Both the position numbers and the translations under genes were made by a program. The notes beneath the pieces are model-generated. The model saw only the letters and a list, made by a program, of their open reading frames with translations. It did not search any database and was not told the origin of the DNA. Shown piece by piece: positions 1 to 64,000 of a DNA stretch of 64,000 nucleotides (positions are counted from its first letter, which is position 1; every line of letters begins with the position of its first letter). Source of the stretch: Oecophyllibacter saccharovorans (GTDB lineage: Bacteria; Pseudomonadota; Alphaproteobacteria; Acetobacterales; Acetobacteraceae); assembly GCF_006542375.1 (NCBI RefSeq), contig NZ_CP038143.1, positions 496,001 to 560,000 on the forward strand. The letters run 5' to 3'.

Positions 1-1
1 A

Positions 2-130
2 GCGCGTCGTTTTATGTCCTTGGATAAGACCTCAGAGTTCACAGGCGCACAACGCATGCCGTTACCTTCCCTCGCCGAATGGGCGAAGGATGTCGTCACT
101 TCGCAGGTGCCTGCCAACGGACACAGCTGA
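2..130 (+). CDS. cas7e: Cas7e (CasC), C-terminal end only
   Basis: An open frame enters from the left edge and stops at TGA 128-130, giving about 42 residues. The stop overlaps the ATG of cas5e (TGATG), the coupling expected of the Cascade backbone gene that precedes cas5e in type I-E operons. The identity rests mainly on position: the short fragment carries no diagnostic motif. Cas7e coats the crRNA spacer as a multi-copy backbone. The rest of the gene, and any cse1, cse2 or cas3, lie outside the window. Confidence 0.7.
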   Translation, partial: ARRFMSLDKTSEFTGAQRMPLPSLAEWAKDVVTSQVPANGHS

Positions 131-960
131 TGCGGTTTCTGGCTCTCAACCTGCAAGCCCCGCTCGCAAGCTTCGGCGGCACGACCGTGGATCATTATGG
201 AATCACACGTCTCTTCCCGGCTGCCTCAATGTTAACCGGGCTGCTTGGCAACGCACTCGGCTACCAACGTTCGGAAGCAGAAAAACTGATGGAGCTGCAG
301 GAACGTCTGATTTTCGGCGCCTTCTATCGCGAGACATATCCTGAGCAGATCCGCGATTACCAGACCGTACAGCTACGTGGCGAAACCAGCTGGACCACTG
401 ATGGAACACGTGCGGAACGAAAAGGCGCCAGCGGAGACAGCACGCATATCCGTTATCGTGATTATCTCACTGATCTCGACCTTTATGTCGTGCTTGCTCT
501 CACAGCCGCTGAAAAGTCCCCGACACTCGATAACCTGGTTCAGGCGCTGGAACAGCCGGCACGACCGCTGTCGCTCGGGCGCAAAACCTGCCTGCCTTCT
601 GAACCGCTGCTACTTCCCCCGGCCCTGCGCTTCCAGGAAGCTGCCACTCCTGCAGAAGCCGCGCTGAATCTGGCGCGCGCCCTGCCTTTTCGCAAGCGCG
701 AGAAAGAGGCTGAGGCAAAAAAATATAACCGGAATGTTTCCCCCGCCATTCATCTCATGCGTCCCGCTCTGCCTGCCGAACGGGCCCTGACCGATACCCG
801 GGCTCTTCCGCCTGCAGGCCTCGCAACGATCACGGATGAACGGAACTGGCAGGGAGGCTTTCATGGCGGTAGCCGCCAGATCGTAATTGAGAAACTGCCG
901 ATCAATACGGAATCAATTGAAAAAGAAATCCCGATCGGCATCTCGGGAGAGCCGACATGA
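130..960 (+). CDS. cas5e: Cas5e (CasD), Cascade subunit, type I-E
   Basis: A 276-residue RAMP-family protein that caps the 5' handle of the crRNA in Cascade. The N-terminus MRFLALNLQAPLASFGG is typical of Cas5e, followed by a tract that includes the conserved SLGRKTCLPS stretch. A longer frame begins at ATG 79, but ATG 130 sits on the TGATG overlap with the upstream gene and gives the family-typical N-terminus. The 3' end overlaps cas6e by 4 bases (ATGA). It belongs to one co-transcribed interference and adaptation operon reading rightward. Confidence 0.9.
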   Translation: MRFLALNLQAPLASFGGTTVDHYGITRLFPAASMLTGLLGNALGYQRSEAEKLMELQERLIFGAFYRETYPEQIRDYQTVQLRGETSWTTDGTRAERKGASGDSTHIRYRDYLTDLDLYVVLALTAAEKSPTLDNLVQALEQPARPLSLGRKTCLPSEPLLLPPALRFQEAATPAEAALNLARALPFRKREKEAEAKKYNRNVSPAIHLMRPALPAERALTDTRALPPAGLATITDERNWQGGFHGGSRQIVIEKLPINTESIEKEIPIGISGEPT

Positions 961-1694
961 CAGCTGCTGCTCCAAAATCTTTCTACCTACTGCATGCTCC
1001 ACTGAATTCCAGGCAGTTGATGCAGTGGACAGCCGACCAGATATCGGAAGGCCAGACCCCCGATTACGGTCTGGCTCTGCACCGCCTGCTTTCGGCCTCA
1101 TTCGGCAAAGGCGTGGTCCAACCTTTCCGACTGTTTTCACCGCGCGCTGGCAAGTGGGCTCTTTACGGCTACAGCGATCACGATGCCCAGGCTCTTCAGG
1201 AAATTGCGCGCGACTGCGCGCCACCCGAGATTGTCGGGGTTCTGGACGTCCCACAGCTACGCTCCAAGGAAATGCCGTTCTATTTCCCGGTCGGTAAGGA
1301 ACTCGGTTTCGACGTTCTGGTACGTCCGACCCGACGATTCAAAAACGATGCCGGCAAGATGGTCGAAAGAGACGCCTGGCTATGCAAGCTGGAAGAAGCC
1401 AAGAAGGCCAACCTGTCCATCCCGGCGCGGGAAGCTGTCTACCAGGACTGGCTGCGTGAACGGCTGCATCCTGCCGCCACACTTGAAGCTTGCCAGATGA
1501 AAGACTTCCAGCGCGTTCGTGGCAATCGCGATGGTCGCAGAGTGGAGGGACCAAACGTGACTTTTCATGGAAACCTGCGCGTTCAGGAACCGGCAGCCTT
1601 CGCGGAGCTCCTGCGCAAAGGCATCGGACGTCACCGGGCCTATGGTTACGGTATGGTCCTGCTCCGCCCCGTCAACAAAAATGTAATGCCCTAA
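957..1694 (+). CDS. cas6e: Cas6e (CasE), crRNA-processing endoribonuclease
   Basis: A 245-residue protein that cleaves pre-crRNA at repeat hairpins and stays bound to the 3' handle. The C-terminal glycine-rich loop GIGRHRAYGYGMVLLRP (residues about 221-237) is the RAMP signature. His42 in DYGLALHRLL lies where the catalytic histidine of Cas6e is expected (E. coli His20 by position in the first helix); this alignment is by eye. It overlaps cas5e by ATGA, and 66 bases separate it from cas1e. The gene looks intact, so loss of function is not evident at the protein level. Confidence 0.92.
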   Translation: MTAAAPKSFYLLHAPLNSRQLMQWTADQISEGQTPDYGLALHRLLSASFGKGVVQPFRLFSPRAGKWALYGYSDHDAQALQEIARDCAPPEIVGVLDVPQLRSKEMPFYFPVGKELGFDVLVRPTRRFKNDAGKMVERDAWLCKLEEAKKANLSIPAREAVYQDWLRERLHPAATLEACQMKDFQRVRGNRDGRRVEGPNVTFHGNLRVQEPAAFAELLRKGIGRHRAYGYGMVLLRPVNKNVMP

Positions 1695-1760
1695 TCACAG
1701 ACACGCGTCCCAGCCAATAAAAAGCAGGGTTTCCTGCTGGGAAACAAGGAAGCAAGTATC

Positions 1761-2642
1761 ATGCTGAAAGGCCGCCTGGGGCTCGAGAGTTCGCGCATTC
1801 CCCATGCAGACCGGGATGGCCTGCTCTATCTGGAGATGGGCGTTCTGGCGTCCAAAGATGGAACCCTGATCTTCAGGCGCAATCTGGAGGAAGCCAGCCT
1901 GCCACCAGGCGATTACGGTATTCCTGTGCAAGGTCTCTCCATGATTCTCCTGGGCCCTGGCGGCAGCGTCACCCAGGATGCGCTCCGTCTGCTCGCACGT
2001 GCCAATACAGCCCTCATAGCGGTCGGACGGGACGGAGTGCGCTGCTACTCAGCCCCACCCCTGCTCAGTGATCATTCCACCCTGGCCCGTGCCCAGGCCG
2101 CTGCCTGGGCCCATGAGCCCAAACGCCTGCACGTTGCACGGCGGATGTATGCCTGGCGCCTTGGCGAAGTACTGCCTTATCGTGATATTGCAGCCCTGCG
2201 CGGCATTGAGGGCGCGCATATGCGTACGTCCTATAAAATCATTGCTGACCGGGTCGGTATCAAATGGCAGGGGCGTCGCTATGACCGCGCCAATCCTCTG
2301 GCGGCGGATCTTCCCAACCAGGCGCTCAACCATGCTGCCACCGCAGTAGAAGCAGCTGCCATGATCGCAGTCTATGCGACAGCCACTCTCTCACAGCTCG
2401 GTTTCATTCATGAAGATTCAGGGCTGTCCTTCATTCTCGACATTGCTGATCTCTACCGCACGGAAATCACTATTCCCTGCGCTTTTCACGCTGCCCGTGA
2501 ATGTGCGCAGGGCAAAGGGGATATCGAACGTCTGGCGCGCCAGAAAACCGGCTATGCCCTCAGACACCAGAAAGTCATTCCGTCCATGATCGAGAAGATC
2601 AAGCTCCTGTTCGAAAATACTGACGCCCCTATAAAGGCCTGA
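1761..2642 (+). CDS. cas1e: Cas1e, spacer-integration nuclease/integrase
   Basis: A 293-residue Cas1 of the I-E type, which with Cas2 forms the integrase that inserts new spacers at the leader end of an array. Candidate metal ligands are all present: Glu150 (GIEGAH), His217 (GFIHED) and Asp227/Asp230 (LDIADLYR), matching E. coli Glu141, His208 and Asp218/Asp221 by order and spacing. ATG 1761 follows a purine-rich stretch. It lies 4 bases upstream of cas2e, so the two are translated together. The adaptation module therefore appears catalytically intact although no array follows it here. Confidence 0.95.
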   Translation: MLKGRLGLESSRIPHADRDGLLYLEMGVLASKDGTLIFRRNLEEASLPPGDYGIPVQGLSMILLGPGGSVTQDALRLLARANTALIAVGRDGVRCYSAPPLLSDHSTLARAQAAAWAHEPKRLHVARRMYAWRLGEVLPYRDIAALRGIEGAHMRTSYKIIADRVGIKWQGRRYDRANPLAADLPNQALNHAATAVEAAAMIAVYATATLSQLGFIHEDSGLSFILDIADLYRTEITIPCAFHAARECAQGKGDIERLARQKTGYALRHQKVIPSMIEKIKLLFENTDAPIKA

Positions 2643-2646
2643 CCCC

Positions 2647-2967
2647 ATGCCGATGACCATCATCGTTACCCATAATGTGGAAGGTCGCTACCGGGGATAT
2701 CTGACGTCCATCATGCTGGAGGTCTCGGCTGGCGTTTATATCGCACCGCGTATGACGGCAGGCGTGCGGGAACGGACATGGCTTGTCATGACAAAATGGT
2801 ATGAGGCACTTGGCAACGGCACCCTGCTCCTGGCCTGGCCTGACAAACATGCTCCCAGCGGCGTGGGCCTGAAGCAGCTGGGTGAAACCCCGCGTGAGAT
2901 CATAGACGTGGACGGTGTTTATCTTCTGCGCACCCTCCCAGCTGAAAGCGGGCTTTCCGTATGCTGA
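2647..2967 (+). CDS. cas2e: Cas2e, adaptation complex subunit
   Basis: A 106-residue I-E type Cas2 beginning MPMTIIVTHNVEGRYRGYLTSIMLEVSAG and carrying the family-typical RERTW and LLAWPD strands. It bridges the two Cas1 dimers and has a structural role in spacer capture. It is the last cas gene. In a standard I-E locus the leader and array follow this gene, and here they do not (see the next entry). Confidence 0.93.
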   Translation: MPMTIIVTHNVEGRYRGYLTSIMLEVSAGVYIAPRMTAGVRERTWLVMTKWYEALGNGTLLLAWPDKHAPSGVGLKQLGETPREIIDVDGVYLLRTLPAESGLSVC

Positions 2968-3156
2968 GGATGATAAAAAAAACTGAAGGCACTGGTCTCT
3001 AAAACTGCTTTTTAATGTCGTTTTTAAAGAGTGTGCCTTGACCGGGCAAACCCTGTATCAGGTGCAAGCTGAGTTCGACTTGAGAGGCTCAGTGCTCTAC
3101 CCTGATCTTCTCCGAATTCTGTCCGCCAACTTCCCCTGCTCAAGGAAGACATCCGA
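2968..3156 (+). other. Leader-like AT-rich stretch after cas2e, no array
   Basis: These 189 bases sit where a type I-E leader and array would normally start. Bases 2968-3030 are A/T-tract rich (runs of A and two TTTTTAA-type blocks), unlike the GC-rich surroundings. No direct repeat of 20-40 bases with regular spacing is visible between here and the phospholipase D gene at 3157. AAGGAAG near 3143 is the ribosome binding site of that next gene. Confidence 0.6.
3031..3052 (+). repeat. Possible single decayed I-E CRISPR repeat
   Basis: A 22-base segment begins GTGTGCC and ends CGGGCAAACC, and is preceded by TTTAAAGA. Type I-E repeats known to me are about 28-29 bases, begin GAGTTCCCC or GTGTTCCCC, and end CGGGGATAAACC. 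The segment keeps both ends and lacks part of the central stem. It lies at the leader-repeat junction position. It is a single copy and could be chance. Confidence 0.3.
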
Positions 3157-4698
3157 ATGACCCGTTTTCGCCTGCCATCCGTGAAATGTCTTCTGGAACG
3201 CCCCTCCAAAGCTCGTGAATACATCCAGCCGCGTGATGGCTCAGACCGAGGGCTCCTGAAGAAAGTCAGGCAGGTGGAAAAAGACGCCCATGCTGCAACG
3301 CCGCTGCATGCAGCTCTGCGCTGCCTGCGGCTGGCGGCGGCGCTGGGGGTGACGGTTCATGCGCTGCTGACCAAACGTAACACGGCTGCCGCAACGGGGT
3401 GGATCAGCTTCTGCTGGAGCCGCCCCCTGACAGGCACGCTCCTCTATCTGACCTTCGGCATCAACCGTGTGCAGCGCAAGGCCCAGCGCCTGATGGACCG
3501 TTGCGTCATTCCGCCTTCCCCCTCCCTGGATGCGCTCAGCTGCAAACCCGCACCCGAGTTCCGGCCCCTGAACCGCATGCTGGACCTCATCACGCCCTAT
3601 CCCCTGCTGGGCGGCAATCAGGTCAACTGGTACAAAAGCGGCGATACCGGATATCCGGCCATGCTCGAAGCCATCAACCAGGCGGAAAGCTATGTCGTCC
3701 TGTGTTCCTACATCTTCCGTTATGACCTGGTCGGCAAGCAGTTCGTCAAAGCGCTGGGGGATGCGGTCGCACGCGGGGTGGAGGTACGTGTTCTCGTTGA
3801 TGGCTGGGGAAGCGGCTATTTCTATTGCCCGATCCAGAAGGCCCTGGAAAAGGTCGGCGTGCCCTGCGCCCGTTTCATGCATTCCTTCCTGCCCTGGCGC
3901 ATGACCTTCATCAATCTGCGCAATCACCGCAAACTGCTGGTTGTTGACGGCAAGGTCAGCTTCACCGGCGGTATGAACATCCTGCAGGAAGCCCTGATGG
4001 ACCTGCCGCAGAAGCATCACGTGGCTGATACCGCCTTCCGCCTGATCGGCCCGGTCGCCCTGCAGCTGATGGATGCCTTCGCCCGTGACTGGGCGTTCAC
4101 CACGGGAGAAATCCTGTCAGGACCGAAATTCTACCCCAAGCCTCCCACCCCGGGGAAAGTGCCATCCCGCGTCGTAGCTTCCGCGCCGGATGCCGATATG
4201 GGGAAAATCGAATACACGATTCTGCAGGCTGTGATCCTGGCTCAGCGTCACGTCTGCCTCATGACCCCTTATTTCATCCCCGATGCCCGTCTTGCCAGCG
4301 AACTGGCGCTAGCTGCCCTGCGCGGGGTAAGGGTCGACCTCATCGTGCCCCATCACAGCAACCACCACTTTGTGGATGACGCGCGTAACTTCTATCTCAA
4401 GCCCCTGGTCAAGGCCGGCGTGCATGTCTGGTTTGGCGGCGCGCCTTTTGACCATTCCAAGCTGATGACGGTGGATGGCCTGTGGAGCCTGGTCGGGAGC
4501 GCCAATCTTGACCCGCGCTCCCTGCGGCTCAATTTCGAGTGTGACGCCGCCCTCTACGACCAGGAAATGGCCGGCACCTTGCTGGATTACATGGAAATGC
4601 GCCGCGGCGAAGAACTGACCCTGGCCGATATCAAGCGCTGGCCGCTCTGGGTCAAGCTACGCAACGCCACCTGGCGGCTTCTCTCACCCTATCTCTGA
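3157..4698 (+). CDS. Phospholipase D / cardiolipin synthase-like protein
   Basis: A 513-residue membrane-associated PLD-superfamily enzyme, most like bacterial cardiolipin synthases, which condense phosphatidyl groups through a phosphohistidine. Both HxK(x)4D motifs are present: HRKLLVVD followed by GGMN, and HSKLMTVD followed by GSANLDPRS. An N-terminal hairpin (about residues 55-105, with ALLTKRNTAAATGWISFCW and GTLLYLTFGINRVQRKAQ) resembles the membrane anchor of Cls proteins. AAGGAAG sits 8 bases before ATG 3157. It lies between cas2e and mcrB; a defence role is possible but nothing in the sequence shows it, and a lipid-synthesis role is the default reading. Confidence 0.85.
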   Translation: MTRFRLPSVKCLLERPSKAREYIQPRDGSDRGLLKKVRQVEKDAHAATPLHAALRCLRLAAALGVTVHALLTKRNTAAATGWISFCWSRPLTGTLLYLTFGINRVQRKAQRLMDRCVIPPSPSLDALSCKPAPEFRPLNRMLDLITPYPLLGGNQVNWYKSGDTGYPAMLEAINQAESYVVLCSYIFRYDLVGKQFVKALGDAVARGVEVRVLVDGWGSGYFYCPIQKALEKVGVPCARFMHSFLPWRMTFINLRNHRKLLVVDGKVSFTGGMNILQEALMDLPQKHHVADTAFRLIGPVALQLMDAFARDWAFTTGEILSGPKFYPKPPTPGKVPSRVVASAPDADMGKIEYTILQAVILAQRHVCLMTPYFIPDARLASELALAALRGVRVDLIVPHHSNHHFVDDARNFYLKPLVKAGVHVWFGGAPFDHSKLMTVDGLWSLVGSANLDPRSLRLNFECDAALYDQEMAGTLLDYMEMRRGEELTLADIKRWPLWVKLRNATWRLLSPYL

Positions 4699-4761
4699 AC
4701 GCACCCGCCTTCAGAAAGGTCAACGCCTGCTCCCACCCCTGCTGCCGGAAAGGGAGGTCTC

Positions 4762-6240
4762 ATGACAGAAAACGCATTCTCCCACCGTCCCGGACGCAGG
4801 AAATTCCGGCCTGGCTCCTTCACGCCCTCAGGCGGACAGGATGAAAGCGGGGCGGAAAACCGGACCTGGATCTGGGCACCCCCCAGCGAAGACGGGGACT
4901 GGGAAACATTTTATACTGACGGACTCATGGGGCTGCCAGGAGAAGAAACCGGGGACCTGAGCGTGCCTGAAAACCTGCTGCGTTTCCGAAGGGACGGGAA
5001 ATGGGCTGGAAGCGCGGGCAGGCTGCGCTGCCTTCTGGATCAGGTTCAACCAGGCGATACGATCTATGTCCGGCAGGGCCCCCGTGAAATCATAGGCCGC
5101 GGGATTGTCTCGGGCGATTACCGCTTCCTGCCCGCACAGGATGGTGCGCCGCATACGCGAAACGTCACCTGGACTCACAGGGGTCACTGGCCCTGGACCG
5201 CGCCTTCACCCCTGCCTCCGCAGTCCCTGGCCAGCGCTGACCATCGCAGAGCTGCTTTCGGAGAACTTGAAACACGCATGGGAATCGTATCCTTGACGTT
5301 TCCCGACAGCCCGGTCCAGCCCGCCCCCTTTACCCTGACCGAGGCGCTCCGGGACCTGTTTCTGCCAGGCGGACGTTTCGAGGAACTGCTGGAAATCTGG
5401 CAGAGAAAGAAGAACCTTATTCTTCAGGGCCCGCCCGGCGTCGGCAAGACCCATATCGCACAACGCCTGGCCTATGCCCTGCTGGGCCGCAAGGATCCTC
5501 AACGCCTTGAGCAGGTTCAGTTTCACCAGGCGTATGACTACGCCTATTTCGTGGAAGGCTATCAGCCGACCGAAGCCGGGGGGTTTTCTCTCAAACCCGG
5601 CATCTTCCGCACTTTCTGTGCCCGTGCTGCCAATCGCCCCACACAGCCGCATGTCTTCATCATTGATGAAATCAACCGTGGTAATGTAGCAGCCATTTTC
5701 GGCGAGCTCCTGTCCCTGATCGAGGCCGGCCACCGCGGCCGCAAGCATGCCCTTCCTCTTGCGGTCAGCCATACGCCCTTCCACATTCCGGAAAATGTCC
5801 ATCTTCTGGGGCTGATGAACACGGCTGACCGCAGCCTGATCGGGCTGGACCGCGCCTTGCGCCGGCGCTTTGCCTTTGCCACCCTCGCACCGGCCTTCAG
5901 TCATCCGGAATTTGCCAGCTTCCTGCAGAAACGCCAGATTCCGCTCTCACTCATCAGCCATATCCGGAGCTGCATCGCCGAGCTGAACGCCGAAATCTGC
6001 CGCGCGCCCCTGCTGGGCGAAGGTGCGCAGATCGGGCACAGTTTCTTCATCCCTGAAAGTGAGGTTGAAGATCCGGATGAATGGTACCGGCATATCATTG
6101 TGCATGAACTCCTGCCGCTTCTTGAAACCTACTGGCCCGGCGAACCGGAACGCCTGGCCACCCTGCGCCAGCAGCTGCTGAATATGCCTTCGTCCCCCAC
6201 TGCAGAATCAATACCCCTTCATGACAATACCGGTACGTAA
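4762..6240 (+). CDS. mcrB: McrB-like AAA+ GTPase of a type IV restriction system, with EVE-like N-terminus
   Basis: A 492-residue motor subunit. The AAA+ domain shows Walker A GPPGVGKT (223-230), Walker B with the McrB signature IIDEINRGN (300-308), MNTADRSL (352-359) and RALRRRF arginine-finger residues. The N-terminal part (residues about 34-145, with WIWAPPSEDGDWETFY and GLMGLPGEETGDL) resembles the EVE/PUA-like domain of McrB homologues, a fold used to bind modified bases; it is not the E. coli McrB DUF3578 type. GGGAGG lies 4 bases before the ATG. It overlaps mcrC by 20 bases. It is expected to cleave DNA with modified cytosines together with McrC. Confidence 0.92.
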   Translation: MTENAFSHRPGRRKFRPGSFTPSGGQDESGAENRTWIWAPPSEDGDWETFYTDGLMGLPGEETGDLSVPENLLRFRRDGKWAGSAGRLRCLLDQVQPGDTIYVRQGPREIIGRGIVSGDYRFLPAQDGAPHTRNVTWTHRGHWPWTAPSPLPPQSLASADHRRAAFGELETRMGIVSLTFPDSPVQPAPFTLTEALRDLFLPGGRFEELLEIWQRKKNLILQGPPGVGKTHIAQRLAYALLGRKDPQRLEQVQFHQAYDYAYFVEGYQPTEAGGFSLKPGIFRTFCARAANRPTQPHVFIIDEINRGNVAAIFGELLSLIEAGHRGRKHALPLAVSHTPFHIPENVHLLGLMNTADRSLIGLDRALRRRFAFATLAPAFSHPEFASFLQKRQIPLSLISHIRSCIAELNAEICRAPLLGEGAQIGHSFFIPESEVEDPDEWYRHIIVHELLPLLETYWPGEPERLATLRQQLLNMPSSPTAESIPLHDNTGT

Positions 6241-7360
6241 CATTTACTACATGCTGCTTTACGCCTGGGGCCTGTTCCGGGAAATCAATCCGGCCACCTC
6301 GGAACAGGAAACCGGAGCCTTCACTCATGGGAACTCCCTGCCCGTTCTGGTGGCCAGCGTTCTGGCGCGCGTGACCCGCCAGCAGCTCCAGAGTGCCCTG
6401 GCAGGCGGTTACGGGCCGCAGCATGCCGGTCTTTCCGCTCCCCGAGGTCGGATTGACCTGGCAGCAGTGGTCCGCAAGGGAGGGGCCCGGGAGAGCCTTC
6501 CCTGCGTGTTCGATGTCTATTCCAGTGATACGCTTCTCAACCGCCTGTTACTCGGCACGCTTCTGCAACTCACTGAAACGCCTGAGCTTCCGGCTCCGCT
6601 CAGACGAGAGCTGGCCGGTCTGGCCGCACAGTTCTCAGCGCTGACCCCGCTCGCCCCACAGCCGCAGCTCTTCGATCAGCTGCCTCCCCTGCCTGTATCT
6701 TCACGCTATCCCCTGCTCATGGCGCTCTGTCGTTTCTGGGCCGAGCAGCGCCAGCCCCTGGAAAACGGACGCGGCTTTCGTTTTCCGATTCCTGACCGCA
6801 CGCGCATGAGCGCCGTTTTCGAGAAGTTCCTGGGCAATTTCTACCGCCATGAAATGCAGGATATCCTTACAGATGTCGGTGCCCGACGCCTGAAATGGCC
6901 TTTGACCGGCCCGGATGCAGAGGATCTCCTGCCTGACATGCTGACTGATCTTGTCCTGCGCAGCGGCGAACGCACCCTGATCATTGAAGCCAAATTCTTC
7001 CGCCGCATTTTCCGGACACATTTCGCTGCTTCCTCCGCAACTGGCGAAGAAACGCTGACAGGCAAGCTCAATTCAGCCCATCTCTACCAGCTGGCCAGCT
7101 ACCGGCAGGCCTGGGAGCAGGCCGGCAACGGCCGGGCGGATGCCGCTTTGCTCTATGCCCTGCCGGGCCCGGCCACGCCTGGCCCTGAAGCGCTGTCGGT
7201 TGGCACAGGCGAATTCAGCCATCGCTTTCGTTGGAAAGGCCAGGAACCGGACTCAGACAAGGATCCGTATCTGTTTGTGCATGCTCTTTCCCTGGCGCAG
7301 CCCTGGCAGGCCATTGATGCCAGGCTCCGCAACCTGGTCGGAGACTGGCTGGCCAGCTGA
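6221..7360 (+). CDS. mcrC: McrC-like nuclease subunit
   Basis: A 379-residue protein that starts MTIPVRNIYYMLLYAWGLF, the characteristic N-terminus of McrC, which stimulates McrB GTP hydrolysis. A PD-(D/E)xK nuclease core is visible around residues 235-260: LTDLVLRSGE followed by LIIEAKFFRR, giving the Asp, Glu and Lys ligands. It overlaps the 3' end of mcrB by 20 bases and is probably translationally coupled, as there is no strong ribosome binding site. The pair is complete, and the downstream gene is convergent. Confidence 0.92.
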   Translation: MTIPVRNIYYMLLYAWGLFREINPATSEQETGAFTHGNSLPVLVASVLARVTRQQLQSALAGGYGPQHAGLSAPRGRIDLAAVVRKGGARESLPCVFDVYSSDTLLNRLLLGTLLQLTETPELPAPLRRELAGLAAQFSALTPLAPQPQLFDQLPPLPVSSRYPLLMALCRFWAEQRQPLENGRGFRFPIPDRTRMSAVFEKFLGNFYRHEMQDILTDVGARRLKWPLTGPDAEDLLPDMLTDLVLRSGERTLIIEAKFFRRIFRTHFAASSATGEETLTGKLNSAHLYQLASYRQAWEQAGNGRADAALLYALPGPATPGPEALSVGTGEFSHRFRWKGQEPDSDKDPYLFVHALSLAQPWQAIDARLRNLVGDWLAS

Positions 7361-7384
7361 ATTCCCCTTACGGACGCTCCCTAC

Positions 7385-8434
7385 TTACATGGAACCGTCT
7401 TTGCGCAGATGCAGCGTTTTGAGCGCGCTGAGCGGCAGTACCTCGATACTGAGGGTAAAGCGGGTATGGGTAACGGGATTCTGCATATGAATAATCTGGG
7501 TATGCCCCGCTGAAAGATTCATTTTCTGGACGGTAACCGCATAGGAAAGAGCTGGCACGGTGACCTGCAGGGGACCGTATTTTCCACCTGACCCATGCAG
7601 CGTGACACGTGTTCCGCTCCCGAAAGGATAATAGGCCAGAAAAGCCAGATCGACCTGAACGACGTCTCCATCCTGGTAAGGCGTGCCATCAGGCGTGGCG
7701 GCGACGCGCTTGCCGTCATGGAGCACGGCGCGGGGGGTGATATCGATGCGGTAGCCGCGCATGGAGAAACTGCGTTGCGTCGGCGTGTTGGGCATCTCAG
7801 GTGGCAGGCTTGCGATCATCATGTCTTCAAGCGGCTGCACACGCTTCTGGGAAAATTCCGACAGTCCGAACACCAGCCCCTTGCTTGGCGAGATCTCCTG
7901 CGCATAGGCGTTTTTCAGCGGCACCTTCTCACGGTAAGCCAGCAGGGTGGGATGGTCGGCATCCAACCCGATGGTATCGCCGGTCATGGGCGTCAGGCCG
8001 ACCAGATCGAGGACATGTCCATCAGTTCGGCGCAGGCTTGCACGCAGACGCAAGGGGATGTTTCGGATGTGAATCGATACCATCGGTCTGGAAGCGATCT
8101 TCTGCAGGTCCGGATCGCCGACTGGCGTCCCCCATCCCGTCAGATCCTCCTGCTGCGAGTTCGTATCCTGAGCAGCATTTGCTCCCCCCTGTGAGGAAGC
8201 AGATTTACCTTTGGCGCCAGTAGGCGGGCGCGTTTGCGCTGCCGTCCGGCCTGGCTGAGGACTAACTTGCTGCTGGGCAGGGTTATGTGACGTTTCCCCA
8301 TTGGCCCCGGCAGCTGCAACAAACAGGCTGAACGCCCCAAGACCCAAGATGATTTTCACCTTCGCCGGCGCCCGGCAAAGCGATCCGTCATGGTTGAGAT
8401 TCAGACTGAAAGCACGCTTGAACGCAGGGCGCAT
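7385..8434 (-). CDS. Secreted protein of unknown function
   Basis: A 349-residue protein I do not recognise. The frame is open further upstream, but ATG 8434 follows AAGGAAAG at 8 bases and puts a signal-peptide-like segment (ILGLGAFSLFVAAAGANGE) near the N-terminus. A Gln/Ser/Pro-rich linker (about residues 60-110) leads to a folded region with beta-rich patterns and no catalytic motif I can name. It is probably periplasmic. It ends 24 bases from convergent mcrC and lies 178 bases downstream of the NADAR gene on the same strand, too far to be sure of an operon. Confidence 0.7.
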   Translation of the reverse strand: MRPAFKRAFSLNLNHDGSLCRAPAKVKIILGLGAFSLFVAAAGANGETSHNPAQQQVSPQPGRTAAQTRPPTGAKGKSASSQGGANAAQDTNSQQEDLTGWGTPVGDPDLQKIASRPMVSIHIRNIPLRLRASLRRTDGHVLDLVGLTPMTGDTIGLDADHPTLLAYREKVPLKNAYAQEISPSKGLVFGLSEFSQKRVQPLEDMMIASLPPEMPNTPTQRSFSMRGYRIDITPRAVLHDGKRVAATPDGTPYQDGDVVQVDLAFLAYYPFGSGTRVTLHGSGGKYGPLQVTVPALSYAVTVQKMNLSAGHTQIIHMQNPVTHTRFTLSIEVLPLSALKTLHLRKDGSM

Positions 8435-8612
8435 CGACAGATCTTTCCTTTTCATTCCGAAAGCTCTTTTTCGGACTCTCGTTCTGCCTAGACAGTTTGG
8501 CAGGCCTGTAAAACTGCCAGAGCCCGCCGGCAACAGAACCAGATATACGCGCCCCAAACCAAGGAAAACAGCCCAAAAACCTGCCTGGCACCCCTCAGTA
8601 AAAGAGGCTTCT

Positions 8613-9329
8613 TCAGAAAAGCGCCAGCTGTGCACCCGGTGCCGGCTCTGGAGGAGCATACCGGGCTGTATCCAACTGCGTTACAGTCGCCTTGAACACC
8701 TCATAGCTCTCGAGCGCCTGCTCCAGCACTCCCCTCTGCTTGAGCGCCACCATCAGGGCCACGCTTCCTGCCTGGCAGGTCGGGGAATGCTCCGGGTTGA
8801 GCGTCACTTCCGTGAAACCGTTATAAGTGGAAAGCTGCATCCAGTCCTGTGGTGTAAGGATGGGAAAGGCTGCAGAAATATAGAGAAAGTCATATCCTGA
8901 CAGCGGCTCATATGTCTTCCCCTCCAGTCGCGCGCCGATGAGAGGACCGTTCACACGGCGCCAGTGACGCGGATCTTTAAGCGATTCCCAGGGGGGAAGA
9001 TGAAAGAGCTCTGGAAAGGGACCGCCCTTTTCCAGGACCTTGCTGCCATTCCAGAGGCTTTCGTAACTGGTTCGGATGTTGCCCTGTGGGGTCTGCACTT
9101 CGCATGAAAGATTGAAGGGGCTGAGACGCTGGCCCAGCGGATGCAGGCTCTTGGTGGAAATATCCAGCACCCGGGAAATGCCCAGAGCCTGCGCCTTTTC
9201 GTGAAGGACCCGCACATTGGCGCGCTTTTCAGCGGGAGTCTGCCAACCCTGCCAGGGAAAGGTGATGGTGACTTCCTCAACCAACCTCTCCCCTTGGCGC
9301 TGAGGCACGTAAAGGATGCGTTCTGCCAT
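8613..9329 (-). CDS. NADAR-family protein (DarT1-antitoxin type), likely ADP-ribosylglycohydrolase
   Basis: A 238-residue protein whose pattern I recognise as the NADAR/DUF6977 type found as antitoxin to DarT1: SRVLDISTKSLHPLGQRLSP then FNLSC, then WNGSKVLEKGGPFPEL, DPRHWRR, PLIGARLEGK, a FLYISAA strand, and GFTEVTLNPEHSPTCQAGSV near the C-terminus. Family members remove ADP-ribose from modified guanine bases in DNA. This match is from memory of the family. GGGAGGAAGG precedes ATG 9329, and the gene starts 15 bases after the exonuclease stop. No DarT-like ADP-ribosyltransferase is visible in the window, so it is orphaned from the usual toxin partner. Confidence 0.65.
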   Translation of the reverse strand: MAERILYVPQRQGERLVEEVTITFPWQGWQTPAEKRANVRVLHEKAQALGISRVLDISTKSLHPLGQRLSPFNLSCEVQTPQGNIRTSYESLWNGSKVLEKGGPFPELFHLPPWESLKDPRHWRRVNGPLIGARLEGKTYEPLSGYDFLYISAAFPILTPQDWMQLSTYNGFTEVTLNPEHSPTCQAGSVALMVALKQRGVLEQALESYEVFKATVTQLDTARYAPPEPAPGAQLALF

Positions 9330-9344
9330 GGCCTTCCTCCCTGT

Positions 9345-9941
9345 TCAGCTCCCGTTTTCCGCCAGGCTGCGCAGGTGGAAATAAACCCGCCTGCATGCCT
9401 GGACATCAGCCATTGCATCATGGGCATTCACCAGCTTTTCACCAAAGAAATGCCGCATGCATTCCTCCAGCCGCGGCGGCTTGGGGCCTCGCCGCCCCTT
9501 GGCCAGCATCGAAGGCGTGGGCGGCAGCGCCAGCACTGCGCTGGCTGCCTGCATGGTGCAGACCTGGCTGGACGGCAGTTGCCAGTCCGACCGGCCGGAA
9601 CGGGCATACATTGTGGCCATGATCCTGCAGTCAAAAGCCACGTTGTGCCCGATTACCCGGTCTGCCTGCTGCGCCAGGTCATGGAACAACTCCGCAGCCA
9701 GTGCTTCCCGCACGCCATAACGCTGTGCCTTTTCGGTCGTGATACCGTGAATGCGGGTGACAAAAGACGGAATATGCCAACCTTCCGGCCGGATCAGCAC
9801 GTTGATGGCTGAGATCTCTTCACCCAGATCATCGGTCAGAACAGCTGCCAGCTGAACGCAATGCGGCTGGGCCGGGTCGTCAACAGCGCGCCGGGCTGAA
9901 GGCAGACCTGTCGTTTCCGTATCAAAAAAGAGCAGCGCCAT
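9345..9941 (-). CDS. DnaQ-like 3'-5' exonuclease (DEDDh)
   Basis: A 198-residue exonuclease-domain protein. Exo I is FFDTETTG (Asp7, Glu9), Exo II is IGHNVAFDCR, and Exo III ends in NAHDAMADVQA with the His and Asp of the DEDDh class. An upstream in-frame start exists but runs into the repressor gene; ATG 9941 has GGGGAG 5 bases before it and starts the domain at once. It lies 31 bases after the repressor and 15 before the NADAR gene, all on the minus strand, so the three are probably one operon. It is not the polymerase III epsilon subunit itself: it is short and lacks a recognisable alpha-binding tail. Confidence 0.88.
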   Translation of the reverse strand: MALLFFDTETTGLPSARRAVDDPAQPHCVQLAAVLTDDLGEEISAINVLIRPEGWHIPSFVTRIHGITTEKAQRYGVREALAAELFHDLAQQADRVIGHNVAFDCRIMATMYARSGRSDWQLPSSQVCTMQAASAVLALPPTPSMLAKGRRGPKPPRLEECMRHFFGEKLVNAHDAMADVQACRRVYFHLRSLAENGS

Positions 9942-9972
9942 ATGAACTCCCCACCTGTACCGGGACCGCCGG

Positions 9973-10659
9973 TTACAGGCGCCGTGCGAACCAGACCACC
10001 CGCCCCAGGATCTGAACGTCTTCCGCCAGGACGGCATAGGTGGAGAAACGTTCGTTTTCAGACTTGATCCGAAACATGGCCGGATCGCTGCCATGCACCC
10101 GCTCCACCCATTTGCAGACGATACCATCCCCATCAAAGAGGACGAAAATACCCGGCTCAATCACATTGTTGCGGCGCCGATCGATGAGCACCACATCACC
10201 GTTCTGCAGAACCGGCTCCATGGACTGCCCCTCCACCTCGATCACCCGCAGATCGGAAGGCTTGGCCCGCAGTTCATTGCGCACGAAGCTTTCTTCAAAA
10301 TATTTCGGCCCGCCCAGGCAGTCGCCTTCCACAAAGCCGCCGCCCCCCATGCCGGCACGAACGGAAATAAAGGGAACGGCCACATAGCCTTCCGGGCTGT
10401 CGATTCGGGTCACTTCCGGCAGGTCAGCTGAAGCCGCCCGGCTGTCTTCCATCATCAGCAGCCATTGCGGTGTCACCTTAAGATGGGGGGCCAGCAGTTC
10501 AGCCCATTCAGGACTGAGCCGGGTCGTCCCCCGCATCAGCTTGTAGATGTTTTGCTTGGTGGTGCCGGCCAGATCGGCCAGGGCCTTCTGGCCCAGGTTG
10601 CACTGCCGCATTCGGCTTTCAAGGCGTTTGGCCCTGCTCTGGCGCGGATCGGCATTCAT
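9973..10659 (-). CDS. HTH / S24-peptidase repressor (LexA- or CI-like)
   Basis: A 228-residue regulator. Residues about 12-65 form an XRE-type helix-turn-helix (LGQKALADLAGTTKQNIYKL). The C-terminal S24 peptidase has Ser146 in EGQSMEP and Lys183 in GIVCKWVE as the catalytic dyad, and Ala102-Gly103 in SVRAGMGGGG as a likely self-cleavage site. Such proteins are inactivated by RecA-stimulated self-cleavage during DNA damage. AAGGAAG precedes ATG 10659. It heads the exonuclease-NADAR operon, and a palindrome in its promoter suggests autoregulation. It is phage-repressor-like, but no phage genes are nearby. Confidence 0.9.
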   Translation of the reverse strand: MNADPRQSRAKRLESRMRQCNLGQKALADLAGTTKQNIYKLMRGTTRLSPEWAELLAPHLKVTPQWLLMMEDSRAASADLPEVTRIDSPEGYVAVPFISVRAGMGGGGFVEGDCLGGPKYFEESFVRNELRAKPSDLRVIEVEGQSMEPVLQNGDVVLIDRRRNNVIEPGIFVLFDGDGIVCKWVERVHGSDPAMFRIKSENERFSTYAVLAEDVQILGRVVWFARRL

Positions 10660-10724
10660 GAACTTCTTCCTTTCATTTTCGCTCCTCCGACTTGCCGGAA
10701 CCTCCAGAATATCAGAGCCTTCAC

Positions 10725-10741
10725 GTAACCTTATAAGTTAC
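10725..10741. promoter_or_regulatory. Putative operator/promoter of the S24 repressor operon
   Basis: A 17-base inverted repeat reads GTAAC-CTTATAA-GTTAC, about 65 bases upstream of the repressor ATG. On the minus strand its centre reads TTATAAG, a plausible -10 element. An operator over the promoter is what an autoregulated LexA/CI-type gene would have. Its use by this repressor is inference. Confidence 0.45.
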
Positions 10742-10866
10742 TGCACGAATCCGGTCCAGTTATCCAGCCTTGACTTTACGTCTTTTTCTGCCGCTTTTTC
10801 CCCCATCAAAGTCGCGTCTTTCCCAGCCCCTTGCGACATTCCAGACGATATTCCAGGAAACCGCCG

Positions 10867-11274
10867 ATGACCCATCCTACTGAACCTGCAAAAAAACCTT
10901 CAGAACCAGGCTCAAAAACCGACCCGGCTGCAGCAGCCCTTGTCCAGCAGCTGCGCCGCAAGCAGTGGATCACCAATTCCCTGCTTATCTGGGCCGGGTT
11001 CGCCACGGTTCTGAGCGTGATCGCCTGCGCCCTCAACAGCGGCGCAGGGCGCCTTGCTCCCCTCATTACCGGTATCGGCTTTGGCATGACGGTCTATTAT
11101 TGTGTGGCAGCCTTGACCATTCTGAAAAACGCCCCTGTCACCGATCTGCCCCGGGAATTCGCCAAAGCTGCTGTCCAGTTGCGTTATGCCTGGTGGTCGG
11201 TGGGGCTCACTTTCTGCCTCGGTATCGGCTGCAGCATCGTGGTCAAAGTCATCCTTCCCCACTGGCACAGCTGA
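10867..11274 (+). CDS. Small membrane protein of unknown function
   Basis: A 135-residue protein with a charged Pro/Lys/Ser-rich N-terminus of about 35 residues and three hydrophobic segments (WITNSLLIWAGFATVLSVIA, LAPLITGIGFGMTVYYCVAA, and the stretch around WWSVGLTFCLGIGCSIVVKV). AGGAAA lies 7 bases before ATG 10867; an upstream ATG at 10831 lacks one. It diverges from the repressor operon and converges on the permease gene. I recognise no family. Confidence 0.65.
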   Translation: MTHPTEPAKKPSEPGSKTDPAAAALVQQLRRKQWITNSLLIWAGFATVLSVIACALNSGAGRLAPLITGIGFGMTVYYCVAALTILKNAPVTDLPREFAKAAVQLRYAWWSVGLTFCLGIGCSIVVKVILPHWHS

Positions 11275-11292
11275 CAGCTGAAAGGCACGGGT

Positions 11293-12702
11293 TCATTCCG
11301 CATGCCCGCTGTGCAGGAGAGACTGCGCACTGGCAGCGCGACGCATCCAAAGCCAGTAGATCAGACTGGTCACGGTCAGGCTGACGAGCCAGGAAAGATC
11401 CACATTCCGCATCCAGTGCGCTGCCCAGCCGGTATAGAGACTGATATGGAGAAAGGGCAGTTCCACTGCCACGCCGATGAGATAACAGACCATCGCCGCC
11501 ACATTGATGCGTCCGTACCGCCCGCCATCAGGCGCGAAAAAAGCCGCCACATCATACTCGCCGTGACGCAGCAGATAGTAATCCGTCAGGTTGATGGCAG
11601 TCCACGGAACCAGAATGGCCATCAGCACGTCGAGAAAGGATGTGTAGGCCTTCAGGAAGTCATCCGCCATTCCCAGACTCATGAGAAGCGCCAGCGCCAG
11701 CAGGGCCACTGTCGTGCCCAGACGTGCAGGCATGCCGAAATGCCAGGCAGGCCGGAAAGTCTGCACGAAAGTCAGGCTGCATAACGTGCCGCAATAGACG
11801 CTCATCGCATTGGCAAGAGGAATGGCCAGCGCCAACACGAGCAGAATGACCCCGCCCAGCGGACCGGTTGCATCAGCCAGCGCTGCGGCCACCGGCAGAC
11901 CTGGCCACTGCAGCGCAAGCAGGCTGCCCAGAATCATCGGCAGCACGGCACCGATGACGCTGCCGCCATAGCTGGCGCCGAAAGCCAGGCGCATGGCCCG
12001 CTGCGTGGGCGGCAGGTAGCGCGAGGAATCCGACACGTAGGGCGCATAAGCGATCTGCCAGAGTGCTGCGACCGAAAACGCCCCGAAAAAACCGGCTACC
12101 GAACCATGAAGGTTGCCCAGCAGGCCCGGCGACAGACTGCGCAGTGTGCAGAGCAGCGCCAGCAGGACGGCTGCAGCTGAAATCCAGCTGGCCACTTTCG
12201 AGCACAGATGGATGGTCCGGTAGCCCATCGCGCAGGGGACAAGGGTGAGAAACGCCACAAGCACGATACTGCCGGTACGTCCCAGAGCCGGCACGACATG
12301 CGTCAGGGCCTCTCCCCCCACCACGCAGTTGGAAGCGGCAAAGCCCATATACATGAGTATGACCAGGACGATGACCGGCACCGAGCCGTAAAGCCCGAAC
12401 TGCCCGCGGCTCTGCACCATCTGCGGCACCCCGAGCTGCGGTCCCTGAGCGGCATGCAGGGCCATGAACACAGCGCCGGCCATGTTGCCCAGAACGATCG
12501 CCAGTACCGACCACACCAGCGAAAGCCCGAACACCACCGGCGCCAGCGCGCCGGTCACCACCGTCAGCAGTGTCATGTTGGCGCTGAACCAGACCGTGAA
12601 GAGATCCGACACGCGCCCGTGCCGTTCATGGACGGGAATGGGGTAGATCGTGTGGTGCTCGAAGGTCTTCTGGCGCGGAACAGACGGGGCGGGCTGGGTC
12701 AT
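11293..12702 (-). CDS. NCS1-family permease (cytosine/purine/allantoin type)
   Basis: A 469-residue inner-membrane transporter with about 12 hydrophobic segments. N-terminal features of the nucleobase:cation symporter-1 family are visible: HERHGRVSDLFTVWFSANM in the first helix, and QLGVPQMVQSRGQFGLYGS after helix 2-3. The C-terminal part holds the ADYYLLR-like motif here read as TDYYLLRHGEYD. The substrate cannot be assigned from sequence; cytosine or another nucleobase is most likely. AGGAAACT lies upstream of ATG 12702. It is a single-gene unit that diverges from yfdX. Confidence 0.88.
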   Translation of the reverse strand: MTQPAPSVPRQKTFEHHTIYPIPVHERHGRVSDLFTVWFSANMTLLTVVTGALAPVVFGLSLVWSVLAIVLGNMAGAVFMALHAAQGPQLGVPQMVQSRGQFGLYGSVPVIVLVILMYMGFAASNCVVGGEALTHVVPALGRTGSIVLVAFLTLVPCAMGYRTIHLCSKVASWISAAAVLLALLCTLRSLSPGLLGNLHGSVAGFFGAFSVAALWQIAYAPYVSDSSRYLPPTQRAMRLAFGASYGGSVIGAVLPMILGSLLALQWPGLPVAAALADATGPLGGVILLVLALAIPLANAMSVYCGTLCSLTFVQTFRPAWHFGMPARLGTTVALLALALLMSLGMADDFLKAYTSFLDVLMAILVPWTAINLTDYYLLRHGEYDVAAFFAPDGGRYGRINVAAMVCYLIGVAVELPFLHISLYTGWAAHWMRNVDLSWLVSLTVTSLIYWLWMRRAASAQSLLHSGHAE

Positions 12703-13215
12703 GGCGCGGAGTTTCCTACAGGCGACGAAGCTGGGGAAGACCTAACAGAGGGCAGAAAAAAGAAAAACCGTGGTTAAGCCCGATCTGCCATCTCTTTTCC
12801 CTCTTGCGCCCACTCGGAAGGCCAACCGTCCTTTCACGGGCCCTCTTTATCGATAGCCCTGATCCCGACAGGTCTGTCCTTTCTTTTTGAGGCCCTCCTT
12901 CTCAGAAGGGTGTTCCCAGCGCGACAAACCTCCGCCGGCCTTGAGAACAGGGGGTATAAGGCTGGAAATATGTCGGAAACACGACAGGCAAACATGGCTG
13001 AAATCTGGCTGGTTCCCATTTTCTGTCTTTTTCCCGACACATTCCGCGAATTCTCATGCAAATTCCCATGCATTTGTAATAAAATTCACTTCTTTGCCCT
13101 AGGCGGGGGCGCAGGGTTCGGCCAGAATACTTTCTGCTCCACACCTGTCTGGGTCACTGCGCCGCAGTCCCGGAGAAGGTGGGTTCAATACAACTTCTTG
13201 TCTGGAGGAGAGTCC
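12703..13215. other. 513-base intergenic region between divergent NCS1 and yfdX genes
   Basis: No convincing gene is seen. The only long plus-strand frame is the N-terminal extension of yfdX, which lacks a ribosome binding site and shows no coding pattern. The region must hold both divergent promoters. It includes an AT-richer part around 13050-13090. A segment beginning at 12910 resembles the two ends of an I-E CRISPR repeat by chance (see rejected items). Confidence 0.5.
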
Positions 13216-14043
13216 ATGTCTCTGCACGCTTCCATCCGCTTCGCCGCCGTTGCCGCCCTGATGGGCGGCATGTTCAGCGCTGTTCCCGCCATGGCTGACG
13301 ACACGGCGCCGGCTGCTGCGCCCGCGCACCACTCGGGCTTCCACCCCATTCGTTCCCTGCATCGCCACTGGGAAAAGGTGAAGGCACGTCACGATTTCCG
13401 CCACCTTTCGGTTGATGGCCAGTATGCGCTGATCGACATTCTGGAAGCCCAGGACTTCCTGAATGCCAACAAGACCGACCAGGCCATCAAGAGCCTGAAG
13501 AAGGCCACTGACCGCCTGAAGGCTGCCGGCAAAGCCGACAACAAGTTCATGGCTGCTGAAGCCCAGCTGCAGGTTGCCCCGCAGCATCCGCTTCCTTCCA
13601 CCCATGTTCCCCAGCAGGGCCAGGTCACCTGGATCCCGGTTGCCGGTGAATTCATCGTCAGCGACACTCTTGCGCCTGAGAAGAAGGCTGCCATTCAGAA
13701 GGCCAATGCCCTGCTGAAAGCCGGCAAGACCGCTGAAGCTCTTCAGAACGTGCAGATCGTCAGCAGCGATCTTGACTTCATTCTCTATCTGGCCCCGCTG
13801 GCCCAGACCGAAGGTGACGTGAACCGCGCCCTCGTCTTCGCCCAGAACAAGAATGACAAGGAAGCCAGTGCGGCTCTGACCGAAGCGCTGAACAGCCTGG
13901 TGGCCGTGTCTGAAAACTTCTACACCACCGAACTTCCGGCTCCGGGTGCCCCGGCAGCTGCCAACACTGCCGCTCCGGCAGCCACGGCGCCGGCTTCTCC
14001 GGCCCCTGCAGCAGCTCCCGCTGCCCAGCCGGCCGCTCAGTAA
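13216..14043 (+). CDS. yfdX: YfdX family secreted protein
   Basis: A 275-residue exported protein. The signal peptide is residues 1 to about 26, ending in the signal-peptidase-I-like AVPAMA before DDTAPA. The YfdX core is recognisable from LSVDGQYALIDILEAQDFLN and TDQAIKSLKKATDRLKAAGK. The tail after about residue 240 is low-complexity Ala/Pro. GGAGGAG stands 5 bases before ATG 13216, a strong site that decides the start over upstream in-frame codons. E. coli YfdX is an acid-stress, EvgA-controlled protein; a stress role in the periplasm is likely here. A strong terminator follows. Confidence 0.88.
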   Translation: MSLHASIRFAAVAALMGGMFSAVPAMADDTAPAAAPAHHSGFHPIRSLHRHWEKVKARHDFRHLSVDGQYALIDILEAQDFLNANKTDQAIKSLKKATDRLKAAGKADNKFMAAEAQLQVAPQHPLPSTHVPQQGQVTWIPVAGEFIVSDTLAPEKKAAIQKANALLKAGKTAEALQNVQIVSSDLDFILYLAPLAQTEGDVNRALVFAQNKNDKEASAALTEALNSLVAVSENFYTTELPAPGAPAAANTAAPAATAPASPAPAAAPAAQPAAQ

Positions 14044-14110
14044 GGCAGAAGCCCTGCTCGAGCCGAGCCGCCTGGCACCGCAAGACACGTCAGGCGGTTC
14101 GCGGCCTCAG

Positions 14111-14148
14111 AACAAGACCCCCGGCAGGATCCTGCCGGGGGTCTTGTT
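14111..14148 (+). terminator. Perfect 38-base palindromic terminator after yfdX
   Basis: The two 19-base arms are exact reverse complements, centred on GGATCC, with the GC-rich inner stem CCCCCGGCAGG paired to CCTGCCGGGGG. The 3' arm ends GTCTTGTTATT, which supplies a short U-rich tail. It would stop transcription leaving yfdX at 14043. Confidence 0.85.
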
Positions 14149-14276
14149 ATTCTGGCCCTGTGGACGACTCTGACCGCTCTTTCGAAAACCACCGGTTTTC
14201 CGCCATTTTTCCTTGTGGAAAACCATGTGGGAAACCTGTGGAACGGCTGTTGAGGACTCCAGCCTGACCCTTCAGC

Positions 14277-15899
14277 TCAAGGACGGGTTGAAGGCGCAGT
14301 CCTGTTCTGGCCGCCCTTATCCTCATCCGCGGGCAGCACGCTTTCCCAGCCCCCGCCCAGAGCATTGTAAAGGCGGGCCAGATCGTCAGCCAGCGCCGCA
14401 TCGCTGGAAGCAAGGCTCATTTCAGCATTCTGCACGCGCGACTGCGCATCCAGCACGTCCAGATAAGTCGCCAACCCGGAGCGATACTGACTTGTCGCCA
14501 GCTGGAGGCGCCGCTGTTCATCCTCTGTGGTGGCCAGCAGCCCCTGGCGATGAAACTGTTCCTGACGATAGGCTTTCAGAGCGTTATCCACTTCGTTCCA
14601 GGCTTTCAGCACTGTCTGGCGATAGGAGATCGCCGCTGTCTTCTGCTCGGCTTTCTTCAGCCGCAACTGCCCGACCAGTCGCCCCCCCTGGAAGATCGGC
14701 AGGGAAATGCTGGGGCCGACATTCCAGGCACGCGCATTCCACATCGTCAGATCCTTGAAGGAGAGGGTCTGCATGCCGAAATCTGCATTGATGGTTACTT
14801 TCGGATAGAAATCGGCCACAGCCTCGCCCACTTCAGCCACCGTTTCCCGCAGGCGGTCTTCAGAAGCACGGATGTCGGGGCGCCGGTGCGCCAGCTCAGA
14901 CGGCAGGCCGATCGGCACGTAAGGCGGCACGGTCGGAATAGTGGCCGGCCTGTCGAGCTCACTGTCCAGGCTGTGGGGCGGTGCGCCCAACAGCAGGGCG
15001 ATGGCATTTTTCTCCTGAGAGACGGTCTGGGCCAGCGAAGCCTGTTGCGCTTCAACATCATGCAGGCTGCCCTTGACCGCCTCCACATCGACTTCCGAGA
15101 CCAGTCCCGAGCGATAACGATTCTCAGTCAGGGCCAGCAGGTCCGCCAGGGTCTTGTGATTCTGCGCCAGAACCTGCGTGCGCTTCTGGTCCCCGCGCAG
15201 AGTCAGATAATCGCGCGCCATGTCCGCCTGCTGCGCCAGCAGAACAGAGCGCTGCTCTTCCTGGGTCATTTTCATGATCGCCTTGGCCGCTTCATACTGG
15301 CGCGCCACCCGTCCCCAGAGATCGACCTCATAGGTGGCGTCAATCCCGTAATTCCACTGATTGAGCAAGGGAATCTTGATATCATTGGGGTCCATCGTCT
15401 GGAAAGGATTGGGCCCCGGCATACTGGAATCACGGCCGATGCGCCGGATGATCTCCTGCAGCTGGCGTGAACTGTTCTGGGTATAGTTATAAGTGCCCTG
15501 GGCTGACATGAACGGGAAACGTTCAGCCCCGGCAATCTGCATTTCCGCCCGGCTTGCCAGCAGGGCCGAGGTCGCCATCTGGAAGTTGAGGTTCTCTACT
15601 GCCACCCGCTCTTCCAGGGAGGTTAGCAGGGGATCGTGAAATTCCTTCCACCAGTCGCTGTCAAAAGGCCGCTCGACCACCACGCTCAAAGGCGGTGTCG
15701 GCGCGTTGGCCTCCGTCTGGGGCACGAAGTTTCTGGGCGCCCAGGAATGGGGCGGATGATAATGCGGCCCGACCTGACAGGCCGAAAGTGCCAGCAAAGC
15801 CACGCCGCCCAACAGGGATTTGACTGCTCCCGCCCTCTTCGGCGCCTGAAGTGACCGCTGACAGTGGGGCGGAGCAAGAAATGAAAGAAGGTTTTTCAC
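14277..15899 (-). CDS. Outer-membrane efflux lipoprotein (NodT/OprM, TolC superfamily)
   Basis: About 540 residues from GTG 15899, which has ACAGGAG 7 bases upstream; the frame stays open to TTG 15989, but that would cross the operator palindrome. A lipobox LSAC places the lipidated Cys at about residue 41, followed by the family-typical QVGPHYHPP and SWAP. Two OEP domains follow, including DYLTLRGDQKRTQVL and GPSISLPIFQGGRL. It is the outer-membrane channel of a tripartite pump. It diverges from the tetR gene; the cognate EmrA/EmrB-like genes lie just beyond tetR. Confidence 0.88.
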   Translation of the reverse strand: MKNLLSFLAPPHCQRSLQAPKRAGAVKSLLGGVALLALSACQVGPHYHPPHSWAPRNFVPQTEANAPTPPLSVVVERPFDSDWWKEFHDPLLTSLEERVAVENLNFQMATSALLASRAEMQIAGAERFPFMSAQGTYNYTQNSSRQLQEIIRRIGRDSSMPGPNPFQTMDPNDIKIPLLNQWNYGIDATYEVDLWGRVARQYEAAKAIMKMTQEEQRSVLLAQQADMARDYLTLRGDQKRTQVLAQNHKTLADLLALTENRYRSGLVSEVDVEAVKGSLHDVEAQQASLAQTVSQEKNAIALLLGAPPHSLDSELDRPATIPTVPPYVPIGLPSELAHRRPDIRASEDRLRETVAEVGEAVADFYPKVTINADFGMQTLSFKDLTMWNARAWNVGPSISLPIFQGGRLVGQLRLKKAEQKTAAISYRQTVLKAWNEVDNALKAYRQEQFHRQGLLATTEDEQRRLQLATSQYRSGLATYLDVLDAQSRVQNAEMSLASSDAALADDLARLYNALGGGWESVLPADEDKGGQNRTAPSTRP

Positions 15900-15989
15900 A
15901 GAAGGGCTCCTGTGGGGGAAATAACCGGAAGGGCTGGGGAAAGAAATCGTTTCTGTCCTTGCTCTTGTCATTGCCGGAAACTCCTGCAA

Positions 15990-16008
15990 TGACCGAACGG
16001 ATCGGTCA
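15990..16008. promoter_or_regulatory. TetR operator between efflux lipoprotein and tetR genes
   Basis: A perfect inverted repeat, TGACCGAACGGATCGGTCA, with 7-base arms around 5 bases. It lies between the divergent lipoprotein and tetR genes. Its right half, ATCGGTCAG, recurs exactly in the palindrome upstream of the emrA-like gene (19861-19876). TetR repressors usually bind such sites in their own divergent promoter; binding here is inferred. Confidence 0.65.
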
Positions 16009-16087
16009 GTCTGATCCGCCCCGAACTGTAATGAGCCCCGCCCCTCTGCCTGCCGGGACCCCGCTTCCAGCCGGAAAGCCGAACCGC

Positions 16088-16726
16088 ATGATATCTTCGC
16101 CTCCGACCAGCAACGCTTCGCCCTGCACCTCGCCCGCCGACAAAAGGAGTCAGATTCTGGAAGGGGCAGGCAGGGTTTTTCTGGAATCCGGTTATGAAGG
16201 CGCCAGCATGTCGGAGATCGCCCGCATGGCCGGGGTTTCCAAAGGCACGCTTTACAATCATTTCGCCAGCAAAGCGGATCTGTTCAGCGCTTTTTTCCGC
16301 CAGACCAGCAGTCAGATGCAGGCCGCCCTCGAGGTTCTGGGGCGCAACGACAGCCCCAACCTGCGCGACAGCCTGACTCAGGCGGCTGAAGGAATCATCA
16401 ATGTGCTTCTCCAGCCCCACGCCCTGGGGCTGTACCGCATTATCGTAACGGAGGCGGCACATTTTCCCAAGCTTGCCGATATCTTCTGGCACAATGGTTT
16501 CGCCAGCACGCTGGAAAATCTCTCGCACTGGTTTTCCGCCGCTGCCGCACGCGGGCAGCTGAACATCAGCGACCCGCAGCTGGCAGCCGACCAATTCATG
16601 ATGCTGTGTCAGACGCGGATCGTCCAGCGCCGGCGGTTCATGATCCCCGTTGAGGACGATCCGGCCAGCATCACGCGCATCGCAACCCTGACGGCAGAAA
16701 GTTTCCTGCGCATCTACGCGCCCTGA
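16088..16726 (+). CDS. TetR/AcrR-family repressor of the efflux locus
   Basis: A 212-residue regulator from ATG 16088; earlier in-frame ATGs exist at 15989, which lies inside the operator palindrome, and 16031. The TetR_N helix-turn-helix is clear: AGRVFLESGYEGASMSEIAR and GVSKGTLYNHFASKADLF. The C-terminal half, with LYRIIVTEAAHFPKLADIFW, resembles the AefR-like ligand-binding domain. It is flanked on both sides by parts of one tripartite pump, and related palindromes sit at both pump promoters, so it most likely represses the pump and itself. Confidence 0.88.
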   Translation: MISSPPTSNASPCTSPADKRSQILEGAGRVFLESGYEGASMSEIARMAGVSKGTLYNHFASKADLFSAFFRQTSSQMQAALEVLGRNDSPNLRDSLTQAAEGIINVLLQPHALGLYRIIVTEAAHFPKLADIFWHNGFASTLENLSHWFSAAAARGQLNISDPQLAADQFMMLCQTRIVQRRRFMIPVEDDPASITRIATLTAESFLRIYAP

Positions 16727-16755
16727 AAACAGACGCTGGGAGGGAAAGCCGGACA

Positions 16756-18390
16756 TCAATGCGCCCCGCCCGGGGCCGCCTTCGGCTTGCGCGGTGGGGC
16801 TGCGATCAGACAAAGCGGCACCATGCCCAGGGCAACCAGACCCAGAATGTCGAACACCTCGTTATAGGCCAGCATCGCCACCTGCTGCTGGAATACATTG
16901 TACAGGTGATACATGGACCAGGCCTGCGCCCGCAAAGGCGCAAAGCCATGCGCTTCCGCCAGTTTCTGGCCGTGAACCAGGTAGTTGTGCACTTCAGAGC
17001 GCGGCAGATACATGTAACTGGACACATCATTCTGGTGCACCTGCCGCGATTCTGTCAGCAATGCCCCGGAAAGAGAGATGGCCTGGGAACCGAAGTAATT
17101 GCGCACCATGCTGAAAAGTGCCGAACCGTCAGCATTCAGCGACCGCGGCAGCGTCGAGAAAGCCAGCATGTTGATGGGCACGAACAGGAAAGCCAGCGGG
17201 GCCGTCTGCCTGATGCGGCACAGAACGAGAAACCTGAAATCAACATCGGCATAGAGCTGGGCTGCCAGAAAGAGCGACATCGCCATGGTGAAAAACCCGA
17301 AGGCGATGATGTAATGCAGGGGCACGCCGCGCTTCATGAGCTGCCCGACAACGGGGATCAGCAGGATGATCGCCACGCCGCCTGGCGCCAGAAGTTCACC
17401 GGCCAGGGTCGCGGTGTATCCCTGCACCTGCTGGGCAAATTGCGGCACGATCACCGCTGAGGCGTAAAGCACCATCCCCACCACACCGATCATCAGCGTG
17501 CCCAGGGCGAAATTGCGGTTCTTCAGCACCCGCAGCTGCAGCAGGGGATGTTTGGCTTTCAACAGCCAGATAATCGCAGCCACCGTGCAACCGACACCCA
17601 TAATGGCCATGAGACGGATGAAGGGCGAAGCGAACCAGTCCAGGTCCTCGCCGCGATCGGTCATGATCTCCAGGCAACCCAGGCCGATGGAGATCAGGGA
17701 GATGCCGACCACGTCAATCCGCTCGCGACGGCTGCGCTCCCATGGCGGGTCCTCCAACAGGATGGCAACCAGGATCGTGGTGATGATTCCGAAGGGCACG
17801 TTGACGTAGAAAATCCAGCGCCAGCTGAAATTGTCGGTCAACCATCCTCCCAGCAGCGGCCCCAGCACCGGGGCGACGATCGTGGCAATGGCTGTCAAGC
17901 TGAAGGCGGCGCCGCGCTGCGAGGGCGGAAAGATGTCAAGAATGATGGATTGCTGGCAGGGCTGCAGACCGCCGCCGAAAAATCCCTGCGCCAGCCGGAA
18001 GATGATCAGCATCGGCAGCGACGTGGACAACCCGCACATGAACGACATGGCCGTAAAGCCGATGATGCAGATCAGGAAATATCTCTTGCGGCCGAACAGG
18101 CGCGACAGCCAGCCTGAAATGGTCAGCACGATGCCATTGGCCACCAGATAGGATGTCAGCGCCCAGGTGGCATCGTCATAGGAACTGCCGAGCGCACCGG
18201 CGATATGGGGCAGGGCGACGTTGACGATCGTGGTGTCCAGCACTTCCATGAAGGCTGCCATCGTCACCACGACGGCAATCAGCCAGGGATTGTGCCTGGG
18301 GCGCCAGTTCTCATGCGCTGCCGCCTCCTGCGCCTTGCCAGCCGAGCCATCATCTTTCGGTGGATTGGCAGCCGTGGTTGCGGCACTCAC
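16756..18390 (-). CDS. EmrB/QacA-type MFS drug exporter (DHA2, 14 helices)
   Basis: About 544 residues from GTG 18390, one base after the upstream gene's stop; GTG 18402 and TTG 18441 are alternatives in the same frame. The DHA2 motifs are clear: MEVLDTTIVNVALPHIAG in helix 1, WLSRLFGRKRYF as motif A, and GFFGGGLQPCQQSIILDIFP with VLGPLLGGWLTDNFSWRWIF as motif C. It moves drugs or weak acids across the inner membrane using the proton gradient and works with the adjacent HlyD-type adaptor and the lipoprotein at 14277. Confidence 0.9.
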   Translation of the reverse strand: MSAATTAANPPKDDGSAGKAQEAAAHENWRPRHNPWLIAVVVTMAAFMEVLDTTIVNVALPHIAGALGSSYDDATWALTSYLVANGIVLTISGWLSRLFGRKRYFLICIIGFTAMSFMCGLSTSLPMLIIFRLAQGFFGGGLQPCQQSIILDIFPPSQRGAAFSLTAIATIVAPVLGPLLGGWLTDNFSWRWIFYVNVPFGIITTILVAILLEDPPWERSRRERIDVVGISLISIGLGCLEIMTDRGEDLDWFASPFIRLMAIMGVGCTVAAIIWLLKAKHPLLQLRVLKNRNFALGTLMIGVVGMVLYASAVIVPQFAQQVQGYTATLAGELLAPGGVAIILLIPVVGQLMKRGVPLHYIIAFGFFTMAMSLFLAAQLYADVDFRFLVLCRIRQTAPLAFLFVPINMLAFSTLPRSLNADGSALFSMVRNYFGSQAISLSGALLTESRQVHQNDVSSYMYLPRSEVHNYLVHGQKLAEAHGFAPLRAQAWSMYHLYNVFQQQVAMLAYNEVFDILGLVALGMVPLCLIAAPPRKPKAAPGGAH

Positions 18391-18391
18391 T

Positions 18392-19621
18392 TCACTGCCC
18401 ACCGCTTGCCAGATCGACCACCGGCTCCACCGAGAGTCCAAGGGCCAGAGGACGCTTGGGGTCCAGGCCCTTGTCGATCAGGATCTTGACGGGAATACGC
18501 TGCACGGTCTTGACGAAGTTACCGGTAGCATTTTCAGGCGGGAAGGCACTGAACGCCTCGCCAGAACCCATCTGCAGGGAATTGATATGCCCTTCCAGGC
18601 GCAGATCTGGATAAGCGTCGACGGAAATCTTCACTTTCTGGCCCGCATGCATATAGGTGATCTGGGTTTCCTTGTAATTGGCCACCACCCAGACTTCCGG
18701 CTCCACGATCGAGAACATTTCCTCGCCTGTCTGAACGAAGTCTCCCTGCTCGACCGTACGCTGCGAGATCCAGCCATCATGCGGCGCACGCACGGCTGTC
18801 CATTCCACGTTCAGCTTTGCTTTTTCCATCGCTGCCTTGGCCGCGGCCAGACTGGCCTGAGCCTGGCTCAGGCGGGCATCGGCACTTTTGATGTTCGGCA
18901 CCACAGGCTGCGCCTGCGTCAGCTGACCCTGCGCCATGGTCACCGCACCGCGCGCTGAATCCAGCTGGGCGCGGGCATAATCAATGTCCTGCTGCGAAGT
19001 GGCGGCACGCATGACCCGGTGCTGGCGGGCATAGTCGGTTTCAGCCTTGAAGAGGTCAGCGCGCGCGCGCGCCAGATTACCCTGGGCGATCACCAGCTGG
19101 CCCGGATAATTCTTCTGCGCCACTTCCACGGCCAGGCCATATGCAACCATGTCGGCCTGGGCCTGCTGCAATGAAGCCTGAGCCTGGTGCAGGCTGGCAA
19201 TATAGTCACGCCCGTCAATGGTCACCATCAGGTCGCCCTTGTGGACGAACTGGTTATCATCAATCAGCAGCTGCGACACGTAACCGTTCACATGCGGGGC
19301 GATGGCCACCTTGCGACCGACGGTATAGGCATCATCCGTCTCGACATCGTTCCGGTGGAAGAAGAGATAAAGTCCGATCCCCAGAATGACCACGACCACC
19401 AGCAGGATCAGCAGCAGCCGTTTGGCGGAGCTGCCTTTCGGCACCGGCTTTGCAGGCGCCTCGCCCGTCTCAGCTTTCTTGGCCGGTTGCGCCGCTGGCC
19501 GCTCAGCAGAAGGCACTGCTTCGCCTTCTTCCGCCCGTGCCGGCGCCTGCACCCGCGGCGTCTCGGAAGGGGGGGCTGATGAATGATTAGACGGATGATT
19601 CTGCGACTCGTCTTGCGCCAT
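18392..19621 (-). CDS. EmrA/HlyD-type membrane fusion protein
   Basis: A 409-residue adaptor from ATG 19621, with AGGGA upstream. The cytoplasmic N-terminus of about 90 residues is Pro/Ala/Glu-rich, then one membrane helix (LLLILLVVVVILGIGLYLFF), then the EmrA signature VETDDAYTVGRKVAIAPHVNG, a coiled-coil hairpin, and a C-terminal barrel with VRAPHDGWISQRTVEQGDFV. It joins the EmrB-like pump to the outer-membrane channel. It is the first gene of the emrA-emrB unit and has a TetR-type palindrome about 240 bases upstream. Confidence 0.9.
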   Translation of the reverse strand: MAQDESQNHPSNHSSAPPSETPRVQAPARAEEGEAVPSAERPAAQPAKKAETGEAPAKPVPKGSSAKRLLLILLVVVVILGIGLYLFFHRNDVETDDAYTVGRKVAIAPHVNGYVSQLLIDDNQFVHKGDLMVTIDGRDYIASLHQAQASLQQAQADMVAYGLAVEVAQKNYPGQLVIAQGNLARARADLFKAETDYARQHRVMRAATSQQDIDYARAQLDSARGAVTMAQGQLTQAQPVVPNIKSADARLSQAQASLAAAKAAMEKAKLNVEWTAVRAPHDGWISQRTVEQGDFVQTGEEMFSIVEPEVWVVANYKETQITYMHAGQKVKISVDAYPDLRLEGHINSLQMGSGEAFSAFPPENATGNFVKTVQRIPVKILIDKGLDPKRPLALGLSVEPVVDLASGGQ

Positions 19622-19985
19622 TCTAGGTCCCTGTTGCGGGCCCAGGCACGGGCCCTGTTGCGTCGTTGCGGACGTCCTGAGCAGAGGCAAGATCAGCCTC
19701 GGTTGTTCTTTGACTGTTTTTCCCGGCCTGCTTTTTTCTGCAGGCGCTGGCAGCCGCAGGGATCCTGCCGCACGCCTTGACCCGGCAGATCAGGGCCGAA
19801 AGAAGAGCCCCAGTAGGAAACGGCAGGGTTTTCTGCGCGCTTTCCTGCAGATTTCTGCCACTGACCAATCGGTCAGGAAGCAATGGCATACACCGCAGCA
19901 CTTGACAAGTCTGTCTTTAAAATCAGGTGCGGGCCCGCAAACTTCCGGAAACCCCACCCCTCATAATCCGGTCTCTCTTACAAGA
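19622..19985. other. 364-base intergenic region upstream of the emrAB-like operon
   Basis: No gene is supported. The region holds the emrA-like promoter with its palindrome at 19861-19876 and the 3' flank of folD. The frames that cross it lack ribosome binding sites and family resemblance. Confidence 0.5.
19861..19876. promoter_or_regulatory. Second TetR-type operator, upstream of the emrA-like gene
   Basis: An inverted repeat, CTGACC-AATC-GGTCAG. It shares ATCGGTCAG with the operator next to tetR (15990-16008). This places both halves of the pump under probable control of the same repressor. The spacing between TGACC and GGTCA differs (4 against 9 bases), so which half-sites pair is open. 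Confidence 0.6.
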
Positions 19986-20942
19986 TCAGATACCGCTTCC
20001 CAAATCCTGCTCCGCCCCCTCTTCACCTTCCCGGCCTGCTTTTTTCTGCAGACGCGCTGCCTTGAGCGTGTTGAGCAGCAGGCAGGCAATCGTCATGGGT
20101 CCGACGCCGCCTGGCACAGGTGTCAGGTAACCCGCCACTTTTTCGACTTCAGAAAAATCCACGTCTCCCACCAGCCTGCTGCGTCCATCAGGCTGGGGCA
20201 GGCGCGTGATGCCGACATCAATCACTGTGGCCCCGGGTTTGATCCAGCTGCCCTCAACAAGCCTGGGCTTGCCTGTCGCCACAACCACGATATCAGCTTC
20301 ACGGCATATTTCGGGCAGATTGCGGGTGTGCACATGCGCAACCGTGGCCGTGCAGTTCTGCTGCAGCAGAAGCTGTGCCATGGGCTTGCCCACGAGATTG
20401 GAGGCCCCGATCACCAGCGCCTGGCGACCGGTCATGTCCGCCTGCACGGCCTGCAGGAGCATCAGGCAGCCCAGGGGGGTGCAGGGCACAAGGCCGTTTT
20501 TCATTCCCAGGGCCAGCCTACCCGTATTGACCACACCCAGACCGTCCACATCCTTGTCGGGATGGATGGCATTGGTCACCACAACCGGGTCGATGTGGGG
20601 GGGCAGCGGCAACTGCACCAGAATGCCCTGCACCTGAGGATCGGCATTGAGAACGCTGACAAGTGCCATCAGCTCGGCCTGGGTGGTGGATTCAGGCAGC
20701 ATGTGCATGAAAGAGCGCATCCCCGCCCGATGCGTCTGGATGGCCTTGTTCTTGACGTAGATTTCAGAGGCCGGGTCATTGCCGACCAGCACCACCGCCA
20801 GTCCCGGCACCGGTGCCCCTTTGGCCACCAGCTCTGCGACAGCTTCACTGACCTCCCTGGTCAGAGCATTGGCCATGGCCTTGCCATCGATAAGCGTGGC
20901 CCCGTCTGTTGGGGACGGACGAAGAAAGGGAGAGGCGGCCAT
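19986..20942 (-). CDS. folD: FolD: methylenetetrahydrofolate dehydrogenase/cyclohydrolase
   Basis: A 318-residue bifunctional enzyme interconverting 5,10-methylene- and 10-formyl-tetrahydrofolate with NADP. Signatures: [20 protein letters not shown] (with the catalytic Lys in the following KNKAI), [12 protein letters not shown], the [10 protein letters not shown] loop, [16 protein letters not shown] in the Rossmann fold, and [10 protein letters not shown]. The C-terminus is slightly longer than usual with an acidic tail. It diverges from a threonine aldolase gene, whose product glycine feeds the same one-carbon pool. Confidence 0.96.
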
Positions 20943-21155
20943 GAGGGGAACTCCACACTGAAACCTGCTGCAACAAGCTCTCTGTCATAAACACTTCTCG
21001 CGCATCGGGCGACAGGAATACTGAGCTGCGCTCCTGAGTACAGCTCTTTACGAAACCCCGCTTCTCATCCAGTCTGGCCCGAGCGCCCTCCCGCAATGAC
21101 ACCAATCGCCCGTCCCGGTGGGAGGCAGTGGAAGCACAACCAGAAAGGAGCCATG

Positions 21156-22298
21156 ATGCCTGAGATCCCGCCCCATTCTGCCGCTTCCGGCAAGCAGCCG
21201 ACGGCCGGGCATCCGCAGGCCGACCTGGATTCTTCCACCGCCCCGCGGCTCAACTTCGCCAGTGACAACGTTACCCCTGCCTGCCCGGAAGTCATGGCGG
21301 CCCTCATCGAGGCCAATCAGGGCAGTGTTCCCTCCTATGGTGAAGATGAGCTGACCGGCGCCCTGAACCAGCGCTTCTCTGAAGTGTTCGAAACTGAAAC
21401 CGTGGCTTTTCCCATCGTCACCGGCACGGCTGCCAACGCCGTGGGTCTGAGTGCCATGACCCCAGGCTGGGGCGGGGTTCTCTGTGACCAGAGTGCCCAT
21501 ATCAACGTCGATGAAGGCGGTGCCCCGGAGTTCCTGACCTCTGGCAGCAAACTCACCGGCCTGCCTTCCCCGGACGGGCGCATGTCGCCTGATGCCCTGC
21601 AGGAAGCCCTGGCTCTCAACCGCGAAAAAGGCGTCCTGGCCCCGCCTTTCAAGGTCCTGTCGCTGACCCAGGCGACGGAATGGGGAACGGTCTATGAGCC
21701 TGCAGAGCTGAAGGTCCTGACGGCCACCGCGCATGGACACGGTCTCGCAACCCACATGGATGGCGCACGCCTCAGCAATGCCATCGCCCACCTGAACTGC
21801 ACCCCCGCTGAAACCACCAGCCAGGCAGGAGTGGATATGCTGGTGTTCGGCGGCACGAAAAACGGGGCCATGGCTGCAGAAGCCATCCTCTTCTTTCTCA
21901 ATGAGCGCACGCGCCCCATGGTGGCTGCGATGCCCCATCTTCTCAAGCGCAGCGGTCATCTGTGGTCCAAGGAGCGTTTCATGAGTGCGCAGCTCCTGGC
22001 ACTCCTGAAAGACGATCTGTGGCTGAGAAACGGCCGGCATGCCAATGCCATGGCGCAACGGCTCCTGCAGGGTCTGCTGCATCATCCGGCCGCCCATCTG
22101 CCTTTCAACGTGCAGGGCAATGAAGTTTTCGTGGTTCTGCCCGATCCCACGCTGGCAAGGCTGGAAAAAGACGGGTATCGCTTCTACCGCTTCCCCACGC
22201 CGCCAGGCGTGCCTGGAACCCTCGTTCGGTTCGTCACCAGCTTCTATACGCGCCCACAGGACGTCGATGCGCTGTTGGCTGCCACTTTCGCGCCCTGA
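21156..22298 (+). CDS. ltaE: Low-specificity L-threonine aldolase (PLP-dependent)
   Basis: A 380-residue fold-type I enzyme that splits threonine or allo-threonine to glycine and acetaldehyde. Visible: NFASDNVTPACPEVMAAL at the N-terminus, PSYGEDELT, TGTAANAVGLSAM, ATHMDGARLSNA with the PLP-binding Asp, and FGGTKNGAM with the Schiff-base Lys. AAAGGAG precedes two adjacent ATGs; the second, 21156, has the better 5-base spacing. It is a little longer than E. coli LtaE through an extended N-terminus of about 30 residues. It diverges from folD. Confidence 0.92.
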   Translation: MPEIPPHSAASGKQPTAGHPQADLDSSTAPRLNFASDNVTPACPEVMAALIEANQGSVPSYGEDELTGALNQRFSEVFETETVAFPIVTGTAANAVGLSAMTPGWGGVLCDQSAHINVDEGGAPEFLTSGSKLTGLPSPDGRMSPDALQEALALNREKGVLAPPFKVLSLTQATEWGTVYEPAELKVLTATAHGHGLATHMDGARLSNAIAHLNCTPAETTSQAGVDMLVFGGTKNGAMAAEAILFFLNERTRPMVAAMPHLLKRSGHLWSKERFMSAQLLALLKDDLWLRNGRHANAMAQRLLQGLLHHPAAHLPFNVQGNEVFVVLPDPTLARLEKDGYRFYRFPTPPGVPGTLVRFVTSFYTRPQDVDALLAATFAP

Positions 22299-22400
22299 TC
22301 TCGGACGATCTTCTCCATGAGCAAGGCCCGGCTTTTCCCTTTCTCCCATCAACCAGGCTGCGACCGGCTGCTTCATGCTGGCAGAAAGAGCCGTAGCTGC

Positions 22401-22658
22401 ATGAAGATCGGCCTTCTGGCTGCCAATCTGCCTGCGGCGGCCTGCACCATCCGCGGCACGACTGATTTCCCAGTAGCGGGGGCTTATTTTCCGAGCTGGC
22501 TTCTCTGCCTTTTCGGCGGCGTTCTGAGCGCCCTTCTCCTGCGGGTGCTGTTTCTGGCGCTCGGGATCGACCGTTACCTGACGTTACGCCTGTGCACTTA
22601 TCTCTCTCTGGGCGGGATCATCGGCCTGGCGACATGGTATATCTTTTTCGGCCCCTGA
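22401..22658 (+). CDS. YtcA-like small inner-membrane protein
   Basis: About 85 residues from ATG 22401, or 113 from ATG 22317 in the same frame. VAGAYFPSWLLC followed by two hydrophobic segments (FGGVLSALLLRVLFLALGI and CTYLSLGGIIGLATWYIFF) matches the YtcA pattern. A Cys at the end of the first hydrophobic stretch may be a lipidation site, although the lipobox is weak. In E. coli ytcA heads the mdtNOP efflux operon, and the same order is seen here: YtcA-like, MdtN-like, FUSC, FUSC, MdtP-like. Confidence 0.7.
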   Translation: MKIGLLAANLPAAACTIRGTTDFPVAGAYFPSWLLCLFGGVLSALLLRVLFLALGIDRYLTLRLCTYLSLGGIIGLATWYIFFGP

Positions 22659-22691
22659 CCCTTCTTTTTCCACCCCTATCCCCGGCACTCC

Positions 22692-23813
22692 ATGTCTGCT
22701 TCCGATCCCAAGTCTTCCCCTGCTGCCCCCGCTTCAGAAAAGAAGCACGCGTCACAGAACATTACGGGCACGAAAATCCGCAGCGGCAAACCGGTCGGCT
22801 ACCTTATCGCCGGTTTGGCGGTTCTGGGGGTGGTGGCGCTGGCGCTTTTTGTCAACAGATCCTCTTTCCAGCATCCGACAACCGACAGCGGCACCATCAC
22901 GGCAGACGTTGTCCAGATCGGCGCTGAAGTCGGCGGGCGCGTCAAAGGACTGTATATCGAGACCGACCAGCATGTCCGCAAAGGACAGCTGCTCTATGAG
23001 ATCGACCCGGAACCTTATGTGATCGCCCTTCACCAGGCTCAGGCCAATGCGGCCCTGGCCGAGGCCGGATATGATTCGCAGAAACGCCAGATGCGCGTTG
23101 CGAGCGCCAATGCCGCGGCCAGCGCTGACGCCCTGCGCGCCGCCCAGGCCAACCAGGGCCTTGCTGCCCGTACCGTGGCGCGCCTGGCCCCTCTGGCACG
23201 CCAGAGCTATGTCAGCTGGCAGCAGTTCGACCAGGCCCGCACGCATCTGCGCGACGCCGACAATGAGCTGGCTGCCGCCAAACAGCGCAATGCCGCCGCC
23301 ATCACAGCCATCGGCGACCTCAAACGCTCTGAAGCGACCCTGGCCAGCAGCCGCGCGGTTCTGGCGCAGGCGCAGTACAATCTCAACCAGACACGGGTCT
23401 ACGCTCCCCAAGATGGCTACGTGGCCAGTCTGGATGTCCGGTCAGGCGAACTGCTCGCCCCTCATCAGGTCCTGTTCACGCTGATCACCGACAGCACCTG
23501 GTATGCCATGGCCAATATCCGCGAGCTGGATCTTCCGCCGATCAAGCCTGGCGACTGTGCCACCGTCTATTCCATGATCAACCGGCACATTCCCATGAAA
23601 GGCACGGTGCTGAGCATCGGTTGGGGCGTGCTGAGCGATGACTACAAATCCATCCCCACCAGCGTGCCTTACGTGGCCCGCCAGATGGACTGGGTTCACG
23701 TAGCCCAGCGCTTTCCGGTGCGCGTGCGTATCGACACACCCCATGTGGAGCTGCTGCGCATGGGGGCAACCGCCAATATCGAAATGAAGCACGGCGCCGC
23801 CTGCCGTCCCTGA
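22692..23813 (+). CDS. HlyD/MdtN-type membrane fusion protein
   Basis: A 373-residue periplasmic adaptor. It has one N-terminal membrane helix (YLIAGLAVLGVVALALFV), then TDSGTITADVVQIGAEVGGR and VRKGQLLYEIDPEPYVIALH of the lipoyl-like domain, an alpha-hairpin rich in Ala/Gln, and VYAPQDGYVASLDVRSGELL. It is encoded 33 bases after the YtcA-like gene and 6 before the first FUSC gene. By family and context it links the FUSC pump to the outer-membrane channel at 27544. Confidence 0.9.
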   Translation: MSASDPKSSPAAPASEKKHASQNITGTKIRSGKPVGYLIAGLAVLGVVALALFVNRSSFQHPTTDSGTITADVVQIGAEVGGRVKGLYIETDQHVRKGQLLYEIDPEPYVIALHQAQANAALAEAGYDSQKRQMRVASANAAASADALRAAQANQGLAARTVARLAPLARQSYVSWQQFDQARTHLRDADNELAAAKQRNAAAITAIGDLKRSEATLASSRAVLAQAQYNLNQTRVYAPQDGYVASLDVRSGELLAPHQVLFTLITDSTWYAMANIRELDLPPIKPGDCATVYSMINRHIPMKGTVLSIGWGVLSDDYKSIPTSVPYVARQMDWVHVAQRFPVRVRIDTPHVELLRMGATANIEMKHGAACRP

Positions 23814-23819
23814 CCCTTC

Positions 23820-25640
23820 ATGTCCCTCCTGCGCCGTCCCTTCTTCCAAACGGAACGTTACCGTTCAGAGACCCAAGCACGGGCCCGGATGCGCGAAGCC
23901 CAGACGACATGGCGGCAATACACGCATCTGCCGCTGCGCAGTCTCTGGCATATGTTATGGGAAGCTACACCCGGCCGGATGAACCAGACGCTGGGCGCGA
24001 CAGCAGCCTGCCTGATCTCTGTGCTGGTCGGTGAGACATGGCAGATTCCCATGACACAGCTTCTGCCTGTCATGCTGCTGGCGCTGTGGAAAGAGGACTG
24101 GGTGACCAACTGCCTGCTCGGCCTCATCATGATCCTGTATTTCACGGTGGTGATGGCAGTCATCTATCTCGGGGTCTTCTGGAGTATCAACAATTACTTC
24201 CTGATTCTCTTCATCAACCTCGTCTTCTCCTACGTTTTCTTTTTTCTCGAAAATTCCAGCAAGCTCGGGGTGCTGGCGATGCTGGGCGGCCTGTTCGTAA
24301 CCTTCTTTCTCAGCGATCTGGACACGTTGCCGACCAGCAATCTGGCCACCCGCGCCATCCTGTACTGCTGGCTGGTCTTCGCCCTCATCGGTGTGATCCA
24401 GATCGGTGTCTCGCTGGTCGTCTCTCCCTCACCGGAACAGGTGCTGGGCCGTCGGCTGGCCTGGCGCCTGGAGCTTGCGGCACGCCTGCTTGAGGCACCC
24501 GAGGATTTTCGCGCCCGCCAGAACGTGCTGGAGCAGATTCAACAGGGCATCACACCCCTGCTGGCCAATGTGTTTCTGAGCGCCAAGGAAAAAGTCTTTC
24601 CAGCTCCCCTTCTCGACCGTCTGCGACAGGCTGCCTTGCACAGCTTCACGGTGCTGGTCATGGCTGACCTTGCCAGCTGCTCGCCTGAAGCGGCTCTCCC
24701 GGCAGAGCGGCGCGCTTACGCCGCCCTGCTACGGGAAATGGCTGTAACCTGCAAAAACAACGCCCTGCCGGAACTCTCTTCCGTTCCCACCACTTCCAAC
24801 CCTGCCCTGCAGCGGTTGGGCGCTGCACTGCTGGCTTTCTGCAGCTTCTCGAAAGCGCCATTGCCTGTCCTTTCCACGCCGAAGGGTTTCTTTGTGCCGG
24901 ATGCCTTCAGCAATCCTGCCCATACGATCTTTTCCTTCAAGGGCACCCTCACCATTTTCCTGGGCATTCTCTGTTACCGCGGCCTGGACTGGAGCGGGAT
25001 CCATACCTGCGTCATCACCAGCTTCGTCGGGGCCCTGCCGACGATGGGAGAAGTGATCGCCAAGCTGAACCTGCGCCTGATCGGCGCCACCATCGGCTCG
25101 CTCATGGGTATGGGCGCCATCATATGGCTGTTGCCGCATTTCATAAGCATCGCCCAGCTTCTCCTGATGTTTCTGGGAATGACAATCATCGCAAGCTGGG
25201 TGCAATGCGGCGACCCCCGCATCTCCTATGCCGGCATGCAGATCGGCATCGCCATTTTCCTGTCCACCCTGGCCACCTTCACCCCTGCCACCAACCTTGA
25301 TGTGCCGCGTGACCGCATTATCGGCACCTTTCTGGGGCTGCTTATCAGCTACGTCGTCTTCACCTGCATCTATCCCACAAGTGCGGCCAGCAAGCTGCCG
25401 GGGCTTTTGCGGAAAGTTGACGATCTGCTGCGTCTTACAGAAAAGAGTCAGACTGTCATGGAAAAAACCTTCTACGGCGCCCTGACCGAAGAAGCGATCG
25501 CGCGGACTCACCGGATGCTGGAATACAACTTGGTCGAACCGCTCTCCTATCGCCTGCCGGCCCAACGTATCAGCCAGTGCAAACACCGCCTGGAACAGGC
25601 CAGCCGGGCGGTCGAGCTTGCCTTGCTTCACGCCGCCTGA
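23820..25640 (+). CDS. FUSC-family exporter subunit, MdtO-like (first of two)
   Basis: A 606-residue inner-membrane protein with two clusters of hydrophobic segments (residues about 60-200 and 365-520) separated by a cytoplasmic region, the FUSC/MdtO layout. Typical stretches are GETWQIPMTQLLPVMLLALW and GLDWSGIHTCVITSFVGALP. FUSC proteins export aromatic acids and related toxic compounds. The stop overlaps the start of the next gene (TGATG). It is clearly homologous along its length to the following protein. Confidence 0.88.
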   Translation: MSLLRRPFFQTERYRSETQARARMREAQTTWRQYTHLPLRSLWHMLWEATPGRMNQTLGATAACLISVLVGETWQIPMTQLLPVMLLALWKEDWVTNCLLGLIMILYFTVVMAVIYLGVFWSINNYFLILFINLVFSYVFFFLENSSKLGVLAMLGGLFVTFFLSDLDTLPTSNLATRAILYCWLVFALIGVIQIGVSLVVSPSPEQVLGRRLAWRLELAARLLEAPEDFRARQNVLEQIQQGITPLLANVFLSAKEKVFPAPLLDRLRQAALHSFTVLVMADLASCSPEAALPAERRAYAALLREMAVTCKNNALPELSSVPTTSNPALQRLGAALLAFCSFSKAPLPVLSTPKGFFVPDAFSNPAHTIFSFKGTLTIFLGILCYRGLDWSGIHTCVITSFVGALPTMGEVIAKLNLRLIGATIGSLMGMGAIIWLLPHFISIAQLLLMFLGMTIIASWVQCGDPRISYAGMQIGIAIFLSTLATFTPATNLDVPRDRIIGTFLGLLISYVVFTCIYPTSAASKLPGLLRKVDDLLRLTEKSQTVMEKTFYGALTEEAIARTHRMLEYNLVEPLSYRLPAQRISQCKHRLEQASRAVELALLHAA

Positions 25641-27547
25641 TGGCGCCGACCACCCCGATGGCTGGCACGGCAACACCGGCAGGGCCGACCCCGCCGCAGA
25701 CAGCACGGCTGAAAGAGCGGGACGAAAGCCCCGTTCTGCTTCAGCCCGGTAGCCGGGAATACACCTATCTGCCCTGGAAACGGCTGTGGGCGCTGCTCTG
25801 GGCACCCGCACCGGGACGGATGGGGCATACAATCCGCCTTACGGTCACCAGCATCGTGGCCATCATGATCGGCGAGATCTGGCATATCCCCGCTTCAGAA
25901 CTGACGCCGATCATCATTCTCGCCCTCTGGGCACCCGACCGGGTAACCAATGTCATCATCGGCACTTCGGTCTTCTGCCTTTTCAGCGTGATGCTGGTGC
26001 TGGTCTATGTGGCCGTGCTTCTCAGCATCAACAATTACTTCCTGACCCTGTTCGTCAACCTGGTCTTCACCTTCATCTTCTTCTACCTCGGCTCAGCCAC
26101 AAAACTGGGCCTGCTCAGCATCATGAGCGGGCTGAGTTTCTGTTTCTTTCTCCTCATGCTGGACCAGGTCCCCATCAGTGACCTGATCTCGCGCGCCCTG
26201 CTTTATTCCTGGCTGGAAACCGCCATTACCGGGGCCACCATGGTTGCCATGGCCCTGCTCATCGCCCCTTCTCCCCTCCAGCTCACGCTCGGCCAGATCA
26301 GCGCCCGCCTGAAGACCTGCGCCGGGCTGCTCCGCGCCCCTGAAGATCCCACCCTTCAGGAAAAAGCACGCGATTTCCTCCTCGTCGGCGTAACGCCCAT
26401 GCTGACAGGCCTGGGAATGGCCAAGCTGGAGAAGCTCTGGCGCCCGATTGTGCTCAACCGCGCACGCCAGGGGGTATTGAACAGCTTCGCGCTGCTTGCC
26501 CTCACCACCCGCTTCGCCCGCGAAGAGTCCTTTCACGACGCACCTCTGGATGAACGCCTGCGCTGCGCCGGGATCTTCGAGACCCTGGCTGACCTGCTCG
26601 ACCGCAACGCCTTGCCGGATCCCGTTCCCGAGGCCGGTTTCCATTCCCCCGATCTGCAGAAACTGAATGCCCTCCTGCAGGTTCTCTGTGCGCCTTCCTC
26701 AGAAACGCTGCCCTCCCCTCCAAAAAGCAGGTTCTTCCTGCCAGGGGCCTTTGAAACCCCCAACCACATACGCTTTGCCATCAAGGGCACGCTTTCAGTC
26801 CTGCTCAGCATCCTCATCTACAAGGGCCTGAACTGGAACGGCATACACACCTGCGTCATCACGTGCTTCGTGGTGGCGCTGCCGACGATGGGCGAGATCA
26901 TTGCCAAGCAGCGCCTGCGCATCATCGGGGCTGTCATCGGCTGCACCCTGGCAGGACTGGCCACAGCCTTTCTCATCCCGCATTTCATCAATGTCGCCCA
27001 GCTTATCCTCATGCTAGGACTGGGCATTCTCGCCGGCGGCTGGATAAAATGCGGCAATGAAAGAATCGCCTATGCCGGGTTGCAGATCGTGCTGGCTTCG
27101 TATCTTTCCGACCTGACAGCCTTCAAGCCACCGACCGACCTGAGTGTGCCGCTCGATCGCGTCATCGGCATTCTGATCGGACTGGCCATCACCTATGTCG
27201 CCTTCACGCGCTTCTGGCCGCAAAGTGCCGGGCAGAAACTGCCAGGCCTGTTCAGAAAACTGCAGACCCAGCTGCATGCCGCAACCCTCGCCCCGACCCC
27301 ATTGCTGCGTTATGCCGCAACCGCCAAAGTGACGGAAACCATCAGTTCGACGGAACGCACGCTGGAATACAACATGCTTGAACCTGTCCCTTATTGTCCC
27401 ACTCCGTCGCAACTGCGCACTTACCGTACCCTCCTGTTGCAGGCAGGAGAACTGGCAGGGGATATCCTGATCGCGCCGGACTATCCGGCTGAACTTGGCG
27501 CGGCTGCCGCACTTTTCGAGCGCCTGACTGACGGTCTTGCCCCATGA
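25640..27547 (+). CDS. FUSC-family exporter subunit, MdtO-like (second of two)
   Basis: A 635-residue paralogue of the preceding gene product. The N-terminal core GEIWHIPASELTPIIILALW and the later GLNWNGIHTCVITCFVVALP match the upstream protein closely. The ATG overlaps the upstream TGA; a longer frame from 25577 has no ribosome binding site. It adds a Pro/Thr-rich N-terminal tail of about 45 residues. The stop overlaps the next gene (ATGA). Two different FUSC chains in one operon suggest a hetero-oligomeric pump or a recent duplication. Confidence 0.88.
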   Translation: MAPTTPMAGTATPAGPTPPQTARLKERDESPVLLQPGSREYTYLPWKRLWALLWAPAPGRMGHTIRLTVTSIVAIMIGEIWHIPASELTPIIILALWAPDRVTNVIIGTSVFCLFSVMLVLVYVAVLLSINNYFLTLFVNLVFTFIFFYLGSATKLGLLSIMSGLSFCFFLLMLDQVPISDLISRALLYSWLETAITGATMVAMALLIAPSPLQLTLGQISARLKTCAGLLRAPEDPTLQEKARDFLLVGVTPMLTGLGMAKLEKLWRPIVLNRARQGVLNSFALLALTTRFAREESFHDAPLDERLRCAGIFETLADLLDRNALPDPVPEAGFHSPDLQKLNALLQVLCAPSSETLPSPPKSRFFLPGAFETPNHIRFAIKGTLSVLLSILIYKGLNWNGIHTCVITCFVVALPTMGEIIAKQRLRIIGAVIGCTLAGLATAFLIPHFINVAQLILMLGLGILAGGWIKCGNERIAYAGLQIVLASYLSDLTAFKPPTDLSVPLDRVIGILIGLAITYVAFTRFWPQSAGQKLPGLFRKLQTQLHAATLAPTPLLRYAATAKVTETISSTERTLEYNMLEPVPYCPTPSQLRTYRTLLLQAGELAGDILIAPDYPAELGAAAALFERLTDGLAP

Positions 27548-29262
27548 AGGCGCGGCATCTTTGCGGTTTACCGGCCCTTCTGCCTGCCTTCCTGCTGGCA
27601 GGCTGTGCCACAAGCGCCCTGCGGGATGCCCCTGCCAGCCCTGACCGGCCCTGGCAGATGCATGTGGATGCCAAGGGACGCCTCGCCCTCGATGGCCCTT
27701 CTGAGGGCTCTTCTGACAACAGGGGGATGCAGAAACCTCTCACCCTGCCATCCGGCTACCGCCTCCCTTCTGCCAGGCTTCCTGCCATGCGGACGCCGCT
27801 CATCCCTCATGCCGATCATGCCTATTCCCTGCCTGAGCTGATCGACATCGCCCAGACCACCAATCCGGAAACACGCGTCGCCTGGAACACGGCCCGCAAC
27901 GTGGCCCTGGCCAGCGGCATTTCCGAAAGCATCTATCTGCCCCAACTCGCCGCCTCGGTGGTCGGCGGATACAGTCACATGAAGCGCACCAAGCAGAACA
28001 TGGCGTTTTCCAACGGACGCATGGGCGTCAACAATGACGGGGAGCTCCAGTCCATCGCCATGACCTGGCTGCTTTTTGATTTCGGCAAGAAACAGGCCGT
28101 CCAGAAAGCCGTTCGCCTTGAAACACTGGCCAGTGACATCGGCTTCACCGGCGCGCATCAGAAAGTGATCTACAACGTCACTCTCGCCTATTACCTCTAC
28201 GCCGCAGCACAGGAACACATCCAGCTGATTGCCCGCGCGCTTGACAATGCCCGCGCCATCGCCCAGGCGGCCAAAGCAAACCTGCAGCATGGGCAGGCCA
28301 GCGCCATTGACGTAGCCCAGGCCGAGCAGGAAGTGGCCCAGATGCAGCTGCGCAAGATCCAGGCGGAAGGGGCAACACAGAACCTGTATATCGGCCTGCT
28401 GAACGCCATGGGGCTGCCGCCCACCACGCAGATCACCCTCAGCCTCTCGGAAGGGCACAGCCCGACCCGGGCCGATATCCGCCTGACCGAGCACATGGTG
28501 GAAGAAGCGGTTGCACGCCGGCCGGATGTGCAGGCCGCCTATGCCCTGGCCCGCTCGGCTGAAAGCAGGATCGAAGCAGCGCGGGCAGAATTCCGCCCCA
28601 AGATCTTTCTCTCCGGCAATGCGACCTACAGCGTAGGCCAGCTGGGGCTGACAGGTCTGCCCGGCATCGGCCCCAACAGCTCGCCCAGCCTCAATATCGG
28701 CAACAGCAATTTCAGCGGACTGATTTTGGGGGGGATCACTGTTCCCATTTACGATGGTGGCATGCGCCTTGCCCAGTTGCGCCAGGCCCAGAACAATGCC
28801 GACAGTGCGCGCGAAAAACTCCGGATGACACGTGACAATTCAGTGCGTGAGATCGTCGTCGCGCAAAATGGCCTGACGACCGGACAAAGCGCGTTCGAGG
28901 CCGCCACCGCCCTCGAACGGACAGCGCGCACCGGCTACAACGCCGCCTTGACCGCCTATCGCTCCGGAGAAGGGACAGTAACCCGCCTGCTGGAAATGCA
29001 GAACGGCCTGTTCAACGCCACGATGAGCCGGTCAGACAGCTATTATGCCACCCTCGCCGCAGCTGCCACCCTCGCCTTTGCCACCGGCTCTCTGGGTGAC
29101 GCGCAGGCTGTCACCGCCGCAACCGCCCCTGCTGAAACACCGGCAGGTCTGTCCATGCCGCCAGGCGCAATGCCGTCACCTCTTGCGCCCCCGGCTACCG
29201 GAGCGGTCGGGACAGTCCCCGGCCTGGCTTTCCCACCCACGCCTGAAGCTGTCTCTCCCTGA
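27544..29262 (+). CDS. Outer-membrane efflux lipoprotein, TolC/MdtP-like
   Basis: A 572-residue outer-membrane channel. The lipoprotein signal ends LLAGC with Cys21 as the lipidation site. Two OEP repeats follow, with coiled-coil parts such as AIAQAAKANLQHGQASAIDV and the GGITVPIYDGGMRLAQLRQA strand typical of the second repeat. The C-terminal 60 residues are low-complexity Ala/Pro/Gly. It is the last gene of the ytcA-mdtNOP-like operon and is followed by a terminator facing degP. Confidence 0.9.
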   Translation: MKARHLCGLPALLPAFLLAGCATSALRDAPASPDRPWQMHVDAKGRLALDGPSEGSSDNRGMQKPLTLPSGYRLPSARLPAMRTPLIPHADHAYSLPELIDIAQTTNPETRVAWNTARNVALASGISESIYLPQLAASVVGGYSHMKRTKQNMAFSNGRMGVNNDGELQSIAMTWLLFDFGKKQAVQKAVRLETLASDIGFTGAHQKVIYNVTLAYYLYAAAQEHIQLIARALDNARAIAQAAKANLQHGQASAIDVAQAEQEVAQMQLRKIQAEGATQNLYIGLLNAMGLPPTTQITLSLSEGHSPTRADIRLTEHMVEEAVARRPDVQAAYALARSAESRIEAARAEFRPKIFLSGNATYSVGQLGLTGLPGIGPNSSPSLNIGNSNFSGLILGGITVPIYDGGMRLAQLRQAQNNADSAREKLRMTRDNSVREIVVAQNGLTTGQSAFEAATALERTARTGYNAALTAYRSGEGTVTRLLEMQNGLFNATMSRSDSYYATLAAAATLAFATGSLGDAQAVTAATAPAETPAGLSMPPGAMPSPLAPPATGAVGTVPGLAFPPTPEAVSP

Positions 29263-29301
29263 ATGCTGCAGGGTTGAAACATTGTAAGAGCGAACCAGAA
29301 A

Positions 29302-29334
29302 AAAAGCGCCCTGCCCAAAAGGCAGAACGCTTTT
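29302..29334. terminator. Bidirectional terminator between mdtP-like and degP-like genes
   Basis: A hairpin with arms AAAAGCG-C-CCTGCC and GGCAG-A-ACGCTTTT around CAAAA. It is flanked by A-runs on the left and T-runs on the right, so it can act in both directions between these convergent genes. Confidence 0.75.
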
Positions 29335-29399
29335 CTCTCAGAAAGACTTGAAACTGCCTTTCTGAAACAGGGCTGCAGAGAAGCCGTTACCGACCAGCC

Positions 29400-31058
29400 T
29401 CACTCATCACCCATATCCGCATTGCTGTCAGGAGAGACAGCAACGAAAAGCTGCTGGCCGTCACGCAGGATGCGCAGGAGAGGCGGCTGATGGGCACTCA
29501 TGGCCTTCTGCACCAGCGTGACCACAGCTTTGGGCGTGGGCGTCGCCTGGGGACCGACGCCGACAATCACATCCCCCGGACGGATACCCGCATGCTCGGC
29601 AGGGCTGTCAGGGGCGACACCTGCCACCACGGCGCCCTGCACGTTTTCATCCAACCCCAGCTCCTGACGGACGCGCGGCGTCAGCGAGGACAGCGACACA
29701 CCGACCCGACCGGGCTTGGTATCGGCCGCATCAGCGTTCTGGTCCGGGCTGCGGGCGCTCAGATTGGCCGTCACGAACTCGATGTTCTGCTTCTTGCCAT
29801 CACGCAGCACTTCAACAGTGGCCTTGGTGCCCGGCGCCAGCTCCGTCACGTGCACGGCCAGATCATGGCCGCTGAGAACAGGGTGACCGTTAAGGGCCAG
29901 AATGACGTCACCACTCTTCAGACCCGCCTTTTCAGCTGGGCTGCCACGGCCTACTGAAGCCACCAGCGCGCCATGCGGCGGCGCACCCGGTCCGGCCAGG
30001 GGCAGATGCAGGGCCTGCGCCATGACAGGGGAAATGTCCTGCACCTCAACACCCATGGAGCCGCGCACCACGTGACCGTTCTTGCGGAGCTGGGCCACCA
30101 CGGCCTTGACCGTGTCAGACGGAATGGCAAAGCCGATGCCGATCGAGCCACCGCCATTGGCGGACATGATCATGGAGTTCACCCCGATGACCTTGCCATT
30201 GAGGGTAATCAGCGGACCGCCGGAATTGCCCTGGTTGATGGGCGCATCCACCTGGATGAAGTCATTATAGGCGCCTGAATGCAGGTCACGCCCCATGGCG
30301 GAAATGATGCCGGCCGTCACGGTGCCGCCAAGACCGAAGGGATTGCCCACAGCGACAACCCACTGGCCGGGCTGGGCATCATCGGAATTGCCGAGATCCA
30401 CATAAGGAAGCGGTTTGGAGACCTTGACGTGCAACAGGGCAAGATCCGTTTTGGGATCGGTGCCGACAATGCGCGCAGGCAGGCTCGTGCCGTCATCAAG
30501 CTTGACCATGACGCGGGTCGCGCCTTTGACAACGTGATTGTTGGTGACGATGTAGCCATCCGGTGAAATCAGGAAGCCCGAGCCACGCGCCTCGATCAGG
30601 CGGTTGGAAGGCTGCGGGGCGGACTGAAAGGGAAAGGGCATGAAGGGGAAGGGAAACCCCATGCCGCCGCCCATGCCCATCCCGTTGCCAGGGCCCATGG
30701 GGGCGGAACCGGACGGGCCTTCCTGGACGTCATCTTCCTTGATACGCGCGCTGATGGAAACAACAGCAGGCTTCACCTTGTGCACGATCTGCACGAAATC
30801 AGGCAGGCCCTGGCATTTGCAGGGAGCGCCGGAGGTTGTGGTGGAAACCGTGCTCTGCGGGTTGATCGGCGCTGTCTTGGCAGCCCCGCTATCGGTCCCA
30901 GCAGCCGGATCAGCCAGAGCCGGGAGAGGACGCAGCCCCGCACCGATCAGCGGAACAGCTGTCAGCAGGGCAAGTGAGAAGCGCATGGAATGCCTGACAG
31001 GCATCCTGCGGAAAGAAAAAACATCACGGAAGAGAGGAAAACGGGAAGGCGAGGTCAT
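29400..31058 (-). CDS. degP: Periplasmic serine protease, DegP/HtrA (Do) family
   Basis: 552 residues from ATG 31058, which has AGGAT 7 bases upstream; ATGs at 31004 and 30986 are possible and would give a shorter signal peptide. The catalytic triad is visible as NNHVVKG (His), TDLALLHV (Asp) and QGNSGGPL (Ser). Two PDZ domains follow, around GALVASVGRGSPAEKAGLKS and GAVVAGVAPDSPAEHAGIRP. A Gly/Met/Pro-rich loop (PGNGMGMGGGMGFPFPFMPF) sits in the LA-loop region before the triad. It acts in envelope protein quality control. It lies 250 bases downstream of tadA on the same strand. Confidence 0.93.
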   Translation of the reverse strand: MTSPSRFPLFRDVFSFRRMPVRHSMRFSLALLTAVPLIGAGLRPLPALADPAAGTDSGAAKTAPINPQSTVSTTTSGAPCKCQGLPDFVQIVHKVKPAVVSISARIKEDDVQEGPSGSAPMGPGNGMGMGGGMGFPFPFMPFPFQSAPQPSNRLIEARGSGFLISPDGYIVTNNHVVKGATRVMVKLDDGTSLPARIVGTDPKTDLALLHVKVSKPLPYVDLGNSDDAQPGQWVVAVGNPFGLGGTVTAGIISAMGRDLHSGAYNDFIQVDAPINQGNSGGPLITLNGKVIGVNSMIMSANGGGSIGIGFAIPSDTVKAVVAQLRKNGHVVRGSMGVEVQDISPVMAQALHLPLAGPGAPPHGALVASVGRGSPAEKAGLKSGDVILALNGHPVLSGHDLAVHVTELAPGTKATVEVLRDGKKQNIEFVTANLSARSPDQNADAADTKPGRVGVSLSSLTPRVRQELGLDENVQGAVVAGVAPDSPAEHAGIRPGDVIVGVGPQATPTPKAVVTLVQKAMSAHQPPLLRILRDGQQLFVAVSPDSNADMGDE

Positions 31059-31308
31059 CTCAACGATCCTGACAATAATACAATGGCGACGTGAACAATA
31101 AAAACCGGAATATTCAAGACACGTCTGGAACTGTTCTTTATTCAGTCCACACAGCCCTTCACCCGTCTTGCATTTCTCCTGACGGAAACGCGCCTTGACC
31201 AGATGAAGCAGCTCTGCATTCTGAAGACTTGAATGGAGATATGGCGTCACCGGAAAAATCTTCAACGGAAGCAAAGCTAAAACATCCGTAACGGACTGGA
31301 AAAGTCCT

Positions 31309-31842
31309 CTATGGATTTCTGCGATTTTCTGCCAACGGCAGAGACCTGAGACCACGAAAAAACGCCTGCAGGAGCGCGCCGCTCTCCCTTTCGTTCATGC
31401 CACTGATGATTTCCTGCGGTCGGTGCAGGCAACCTGGCTGGCGGAAGAGCTGCGCGCCATGGTCCACCCCGCCTCCCTTGGGATCATAAGCGCCGTAAAC
31501 CAGGCGACGGATGCGAAAATGCCCCAGCGCGGCCGCGCACATGGCACAGGGCTCCAGCGTCACCACCAGCGTGCAGCCTTCCAGGCGTGCGCTGCCAATC
31601 TTCCGCGCAGCCCGTCGCAGGGCCAGAATCTCGGCATGGGCAGAGGCGTCAAGGTCTCGCTCGACCCGGTTGGCAGCGCGCGCCAGCAGGCACCCTTCGG
31701 CATCCAGCACCACCGCGCCGACCGGCACTTCGCCGCAACGCGCAGCCTGTGCCGCTTCCTCCAGCGCCATTGCCATAGCTTCGGAAGGACTGAGAGGGCC
31801 CCCGGCATGGCGTCTTTCCTCCAGGGCTGGGTGCTTCTCCAA
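31309..31842 (-). CDS. tadA: tRNA adenosine-34 deaminase TadA
   Basis: A 177-residue deaminase that makes inosine at the wobble position of tRNA-Arg(ACG). Zinc and catalytic motifs: SAHAEILALR (His and the proton-shuttle Glu) and TLEPCAMCAAAL (two Cys). The start is taken as TTG 31842, preceded by GGAGAG at 5 bases; ATG 31776 would remove the first helix (MALEEAAQAARCGEVPVGAV), which is part of the fold. It diverges from the pseudouridine synthase gene. Essential in most bacteria. Confidence 0.92.
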   Translation of the reverse strand: MEKHPALEERRHAGGPLSPSEAMAMALEEAAQAARCGEVPVGAVVLDAEGCLLARAANRVERDLDASAHAEILALRRAARKIGSARLEGCTLVVTLEPCAMCAAALGHFRIRRLVYGAYDPKGGGVDHGAQLFRQPGCLHRPQEIISGMNERESGALLQAFFRGLRSLPLAENRRNP

Positions 31843-31935
31843 GATGTCTCTCCGTTTAATTCCGTGCAGGCTGTTGCAGAAAACAGACTGCGGGAAAGGT
31901 TTGCAGCCATTCAACGGGCGGTCTATGTCGGAAAG

Positions 31936-32787
31936 ATGAAAAACGCGCCTTCTCCTCCTGCCCGTTCCAACTCCTCAGACCCACAGCCGGACCCCGCTTC
32001 CGCGCCCGTCATGGGGCCTCTGCTGCCCGCCGAGGAAGCCGCACAGCGCGGCGAGCGGATCGCCAAGTTTCTCGCCCGCTGCGGGGTGGCGAGCCGACGT
32101 GATGTTGAGCGCATGATTGATGAAGGCCGCATCGTGGTGAACGGCCACCGGGTCACCCACCCCGCCACTTTCGTGCTGCCCACTGACCGCGTCCTGGTCA
32201 ATGGCAAACCCGTCGAGCCGCCCCAGCGTACCCGGCTGTGGCGCTACCACAAACCCTGCGGCCTGGTCACCACCCATCACGACCCGCAGGACCGCCCGAC
32301 AGTATTCGATTCCCTGCCGCCCGGACTGCCACGTGTGATCAGCGTGGGACGCCTCGACCTCAATTCCGAGGGCCTGCTGCTCCTCACCAATGACGGCAGC
32401 CTTGCACGCGAGCTGGAACTGCCAGCGCGCAAATGGATCCGGCGCTACCGGGTACGTGTCTTCGGCGAGGTGGACCAAAAGCGGCTGGCGGACCTGGCCG
32501 GGGGATCGCGTTTTGAAGGCGTGGAATACGGACCGATCGAGGCGGTCGTTGATTCGCAGCGCGGCGACAACTCCTGGCTGACCGTCAGCCTGCGCGAGGG
32601 CAAGAACCGCGAAATCCGGCGCGTGATGATGGGGTTGAACCTGCATGTCAGCCGGCTGCTGCGCCTCTCTTACGGCCCCTTCCAGCTCGGCAACCTCAAG
32701 CCGGGCGAACTGGAGGAAGTGCCGGGCAAGGTGATTGCCGAGCAGATCCCTGCCCTCAAGGAGGCCATGCGCCACAAAAAACGCTGA
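31936..32787 (+). CDS. rluB: RsuA/RluB-family rRNA pseudouridine synthase
   Basis: A 283-residue enzyme. After a Pro/Ser-rich N-terminus, an S4 RNA-binding domain (RIAKFLARCGVASRRDVERM, residues about 42-90) leads to the catalytic domain with VGRLDLNSEGLLLLTNDGSL carrying the catalytic Asp and EGKNREIRRVMM. The family modifies 23S U2605 (RluB) or 16S U516 (RsuA); length and S4 type favour RluB but do not settle it. ATG 31936 is the first ATG past the tadA promoter region. rsmD follows 81 bases later. Confidence 0.88.
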   Translation: MKNAPSPPARSNSSDPQPDPASAPVMGPLLPAEEAAQRGERIAKFLARCGVASRRDVERMIDEGRIVVNGHRVTHPATFVLPTDRVLVNGKPVEPPQRTRLWRYHKPCGLVTTHHDPQDRPTVFDSLPPGLPRVISVGRLDLNSEGLLLLTNDGSLARELELPARKWIRRYRVRVFGEVDQKRLADLAGGSRFEGVEYGPIEAVVDSQRGDNSWLTVSLREGKNREIRRVMMGLNLHVSRLLRLSYGPFQLGNLKPGELEEVPGKVIAEQIPALKEAMRHKKR

Positions 32788-32868
32788 ACAGGGTTTGGCA
32801 GCACAGGCTTTCCAGCCAGCAGCCATGGGCCCCTTCCCATGATTTTTACCTGATGAAAGAGGCCCGCA

Positions 32869-33450
32869 ATGCGCATTATCGGCGGCAGTGAAAAAGGACG
32901 CAGGCTGAGTGTGCCGAAAGGCGATCGCACCAGACCCACTGCCGACCGCACGCGCCAGGCGCTGTTCGACATGCTGATCCATGCGCCCTGGTTCGGGCGT
33001 GAGAAGCTCGAACAGGCCCTGGTCCTTGATGGCTTTGCCGGCACAGGCGCGCTGGGGCTAGAAGCGCTTTCACGCGGCGCCCCCCGTGCCGTCTTCATGG
33101 AGAAAAGCCGCCCAGGCCTTGCCGTTCTGTGGGACAATATCCGCAGCTGCCACATGGAAGAGCGCGTCCGCGTTCTCCCCTGCGACACGACACGTCCGCC
33201 ACGGGCCCGCGAGACAGCGCAGCTCGTTTTTCTGGACCCGCCCTACGGGCGTGACCTGGTCAGAAAAGGCGCGCGTGCCCTCAGCCATATGGACTGGATC
33301 AGCCCCCAATCCGTCATCGTTGCCGAAACGGAAAACACGCCTGAAGGTTTCCAGCTTCCAGGGGCCGAGCTGCTGGCCGCCCGTCCTTCCGGCGCAGCGC
33401 TGCTGACGGTCTGGACGCAATACCGGCCAGAGGGTCAAACAGGCCCCTGA
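32869..33450 (+). CDS. rsmD: RsmD: 16S rRNA (guanine-966-N2)-methyltransferase
   Basis: A 193-residue SAM-dependent enzyme. It begins MRIIGGSEKGRRLSVPKGDR followed by TRPTADRTRQALFDML, the RsmD signature. The SAM site includes LDGFAGTGALGLEALSRGA and the catalytic LDPPYG. It modifies G966 near the P-site late in 30S assembly. It lies between the pseudouridine synthase and ftsK, all on the plus strand; 193 bases with a TATAAT-like box near 33532 precede ftsK. Confidence 0.95.
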   Translation: MRIIGGSEKGRRLSVPKGDRTRPTADRTRQALFDMLIHAPWFGREKLEQALVLDGFAGTGALGLEALSRGAPRAVFMEKSRPGLAVLWDNIRSCHMEERVRVLPCDTTRPPRARETAQLVFLDPPYGRDLVRKGARALSHMDWISPQSVIVAETENTPEGFQLPGAELLAARPSGAALLTVWTQYRPEGQTGP

Positions 33451-33643
33451 CCCCTTCCTGCCAGCTTCCGCACACGGCAGAATCATGCATAGCCGCATCA
33501 TGGCGGGTTATCATTCTGCCCCGCAGCTTATAATATCGCTTTTCACAATATTTCCAGCCGGTCTCCGCACCGGCACCCTGACAGCTTTCCTGCTCCGCTT
33601 GAACGCGTAAAGGCAGAACTCCCGATAAGGAATAGAGGCCGCC

Positions 33644-36544
33644 TTGGCTTTTCTCAGACGTTTGCGCCGCCAGTCTTCCGCCATTCAGCCGCCTGGCACC
33701 CCGCCAGCTGACATCGCTCCGCAGGGCAGCCTTCCCCCGGGCAAAGGCCCAAGCGTTGCGGCGTCCCGTCTGTCACGCCTGCTCTCGGCGCGGCTGATGG
33801 AGCTGATCGGGCTGGGGCTTCTGGTGGTTGCCGTCGGTATTGCTGCCGCCCTGTTCAGCTTCAACCCGCATGATCCTTCCTTCAACACGGCCACCGGCAC
33901 CCAGCCGACCAATCTCTTCGGGCGCGCGGGAGCGACGGTATCGGATGCACTGATCCAGATGCTCGGTCTCGGCTGCATCCTGCCTGTTCTGGTCCTGCTG
34001 GCCTGGGCCTGGCGGCTGGTGCGCCACCACGGCATGAATGCGCCGCTGCTGCGCATCGTTGCCGCCCTTCTGCTGCTGCCCGCTGCGGCCCTCTTTGTGG
34101 GCGTGCTGCAGCTTCTGTTGCCCGGCGGCCAGGTTGCCTGGCCCTCAGCCAGTGGGCTGGGCGGGGAGGTCGGCGCCTCTCTGGGGCGGAAGCTGCTGAA
34201 CGCCATGCAGTGGGAGATGGGCGCGACCGGCACCGTGCTGGGCGTCATGCTCGCCCTGAGCCTGCTGGGCATCCTCGTGCCCCTGTCCATGGGGCTGCAC
34301 GGCTATGAATGGCGGGCGGTCGGGCGCGGGCTGTGGGCCATGGCACGCTGGCCCGTGCGTGCGTGGCGGGGCCTGCGCGGCACGCCGCAGCCGCCATCCA
34401 GTGGGCGCGTCTACCAGCCCCAGCCCATCCCTGCCCGCGCAAGCGTTGCCGGCATGAACGGCACAACATTGCCCAGCGGCTTTCCCCGGCGCCAGTTCGG
34501 CCGCGCTGCCCCGGCCCTGCCCCCGCAGACAGAAACCGCCCCCGCTTCCACCTGGGTCGAGCCGCCCCAGGCAGCCCAGTCCGACCTGGCGCCTTGGGAG
34601 CGGGCGATGTCTGGCGCCGAAACGCCTGAAGAAGCCAATCACGGCTACGGCAACTATGGCGCCGCCCCCCACACGCCTGAGCCACAGGAACCACCGCCCA
34701 ATCCCTATGCGGAAATGCTGGCCAAAATCCACCGCACCAGTGACAGCCCACCGCCCCCCATCCCCCGGCAGATTGACGATGAAGGCGATGAGGAGGAATA
34801 CACGCAGGCGCCCCTGCCCGCAGCACCCAGCACGCCCGGCCAGACCCTGAGGCGCTTCATCAGCCGCAGCCTCGGCGATGGGGGCGGCAATGCCGCACCG
34901 GCCGGCCCCGCGCCTTACGTGCAACAGGCAGCCCCTGCACCCGTTGCAGCTTCCGCTGCCCCGCCAGCCCCCAGCGCCGCGTGGGAGCCGCCTTCGCTCG
35001 ACCTGCTCAACCCGCCGCCGCCTTCGGGCCAGACCGGACTGTCGGAAGAAGCGCTGCAGGCCAATGCGCGCCTGCTGGAGAGCGTCCTCAATGATTACGG
35101 CGTGCAGGGCAGCATCACCGGCTACCGGGCGGGACCGGTCGTGACCCTTTACGAGCTGGAGCCCGCACCGGGCGTCCGTTCGGCACGCGTCATCGGCCTG
35201 GCTGACGATATCGCCCGCTCCCTCGCCGTGCTCAGCGTGCGTATCGCCACCGTGCCGGGGCGCAATGTCATCGGTATTGAAGTGCCCAATGCCGAGCGGG
35301 AAACGGTCTATTTCCCCGAGCTGCTGCAGACCAAGGCCTGGACCGGCTCACGCGGCAAGCTGGAGCTGGCGCTCGGCAAGGACATCGCCGGTGAACCGGT
35401 CTTTGCTGACCTGGCGCGCATGCCCCACCTGCTGGTTGCGGGCACGACCGGCTCGGGCAAATCGGTCGGGATCAATGCCATGATCCTCTCGCTCCTCTAC
35501 CGGCTCAGCCCTGAAGACTGCCGCCTGATCCTGATCGACCCCAAGATTCTCGAGCTTTCCATCTATGACGGCATCCCCCACCTCATGACGCCCGTGGTGA
35601 CGGAGCCGCCCAAGGCGGTGTCAGCGCTCAAATGGGCCGTTCAGGAGATGGACCGCCGGTACCGCCTGATGGCTGACCACCAGGTGCGCAACATCAGCAG
35701 CTACAACGACCGGATCCGCCGCCTGCGCGATTCAGGCGAAGCGCCGACACGCCGGATCCAGACCGGTTTCGACCCTGAAACGGGCCGTCCGGTTTTTGAC
35801 GAGCACCGGCTGCCGCTTGAGCACCTGCCCTATATCGTCATCGTGATCGACGAGATGGCCGATCTGATGATGACCGCCGGCAAGGAGATCGAGGCCGCCG
35901 TCCTGCGTCTGGCGCAGAAGGCGCGTGCGGCGGGCATTCACGTCATCATGGCCACACAGCGGCCTTCGGTGGATGTCATCACCGGCACCATCAAGGCCAA
36001 CTTCCCGACCCGCATTTCCTTTCAGGTCACCAACAAGTTCGACAGCCGCACCATTCTCGGCGAACAGGGCGCAGAACAGCTCCTGGGGCGCGGCGACATG
36101 CTCTTCATGCAGGGCGGCGCGCGCATCACACGTGTGCACGGCCCGTTCATCAGCGATGAGGAAGTGGAGGCGGTCGTCAATGACCTGCGCTCCAAGGGCC
36201 AGCCGGTCTACAATGCTGACGTGGTGGCTGATGAGGAGCCTGAGGAAAGCGCATCCGGCAGCTCGGGAGGCGGCAAGGGCGGTGACGGGGATGGCTCGAG
36301 CGACCTTTATGAGCAGGCGGTCAATCTGGTCCTGCGCGAGAACCGCGCTTCCACCAGCTTCGTGCAGCGCCACCTCTCCATCGGCTATAACCGCGCCGCC
36401 AACATTATCGACCAGATGGAACGCGAAGGCATCATCAGCCCGGCCAACCATGTCGGCAAGCGCGAAATCCTGGCCTCCAGGTCGCGTGGCAATGATTTCG
36501 ACGGCGAGGATGAAGACGGGGAAGGCGCGGATGGGTTCTCATGA
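33644..36544 (+). CDS. ftsK: FtsK/SpoIIIE DNA translocase
   Basis: A 966-residue septal DNA pump that resolves chromosome dimers with XerCD. Four hydrophobic segments lie within residues about 45-230, then a long Pro/Ala/Gln-rich linker (about 240-470). The motor has Walker [12 protein letters not shown] near residue 605 and Walker [14 protein letters not shown] near residue 735. The C-terminal gamma winged helix ([34 protein letters not shown]) reads KOPS. The start is TTG 33644 with TAGAGG 6 bases upstream. It overlaps the next gene by ATGA. Confidence 0.96.
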
Positions 36545-37275
36545 GCCCCCCTCCCCTCTTCCGCCCAGGCGCAGCGCTGCCGATCCTGTGGGAAAATGAC
36601 CGCTGCGCCATCATCAACAAACCCTCAGGCCTCCCTGTCCACCCCGGTCCGCGCACCACCGACACGGTTGAAAGCCGTTTCCTGCCCCAGAAGCGCGGCG
36701 GCCCCTGGCTGGTGCACCGCCTTGACGCCGATACGGCCGGCTGCCTGCTGATCGCCCGCAGAAAGACAGCTCTCACCCAGCTGCAGGAAGCCTTTGCCGG
36801 GCGGCAGGTGCGCAAGGTTTACTGGGCTATCGTGCAGGGACGGCCCGTGCAGGCGGAAGGCCTGATCGACAATTTCCTGCACAAGGAAAGCCTAGGGAAC
36901 GGGCAGGGATGGAAAATGGCCGCCGTGCCGGCCTCCGGCATGACGGGAACCGATAAAGGCTCAGGCGCTCTGCCGGCCCGCACGCGCTGGAAGCTTGTGG
37001 CCCACAACCCGGAGAAGGACATCAGCCTGCTGGAACTGGAACTGCTGACAGGACGGACCCATCAGGCGCGCGTGCATTGCGCAACGTTGGGCACGCCCAT
37101 TCTGGGGGATCCTGTATATGGCACCGTTCCCCATCCGGGTTTATCACATGTGCCCATGCAGCTTCTGGCCCGGCAGCTCCAGGTTAAGGGACCGGAAAGC
37201 GAAAAGCCTCTTGAAGCCGTCGCCCCGCCTGAAGCTGACATGGCGCGCCTCATTGCCACGATGGCGCCCGCCTGA
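36541..37275 (+). CDS. RluA-family pseudouridine synthase
   Basis: A 244-residue RNA-modifying enzyme without an S4 domain. [20 protein letters not shown] and [16 protein letters not shown] (with the catalytic Asp in HRLD) and [20 protein letters not shown] are the family motifs. The variant lacks an N-terminal S4 domain, as in RluA and TruC. The target RNA cannot be told from sequence. It is translationally coupled to ftsK by a 4-base overlap, an unusual pairing of functions that more likely reflects compaction than a shared role. Confidence 0.9.
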
Positions 37276-37350
37276 AAGGGGCCTGTTCACCAAAGGCGCC
37301 CAGCCTTCGGCTCGATAGCGCACTCAACATCAATGGCGGTTATACCGAGC

Positions 37351-37385
37351 CCTGATGCCCCTAAGCTCTTTCCATCAGGATTTTA
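37351..37385. terminator. Possible terminator between convergent genes
   Basis: CCTGATG (37351-37357) pairs with CATCAGG (37373-37379) across a 15-base loop and is followed by ATTTTA. It lies between the RluA-type gene and the convergent monooxygenase. The long loop makes it a weak candidate. Confidence 0.4.
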
Positions 37386-37386
37386 A

Positions 37387-38658
37387 TCAGGGCTGGGGAT
37401 CCATCAGCATCCGGGTGACGCGGCGCTTGAAGGGCACCAAGCGGTCAGCCAGGCGCAGGCCAAGCTTGCGGGCCAGCAGGAAGGGCGCTTCATCACGCGT
37501 ATAGGCCACGGCGATGGCATTGGTGGCTGCAAAAAGCGGGGCCGTTTCGCGGCGCAGGCGGCGCGCGAACGCAGCCAGGGCCCGCGGGGCGCCTGGATCG
37601 CCCGAGCCGGCGCTGATCGCGTCAGCAAGGAATTCCTGCGCCTTGATGCCGAAATTGAACCCGTGCGCCGTGATCGGGTGCATGCCCACGGCCGCATCAC
37701 CGATCAGGGCCAGGCGGGGGCCATGAAAACGGTGGGCGTAAACGGCCTTGAGGGGATAGGTGATGCGCGGGCTTTCCAGGCTGAGCTCACCAAGCCGCCG
37801 GTGCGTGCGGCGGGTGATCTCGGCTGAGAATTCTTCGGGCGAGGCAGCCTTGAGACGCGCGATCTCCTCAGGCGGCAGGGTCAGGACGAGCGAAGAGACA
37901 GAGCCGGGCTTGCCGTCAGGAGCCACTGGCAGAAGGGCGATCGTCTGGCGTTCATCAAACCACTGCAATGCCGTCTCTTCATGGGAAGGGTGGTGGCGCA
38001 TGCGGCAGACCAGGATGTCCATGCCGAAATCATGCACGATCGCCCCGATCCCCGCCATGTCGCGCACCCGCGAGAAGCGCCCGTCGGCCCCCACCAGCAG
38101 ACGCGCCTTGAGCTCTTTGCCGGGCGCAGCTCCGTCAATGCCTGCCGGCTCGTCAAGCTGGATGGAAACCTCCTGGCGGCGGGGCGTGAAGCCTGAGACC
38201 GAACGCCCGCAGAGCAGCGTGATTTCAGGCGTGGCTGCAACGCGGCGATACAAAGCGCGGCGGATATGGTGGTTGGCGACCAGATAGCCCAGCGGCCCGT
38301 CTCCGCCTTCCGGCCCTGCATCTTCCGCCCTGAAGAGCAGCGGCGATTCAGTGGCGTCCCCGCTTTCCACGCGCGCCACGCGCAGCGGGCAGACGGCGTC
38401 AGGCGGGATCTCGTGCCACACGCCTGTCTTCTCCATCCAGTGACGGGTGTGGTGGGTCAGGGCGATTTCCCGCCCGTCAAAGGAGGGATCAGCCAGCACG
38501 GATTCAGGCGCGCGCTCCACCACGCAGACCCGCCAGCCATCGCGCGCGCAGGACAGGGCCGCTGCCAGCCCGGCAGGGCCGCCACCGGCTATCACGATAT
38601 CAAACTCATTGCCGGTTGAGGCAGGCGCAGCCTGGGAAGACGGGGAAGACTTGGTCAT
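37387..38658 (-). CDS. UbiH/UbiF/UbiM-type FAD monooxygenase (ubiquinone ring hydroxylase)
   Basis: A 423-residue class A flavoprotein hydroxylase. FAD-binding motifs: DIVIAGGGPAGLAAALSCAR near the N-terminus, LLVGADGRFSRVRDMAG (DG motif), and LALIGDAAVGMHPITAHGFN (GD motif). The GDAAVGMHP-type sequence and overall length suit the UbiM branch of alphaproteobacteria, but UbiH, UbiF and UbiM cannot be told apart by eye. It probably hydroxylates a ubiquinone precursor at the membrane. It lies 38 bases after the nitroreductase gene on the same strand. Confidence 0.85.
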   Translation of the reverse strand: MTKSSPSSQAAPASTGNEFDIVIAGGGPAGLAAALSCARDGWRVCVVERAPESVLADPSFDGREIALTHHTRHWMEKTGVWHEIPPDAVCPLRVARVESGDATESPLLFRAEDAGPEGGDGPLGYLVANHHIRRALYRRVAATPEITLLCGRSVSGFTPRRQEVSIQLDEPAGIDGAAPGKELKARLLVGADGRFSRVRDMAGIGAIVHDFGMDILVCRMRHHPSHEETALQWFDERQTIALLPVAPDGKPGSVSSLVLTLPPEEIARLKAASPEEFSAEITRRTHRRLGELSLESPRITYPLKAVYAHRFHGPRLALIGDAAVGMHPITAHGFNFGIKAQEFLADAISAGSGDPGAPRALAAFARRLRRETAPLFAATNAIAVAYTRDEAPFLLARKLGLRLADRLVPFKRRVTRMLMDPQP

Positions 38659-38696
38659 TGCAGGACGCCTCCTTGTGCGGTTGGGGGAACGGAACC

Positions 38697-39356
38697 TCAG
38701 CCGGGCTGAGCGCTTTCCCGGTCGACCGGAAAGCTCACTTTGGAGCCGGGCTTCCAGAAAGCGAGATAGGCCTTCGGATCAGGGCGACCGGGCACCGGGC
38801 GCGGCCCTGCGGGCGTGCCGATGAACATGAAGCCTGCAAGGCGGTCATCGCCCTTGAGCCCCAGGCTCTCACGCAGCTTCGGGTCATCGCAGAATTTCCC
38901 GCTGATCCACTTGCCGCCAAAACCTGCGAGATGCAGCGCGTTCAGCACATTCATGGCCGCAGCCCCGACAGCCATCTCCTGTTCCCAGACCGGAATAGGA
39001 CTTTCTGGCTGCAGGTGCATTCCCAACGCCAACACAAGCGGCGTGGTGCTGAAGCGCGCAAAACGCATCTCGCGTTTCTTCTCGGGCAGCTCCGGCTCCT
39101 GGCGGTCTATCGCGGCCAGCACCTCATGGGCGAAAGCCGGGCGCGCCTCCCCGGTGATCGCCACGTAACGCCAGGGGCGCAGCCGGCCATGGTCCGGCGC
39201 GCGCAGGGCGGCTGCCAGAATGGTCTCCAGCGACTGCCCTTCAGGGGCGGGAGCGACCAGATCATCGCGGGAGGCACGGCTCAGCAGCTGCTCGAGGGCC
39301 GGGGAAGTCTTGCCGGATGCGTGGCTGGCAGGTGTGGCGGGATCAGATGCGGTCAT
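38697..39356 (-). CDS. Nitroreductase-family protein (YdjA-like)
   Basis: A 219-residue FMN-dependent oxidoreductase. AALRAPDHGRLRPWRYVAIT matches the YdjA-type FMN-binding start, followed by VWEQEMAVGAAAMNVLNALH and AGFGGKWISGKFCDDPKLRE. The start is ATG 39356; the frame is open further but with no better signal. It reduces nitro compounds or quinones with NAD(P)H; the natural substrate is unknown. It is immediately upstream of the ubiquinone hydroxylase gene and diverges from hisB. Confidence 0.88.
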   Translation of the reverse strand: MTASDPATPASHASGKTSPALEQLLSRASRDDLVAPAPEGQSLETILAAALRAPDHGRLRPWRYVAITGEARPAFAHEVLAAIDRQEPELPEKKREMRFARFSTTPLVLALGMHLQPESPIPVWEQEMAVGAAAMNVLNALHLAGFGGKWISGKFCDDPKLRESLGLKGDDRLAGFMFIGTPAGPRPVPGRPDPKAYLAFWKPGSKVSFPVDRESAQPG

Positions 39357-39502
39357 GCCCCCGTTATGCGCTCCGCATCCCGGACTGGCAACAAGGGACT
39401 GGCAACTGGGAAGACACCCTGCAGACATTGGCCCGCAGCCCTGCGCTCCGAGCAGGGGCCACGGCTCTTTCTTCCCGCATGTCCGCCTGATAAGCTCCGC
39501 CC

Positions 39503-40207
39503 ATGGCCCGTTCAGACTCCCGCATGCCTGCCGCCGCCCCAGCCAGGACCTTTGAGGCCAGCGCCTACCGGCACCCGTTTTCAGCGGCGGCTTCTGCGGA
39601 GACGCTTTCGCCGGCCTCCCCGCGCCGCGCCAAAGTCAGCCGGCGCACGGGCGAGACGGAGATCACCCTCACCCTTTCCCTTGACGGCACCGGCGATGTC
39701 CGGCTGGGGACAGGCATCGGGTTTTTCGACCACATGCTTGATGCCCTGGCCCGCCACAGCGGCTTTGACCTGCATCTCGACATGCGCGGTGACCTGAATG
39801 TCGATGACCACCACACTATTGAGGATATCGGCATCGCGCTTGGCGAAGCGTTCTGTCAGGCGATCGGCGACAAGCGCGGCATAGAGCGTTTCGGCCAGGC
39901 CCTGGTGCCGCTTGATGAAGCCCTGTGCGAAAGTGCGATCGACATTTCAGGCCGCCCCTTTTTGGCATGGGATGTGACTTTCCCGCGGGAATATCTGGGC
40001 GCGATGAGCACGGAGATGATCGAGGAATTCTTCCGCGCTTTCGTGATGTCTGCCCGCATCACGGCCCACCTGACGTGCCGGAGCGGCAGGAACGCCCATC
40101 ACATCGCTGAAAGCGCCTTCAAGTCCTTCGCCCGCGCCCTGCGCATGGCCTGCCGGCGCGACCCCGCCAGTGCCGGGCGCATCCCCTCCACCAAGGGCGT
40201 GCTCTGA
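39503..40207 (+). CDS. hisB: HisB: imidazoleglycerol-phosphate dehydratase
   Basis: A 234-residue monofunctional dehydratase for the sixth step of histidine synthesis. Metal-binding motifs: GIGFFDHMLDALARHSGFDL, DDHHTIEDIGIALGEAF and RNAHHIAESAFKSFARALR. An N-terminal extension of about 40 Ala/Pro-rich residues precedes the domain. It begins a run of histidine genes in the order hisB-hisH-hisA-hisF-hisE. Confidence 0.96.
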   Translation: MARSDSRMPAAAPARTFEASAYRHPFSAAASAETLSPASPRRAKVSRRTGETEITLTLSLDGTGDVRLGTGIGFFDHMLDALARHSGFDLHLDMRGDLNVDDHHTIEDIGIALGEAFCQAIGDKRGIERFGQALVPLDEALCESAIDISGRPFLAWDVTFPREYLGAMSTEMIEEFFRAFVMSARITAHLTCRSGRNAHHIAESAFKSFARALRMACRRDPASAGRIPSTKGVL

Positions 40208-40256
40208 AATGCCGAGCCAGGCGCAGCGCAGGGGGCGTCCTAGAAGCACAGGGCCG

Positions 40257-40922
40257 ATGCGCGTGGTGATCATTGACTATAACGGCGGCAATCTGGCCTC
40301 TGCCGCTCAGGCCACCCGCCGCGCCGCCCAGCTGCGCGGGGTGGAAGCCGAGGTGGTGATTTCGGGAGAGGAAAGCGTGCTGCAATCAGCAGACCGGCTC
40401 ATCCTGCCGGGCCAGGGCGCTTTCGCCGATTGCGCGCACGGCCTCCACCAGGCCGGTCTGCAACCCGTGCTGGAACGCATGACCCAGGACGGCACGCCGT
40501 TTCTCGGTATCTGCGTGGGCATGCAGCTCATGGCTGAAAGCGGGCTGGAACATGGCCGCACGGAAGGTCTGAGCTGGATCAAGGGGGAAGTTGCGCGCAT
40601 GGAGCCGGCTCCAGGTGAAGCCACAGACGCTGCCGGGACCCTGCGTCTGCCCCATATGGGCTGGAACACGCTGGACTTCACGCCAGGCGCCCACCCGCTG
40701 ACAGAAGGTGTGCAACCGGGAGAGCATGCCTATTTCGTCCATTCCTATGCCCTGCGCCACGGTGATCCGGCTGAATGCGTGATGACGACGCAGTATGGCG
40801 GGCAGGTCCCTGCCATGGTGGCGCGGGGGACGCGGTGCGGGACGCAGTTTCACGTTGAAAAAAGCCAGGAGGTCGGGCTGACCCTGCTCGGCAACTTCCT
40901 GCAGTGGCAGCCGGTGCCCTGA
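40257..40922 (+). CDS. hisH: HisH: imidazole glycerol phosphate synthase, glutaminase subunit
   Basis: About 221 residues from ATG 40257, which begins MRVVIIDYNGGNLASAAQAT exactly at the domain start; ATG 40209, just after the hisB stop, is an alternative that adds 16 residues. The glutaminase triad is visible: Cys in FLGICVGMQLM, and His and Glu in TQFHVEKSQ. It supplies ammonia to HisF. The next gene starts directly after its stop. Confidence 0.94.
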   Translation: MRVVIIDYNGGNLASAAQATRRAAQLRGVEAEVVISGEESVLQSADRLILPGQGAFADCAHGLHQAGLQPVLERMTQDGTPFLGICVGMQLMAESGLEHGRTEGLSWIKGEVARMEPAPGEATDAAGTLRLPHMGWNTLDFTPGAHPLTEGVQPGEHAYFVHSYALRHGDPAECVMTTQYGGQVPAMVARGTRCGTQFHVEKSQEVGLTLLGNFLQWQPVP

Positions 40923-42380
40923 ATGTCCGGCCCCACCCTCCGCGAGGCCAGCCGGGTTGAAAGCACCCTTGATGAGGTCGACCTCTCCACCCTGACCGAC
41001 GCCGCCTGCGCCGCCATTCTGGACGGCGCCACGCTTGACTGGACCTACCCGCCGGAACGCGGGGTGCTGGAGCGTTATTTCAACGGGCTGGTGCACACGC
41101 CGGGCCGTGCTTTCTTCGTGGTGCGGGGTGATGAGGGTGCAGTGTGCGGCGCAGGCATTCTGGCCTTTCCGGGCGGCGGGACGACCCTGCGCCCCAAAAC
41201 ACGCGCCAAGCTGCTCCGCGCCTTCGTCGCCCCTTATGCGCGCAACAAGGGGCTGGGCACGCTGCTGGTGGAGGAAATGATTGCCACCGCCGGCGCCAGG
41301 GGCGCGCAGGTGCTGGATTGCGAAGTGCCTGAAACCTGCCAGGCTGCCGCCCATCTGCTGGAAAAACTGGGCTTCCAGCATTTCGGCACCCATCCCTGCT
41401 ACCAGCGCCTGGGCGGCAAGAACATTCAGGGGCTCTACTTCACCCGGATTCTTTCCCCCGCCTCTATTGATCCGCCAGCGCATGAGGAGCCCGATCCAGA
41501 AGCTGGGCCAGAGGGAGAGGCCGCCTTCACCCTACCAACGCCCTCTTCACCGAAAAGCCCCGTTCCGATGCCTGAGCCCACCCAAGCTGCCCCTTCGACC
41601 CTGCCTGACAGACCTGAACGCCCGCGCCTGGCCCTCTACCCTGCCATCGACCTCAAGGAAGGGGCCTGCGTGCGCCTGCGCCAGGGCGAGATGTCAGACG
41701 CATTGCATTATTCCGATGATCCCGCCGCCCAGGCCCGCGCCTTTGCCCAGGCCGGTTGCCGGCACCTGCATGTTGTGGACCTGGATGGCGCCTTTGCCGG
41801 CCAGTCAGCCAACGGGGCGGCGGTCGAGGCCATCCTCAAAGCCACTTCCCTGCCCGTGCAGCTGGGCGGGGGCCTGCGTGACATGCGCAGCATCGAGCGC
41901 TGGCTGGAGGCCGGGGTCAGTCGCGTCATCCTGGGCTCGGCAGCCGTCAAGGACCCCGGGCTGGTCCGCCAGGCCGCGCGCGCCTGGCCCGGCCGTATCG
42001 TTGCCGGCATTGATGCCCGGCACGGGCGCGTGGCAACGGAAGGCTGGGCGGAGGTCTCCGAGCTGACCGCGCCCGAGCTGGCGCTGCGCATGGAGGAGGC
42101 CGGGGTGGCAGCAGTGATCTTCACCGAGATCACCCGCGACGGCATGCTGGAAGGGCTGGACCTCGACCAGACGGTGGATCTGGCAGCACGCCTCAATATT
42201 CCTGTCATCGCCAGCGGCGGCGTGGGCACGCTTGCGCATCTGCGCGCCCTGAAGGCGCGCGCCTGTGCTTTGCCCAAAAGCGGCGCAGGCGGCCTTGGCG
42301 GCGTGGTGGTCGGCCGCGCGCTTTATGACGGGCGCATCGGGCTCAAGGAAGCGCTGGACGTATTGGACGGCCCATGCTGA
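40923..42380 (+). CDS. hisA: GNAT acetyltransferase fused to HisA
   Basis: A single 485-residue frame. Residues 1 to about 177 are a GNAT acetyltransferase ([20 protein letters not shown] is the acetyl-CoA loop). Residues about 178-234 are a Pro/Glu/Ser-rich linker. Residues about 235-485 are HisA, the phosphoribosylformimino isomerase: [40 protein letters not shown] and [16 protein letters not shown] 41568 (MPEPTQ) in the linker could start HisA separately. Sequence alone does not show whether the fused protein is made or HisA is translated from within. Confidence 0.88.
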
Positions 42381-43135
42381 AACTGCGCGTCATCCCCTGC
42401 CTGGATGTGCGTGACGGGCGCGTGGTGAAGGGCGTCAACTTCGTCTCCCTGCGCGATGCGGGCGACCCGGTCGAGCAGGCCAGGGTTTATGACCGGGCCG
42501 GAGCTGACGAGCTTACCTTCCTTGATATCACCGCCAGCACGGATAACCGCGGCACGATCCTGGACGTGGTGGAACGCACAGCAGCGGAGATCAACCTGCC
42601 GCTGACGGTTGGCGGCGGGATCAGGGAATGCGGCGATATCCGCAACCTGCTGCTGCGCGGGGCCGATAAATGCGCCATCAATTCCGCAGCCCTGCGCCGC
42701 CCCGAGCTGATCAATGAAGCGGCCGGGCGGTTCGGCAGCCAGTGCGTGGTGGCAGCAATCGACGCACGTGCTGACGGGCGCGGCGGCTGGGAAGTCTTTG
42801 CCAGGGGCGGGCGCGAACCCACAGGCATTGACGCCGTTGCCTGGGCACAGGAGCTGGCTGAGCGCGGTGCAGGCGAGATCCTGCTGACCAGCATGGACCG
42901 CGACGGCACCCGCTCAGGCTTTGACCTCGAGCTGCTCAAGGCGGTCTGCGCGCGCGTCAACGTGCCTGTGGTCGCTTCAGGCGGCGTAGGCACGCTGGCG
43001 CATTTCGTCGAAGGCGCGCAGGCAGGTGCTAGCGGCTTGCTGGCAGCCAGCGTGTTTCACTTCGGGCGGTTTCAGGTGCAGGATGTCAAACAGGCCCTGG
43101 CCGATGCCGGCCTGCCCACCCGCCTGGGGCGCTGA
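42374..43135 (+). CDS. hisF: HisF: imidazole glycerol phosphate synthase, cyclase subunit
   Basis: A 253-residue (beta/alpha)8 enzyme. It begins [20 protein letters not shown], with the catalytic Asp in CLDV and a second Asp in [17 protein letters not shown]. Phosphate-binding loops VGGGIR and [11 protein letters not shown] are present. It overlaps the HisA frame by 7 bases. It forms the cyclase half of the HisHF complex. Confidence 0.97.
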
Positions 43136-43170
43136 CCCAGTTTTTCCCTTCCCGCCCAGGAGATTTCCCC

Positions 43171-43542
43171 ATGACCACGCCCGCTTCACCCAAGAGTGCC
43201 AATTCAGCCGAAGCCCATGGCCGCCACGTGCTTGAACGGCTGTTTGCTACGGTGGTGGAACGCAGAACGGCCTCGCCCGAGCTGAGCCACTCAGCCCGCC
43301 TCATGGCCCGGGGGCGTGACAAGATCGCCCAGAAGTTCGGTGAGGAAGCGGTGGAATGCGTGATCGAGGCGGTGAACGGCAACAAGCCCGCTTTGGTCAG
43401 CGAAAGCGCGGACGTGCTTTATCATCTGGTGGTGATGTGGGTGGATGCAGGCGTAACCCCTGAGATGGTCTGGGCTGAGCTTGCCCGCCGCGAAGGCACC
43501 AGCGGCGTGGCCGAGAAAGCCGCCAGACCGAAAACCCCCTGA
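43171..43542 (+). CDS. hisE: HisE: phosphoribosyl-ATP pyrophosphatase
   Basis: A 123-residue helical enzyme of the second histidine step. It carries the family core [20 protein letters not shown] and [20 protein letters not shown] with the acidic residues that bind metal and pyrophosphate. It is monofunctional, without a HisI domain. GGAGA precedes the ATG. It lies 35 bases after hisF. Confidence 0.94.
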
Positions 43543-43574
43543 TCTTCCACCCCCTTCAAGCAGGAGCGCTCCCC

Positions 43575-43961
43575 ATGGTAACCACTGCCCCCAACCCCGC
43601 TTACGACCCCAACAACGTCTTCGCCCGCATCCTGCGCGGCGAGATCCCGTGCCACAAGGTCTATGAAAACGACGCGGCCCTGGCCTTTCACGACATCACG
43701 CCCGCGGCCCCGGTGCATGTGCTGGTGATTCCCCGCGGCGCTTACACGGACTTCCATGACTTCACCCGCCGCGCCACGCCTGAGGAGATCGCAAAGTTCT
43801 GGCAGGCCGTTGACCACGTGGCCCAACAGGAAAACCTCCTCCCCGCCGGCTTCCGACTGATCACCAATACCGGCCCCGACAGCGGCCAGGAAGTTCCACA
43901 TTTCCACGTGCACCTTCTCGGCGGCGAAAAACTGGGCCCGTTGCTGAGCCGCAAGGGCTGA
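43575..43961 (+). CDS. HIT-family nucleotide hydrolase (HinT-like)
   Basis: A 128-residue protein with the histidine triad HFHVHLLGG near the C-terminus and the N-terminal FARILRGEIPCHKVYENDAA typical of HinT. It hydrolyses adenosine phosphoramidates. It follows hisE by 32 bases; hinT beside histidine genes is common in alphaproteobacteria. AGGAGCG lies upstream of the ATG. Confidence 0.93.
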   Translation: MVTTAPNPAYDPNNVFARILRGEIPCHKVYENDAALAFHDITPAAPVHVLVIPRGAYTDFHDFTRRATPEEIAKFWQAVDHVAQQENLLPAGFRLITNTGPDSGQEVPHFHVHLLGGEKLGPLLSRKG

Positions 43962-44058
43962 TGGCGGGAAGGCGCTGAACAAACGCTAACGCCAGCCGGC
44001 GCACTGCGAACCCCCTTGCTTTTCCGGCAGGTTTGCCCTAGAAGCAGACCTGCCTCCC

Positions 44059-44134
44059 GTCCCATTCGTCTAGAGGCCTAGGACACCGCCCTCTCACGGC
44101 GGCAACAGGGGTTCGAATCCCCTATGGGACGCCA
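44059..44134 (+). tRNA. tRNA-Glu (anticodon CTC)
   Basis: A complete cloverleaf of 76 bases. The acceptor arms are GTCCCAT and ATGGGAC, the anticodon arm is CCGCC-CTCTCAC-GGCGG with anticodon CTC, and the T arm is AGGGG-TTCGAAT-CCCCT. The discriminator base is G, and the CCA end is encoded. AT-rich foreign-looking DNA begins at the next base, which makes this 3' end a likely integration site. Confidence 0.97.
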
Positions 44135-44292
44135 AAATTTTCTAAACTAGTATAGTAATTAAAACATCTAAGAGGATTTTAATATTCTCTCCTTTCTCTG
44201 ATTATTAAATTTCGTTCTCTAAGGTAAATTAATTTATTTTTTGAGTAGTAAACACCAAAATCTATTCTGGCTTAATTTAGATAGAACATGAT

Positions 44293-45405
44293 TTACAACT
44301 TAAACCCCGTAAATTTCACAACATTAGAAGGAAAAGGTGGAACAGAGAAGTTTGTGATTTTCTTAAATAATCTAGGGGTCATTCCAATTGTAGATATAAT
44401 ACCATACAATCCTATTATATCATTATTTTCCAAATACGTAAGAGCATTTTGCATTAATTCAGCCTGTTCAGGTTTAATTTCACTATCAAATTTTTCCACT
44501 TTAGTTTGACCGGTTTTGGTTAAATGTATATTACCCGTACGATATTGATTGGCATCAATCATACCAAGATCAAAAGCACGTCGGAGTATTGCTCTAACGG
44601 ATACTCCCCAACGTAGTTTCATAGTAAAAATCCCATTCCAATCAAGCAACCGCCGGGTTCTAGGAAATTCTTTTAAAAAGGCTTTACGCGGAATAAGAAA
44701 AGCACTGGCAAAGCGATGAGCTTGTCCTTCAGTAAACTTATCTCCAGTAATTATTCCTTGATGCATGATAAGATGGCCTGCTTCATGAGCTAAATCAAAA
44801 CGAAGCCGGACTGCAGCAACTTTCGCACTCGAGCGAACGATAATTGGGCGGCGTCTTGAAATAGACAATGCATCAATTCGATCTGAAATATCATCAAAAT
44901 GAGCAACAACCGCGCCTGCATTTTCAACAACCCGAGTCATGTTTGTAATTGGCGCATCTAGGCCAAGTCCCCAATAACGCCTTGCATTCTCAGCAATTTT
45001 CTCGACTTCTTCAAAAGAAATTGGGTTGGCAGCCTCGGGAAAATTCACGGTCGGCAAACGAAGCTGCCCGTCTAGCGCTTCAACGATAGTTTCCAAAATC
45101 GTACCACGGGCTGCAGCTTGGGCAAGAATGCTTCGAGGAGCTGTGGCAAGGCGTCGAAAATGACAGTCCTCCGTCTGTACAGCTCTCAAATTCGAAGTGC
45201 CAAAAAATATTTCTGTAACTTCAAGAACAGCTTCAAGCGCTTTACGTAATTCATCAGCCGGTTCTTTAGCTCCAGTTTCTAACTGATGTAAAAACTGACG
45301 ACTTACCCCAACAAGCTTACCAAGCTCCTCAAGTGAAAGTCTGGCTAACATACGGGCAAGGCGTAGCTTCTCTCCATAAAAAGGACGTAGATATAGCTCG
45401 TTCAT
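44293..45405 (-). CDS. XRE HTH + ImmA/IrrE metalloprotease (peptidase M78)
   Basis: A 370-residue protein. Residues about 12-68 form an XRE helix-turn-helix (LARLSLEELGKLVGVSRQFL), and residues about 130-260 an ImmA/IrrE domain with the zinc motif HEAGH at 207-211. The last 90 residues (TGQTKVEKFDSEIKPEQAEL onward) are AT-coded and unassigned. Such fused regulator-proteases act as antitoxins, phage repressor controllers or stress sensors. It follows its partner by 67 bases. Codon use is AT-rich compared with the neighbours. Confidence 0.85.
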   Translation of the reverse strand: MNELYLRPFYGEKLRLARMLARLSLEELGKLVGVSRQFLHQLETGAKEPADELRKALEAVLEVTEIFFGTSNLRAVQTEDCHFRRLATAPRSILAQAAARGTILETIVEALDGQLRLPTVNFPEAANPISFEEVEKIAENARRYWGLGLDAPITNMTRVVENAGAVVAHFDDISDRIDALSISRRRPIIVRSSAKVAAVRLRFDLAHEAGHLIMHQGIITGDKFTEGQAHRFASAFLIPRKAFLKEFPRTRRLLDWNGIFTMKLRWGVSVRAILRRAFDLGMIDANQYRTGNIHLTKTGQTKVEKFDSEIKPEQAELMQNALTYLENNDIIGLYGIISTIGMTPRLFKKITNFSVPPFPSNVVKFTGFKL

Positions 45406-45472
45406 GGTCCAGGCTCTATGCGCATCACTACTTTTTATTCTTAACTAAAAATATTAGCTGATCGTAAGAACC

Positions 45473-46072
45473 CTATTTCTCATTATAATTTTTACTATCT
45501 AGGTCACCTTCATCTCGTCGGCCCTTGACAGTGGGGGACGGAAGCTCACGCCCTTCAGGACGATCATCATTAAACCAAACAACTTGAGAAACATTATTCT
45601 CCAGCGGAATCGGCCAAATATCTTCAACAATACCATTACGTACAGCCACAAAGTAGGACTGAAGCATTGAGCCATCTTCGTCAATTTCATAACAAATACG
45701 AAAAAGGCTACCAGGGACTAGAATTTTAGATCCAAAGTCAAAACATAACTGCTCGAAATCAGTTGGTGCCAATGTTCTGCCTGAAGGATTAGAAGGTTTG
45801 CCACGATAAAAACGCAGTGGCACCTGTCCAATTGTAAACTGAAATTGTAGGCCCGAATTAGTTACAGCCAACCATTCAAACCCGGAGGTGCCCGCGGCTC
45901 GATTAAACTGGTGACAAATACATGAATATGCATCACCTCCGAGCGACCAATTATTCAAACCAATTTCTGGCGCATGATGGTCAAGAGCAATGCTACGCCC
46001 ACGTTCGATAAGCTGCGCAACCTGACATAATGATGCTTTTGATAGCGCTGGATCATAATCCCAAGGATGCAT
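45473..46072 (-). CDS. 199-residue partner of the ImmA/IrrE protein, function unknown
   Basis: It begins MHPWDYDPALSKASLCQVAQ, with later RFYRGKPSNPSGRTLAP and LVPGSLFRICYEIDEDG. I have a recollection of similar proteins encoded next to HTH-ImmA/IrrE proteins in other proteobacteria, but no named domain. It is first in the two-gene unit, so with the protease gene it forms a candidate toxin-antitoxin or defence pair. It has no signal peptide or membrane segment, and a charged Asp/Glu/Lys-rich C-terminus. Confidence 0.7.
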   Translation of the reverse strand: MHPWDYDPALSKASLCQVAQLIERGRSIALDHHAPEIGLNNWSLGGDAYSCICHQFNRAAGTSGFEWLAVTNSGLQFQFTIGQVPLRFYRGKPSNPSGRTLAPTDFEQLCFDFGSKILVPGSLFRICYEIDEDGSMLQSYFVAVRNGIVEDIWPIPLENNVSQVVWFNDDRPEGRELPSPTVKGRRDEGDLDSKNYNEK

Positions 46073-46226
46073 TCACTTATCTCCGATTCCAATTGGCATT
46101 CAACAGAGGATGTCAACCAATTTTTAATCTGTCAACCAATCTTGAAGTTTTTATCCTAGCGTAGGTATAATATTTGTGCCTTAATATTCATAATATTAAA
46201 TCTCAATTCTAGAGAAATATTATCTT

Positions 46227-46727
46227 ATGGATATCGCTCACAAAAAAATTATAATGAAATCTCTTGATCATTTTAAGGACGAATTCATGGGGATTATTGT
46301 TTTGCTGATGGTTCTAAGATTTCTAGGTTCAGATTCTATTTCTACAATAGCTCAAGCCGCTCCAACAACTGTTTTCTCCCCACAACATTACTACGACCAA
46401 CCCGTCTCAGCCTTCATGACACGCGTGACTGAAACACATACGGACCTCCTCAAAGGCAAACCCGTGTCTCTCCCACGCTATCCGGTAGAAAAGCTCTGCG
46501 CACGTCAGACCGGTCAGAGCAACAATACTCCCAATCCCGTGCCCTACAATGCCTGTATCGCCAACAACCAGGAGGCCTATGACACGCTGAAGGCTGGGTG
46601 GATACAGAAGGACAGTGATGCGCGGGTGGCGTGTATCCGGCAGACAGCAGCGGCCGCCAACCCCGGTTATGACACGCTTGCTCAATGCCTTGATGCGGTG
46701 GAAGAGACCAAGCGCGAGGCGCCTTGA
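46227..46727 (+). CDS. Cys-containing exported protein, chimeric at the island border
   Basis: A 166-residue frame. The first 55 residues are AT-coded and include a signal-like stretch (GIIVLLMVLRFLGSDSISTI then AQA). From about base 46390 the DNA is GC-rich and codes for a small Cys-containing domain (VEKLCARQTGQSNN, PYNACIANNQEAYDTLKAGW, RVACIRQTAAAANPGYDTLA, QCLDAV). The 5' end may have been replaced by the island. The start ATG 46227 has only a weak purine tract upstream. The family is unknown to me. Confidence 0.55.
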   Translation: MDIAHKKIIMKSLDHFKDEFMGIIVLLMVLRFLGSDSISTIAQAAPTTVFSPQHYYDQPVSAFMTRVTETHTDLLKGKPVSLPRYPVEKLCARQTGQSNNTPNPVPYNACIANNQEAYDTLKAGWIQKDSDARVACIRQTAAAANPGYDTLAQCLDAVEETKREAP

Positions 46728-46933
46728 AGGTCCCTGCTCAGAGAGGCTTTCTTTCAGTCCGCTCAGGAATGCGGGTAGCCCAAAGAGTGTTGCAGACATG
46801 TCATGGCGGGTCGGGAAAGCGTGCTGTTTTTGCGGCGCGGGTCGGCACAGAATCTGGAACGGCCTGAATTTATGGCTATATTCAGGGATATTTCGGCACC
46901 TTTACACCTGCGCTAAGCACAACGTTACAACCG

Positions 46934-47332
46934 TTGGCAGCGGGGGTTGAGTGTTTTAAAGACCTACCAAAGACTTTTCACAAACTGGGGATAACGCACG
47001 ACGTGTGGGAACATTTCTGCCTGGGGCTTGCGACCTGCGCCACTCTGGCATCGAGCTTCTTTTCCGGCTGGTCCGCCAAGCTGTGGTGGGATGCCTCGCG
47101 CATCCGCCTCGGCACGCTGGTTGAGACCTGCGGCAAGCCGCACGTCAAGCTGCAGCAGGTCTCGGTTGAGGATGCCTTCAACCAGCTTGACCAGGCACTG
47201 ACCAACCTCAATGAGATCGTCAAAGTCCTGTCGCAGTCCAACCGGACCAATGGCCGCGCCGCCCTTTGCGGCATGGGCGGCACGCTTTTTGCTGCCCTTG
47301 CCCTGCTGCTGAACTTCGCTGCGAAGCTCTGA
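46934..47332 (+). CDS. Hypothetical membrane protein, possibly remnant
   Basis: A 132-residue frame starting at TTG 46934, without a visible ribosome binding site. It has a hydrophobic stretch (CLGLATCATLASSFFSGW), a helical amphipathic middle (VEDAFNQLDQALTNLNEIVK) and a C-terminal membrane helix (GGTLFAALALLLNFAAKL). Codon use is GC-rich like the host. The poor start, and 206 unexplained bases before it, suggest its 5' end may have been lost. No family is recognised. Confidence 0.45.
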   Translation: MAAGVECFKDLPKTFHKLGITHDVWEHFCLGLATCATLASSFFSGWSAKLWWDASRIRLGTLVETCGKPHVKLQQVSVEDAFNQLDQALTNLNEIVKVLSQSNRTNGRAALCGMGGTLFAALALLLNFAAKL

Positions 47333-47350
47333 CCACCTGATCACCCACCC

Positions 47351-49705
47351 TTACCCGACTTCCTCAGGCCGCCAGATGGAATGGGTGGGGTCCAGAAAGG
47401 CCTGGTTGTTCTCCACCAGCTGCTCGATCCCCAGCAGGCAGCCCAGCGCATAGGCGATGTTGAGCGCCGCCCCTTCCTTCCCTGCCAGAGCCGTCACGGC
47501 TTCCGGCGCAAGCTTCAGCAGCGCCAGCCGGGCGATATGAACACGAGTAATCAGCACCGGAACGTCAATCCGGCGGCCGGCAAAACAGCCCAACACTGAC
47601 TCAAGCACAGGCTTCAGGCCAGGCGGCAACAGGCCGGCCTGCATGAGGCGGCGCAGGCGCAGCAGGTTCAGCCCCAGCGCCAGGGTAGCGAGCAAGCCGT
47701 AAAGAAAGCGCCGCACTGCCCCTTCATCCACCCGCGTCTCCCCTGCCCGCGTGGCCAGATGGGCAAAGCGGTCCAGGCTGCGCGAGATCCAACGCGCTTC
47801 ATCAGGCACAGGGCCGGGGCGGACCAGCAGGTGCAGGTCACCCAGCATGGAGCGGCGCACGCGGAAGGCGGCCTGGGGCAGGTTGAAGGGGAAAATGGTG
47901 CGAAAGGCCACCACCGCGGAAGCGGAAGAAAGGATTTCGCTCAGCGCCTTGTTGAAATACTGGATCTCATTCATGTCACGCTGGTTGTCCAGCCCGCACA
48001 TGAGCATGAGCATGAAGCCGTAGGTCACGCAGGCAGGGCCTGTGCTGGGGCGGGTGCGGAACGGCGCGCTCAGCATCAGCGCCGCGCCGATGATCAGCGC
48101 CAGCGGCTCAAACGTGCGCACGGACGGAATGCCCAGGATCACCACCCAGAAGGCCACGGCTGCGGCGGCCAGGGTGCCGTAGAGATAGCCCATCGTCGCC
48201 GCTTTCTGCATCGGGCGCGGGCCGAACACGCAGCAGATGACGGCGGTATAGATGATGTAAGGCAGCCCCTCGGTCCAGGCCGTGACCTCATAGACATAAG
48301 CGGTCATGAGAACGCACAGGAAGGCGCGCAAACCGTTCTGCCAGGCATAAACGCCATCGTGCCAGGGCCTGCGCGCAAAGCGGAAAGAACCATCCGCGCC
48401 AGGCGCCCGCGTGGCGCGCGCGCTGGCGCTGGCCTGGGCCAGGGCGGTGACCAGATCCGCCAGCACGCTGGCCAGGGAGGTCAGCCCCACCTGGAGGGCG
48501 GCCAGCACCGGCAGGGTCTCGCTGTGCGCCGAGCCGGCTTCAGGCGTGGCAGGCATGGGTCTTCCTAGTGCCAGGCTGCGTTGCATCAGTGCCGGGATGG
48601 GCGCCAGGCATGCTTCGCGCATGGCGTGCAGCTGGGGCACCAGCAAGGCCGCAGCCTGCTGGAAGGTCGCGCCCTTCATCGCGGCACAATCCTGCACGCG
48701 CGCCAGCAGGGCGCGCGCCTGCCTGAACAGGGTCGCCAGCTCAGCGAAAGAAATCGCCCCCGCAGCAGATGAGCTGCCCAGAAGGGGGGCAGCTTCACGC
48801 AGCAGCTGCGCATGGCCGCGCAGCCTCAGCGCCGTGCCGAACACCCGCACCAGCGCACTGCCCAAAGCCGCCAATGCCGCGCGGGCATGGTCGCCGGCAC
48901 GGGTATGTGGCCCGATCTCCAGCGCCAGGAATTCAATGCGGTTGTCCAGCGCCAGCACCGCCCCCAGCTGCTGTTCCGCCTGGGCCAGCAGGGATGTGTG
49001 GTTGCTGCCTCCGCCGCTGGTCGCCTCCTGCCCGGTCGGGGCCAGGGCGGCGCTCACGATGGCCGTCACTTCCCTCAGCGCCTGCATCAGCGACAGATGG
49101 AGCGCCCGGCGTGCCTGTTTGGAGGGGTCAACGCTGAACACGGCTGCCACACTGAGCTCACAGACAATGCCCAGCATGATATAGGTGCAGCGCGACATCG
49201 CGACGGTGAAAACATTATTGGCGTCAGGGGCGGCATCCACGGCGATGATGGCGCCGGTGAACCCGGCCAGGCTCCAGGCATAGGCGCGGAAATTGGTGGC
49301 AAAGCTTCCCAGCCCGGTGCACAGCGCCGTCCACAAGGCCAGGCCGATATAAAAGAGCCAGGGCGCCTGGGGCACGAGCGCGCTGAGCAGAAGCGCGAAC
49401 AGCCCGCCGCCCAATGTGCCCACAATCCGCCAGCGCGCCTTGGAAAGGCTCTCGCCGCGCGTGGGCTGCGCCACCACCCAGACGGTCAGCGGAGCCCAGG
49501 CCGGGCTGTCCAGCTCCATCCGGAAGGCGATTCCCAGCGCGATGAGGGCCGCGAAGGTGGTCCGCAGCGTAAACAGCACGCCGGCGGGCGGGTGAAAGAG
49601 CTGGCGCATGTGCCCCAGCGCCTCGCCCGCCTGATGCGCACGCAGCCGCCAGCCGGTAGAGCGCCTTTCGGGGGACTGACTGGTGGGCGGGAGGGCCAAA
49701 GGCAC
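47351..49705 (-). CDS. FUSC-family inner-membrane exporter (YccS/AaeB-like)
   Basis: A 784-residue protein with two membrane blocks (residues about 45-190 and 450-600) around a long cytoplasmic region. TLRTTFAALIALGIAFRMEL and SPAWAPLTVWVVAQPTRGES then RIVGTLGGGLFA are the N-terminal FUSC signature of aromatic-acid exporters. The start is GTG 49705 by frame; ATG 49609 would give a shorter form. It is encoded alone, unlike the two FUSC genes at 23.8-27.5 kb, and converges on the hypothetical gene at 46934. Confidence 0.88.
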   Translation of the reverse strand: MPLALPPTSQSPERRSTGWRLRAHQAGEALGHMRQLFHPPAGVLFTLRTTFAALIALGIAFRMELDSPAWAPLTVWVVAQPTRGESLSKARWRIVGTLGGGLFALLLSALVPQAPWLFYIGLALWTALCTGLGSFATNFRAYAWSLAGFTGAIIAVDAAPDANNVFTVAMSRCTYIMLGIVCELSVAAVFSVDPSKQARRALHLSLMQALREVTAIVSAALAPTGQEATSGGGSNHTSLLAQAEQQLGAVLALDNRIEFLALEIGPHTRAGDHARAALAALGSALVRVFGTALRLRGHAQLLREAAPLLGSSSAAGAISFAELATLFRQARALLARVQDCAAMKGATFQQAAALLVPQLHAMREACLAPIPALMQRSLALGRPMPATPEAGSAHSETLPVLAALQVGLTSLASVLADLVTALAQASASARATRAPGADGSFRFARRPWHDGVYAWQNGLRAFLCVLMTAYVYEVTAWTEGLPYIIYTAVICCVFGPRPMQKAATMGYLYGTLAAAAVAFWVVILGIPSVRTFEPLALIIGAALMLSAPFRTRPSTGPACVTYGFMLMLMCGLDNQRDMNEIQYFNKALSEILSSASAVVAFRTIFPFNLPQAAFRVRRSMLGDLHLLVRPGPVPDEARWISRSLDRFAHLATRAGETRVDEGAVRRFLYGLLATLALGLNLLRLRRLMQAGLLPPGLKPVLESVLGCFAGRRIDVPVLITRVHIARLALLKLAPEAVTALAGKEGAALNIAYALGCLLGIEQLVENNQAFLDPTHSIWRPEEVG

Positions 49706-49890
49706 GGCGGGAGGTCTCTGAGCGGAAGGGGCTGTTTCTGCCTAACACCGTCTTCTGCCAAGCGGCAGCCCCTTGCGGGCATGGCGCTCCCCTGTTGCGC
49801 AGCTGCCTCGGCCACCGCTGGCTGGCCCTAGGAGGGGCTGGGCGTTTCAGGCATGGTCAGAAGCAGCCCCCTCTTCACGGCAAAGTGTCC

Positions 49891-50874
49891 ATGCTCCTTA
49901 CGCTCACGACCGCTCTCCTGCCTGTTTTCCTCACGCTTGTTTTGGGATATTTCGCCGCAATGCGGGGGGAGTTCTCGGCTGACAATGCCAAGGTGCTGAC
50001 CCGGCTGGTGATGCATTACGCGCTGCCCATGGCGCTTTTTGCACATGTGACCGCCATGCCGCGAGACCTCATCCTCACCCGTGCACCGCTGGGGGCGCTG
50101 CTTTTTGCCGGCATGATGGGACCGTTCATCGCGGCTTATTTCACGGGGCGCTGGCTTTTCCGCCGCCGCTTGGCGCCCATAGTTGCTTCCAGAACCGCCA
50201 TGATCACAGCCCTCTGCCTCAGCGCGCCCAGCATCCCCTTTGTCGGCGTGCCGGTTCTGGGGCAGCTGTACGGCGCCAATAGCGGGCTCATCGTTTCACT
50301 GGGCGGGTTGATCATCAATCTGGTGCAACTGCCCCTGGCCCTGCTGGTGCTGGCCGCCCCGGCTGCAGAAGCCTCTGCTCAAGAGACGAGAGACGCGCAC
50401 AGAAATCCGCTTTTTTTCATACTCGGTCACGTGAAAGCGGCCCTGCGGGAACCCGTGGTCTGGGCGCCGCTCCTGGCGTTGGGGCTCCAGCTGGCTGGCG
50501 TGCACGTCCCAGTTTGGGTGCGCCAGCCGCTGCACCTGCTGGCGGTTGCCACGGGCGGAGTCGCGCTTTTTGCCACCGGAATCGTCCTGCAGACGCGTCG
50601 CATCAGGGTCAGTTTTTCTGTGGGGCTGGTCGTGCTGATCCGCAACCTGGCCATTCCGCTCGCAATGCTGGGCCTGTTGCTTGTGTTCAAGCCGCCCTTG
50701 CCGCTCCAGGCAGGGGCTGAAACTGTGGTGACCCTGGCGCTGCCAACGGCAGCGTTGGGCACCATCCTGGCGGTTGCCTTTCAGGTGGCAGAGCGAGAAG
50801 CGGCGTCCATCCTGTTTTTCAGCACGCTTTGCTCTGCCGTGACCCTGCCGCTTCTGCTCTGGCTCAGCCTCTGA
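49891..50874 (+). CDS. AEC-family transporter
   Basis: A 327-residue inner-membrane protein with about 10 hydrophobic segments and the auxin-efflux-carrier family pattern: LPVFLTLVLGYFAAMRGEFS at the start, VMHYALPMALFAHVTAMP, PSIPFVGVPVLGQLYGANSG and LALPTAALGTILAVAF near the end. Malonate or another carboxylate is a common substrate, but none is shown here. ATG 49891 starts the first membrane helix. It diverges from the FUSC gene and is followed by a terminator hairpin. Confidence 0.88.
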   Translation: MLLTLTTALLPVFLTLVLGYFAAMRGEFSADNAKVLTRLVMHYALPMALFAHVTAMPRDLILTRAPLGALLFAGMMGPFIAAYFTGRWLFRRRLAPIVASRTAMITALCLSAPSIPFVGVPVLGQLYGANSGLIVSLGGLIINLVQLPLALLVLAAPAAEASAQETRDAHRNPLFFILGHVKAALREPVVWAPLLALGLQLAGVHVPVWVRQPLHLLAVATGGVALFATGIVLQTRRIRVSFSVGLVVLIRNLAIPLAMLGLLLVFKPPLPLQAGAETVVTLALPTAALGTILAVAFQVAEREAASILFFSTLCSAVTLPLLLWLSL

Positions 50875-50881
50875 GGAGAGG

Positions 50882-50908
50882 CCAGGCTGCAAGGCAGGCC
50901 TGGTCTTT
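50882..50908 (+). terminator. Terminator after the AEC transporter
   Basis: CCAGGCTGC pairs with GCAGGCCTGG (one bulged base) around AAG, followed by TCTTTGTT. It lies between the AEC gene and the convergent small gene at 50911. Confidence 0.6.
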
Positions 50909-50910
50909 GT

Positions 50911-51180
50911 TCAGCGGGCAGCAGAAATGATCTTTTCCGCTTCATCAGCCGTGATGGCGTAAGGGAAATCTTCCGCGCCATTACCCAGGGAAAGGGTCTT
51001 CATGCCACTGCCGATATTGAGCGCCGGCTGCAGCTGGCTCAGCGGCAGGGCTTTGACGACTTCCTTGCCGTCCACCACGAAGCTGGCGGTGCCGTTTGCC
51101 AGATGCACGGTCGCCGGCACGGCGTCACCCACGGCATTGAGAATGGAAACCGTAAGGGTGCGGGGAGTAGACTGGGGCAT
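50911..51180 (-). CDS. Small conserved-looking protein of unknown function
   Basis: An 89-residue protein (TLTVSILNAVGDAVPATVHL, TASFVVDGKEVVKALPLSQL, DFPYAITADEAEKIISAAR). It is beta-rich with an alpha C-terminus, no signal peptide and no membrane segment. AAGGA lies about 10 bases before ATG 51180. Codon use matches the host. No family is recognised. Confidence 0.6.
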   Translation of the reverse strand: MPQSTPRTLTVSILNAVGDAVPATVHLANGTASFVVDGKEVVKALPLSQLQPALNIGSGMKTLSLGNGAEDFPYAITADEAEKIISAAR

Positions 51181-51896
51181 GGAGTTCTGTCCTTGTAAAA
51201 AGCCGGCCTTATAAGAAGGCAGGAAAAGGGCTGGAGGCGCGTTATATCATATATGAGTGAATTACCAGGGTGCTTTCCCCGCACGCACACCTGCTAAAAG
51301 AAAAATTATATAAGACTATATCTGGGCCCAAATCAGCCCCAACTGACGGCCCTGCCAGAAGATGGGGAGAAAATTAAGAAAAATCCATCTATAGAATCTC
51401 CCTTTCATTTCCTCTCATGCAATCCTGTCTTCCCAAAGCCGTAAAACGATCTGTCAACCCGAGTGCAGTCTTGGGAAATGTTCACAAGATCAGGAAAATT
51501 CAGAATTCAGACTGGTATCTTCCCAAATAAGTTCCTGATCAATATTTAAACCTTAATCCTTTATGATGGTTGTTGCATAATAATCGCAGGGGCATCCCTG
51601 ATAAGAGAGAAAGCGTTTTCAAGCCTTGGCTGCACTTGCACCCCTTCCTATTGATCAGGAAAGGGTATAGGAAGCTGAATCAGAAAATGTTTTTCTGTTG
51701 GTCCTGACGCGCCGGTGCTTCACACACCCTCCGTCCCAACCGTGTGTGCGTCTTCCTTTCCGCCTTCCCCGCCGCGGGAAGGTCAGAGCTCCCCTGCAGG
51801 CTTCAGGCCAGCAGGATCGGCTAGGGGATCGGGTGTGAAAAGCGCCTGTCTGTCACGGACCTGCTTGATGGATGGTTTGAGATCAGGATCGATCAT
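51181..51896. other. 716-base intergenic region upstream of formate dehydrogenase, with GATCAGGAA repeats
   Basis: No gene is supported; the short frames in it lack ribosome binding sites. It is AT-rich from about 51240 to 51700. GATCAGGAAA occurs at 51488-51497 and again from 51653, and its reverse complement TTCCTGATC at 51532-51540; a further GATCAGGA lies at 51881 by the ribosome binding site. CCTGATCAAT (51534) and ATTGATCAGG (51650) are exact inverted copies. The repeats could be regulator sites for the operon. No canonical sigma-54 or FNR site is seen. Confidence 0.5.
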
Positions 51897-54800
51897 ATGA
51901 AACTTGGGCGTAGGCAATTTCTCCGTGGCGCAGGCACATGCGTGGCCGGGGCCAGCGCGTTGGCGCTGGGCTTCACCCCTCCCTTCGCCCGCGCACAGGA
52001 AACCCGGGAATACAAGCTCCTGCAGGCCAAGCAGACGCGCAACAACTGCTGCTACTGCTCGGTCGGCTGCGGCCTGCTCGTCTATGGCATCGGCGACGGC
52101 GCCATCAACTCGCAGGAATCGATCTTCCATATTGAAGGTGACCCGGACCATCCGGTCAGCCGCGGCTCCCTGTGCCCCAAGGGCGCGGGCCTGATCGACT
52201 TCATCCATTCCGAAACGCGCCTGCAGTATCCTTCCTACCGCGCGCCCGGCAGCAAGGAATGGAAGCGGATCTCCTGGGATGAGGCCACGAGCCGCATCGC
52301 CCGCCTGCTCAAGGATGACCGCGACAAGCACTTCATCACCCATAATGAGAAGGGCGAGCTGGTCAATCGCTGGCTGTCGACCGGCATGCTGGCTTCCTCT
52401 GCCGCCTCCAACGAGACCGGCACGCTGGACTGGAAGTTCGCGCGCGCCATGGGGATGCTCTGCTTCGACAACCAGGCCCGCACCTGCCACGGCCCGACAG
52501 TGGCCGCCCTCGGCTCGACCTACGGCCGCGGCGCCATGACCAACAACTGGGTGGATATCAGAAACGCCAACACGGTTCTGGTGTTCGGCGGCAATGCGGC
52601 CGAAGCGCATCCCGTCGGTTTCAAATGGGCTGTACAGGCCAAGATCAACAACGGTGCCAAGCTGATCGTGGTCGATCCCCGCTTCAACCGTACCGCGGCC
52701 GTGGCCGACCACTACGTACCGATCCGCGCCGGCTCCGATGCCGCCTTCCTGCTGGGCATCATCAATTATCTGCTCACGCATGACCGCATCCAGCACGAAT
52801 ATGTGCGTGCCTACACCACCGCTTCGCTGCTGGTGCGGCCTGATTACAGCTTTGAGGACGGCCTCTTCTCCGGCTACCGCCCGGGCGAGATCGGCCCCAA
52901 GACCTACGACAAGACCTCCTGGAACTACGAGCTGGATGAGCACGGTTTCGCCAAGAGCGATCCCACCCTCCAGAATCCACGCTGCGTCATCAATCTCCTG
53001 CGTGAGCATGCAGCCCGCTTCACGCCCGAGGTCGTGTCCGAGATCTGCGGCACGCCGATAGAAGGGTTCAAGCTGGTCTGTGAGGCGCTGGCTGAAACCT
53101 CAGTGCCTGAGCTGACCACGACCTGGCTTTACGCGCTCGGCTTCACCCATCACACCAACGGCTCGCAGGTCATCCGCGGGGCGGCCATCATCCAGCTGCT
53201 GCTGGGCAATGTCGGCATGCCGGGCGGCGGCGTGAACGCCCTGCGCGGCCACTCCAACATTCAGGGCTATACCGATCTCGGCCTGCTGTCGCTGCGCATG
53301 CCCGGCTACATGAACCTGCCCATGGACAGCCAGCAGGACATGAACGTCTATCTCAAGGAACAGACAGTCGAGCCGGAGCTGCCAGACCAGGTTGATCTGT
53401 GGCGGAACTTCCCTGAATATTTCGTCTCGCTGATGAAAGCGCTGTGGGGCGACAAGGCCACCAAGGCCAACAACTGGGGTTATGACTGGCTGCCCAAATG
53501 GGACCAGAGCTACGATCTCCTCCACGTTCTGGAGCGGATGCGCCACGGCAAGATGACGGGCTATCTGGCCCAGGGCTTCAACCCGCTCGGTTCCGCGCCT
53601 GACAAGAACTACACCACCCAAGCGCTGTCGCAGCTGAAGTTCCTCGTCACGATGGACCCGCTGGACACTGAGACGTCCAATTTCTGGCAGCATACCGGCG
53701 AATACAACGACGTGCCGACGGAAGAGATCCAGACCGAGGTCTTCCGCCTGCCGACTACGTGCTTCGTTGAGGAATACGGCTCCATCGTCAACTCGGCCCG
53801 CTGGCTGCAGTGGCACTGGAAAGGCGCCAATGCGCCTGGCGAATCCTGGTCGGACGCCAAGATTCTCAGCGCGATTCTCATGAAGATGCGCGAGCTGTAC
53901 CGCAAGGAAGGCGGCGCGTGCCCCGAGCCGATCCTCAACATCTCCTGGAACTACCAGAACCCGCTGGAGCCCCAGCCTGAGGAAGTGGCCAAAGAGAACA
54001 ACGGCTACGCCCTGGCTGATCTCTATGACGAACACGGCAAGCTGATCGCCCGTCGCGGCGAACTGCTCTCGGATCCGCTGCATTTCCGCGCCGATGGCAC
54101 CACCGCTTCCTTCAACTGGGTGTTTGCGGGCTCCTGGACGGAAGCCGGCAACCAGATGGCGCGCCGCGACAATACCGACACGGGCTGGGGCTGCACGCCG
54201 GGCTGGGCATGGTCCTGGCCTGCCAACCGCCGCATTCTCTACAACCGCGCCTGTCTGGACCCGATGGGCCGCCCGTGGGACCCCAAGCGCCGTTACCTGT
54301 ACTGGGACGGCCAGAAATGGACCGGTGCCGACAATCCGGATTATCCGCTGCATTCCCCGCCGGGCAGCGGCGTGGGCCCCTTCATCACGCTGGCCGAGGG
54401 ACGCGGTCGCCTGTTCTCGTGCACGTCTCTGGTGGATGGGCCCTTCCCCGAGCATTACGAGCCGATGGAAACGCCGCTCTCGCACTTGCCCTACCCCACC
54501 AAGTCGCTGCATGACCCGGCAGTGCGCATGTATGCCGATGCCCGCGCGCGCCTCGGCAATGTGGAGCACTTCCCCTACGTGGCCACGACCTACTCCATCA
54601 CGGAGCTGTTCCGCACCTGGACGAAGCATGCGCGCATCAACGCCATCCTCCAGCCCGAGCAGTTCATCGAGATCAGTGAGGAACTGGCCGACAAGCTGGG
54701 CATCGGCATCGGTGACATGGTGAAGGTCTCCTCCTATCGCGGTTACATCAAAGCCGTTGCCGTGGTGACCAAGCGCCTGACCCGCCTCGATGTCATGGGC

Positions 54801-54956
54801 AAGTCCCTTTACCAGATCGGCGTGCCGAGCAACTGGGGCTTCAAGGGTGCAACCAAACCGGGCTTTTTGAGCAACACGCTCACGCCGGCCGTCGGGGACG
54901 CCAACACCCAGACGCCAGAGTTCAAGGCCTTCCTTGTCAATGTTGAAAAAGCTTAA
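51897..54956 (+). CDS. fdnG: Formate dehydrogenase-N/O alpha subunit (molybdopterin, Cys form)
   Basis: A 1019-residue periplasmic catalytic subunit that oxidises formate. The Tat signal is [11 protein letters not shown] 4Fe-4S site follows in [14 protein letters not shown] with SLCPKG. The Mo ligand position in [16 protein letters not shown] is Cys197, coded TGC at 52485, where E. coli FdnG and FdoG have selenocysteine; so this is the Cys form and needs no SECIS element. AGGAT precedes ATG 51897. The beta subunit gene follows by 17 bases. Confidence 0.95.
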
Positions 54957-54973
54957 GGTTTGAGGGACGAAAG

Positions 54974-56029
54974 ATGACCCTTCAGTCACAGGATGTTATC
55001 AGGCGTTCCGCAACGAACGGCCTGACCCCCCCGCCCGATGCGCGCCACTTTGAAGAGCAGGTCACGAAGCTGATCGACGTCACTATCTGCACAGGCTGCA
55101 AAGCCTGTCAGGGGGCGTGCGATGAGTGGAACAACATTCGCGACAAAGTCGGCACCTGCGACGGCACCTACAACAACCCGCGCGATCTCAGTCCCGAGAC
55201 CTGGACGGTCATCCGCTTTGATGAATACGTCGACCCCAACGGTAAGCTTGAATGGCTCATGCGCAAGGATGGCTGCATGCACTGCCAGGAGCCGGGCTGC
55301 CTGAAGTCGTGCCCCGCTCCGGGCGCGATCGTGCAGTTCGCCAACGGGATCGTGGATTTCGAGTCAGAGCACTGCATCGGCTGCGGCTATTGCATGATCG
55401 GCTGCCCCTTCAACATTCCGCGGGTCAGCGAGAAGGACAACCACTCCTACAAGTGCACCCTCTGTGCCGACCGCGTCGCTGTCGGCCAGGAGCCGGCCTG
55501 CGCGAAGACCTGCACCACGGGTGCCATCTCCTTCGGCAACCGCAAGGAAATGCTGGAACTGGCTGAAGCACGCGTGGCCGAGCTGAAAACCCGTGGCTTT
55601 GCCGAGGCCGGGATCTACAATCCGCAAGGGGTGGGGGGCACGCATGTGGTTTACGTGCTCCAGCATGCCAATGACCCCGAGATCTATCACGGCCTGCCCA
55701 AAAACCCGGAAATCAGCCCGCTTGTCCGTGGCTGGAAAGACTGGCTGAAGCCGATCGGCGCCCTGGGCTTCATCGGCACGATTGCCGCAGCCTTCGCCCA
55801 TTTTGCCGGCGTCGGTCCCAATACCGACCAGTATGCGCCTCCGATCGGCGAGGAAGAGGAGAAAACCCTCAAGCGCGAAGAGCGGGAAGTGGACGAGGTC
55901 GTCGACATCCACAACCGCCGCGTGCTGCGCCGCGAGGACAAGGCCGCCAACGAGGAAGCCGCCGCCCTTCAGCGCCAGGCCGAACAGGCCAGCAAGAAGC
56001 ACGACCACAACGACGGCAAGGCCGACTAA
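54974..56029 (+). CDS. fdnH: Formate dehydrogenase beta subunit (4 x 4Fe-4S)
   Basis: A 351-residue electron-transfer subunit. Four ferredoxin-type clusters are visible: [35 protein letters not shown] with CPF, and [21 protein letters not shown] hydrophobic helix ([20 protein letters not shown], residues about 256-275) would anchor it to the membrane. The C-terminal 70 residues are charged and helical, longer than expected. GAGGGA lies 6 bases before the ATG. It passes electrons from alpha to the gamma cytochrome. Confidence 0.95.
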
Positions 56030-56044
56030 GGAAGGTTTGGGGAC

Positions 56045-56728
56045 ATGGAAGACAAATACAAAATCCTGCGGTGCAAATATACCGACCGCCTTCTGCATTG
56101 GGGCAATGCCACCTGCTTCGCCCTGGCCGCCTTCAGCGGGCTTTCCTTCTTTTTTCCCAGCCTGGACATCATGGGGCGTGTGCTAGGCCCCGGGCAGCTG
56201 GCACGCACGCTTCATCCCTTCATGGGCATTGCGGTGTTCTGCTTCCTGTTCATCATGTTCTTCCGCTTCGTGCGCCACAACCTGCCGGACCGTTTCGACA
56301 TCCTGTGGTTCAAGAACATCGTGGGCGTGCTGATGAACCAGCACGGCAAGGACCTGCATATCGGCAAATACAATGCCGGGCAGAAGGTTCTGTTCTGGTG
56401 CATCATGTCCCTGATCTGGGTGCTGATGATCAGCGGGCTGATGGTGTGGCGCAAATATTTCGCGGGCTATTTCTCCCAGTCGGTCCTGCGCGTCGCCATT
56501 CTCGTGCATTCGGCTGCGGCGATCTCGCTCATGATGCTTATCCTGGGTCATATCTACATGGGCATCTGGGTCCGTGGCTCCATCACCGGCATGGTGACGG
56601 GCTTTGTCACACGGCGCTGGGCGCGGGTGCATCATGACCGCTGGCTCGAAGGCATCATGAAGAAGGAAGGCGCTAAGGCCCGTCAGGAGCTGGCTGAAGG
56701 CGTTCCGCCCAATCCCCACGCTCACTGA
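56045..56728 (+). CDS. fdnI: Formate dehydrogenase gamma subunit (cytochrome b556)
   Basis: A 227-residue membrane cytochrome with four hydrophobic helices. Haem-ligand histidines are present in RLLHWGNATCFALAAFSGLS, in ARTLHPFMGIAVFCFLF and in LVHSAAAISLMMLILGHIYM. The helix-4 motif GSITGMVTGFVTRRWARVHH is typical of FdnI/FdoI. It reduces quinone from formate electrons. It starts 15 bases after fdnH with a purine-rich site, and a terminator follows it. Confidence 0.94.
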   Translation: MEDKYKILRCKYTDRLLHWGNATCFALAAFSGLSFFFPSLDIMGRVLGPGQLARTLHPFMGIAVFCFLFIMFFRFVRHNLPDRFDILWFKNIVGVLMNQHGKDLHIGKYNAGQKVLFWCIMSLIWVLMISGLMVWRKYFAGYFSQSVLRVAILVHSAAAISLMMLILGHIYMGIWVRGSITGMVTGFVTRRWARVHHDRWLEGIMKKEGAKARQELAEGVPPNPHAH

Positions 56729-56814
56729 GCCCGGAAATACGCCTTCCGGCTGCCAGACAGCGCTCTCGCCTTTTCCTTGTTCCTGTGGGACACCAGGTGA
56801 GAAAATATTCCAGA

Positions 56815-56840
56815 GGGCCCGCAGACTGCCGGGCCCTTTT
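56815..56840 (+). terminator. Terminator between fdnI and fdhE
   Basis: GGGCCCG (56815-56821) pairs with CGGGCCC (56830-56836) around an 8-base loop, followed by TTTT. It would cut fdhE expression below that of the structural genes, or leave fdhE to its own promoter. Confidence 0.8.
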
Positions 56841-56910
56841 CTGTATCAGGCTCTGATATGGAAAACTCTTCCCCGCCAACCCCTATTCCACGCCTGACCG
56901 CGGAGCCCTT

Positions 56911-57864
56911 ATGACTGCTTCATCCAACCGCCCCGCCCCGCCCCTGCCTTCAGACGTGCCGGTCCCACCCGAAGAACGGACCGGTGGAATCGTTTCCATC
57001 GATCCTGTGCTCTCCCCAGATCTCAAGGCGCTTTATGAACGCCGTATCACGCGGTTGGCAGCACTGGAGGAAAAGGCAGGCGAGGACGGGGGAAACTATC
57101 TCGCTTTCCTCAGACACCTGGTGGAACTCCAGGCCCGCCAGCTTGAGCAGGCCCCCCTTTCTCCCCAGGACATGGCAACCATGGCCGTCTGGCTGAACAG
57201 CACTGTCATGCCCTCTGCGGAAGCCCTTGCCGAAGCGCCCTTCTGGCAGGAGATCTTCCGCACCTTCATTGCAGAACTGGCGCCCTCTCTGCCTGTCCCC
57301 CAGGCGGAAGCATTGCAGCAGGCCTCCAGGGATGTCCCCGAACTGGCCCGGCAGGCCCACCTGCTGCTGACAGGCAATTTCTCTGAAGCAAACCAGGTGC
57401 TGGCCGTTCCGCTGTTTGCAGTGCTGTCTTTGTGCTGGGCCCAGGGGGCGTCCATGCTTCTGGCCACCGAAGAGGCCCGCAAGGCCCGTGCCGAGCCCGA
57501 AGCCGTCAACTGCCCCTGTTGTGGCGCGCTGGCTGTGGCAAGTCTCGTCATGACAGGCGGGCGCGAAGGCCTGCGCTACCAGGAATGCAGCCTGTGCGAA
57601 ACGCGCTGGCACCGCGTGCGCTCCCTGTGCACCGTTTGCGGTGAAAGCGGCAAGCTGAACTACTGGTCGCTTGATGAGCAGAAAGCCCCGGTCGAGGTTG
57701 AAACCTGCGGTGACTGCCTGAGCTACGTCAAGCTGATCCGCCTTGACCGTGACCCGCAGCAGGAAGGCGTGGCTGACGATCTCGGCACTTTCCCGCTTGA
57801 TAGCCTGATCGGTGAGAAATCCTTCACCCGCTCGACCATCAATCCCTTCGCTCTGCCTTTGTAG
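56911..57864 (+). CDS. fdhE: FdhE, formate dehydrogenase accessory protein
   Basis: A 317-residue cytoplasmic rubredoxin-like protein needed for activity of Tat-exported formate dehydrogenases. Four pairs of Cys are visible: NCPCCGALAV, CSLCETRWH, CTVCGES and CGDC, in the C-terminal half. The N-terminal 170 residues are helical. It follows the fdn structural genes, as in E. coli fdoGHI-fdhE, but a terminator stands between them. The DNA after its stop becomes AT-rich within about 350 bases. Confidence 0.95.
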   Translation: MTASSNRPAPPLPSDVPVPPEERTGGIVSIDPVLSPDLKALYERRITRLAALEEKAGEDGGNYLAFLRHLVELQARQLEQAPLSPQDMATMAVWLNSTVMPSAEALAEAPFWQEIFRTFIAELAPSLPVPQAEALQQASRDVPELARQAHLLLTGNFSEANQVLAVPLFAVLSLCWAQGASMLLATEEARKARAEPEAVNCPCCGALAVASLVMTGGREGLRYQECSLCETRWHRVRSLCTVCGESGKLNYWSLDEQKAPVEVETCGDCLSYVKLIRLDRDPQQEGVADDLGTFPLDSLIGEKSFTRSTINPFALPL

Positions 57865-58030
57865 AAAATTTCAAAAATAGGTTTTACCTGATTCAGGCGT
57901 CTGAAAAATGTCTGCCACCATTGCAAACAGGTAATTGCTGCTGCACAAGAACCAACATCCGCACCAGCCTCCAGAGCGCTGGAAAACCTACTGCCCCTCT
58001 AGCGCCCCGAGCTGCGAAAGACCTGCATTC

Positions 58031-58552
58031 ATGACCCCGACCCGGAAATCTTTTCTCGCTGTCCCTGCAGAGGACAGGATGGCCACCTTCATCTTCCTCG
58101 TGCTCACCTTCTTCAGCGGCGGGATCTTCTATTACGTCCGCCTCAGCCAGATTCTCATTCTCTGCCGCAACCGTTTCGAGCCGTTCCCCTATAAAGCCCT
58201 CTTCTACAGCGCCCTTGTTCTGACAGGAACCTTGGGTGGTCTCATTAATATAATTATTTACGCTCTTCCTACGGACGCACAATTGCATTCCACTCCCCCA
58301 TCATCGGATACTCAGGCTCAGGTGGGATTAATAGGCGTTCTCGTTATTGCATGCTTTGTCTGCTGGCTCAGCAAGTGGCTTCTACAGCTCATCTTGGCTT
58401 ATCGAACTGCTCACTCTCTTAGACTGAAAGCTGATGAGACCTACGGTATTGATCTTCCCATCAACAATTTCTTAATCTTTTTCTTCAGCTTCTACTATCT
58501 CAATTATATCCTCAACAAATATGATTTATATACCTCATCTATACCAACATGA
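58031..58552 (+). CDS. Small membrane protein of unknown function at a composition boundary
   Basis: A 173-residue protein from ATG 58031; ATG 58079 (with AGGA 4 bases upstream) would give 157. It has hydrophobic segments at ATFIFLVLTFFSGGIFYYV, ALFYSALVLTGTLGGLINII, VGLIGVLVIACFVCWLSKWL and NFLIFFFSFYYLNYIL. The 5' half is GC-rich and the 3' half is AT-rich, so the gene spans the edge of the AT-rich insert. No family is recognised. Confidence 0.6.
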   Translation: MTPTRKSFLAVPAEDRMATFIFLVLTFFSGGIFYYVRLSQILILCRNRFEPFPYKALFYSALVLTGTLGGLINIIIYALPTDAQLHSTPPSSDTQAQVGLIGVLVIACFVCWLSKWLLQLILAYRTAHSLRLKADETYGIDLPINNFLIFFFSFYYLNYILNKYDLYTSSIPT

Positions 58553-58773
58553 TAAGAAAATTTATTTTTGATTCTAAAACATTTTCTTGGTGAATCTAAA
58601 AAATGTTATAATTCTCATATTTTCCTATAGCTCTAAAACTACTATAAATTTCTTAAAAGAAAAGGTAAAAGAGATATTTCTTAATTCTTTTAGGCATGCT
58701 ATTGGAATCTAGGGCTTAGATCTTTAGAGCTATATCCCTAAAAAAATTATCAATCACAGTAGAACCTTAACAG

Positions 58774-60075
58774 ATGGCACAGATATTAAACTACATTATG
58801 GACTATCATGGTCATATCCTTACTTATGATGGATCAGCTCTTCAATTTGTCTCAATTGAAAATCTCACCTCAGAAGAAGCTGTATGGATTGACCTCGCTA
58901 CGAATAATCTATTTTTTCGTTCTAAACAGGTTTTCTTTTGTGAAAAAGATCGGCGTGTTAATATAACGCAAAAGCCGAATAATTTAGTTCAGATTTTTTA
59001 TGATAATAATTTACTTAAAATTTCCGGCTTAGGTATTTTCGCTGGCGCCCATCCCGAAGGAGAGTTTGTTTTACGTAACAAAGCTGATTTATGGGAGGCT
59101 TTTCTTCCAATTTCTCCTGAAATTCTCAAATTTTTGCAATATGTGCAAAAATTGGGCAATGAGTTAAATGTACATGTTCTCGTTGAGAAATTTATGCTTC
59201 AATACGGAGAAAAGGAATTTTTTATTGACCAAAATAGATCTATTAGTCTTAACGATGATCGATTAACTCTAATTGACGTTAACTCGTCAATAATCGAAAT
59301 ACCAAAATTAAATCCAGCTTTATATTTCTGTGCTTTTTCTTCGAATGAGGCAGTTAAATGTGCTTTATTAGCCATTAAAACATTTGAAATGTTTTCAAAC
59401 GTTGATTTTACATATATTATTTTCACGAATATCGAAGATTTTCCTTTTCCCGATAATCAACCTAACTTGAAAATTATTCATGTGGAATCTTTTGGCATTA
59501 TTAGCCATTTGTACAAGAGATATAGTCAGGATGTAATGAACCATCTCACAGAGTATAGCCCCATAATTTATTCTGATTGTGATGTTATATGTAATGGTGA
59601 TTTAAAAGAATTCGTAAAAGTTGCTAGTGCATCTGAAAAAATCTATACCAATGTAGAGGGAGATAAATCTAAAAAATTCATTATGGAGTATGGTTGGTTC
59701 ATAGGAGATTATTATAAATTCGATGAAACTATTCATGATAAAACTATCTATGCAGTCAACTCAGGAATATTTTCCTTTAAGTCTGTTCAGTCTTTTCAAA
59801 TTGTTTCCGTCAATATGGATCGTATCTCTGCTCTTATTAATGCTAGACACAATGGAATTCCTCATAAATGCTTCGATCAATCAGCTTTTAATTATCTCCT
59901 AACGAAATTTTGTAATTTCGATACTGAGTTTTTGAAACAATATGTTATTAATTGGCCGCATCCAGAATTCTCTAAAATTGATCGAACTGGCCTAGCTCAT
60001 TTTTGCGGCGGATTAGGACAATTTACATCTAAATATGATAAAATGGCTGCTTATGTTGAATATCTTAGCGATTAA
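58774..60075 (+). CDS. Glycosyltransferase-like protein (GT-A fold, GT8-like), AT-rich
   Basis: A 433-residue protein. The C-terminal part (about 183-433) has a GT8-like order: YFCAFSSNEAVKCALLAIKT, the acceptor-side YIIFTNIEDFPFP, a DxD metal site YSDCDVICNGD (268-270), YAVNSGIFSFKS, then CFDQSAFNYLL and WPHPEFSKIDRTGLAHFCGG. The N-terminal 120 residues are beta-rich (HGHILTYDGSALQFV, LATNNLFFRSKQVFFCE) and may be a separate binding domain, perhaps of beta-trefoil kind. Strongly AT-rich codon use points to transfer. The substrate is unknown; a surface glycan role is plausible. Confidence 0.7.
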   Translation: MAQILNYIMDYHGHILTYDGSALQFVSIENLTSEEAVWIDLATNNLFFRSKQVFFCEKDRRVNITQKPNNLVQIFYDNNLLKISGLGIFAGAHPEGEFVLRNKADLWEAFLPISPEILKFLQYVQKLGNELNVHVLVEKFMLQYGEKEFFIDQNRSISLNDDRLTLIDVNSSIIEIPKLNPALYFCAFSSNEAVKCALLAIKTFEMFSNVDFTYIIFTNIEDFPFPDNQPNLKIIHVESFGIISHLYKRYSQDVMNHLTEYSPIIYSDCDVICNGDLKEFVKVASASEKIYTNVEGDKSKKFIMEYGWFIGDYYKFDETIHDKTIYAVNSGIFSFKSVQSFQIVSVNMDRISALINARHNGIPHKCFDQSAFNYLLTKFCNFDTEFLKQYVINWPHPEFSKIDRTGLAHFCGGLGQFTSKYDKMAAYVEYLSD

Positions 60076-60183
60076 TTTGAAACAAATTTTCTTAAGATAT
60101 TATTTTTTTAGATCTTAGGAAAGAAGTAAAGTTGTTTAATTAACTTATACGTGCTCTAAATCCATTGCAAAAAGCTTCCTTTC

Positions 60184-60675
60184 ATGACTTCTCCCACTGA
60201 AACCGCTGCAACCCTGTTTCTCGACAGCATGAATGTTCCTTACGAGACGCGTCACTACGATTACGCGCCGGAGAAGGGACATATTGGCGAGCAGGCGGCT
60301 GAGGCCCTCGGAGCCGCACCTGAAGGGGTGTTCAAGACCCTGGCAGTGAAGGTGGACCGCAAAGTGCCGGCCTTTGTCGTGTTGCCGGTTAAGGAAAGGG
60401 TGGATTTCAAGGCGGTTGCGGCAGCGCTTGGTGGGCGCAATGCCAAGATGATGCAGCCTGATGAAGCCCATGACCGCACAGGCTACGTGCAGGGCGGCAC
60501 GACCCCCTTCGGTTCACGCCAGACCCTGCCGGTGGTCCTGGATGCAAGCGCTGAAGGGCACGAGAAAATCTGGATCAATGCGGGCGCGCAGGGCTTTCTG
60601 GTTTGTCTGGCACCCGAAGAAATCATCCGGGTGACCGGAGCCGTTCTGGCAAAGGTGACCCAGCCTGCCGGGTAA
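60184..60675 (+). CDS. ybaK: YbaK/EbsC-type Cys-tRNA(Pro) deacylase
   Basis: A 163-residue editing enzyme that hydrolyses mischarged Cys-tRNA(Pro). Signatures: GVFKTLAVKVDRKVPAFVVL with the conserved Lys, GGRNAKMMQPDEAHDRTGYV, and GGTTPFGSRQTLPVVLD. The length matches the family. Codon use is host-like, so the AT-rich insert ends just before it at about 60180. Confidence 0.92.
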   Translation: MTSPTETAATLFLDSMNVPYETRHYDYAPEKGHIGEQAAEALGAAPEGVFKTLAVKVDRKVPAFVVLPVKERVDFKAVAAALGGRNAKMMQPDEAHDRTGYVQGGTTPFGSRQTLPVVLDASAEGHEKIWINAGAQGFLVCLAPEEIIRVTGAVLAKVTQPAG

Positions 60676-60799
60676 GGGACAGCACGGGCTCTTTCAACAG
60701 GACGCTTTTCCCTGTAAGGAGCTCTCTGATTTCTCCACGCCTCTTTATCCGAACTGTCCGCTCCGCTTTTCTGTGCCTGGACCAATCCAACTGGGAACC

Positions 60800-60843
60800 G
60801 GCCCACTGAAAACGGGCCAATTGAAAACAGCCCCAGGAAAAAC
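60800..60843 (+). repeat. Three imperfect 14-15 base direct repeats
   Basis: Consecutive units read GGCCCACTGAAAAC, GGGCCAATTGAAAAC and AGCCCCAGGAAAAAC, abutting without spacers. They lie in the 244-base gap between ybaK and the DUF475 gene, which otherwise shows no gene. Confidence 0.5.
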
Positions 60844-60919
60844 GGTCTGAAGCCAGATCCTGTGTGCGATCCACCGGTTTCGGATAGAGAGGCTCTGTCG
60901 AGGGAGCACAACCAGTCCC

Positions 60920-61993
60920 ATGTCCACTTTCCGCTTTTTCCGTGGCGCTTTTCTCTTTACCGGACTGTGCCTGATCCTGGGCGGCTGGCTGGGATACCAG
61001 CAGGCCCATACGGCTGCCGGGGCTGTAAATGCCGTGCTGATCTGCCTCATCCTCGGCGTCATGGAAGTTTCGCTGTCCTTCGACAACGCCGTCGTCAACG
61101 CAACAATCCTGCGGCATATGAGCCTTTACTGGCAGCGCATGTTCCTAACCCTGGGCATGCTGGTGGCCGTATTCGGCATGCGGCTGCTTTTTCCGCTCAT
61201 CATCGTCGCCCTTTCAGCCCATATCGACCCGCTGGCTGCCCTGCAGCTCGCTCTCAGCGCGCCTGACCGCTACGCACAGGTGCTGACAGGCTCCCATACA
61301 GCCATCATGGGATTCGGCGGCGCTTTTCTCATGCTGGTCGGGCTGAATTTCTTCCTCGACCAGGACCGGGACGTGCACTGGATCAGCCTCGTTGAAAAAC
61401 CCTTCGCCCACCTGGGCCAACTGCCCGGTGCGCCGATCGGCCTGACATTGATCGCCGTTCTGCTGACGGCCCGTTTCCTCGTCCCTGCCGGGCAGGCGCT
61501 GACCTTCACTGATGCCGCCCTTTACGGCATCCTCACCTGGCTCGGCGTGGAGGGCATCGGTGCGCTTCTGGGGGCTGAAGCGGGCAAAGCCGGCGCTGCA
61601 ACGGCACGGTCAGGCCTGGCCTCGTTCATCTATCTGGAAGTTCTGGACGCCTCTTTCAGCTTCGATGGCGTCATCGGGGCCTTCGCGCTTTCCAACGATC
61701 TTTTCATCATCACGCTCGGCCTGGGCATCGGGGCCATGTTCGTGCGCTCCCTTACAGTCCTGCTGGTGGAGAAGGGCGTGCTCAGCAACTATCGCTATCT
61801 TGAGCACGGCGCTTTCTGGGCCATCCTCACCCTGGCCTTCATCATGTTTCTCAGCGTGCGTCTCGAGGTGCCGGAACTGGTGACCGGCTGCTTGGGTGGC
61901 GGTCTGATCCTGTTGGCCTTTCTTTCCTCGGTCTTCTGGAACCGGGCACATCCTGAAGCCGCTTCCATGACCCTGTCTGAGGAGACTTCCTGA
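60920..61993 (+). CDS. DUF475 integral membrane protein (TerC-related)
   Basis: A 357-residue protein with about nine hydrophobic segments. Two acidic membrane motifs mark the family: EVSLSFDNAVVNATIL near residue 55 and EVLDASFSFDGVIGAFALSN near residue 245, the paired signature shared with TerC/YjbE-type proteins linked to metal (Mn) export. The function of DUF475 is not established. It stands alone, with three short repeats 75 bases upstream and the Rieske gene 127 bases downstream. Confidence 0.88.
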   Translation: MSTFRFFRGAFLFTGLCLILGGWLGYQQAHTAAGAVNAVLICLILGVMEVSLSFDNAVVNATILRHMSLYWQRMFLTLGMLVAVFGMRLLFPLIIVALSAHIDPLAALQLALSAPDRYAQVLTGSHTAIMGFGGAFLMLVGLNFFLDQDRDVHWISLVEKPFAHLGQLPGAPIGLTLIAVLLTARFLVPAGQALTFTDAALYGILTWLGVEGIGALLGAEAGKAGAATARSGLASFIYLEVLDASFSFDGVIGAFALSNDLFIITLGLGIGAMFVRSLTVLLVEKGVLSNYRYLEHGAFWAILTLAFIMFLSVRLEVPELVTGCLGGGLILLAFLSSVFWNRAHPEAASMTLSEETS

Positions 61994-62120
61994 GGCTCTC
62001 TGCAGGCTCTTTCCGAGCCCCCGCAGAATCGGGCATGATGAATGCTGTGTTACAGCTTCAGGGCAAGACGTCCCGGCCAGGGCAGCTGCGGCATGACTAT
62101 TCCGGAAGGCACAGACGCAC

Positions 62121-62810
62121 ATGTCAGCAAACATTCAGCCAGACGCCCCATCGCCAGAGAAGCCTGAAGGCTCGAAAGCGCCAAAGGTGCCCGATACACC
62201 TTCCCCCTGCTCCAGGCGGCGGGCGCTCACCCTCAGCGCCGGCGTTCTGGGCGGCGTCGGCGCCTGCGCCCTGGCCGTTCCCTTCCTTGATTCCCTGCGC
62301 GACCCTGAAGCCCGGCTGAAGGAAGCAGTCTCTGCCCACGCCACGCGTGACGTGGATCTGGCCTCCCTGGCGCCTGGCCATCACATGACGGTGCCCTGGC
62401 GCAACTGGCCGGTGTTCATTCTCCACCGCACCCCGGACATGCTCCACGCCCTGCAGGATCCGGCTTTGCTGAGCCGCCTGCGTGACCCTGATTCGCGCGA
62501 ACGCCAGCAGCCGCCTGATGCCACTAATCCCTGGCGGTCGGTCCGCCCCCAGTTCGCCGTGCTGATCGGCATCTGCACCCATCTGGGCTGCATCCCCAAC
62601 CCCCGGCCGGTTCCGGTCGATCCGCAGGCAGGCGGATGGTTCTGCGGCTGCCACGGCTCCCAGTTCGACGGGGCCGGGCGCGTCCTGCGCAACATGCCCG
62701 CTGCCTACAACCTGCCCGTCCCGCCAGTCCGCTACCTGAACGACACGACCCTGCGCCTGGGCGAAAGCGCGGGAAACGGCTTCACCATGCAGGATATCGT
62801 CCAGCTCTAG
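62121..62810 (+). CDS. petA: Rieske iron-sulfur subunit of the cytochrome bc1 complex
   Basis: A 229-residue protein. The 2Fe-2S site is CTHLGC and CGCHGSQFDG, with two Cys and two His. An N-terminal SRRRALTLSAG then GVLGGVGACALAVPFLD is a twin-arginine-type anchor. ATG 62121 is followed by a Pro-rich tail of about 30 residues. It starts a petABC-like operon; cytochrome b follows after 24 bases. The complex takes electrons from ubiquinol to cytochrome c. Confidence 0.95.
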   Translation: MSANIQPDAPSPEKPEGSKAPKVPDTPSPCSRRRALTLSAGVLGGVGACALAVPFLDSLRDPEARLKEAVSAHATRDVDLASLAPGHHMTVPWRNWPVFILHRTPDMLHALQDPALLSRLRDPDSRERQQPPDATNPWRSVRPQFAVLIGICTHLGCIPNPRPVPVDPQAGGWFCGCHGSQFDGAGRVLRNMPAAYNLPVPPVRYLNDTTLRLGESAGNGFTMQDIVQL

Positions 62811-62834
62811 TTCCACCCCAACAAGGCCCCGATC

Positions 62835-64000
62835 GTGACCAGCATCTCCCAGCCTTCCCAGAATGATTGTCCTGATACGGGTGCCAGCAGGCTTTCCGGT
62901 CAGGGGGCCGCTGAAGCGCCGTGCCCTGCAGAGCACCGGCTTCAGAGCTGTTCAGAACGCCTGGAACACGTGATGCAATGGCTGGAAAGACGTCTCCCTT
63001 TTCTGGGGCGCTTTCTCAGGCATCTGGCCAATTACCCCATGCCGCCCGTCAACTGGCTCTGGACCGTCGGCGCCTGCCTGATCGTCGGGCTGTGCCTGCT
63101 GGTGGCAAGCGGCCTGTTCCTGGCTCTTTTCTACACCCCCCTTCCCAGACTGGCCTTCAGCGCGATCAACACCGTTGAACGCCACGTGCCGGCCGGCTGG
63201 TTTCTGCGCAGCCTGCATGTCGGCGGTGCAGACATGACTTTTGCCGCTCTTTACATACATGCCGGCCGAGGCCTGTGGTACGGCAGCTACCGGGCCCCGC
63301 GTGAACTGGTCTGGTGGAGCGGGCTGTGCCTGTTGCTGCTGTTCATGACAACCGCTTTCATCGGCTATGTGCTGCCCTGGGGGCAGATGTCCTACTGGGG
63401 CGCGACCGTCATCACCAATGCTGTCGGGGACCTGCCGCTCATCGGGCCGATGCTGCTGTCCTATCTTCTGGGCGCAGACGGGCTGGGGCCTGTTGCCCTG
63501 CACCGCTTTTTCATTCTCCACATCTTTCTGGGATTCACGGCCCTTCTGCTGATGGGCGTACATCTTGTCTGCCTGCACGGCGTCGGCAGCAGCAACCCGA
63601 CGCTGGGCAGTCGGCGACTCGACCGCACCATGCGGCCTTTCGTACCTTATTATGCCGCCCGGGACGGGTTGGCAGTCTGCATCTTTCTGATCCTTTACGC
63701 AGTCCTGGTCTTCTTCCTTCCCGGCTGGCTGGAAAACCCGGTCAATCTTCTGCCGGCCGATCCGTTGCGCACACCGCCCAACATCACGCCTGAATGGTAT
63801 CTGGCACCCTGGTTTGCCATGCTGCGCGCCATTCCCTCACGCCTGGGCGGCCTGCTTGTGGCTGCCGGCTCGCTGACAGTGCTGTTCCTGCTGCCCTGGC
63901 TCGGTGGCAGGACGGGTCCCACAGGCAGGCGGGCAGGTCATGCACCTATTGGCTGGACCCTGTTTTTCGCCGCTTTTCTCACCCTGGCGGCGGCCGGAAT
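62835..64000 (+). CDS. petB: Cytochrome b of the bc1 complex, 5' part
   Basis: An open frame that runs off the right edge (about 388 residues seen). GTG 62835, with AAGG 8 bases upstream, is the likely start. It gives a 46-residue polar N-terminal extension before MQWLERRLPFLGRFL; ATG 62973 is the alternative. Later features fit the family: MPPVNWLWTVGACLIVGLCL, haem-ligand pairs in SLHVGGADMTFAALYIHAGR and LHRFFILHIFLG, GYVLPWGQMSYWGATV, and the quinol-site PEWYLAPWFAMLRAIP, which ends in the PEWY motif and helix. Confidence 0.95.
   Translation, partial: MTSISQPSQNDCPDTGASRLSGQGAAEAPCPAEHRLQSCSERLEHVMQWLERRLPFLGRFLRHLANYPMPPVNWLWTVGACLIVGLCLLVASGLFLALFYTPLPRLAFSAINTVERHVPAGWFLRSLHVGGADMTFAALYIHAGRGLWYGSYRAPRELVWWSGLCLLLLFMTTAFIGYVLPWGQMSYWGATVITNAVGDLPLIGPMLLSYLLGADGLGPVALHRFFILHIFLGFTALLLMGVHLVCLHGVGSSNPTLGSRRLDRTMRPFVPYYAARDGLAVCIFLILYAVLVFFLPGWLENPVNLLPADPLRTPPNITPEWYLAPWFAMLRAIPSRLGGLLVAAGSLTVLFLLPWLGGRTGPTGRRAGHAPIGWTLFFAAFLTLAAAG

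Follow-up and report, generated by a model that had tools for sequence, protein, structure and literature searches.

A phage-type S24 repressor gene, a DEDDh exonuclease gene and an orphan NADAR gene in an operon-like arrangement in Oecophyllibacter saccharovorans

In the NADAR protein of Escherichia coli C7, residues E88, K95 and D171 are required for hydrolysis or rescue, K115 is required in vivo for rescue from DarT1, and changes at D171 or K115 abolish rescue (PMC11543638). Rescue from DarT1 toxicity by non-cognate NADARs is also possible, and NADARs of the YbiA type carry Glu at the third catalytic position (PMC11543638). YbiA hydrolyses guanosine-ADP-ribose in vitro and fails to rescue DarT1 toxicity; the roles of bacterial NADARs outside DarT operons are considered an open question (PMC11125620). 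A gene of this kind is found in a 64,000-nucleotide stretch of the O. saccharovorans genome (contig NZ_CP038143.1, positions 496,001 to 560,000; hereafter the window), together with genes for an S24 repressor and an exonuclease. The original prediction treated the three as a damage-response unit that repairs ADP-ribosylated DNA.

Layout and identity of the three genes

The trio occupies 8613-10659 on the minus strand, and its tight spacing, 31 and then 15 bases between neighbouring genes, is as predicted. It is composed of an S24 repressor gene (9973..10659; 228 aa), a gene for a DEDDh (DnaQ-like) 3'-5' exonuclease of the phage recombination-module type (9345..9941; 198 aa) and a gene for an orphan NADAR protein (8613..9329; 238 aa). 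On reading the sequence, plausible ribosome-binding-site-like sequences precede the trio genes, and the ATG start of the exonuclease gene follows the Shine-Dalgarno-like GGTGGGGAG. We infer that the repressor, exonuclease and NADAR genes are co-transcribed. A six-codon reading frame (ATGAAAGGAAGAAGTTCATGA) is also present on the minus strand at 10656-10676, with GGAGG ahead of it, and overlaps the S24 start codon as ATGA; it could possibly encode a leader peptide.

The exonuclease matches RNase_T (PF00929, E=2e-17) and contains all five residues of the DEDDh motif, four acidic residues and a His (D7, E9, D104, H174, D179), so that its assignment as a DEDDh exonuclease holds. DNA polymerase III epsilon, or DnaQ proper, was considered and rejected, with scores of 25.8 bits against 196 and 23.1 bits against 222.7 for the equivalog models. 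The protein falls into phrog_192 (E=4e-37) and is 54.5% identical to the DnaQ-like exonuclease of Komagataeibacter phage phiKX1. Relatives in phiKX1 and at two further loci (L100, L102) lie near RecT-like genes, RecT being identified by eye, and apparently chromosomal copies occur in three genomes (G029, G115, G066) among unrelated neighbours.

The repressor combines HTH_3 and Peptidase_S24 domains (E=4e-13), and the Ser146/Lys183 pair expected of a self-cleaving S24 protein was found where predicted. These two residues and the candidate cleavage site, Ala102-Gly103, align with the same residues in 8 homologues. The protein matches phrog_4 (E=6e-36), is 50-55% identical to proteins on three IMG/VR contigs and about 30% identical to the D3112 c repressor, and its helix-turn-helix is 434-repressor-like, with PDB matches to the 434 repressor. 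It is a repressor of the phage CI type, not LexA; the label "LexA-like" of the original prediction had to be given up, as the score of 18.9 bits is far under the TIGR00498 cut-off of 110.95. No protein over this cut-off was found in the O. saccharovorans genome, where the top match, at 18.8 bits, is the S24 repressor itself, and a LexA over cut-off was found in 64 of 80 relatives. Two other genomes, G029 and G032, both of about 1.9 Mb, are likewise without a LexA over the TIGR00498 cut-off, and loss of LexA may accompany genome reduction in the Acetobacteraceae. The alphaproteobacterial LexA box GTTCN7GTTC is absent from the trio locus; its sole match in the window, at 404-418, is at chance level.

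A damage-inducible operon remains plausible, given that the residues for self-cleavage are intact; self-cleavage of the repressor is plausible as well, and RecA would stimulate it. Since the genome has no LexA, the repressor may act as the lone local damage switch. Upstream of its gene, the palindrome GTAAC-N7-GTTAC (GTAACCTTATAAGTTAC; 10725..10741) is a candidate operator. It is the only exact match within the 64 kb, the pattern having been chosen after the site was seen, and 0.22 matches with up to one mismatch are expected over that length. A candidate sigma-70-like promoter on the minus strand (10730..10758) is made of TGGACC (10758-10753), a 17-nt spacer and TATAAG (10735-10730), the last of these inside the palindrome. 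This promoter agrees with the consensus at 9 of 12 bases; it was picked by eye and was missed by a scan demanding T at position 6. The position of the palindrome over the promoter would fit self-repression.

The orphan NADAR and its relatives

As predicted for 8613-9329, the product belongs to the NADAR family. It matches PF22397 (NADAR-DarT1) over residues 2-215, scoring 196.7 bits where 27 is the cut-off (E=4.3e-58), and its closest solved relative is the NADAR of Geobacter lovleyi (8bat, E=6e-28); chance would not produce matches of this strength. Among other Pfam families at E<=1, only PF22075 was returned, under threshold, and no further NADAR family. A predicted structure, built from a two-sequence alignment, reached a pLDDT of 42 and was not used.

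No DarT (PF14487) was found in the whole 1.94-Mb, two-contig genome, so that the predicted absence of DarT near the NADAR gene is borne out and extends to the entire genome. PF22397 was detected in 2 of 299 Acetobacteraceae genomes, the present one and a second (G066), in 5 of 385 genomes of the class sample (one hit being a fragment) and in 9 of 398 of the phylum sample, the same two being counted in both. It occurs on 28 plasmids, and a scan of genome contigs gave one locus, a DarT-linked pair (L003). No relatives were found in phages and IMG/VR. Apart from the two in Acetobacteraceae, 22 full-length members were inspected in their genomic surroundings (L003, L058, L059, L061-L067, L105-L116), and in 21 of them DarT adjoins NADAR (tblastn, five DarT queries). 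The exception, L066, contains a NADAR of family PF22397 at 1474-2187 with no DarT in the roughly 1.5 kb that flank it on each side, and retains the Asp and the Lys. It is probably a gammaproteobacterial orphan and, having DarT1-type residues, is an orphan of a second kind. In G066, a search at the locus found DarT, S24 and exonuclease genes all absent from the positions adjacent to NADAR.

The NADARs of O. saccharovorans and G066 (hereafter the two orphans) are 52.5% identical. Because this identity spans genera and both reading frames are intact, selection rather than decay is suggested. In a maximum-likelihood tree they form a separate clade (support 100/100) whose stem measures 2.06 changes per site; the tree was rooted by a midpoint guess, and both descent from DarT1-linked proteins and an earlier branching fit it.

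The C7 residues were mapped by alignment with 8bat and other members, the C7 sequence itself being left out; the spacings E88-D171 (83) and K95-K115 (20) hold in most other members, including 8bat. All 23 other family members and both orphans have equivalents of E88 and K95 (E90 and K97 in O. saccharovorans). At the position of D171, which is Asp in all 23 others, both orphans have Glu (E174 in O. saccharovorans), and at that of K115, Lys in 22 of the 23, both have Leu (L117). The equivalent of E173 is Thr (T176) in the O. saccharovorans protein. Both orphans also depart from the other members at further near-invariant positions, among them 29 (G to W), 94 (Q to N) and 177 (F to L).

These replacements bear on the idea that the protein is a solitary antitoxin, directed against incoming DarT1-type toxins or serving as an anti-addiction function against DarTG1 plasmids. 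Its PF22397 score far above cut-off would agree with such a role, and so would the abundance of DarT1-NADAR pairs on plasmids, including those of Alphaproteobacteria, and the ability of non-cognate NADARs to rescue DarT1 toxicity (PMC11543638). However, both altered sites are among those essential in C7 (PMC11543638), YbiA, which also has Glu, gives no rescue (PMC11125620), and the stem of the orphan clade is long; we regard a solitary antitoxin as hardly probable. With D171 as Glu and K115 as Leu, protection against DarT1-like toxins is unlikely, and the earlier suggestion that the unit acts against foreign DarT-like toxins was not upheld. The orphan NADAR is not a standard DarT1 antitoxin. 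Activity on guanine-ADP-ribose is plausible by analogy, because YbiA, with the same Glu, has such activity. The parsimonious prediction from the residues is an active de-ADP-ribosylase, or a related N-glycosidase, whose substrate is not the DarT1 lesion.

Recurrence of the trio and its neighbourhood

Recurrence across genera had been set beforehand as support for a functional unit. It was not seen: the trio is present in 1 of 299 Acetobacteraceae genomes, that of O. saccharovorans, which is the sole member of its genus in the sample, and the relatives of its genes have other neighbours elsewhere. None of the loci examined, whether from the samples of the family, class and phylum, from plasmids or from viral contigs, contained the trio again or any two of its genes side by side, and those examined for the repressor or the exonuclease contained no second trio member. 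The relatives of these two genes are mostly carried by phages and prophages. The original prediction stands as to gene identities, operon-like layout and absence of DarT; a coherent repair unit against DarT-like toxins is supported neither in its DarT part nor by recurrence.

The three genes could then be accidental neighbours, with a phage repressor and a recombination exonuclease left over from a mobile element beside an orphan NADAR and no function in common. The single occurrence in the family sample speaks for this, as does the finding that the best relatives of the repressor and the exonuclease belong to different phages or prophages and, in the loci examined, are never adjacent to each other or beside NADAR; the neighbouring mcrBC and cas genes, moreover, mark a defence-rich region. 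Against it stand the common strand, the short gaps and the plausible ribosome-binding sites, and an intact phage repressor without recognised adjacent phage genes suggests that regulation was retained. In G066, 15 kb separate an exonuclease homologue from the orphan NADAR, which gives a weak hint of linkage; such nearness has a chance of about 1.5% in a 2-Mb genome and was noticed after the fact. On balance, accidental grouping is possible and on the unlikely side.

A common insertion site in the two genomes was considered and rejected, the sister NADAR of G066 being located between hisF and fdhF; the window has its hisF at 42374 and its formate dehydrogenase gene at 51897. G066 keeps the order of the his genes and of the formate dehydrogenase cluster (window 40923-43135 and 51897-57864, compared with L034), and the stretch from hisF to the dehydrogenase is variable: NADAR occupies it in G066, and the window has an HTH-led gene there (44293-45405).

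On the opposite strand, the operon is preceded by cas genes, a cardiolipin-synthase-like gene and mcrBC. The cas5, cas6, cas1 and cas2 genes (79..2967, plus strand) are of type I-E, with TIGR01868, TIGR01907, TIGR03638 and TIGR01873 all above cut-off; no CRISPR array was detected in window positions 1-4800, though one may be present beyond the window. The mcrB and mcrC genes (4762..7360, plus strand) match PRK11331 (McrB, E=2e-75) and PRK09736 (McrC, E=5e-55), neither reaching its equivalog cut-off. A minus-strand gene with no recognised family (~7385-8335) separates mcrC from NADAR, and permease and envelope genes lie past the operon. Beside restriction and CRISPR genes, a defence role of the operon is compatible with the data, not proven. 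One form of it would be a lysogenic-conversion-style operon, comparable with lambda cI-rexAB, in which exonuclease and NADAR act on phage nucleic acid or ADP-ribose signals. A phage-type repressor does head the operon, type I-E cas genes and mcrBC adjoin it, and NADAR-domain proteins have been named among defence proteins (PMC13092281). However, no phage genes or phage remnant were recognised beside the operon, and the second orphan NADAR, in G066, has another context, which makes this scenario improbable.

Proposed operon and comparison with known systems

The explanation preferred here, tentatively and with somewhat less than even confidence, is a lineage-assembled, autoregulated and probably damage-inducible operon made of a phage-type S24 repressor, a phage-derived exonuclease and a diverged orphan NADAR. 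In its favour, the genes share a strand with tight spacing and ribosome-binding-site-like sequences, the self-cleavage residues are kept across repressor homologues, and the palindrome overlaps the -10-like hexamer. LexA is missing from this genome and present in 64 of 80 relatives, and the orphan clade has full support, a long stem and both key residues altered. The explanation is weakened because the trio occurs in one genome only, so that the grouping may be accidental, because the G066 sister NADAR is without an adjacent S24 or exonuclease gene, because promoter and operator were both chosen by eye, and because D171 substitutions abolished rescue in the C7 enzyme.

The operator, the damage induction and the NADAR substrate in this operon model are all putative. 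In unstressed cells, an S24 dimer would occupy the palindrome overlapping its own promoter. Once RecA forms filaments on single-stranded DNA, these would stimulate self-cleavage of the repressor and so derepress the operon. The NADAR, with its YbiA-like catalytic Glu, would then cleave ADP-ribose from a nucleic-acid guanine or from a small ADP-ribose derivative, and would not act as a DarT1 antitoxin. The exonuclease would trim 3' ends, any link of this step to the NADAR reaction being hypothetical. A stronger version, held to be doubtful, is that, in this bacterium lacking LexA, a LexA-independent operon under a self-cleaving phage-type repressor reverses nucleic-acid ADP-ribosylation through a new NADAR subfamily, which would have a YbiA-like Glu where DarT1 antitoxins have Asp, and a different ADP-ribosylated substrate.

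What the locus adds is a small orphan clade of PF22397 whose catalytic Glu resembles that of YbiA, here under probable damage control of the phage type. The two residues tied to DarT1 antitoxin function are changed together in this clade and the general catalytic residues are kept, which offers a natural test of what those two residues specify; even if the grouping is accidental, this residue signature is still usable. Should the operon prove damage-induced, its NADAR would be the second, ybiA of E. coli being the first, to come under damage-responsive control, and this in a genome without LexA.

Compared with the DarT1-NADAR pairs of DarTG1, the O. saccharovorans protein belongs to the same Pfam family, PF22397, keeps the catalytic Glu and the phosphate-binding Lys, and is 28-40% identical to DarT-linked and other members. 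It differs in its D171 to E, K115 to L and E173 to T replacements and its separate clade, and its gene sits behind S24 and exonuclease genes in a genome without DarT. With E. coli YbiA it shares the NADAR fold and Glu at the third catalytic position, and also an operon under damage-responsive control, which is putative here and is provided for YbiA by the LexA-controlled dinG operon (PMC11125620). Unlike YbiA, it belongs to PF22397, has different partners and has a phage-type regulator encoded in its own operon. The LexA/SOS regulon has the S24 serine-lysine self-cleavage mechanism expected here, whereas the present repressor has a phage-type HTH, scores far under the LexA model cut-off and has no LexA box at its locus. 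The CI/c repressors of phages such as 434 and D3112 are similar in combining HTH and S24 domains with the Ala-Gly, Ser and Lys residues, but the O. saccharovorans repressor has no recognised prophage around it and heads a NADAR operon. Finally, the DnaQ-like exonuclease of phiKX1 is close to the present one in identity, as given above, and similar in length; it lies downstream of a RecT-like gene (read by eye), whereas the O. saccharovorans exonuclease follows a repressor.
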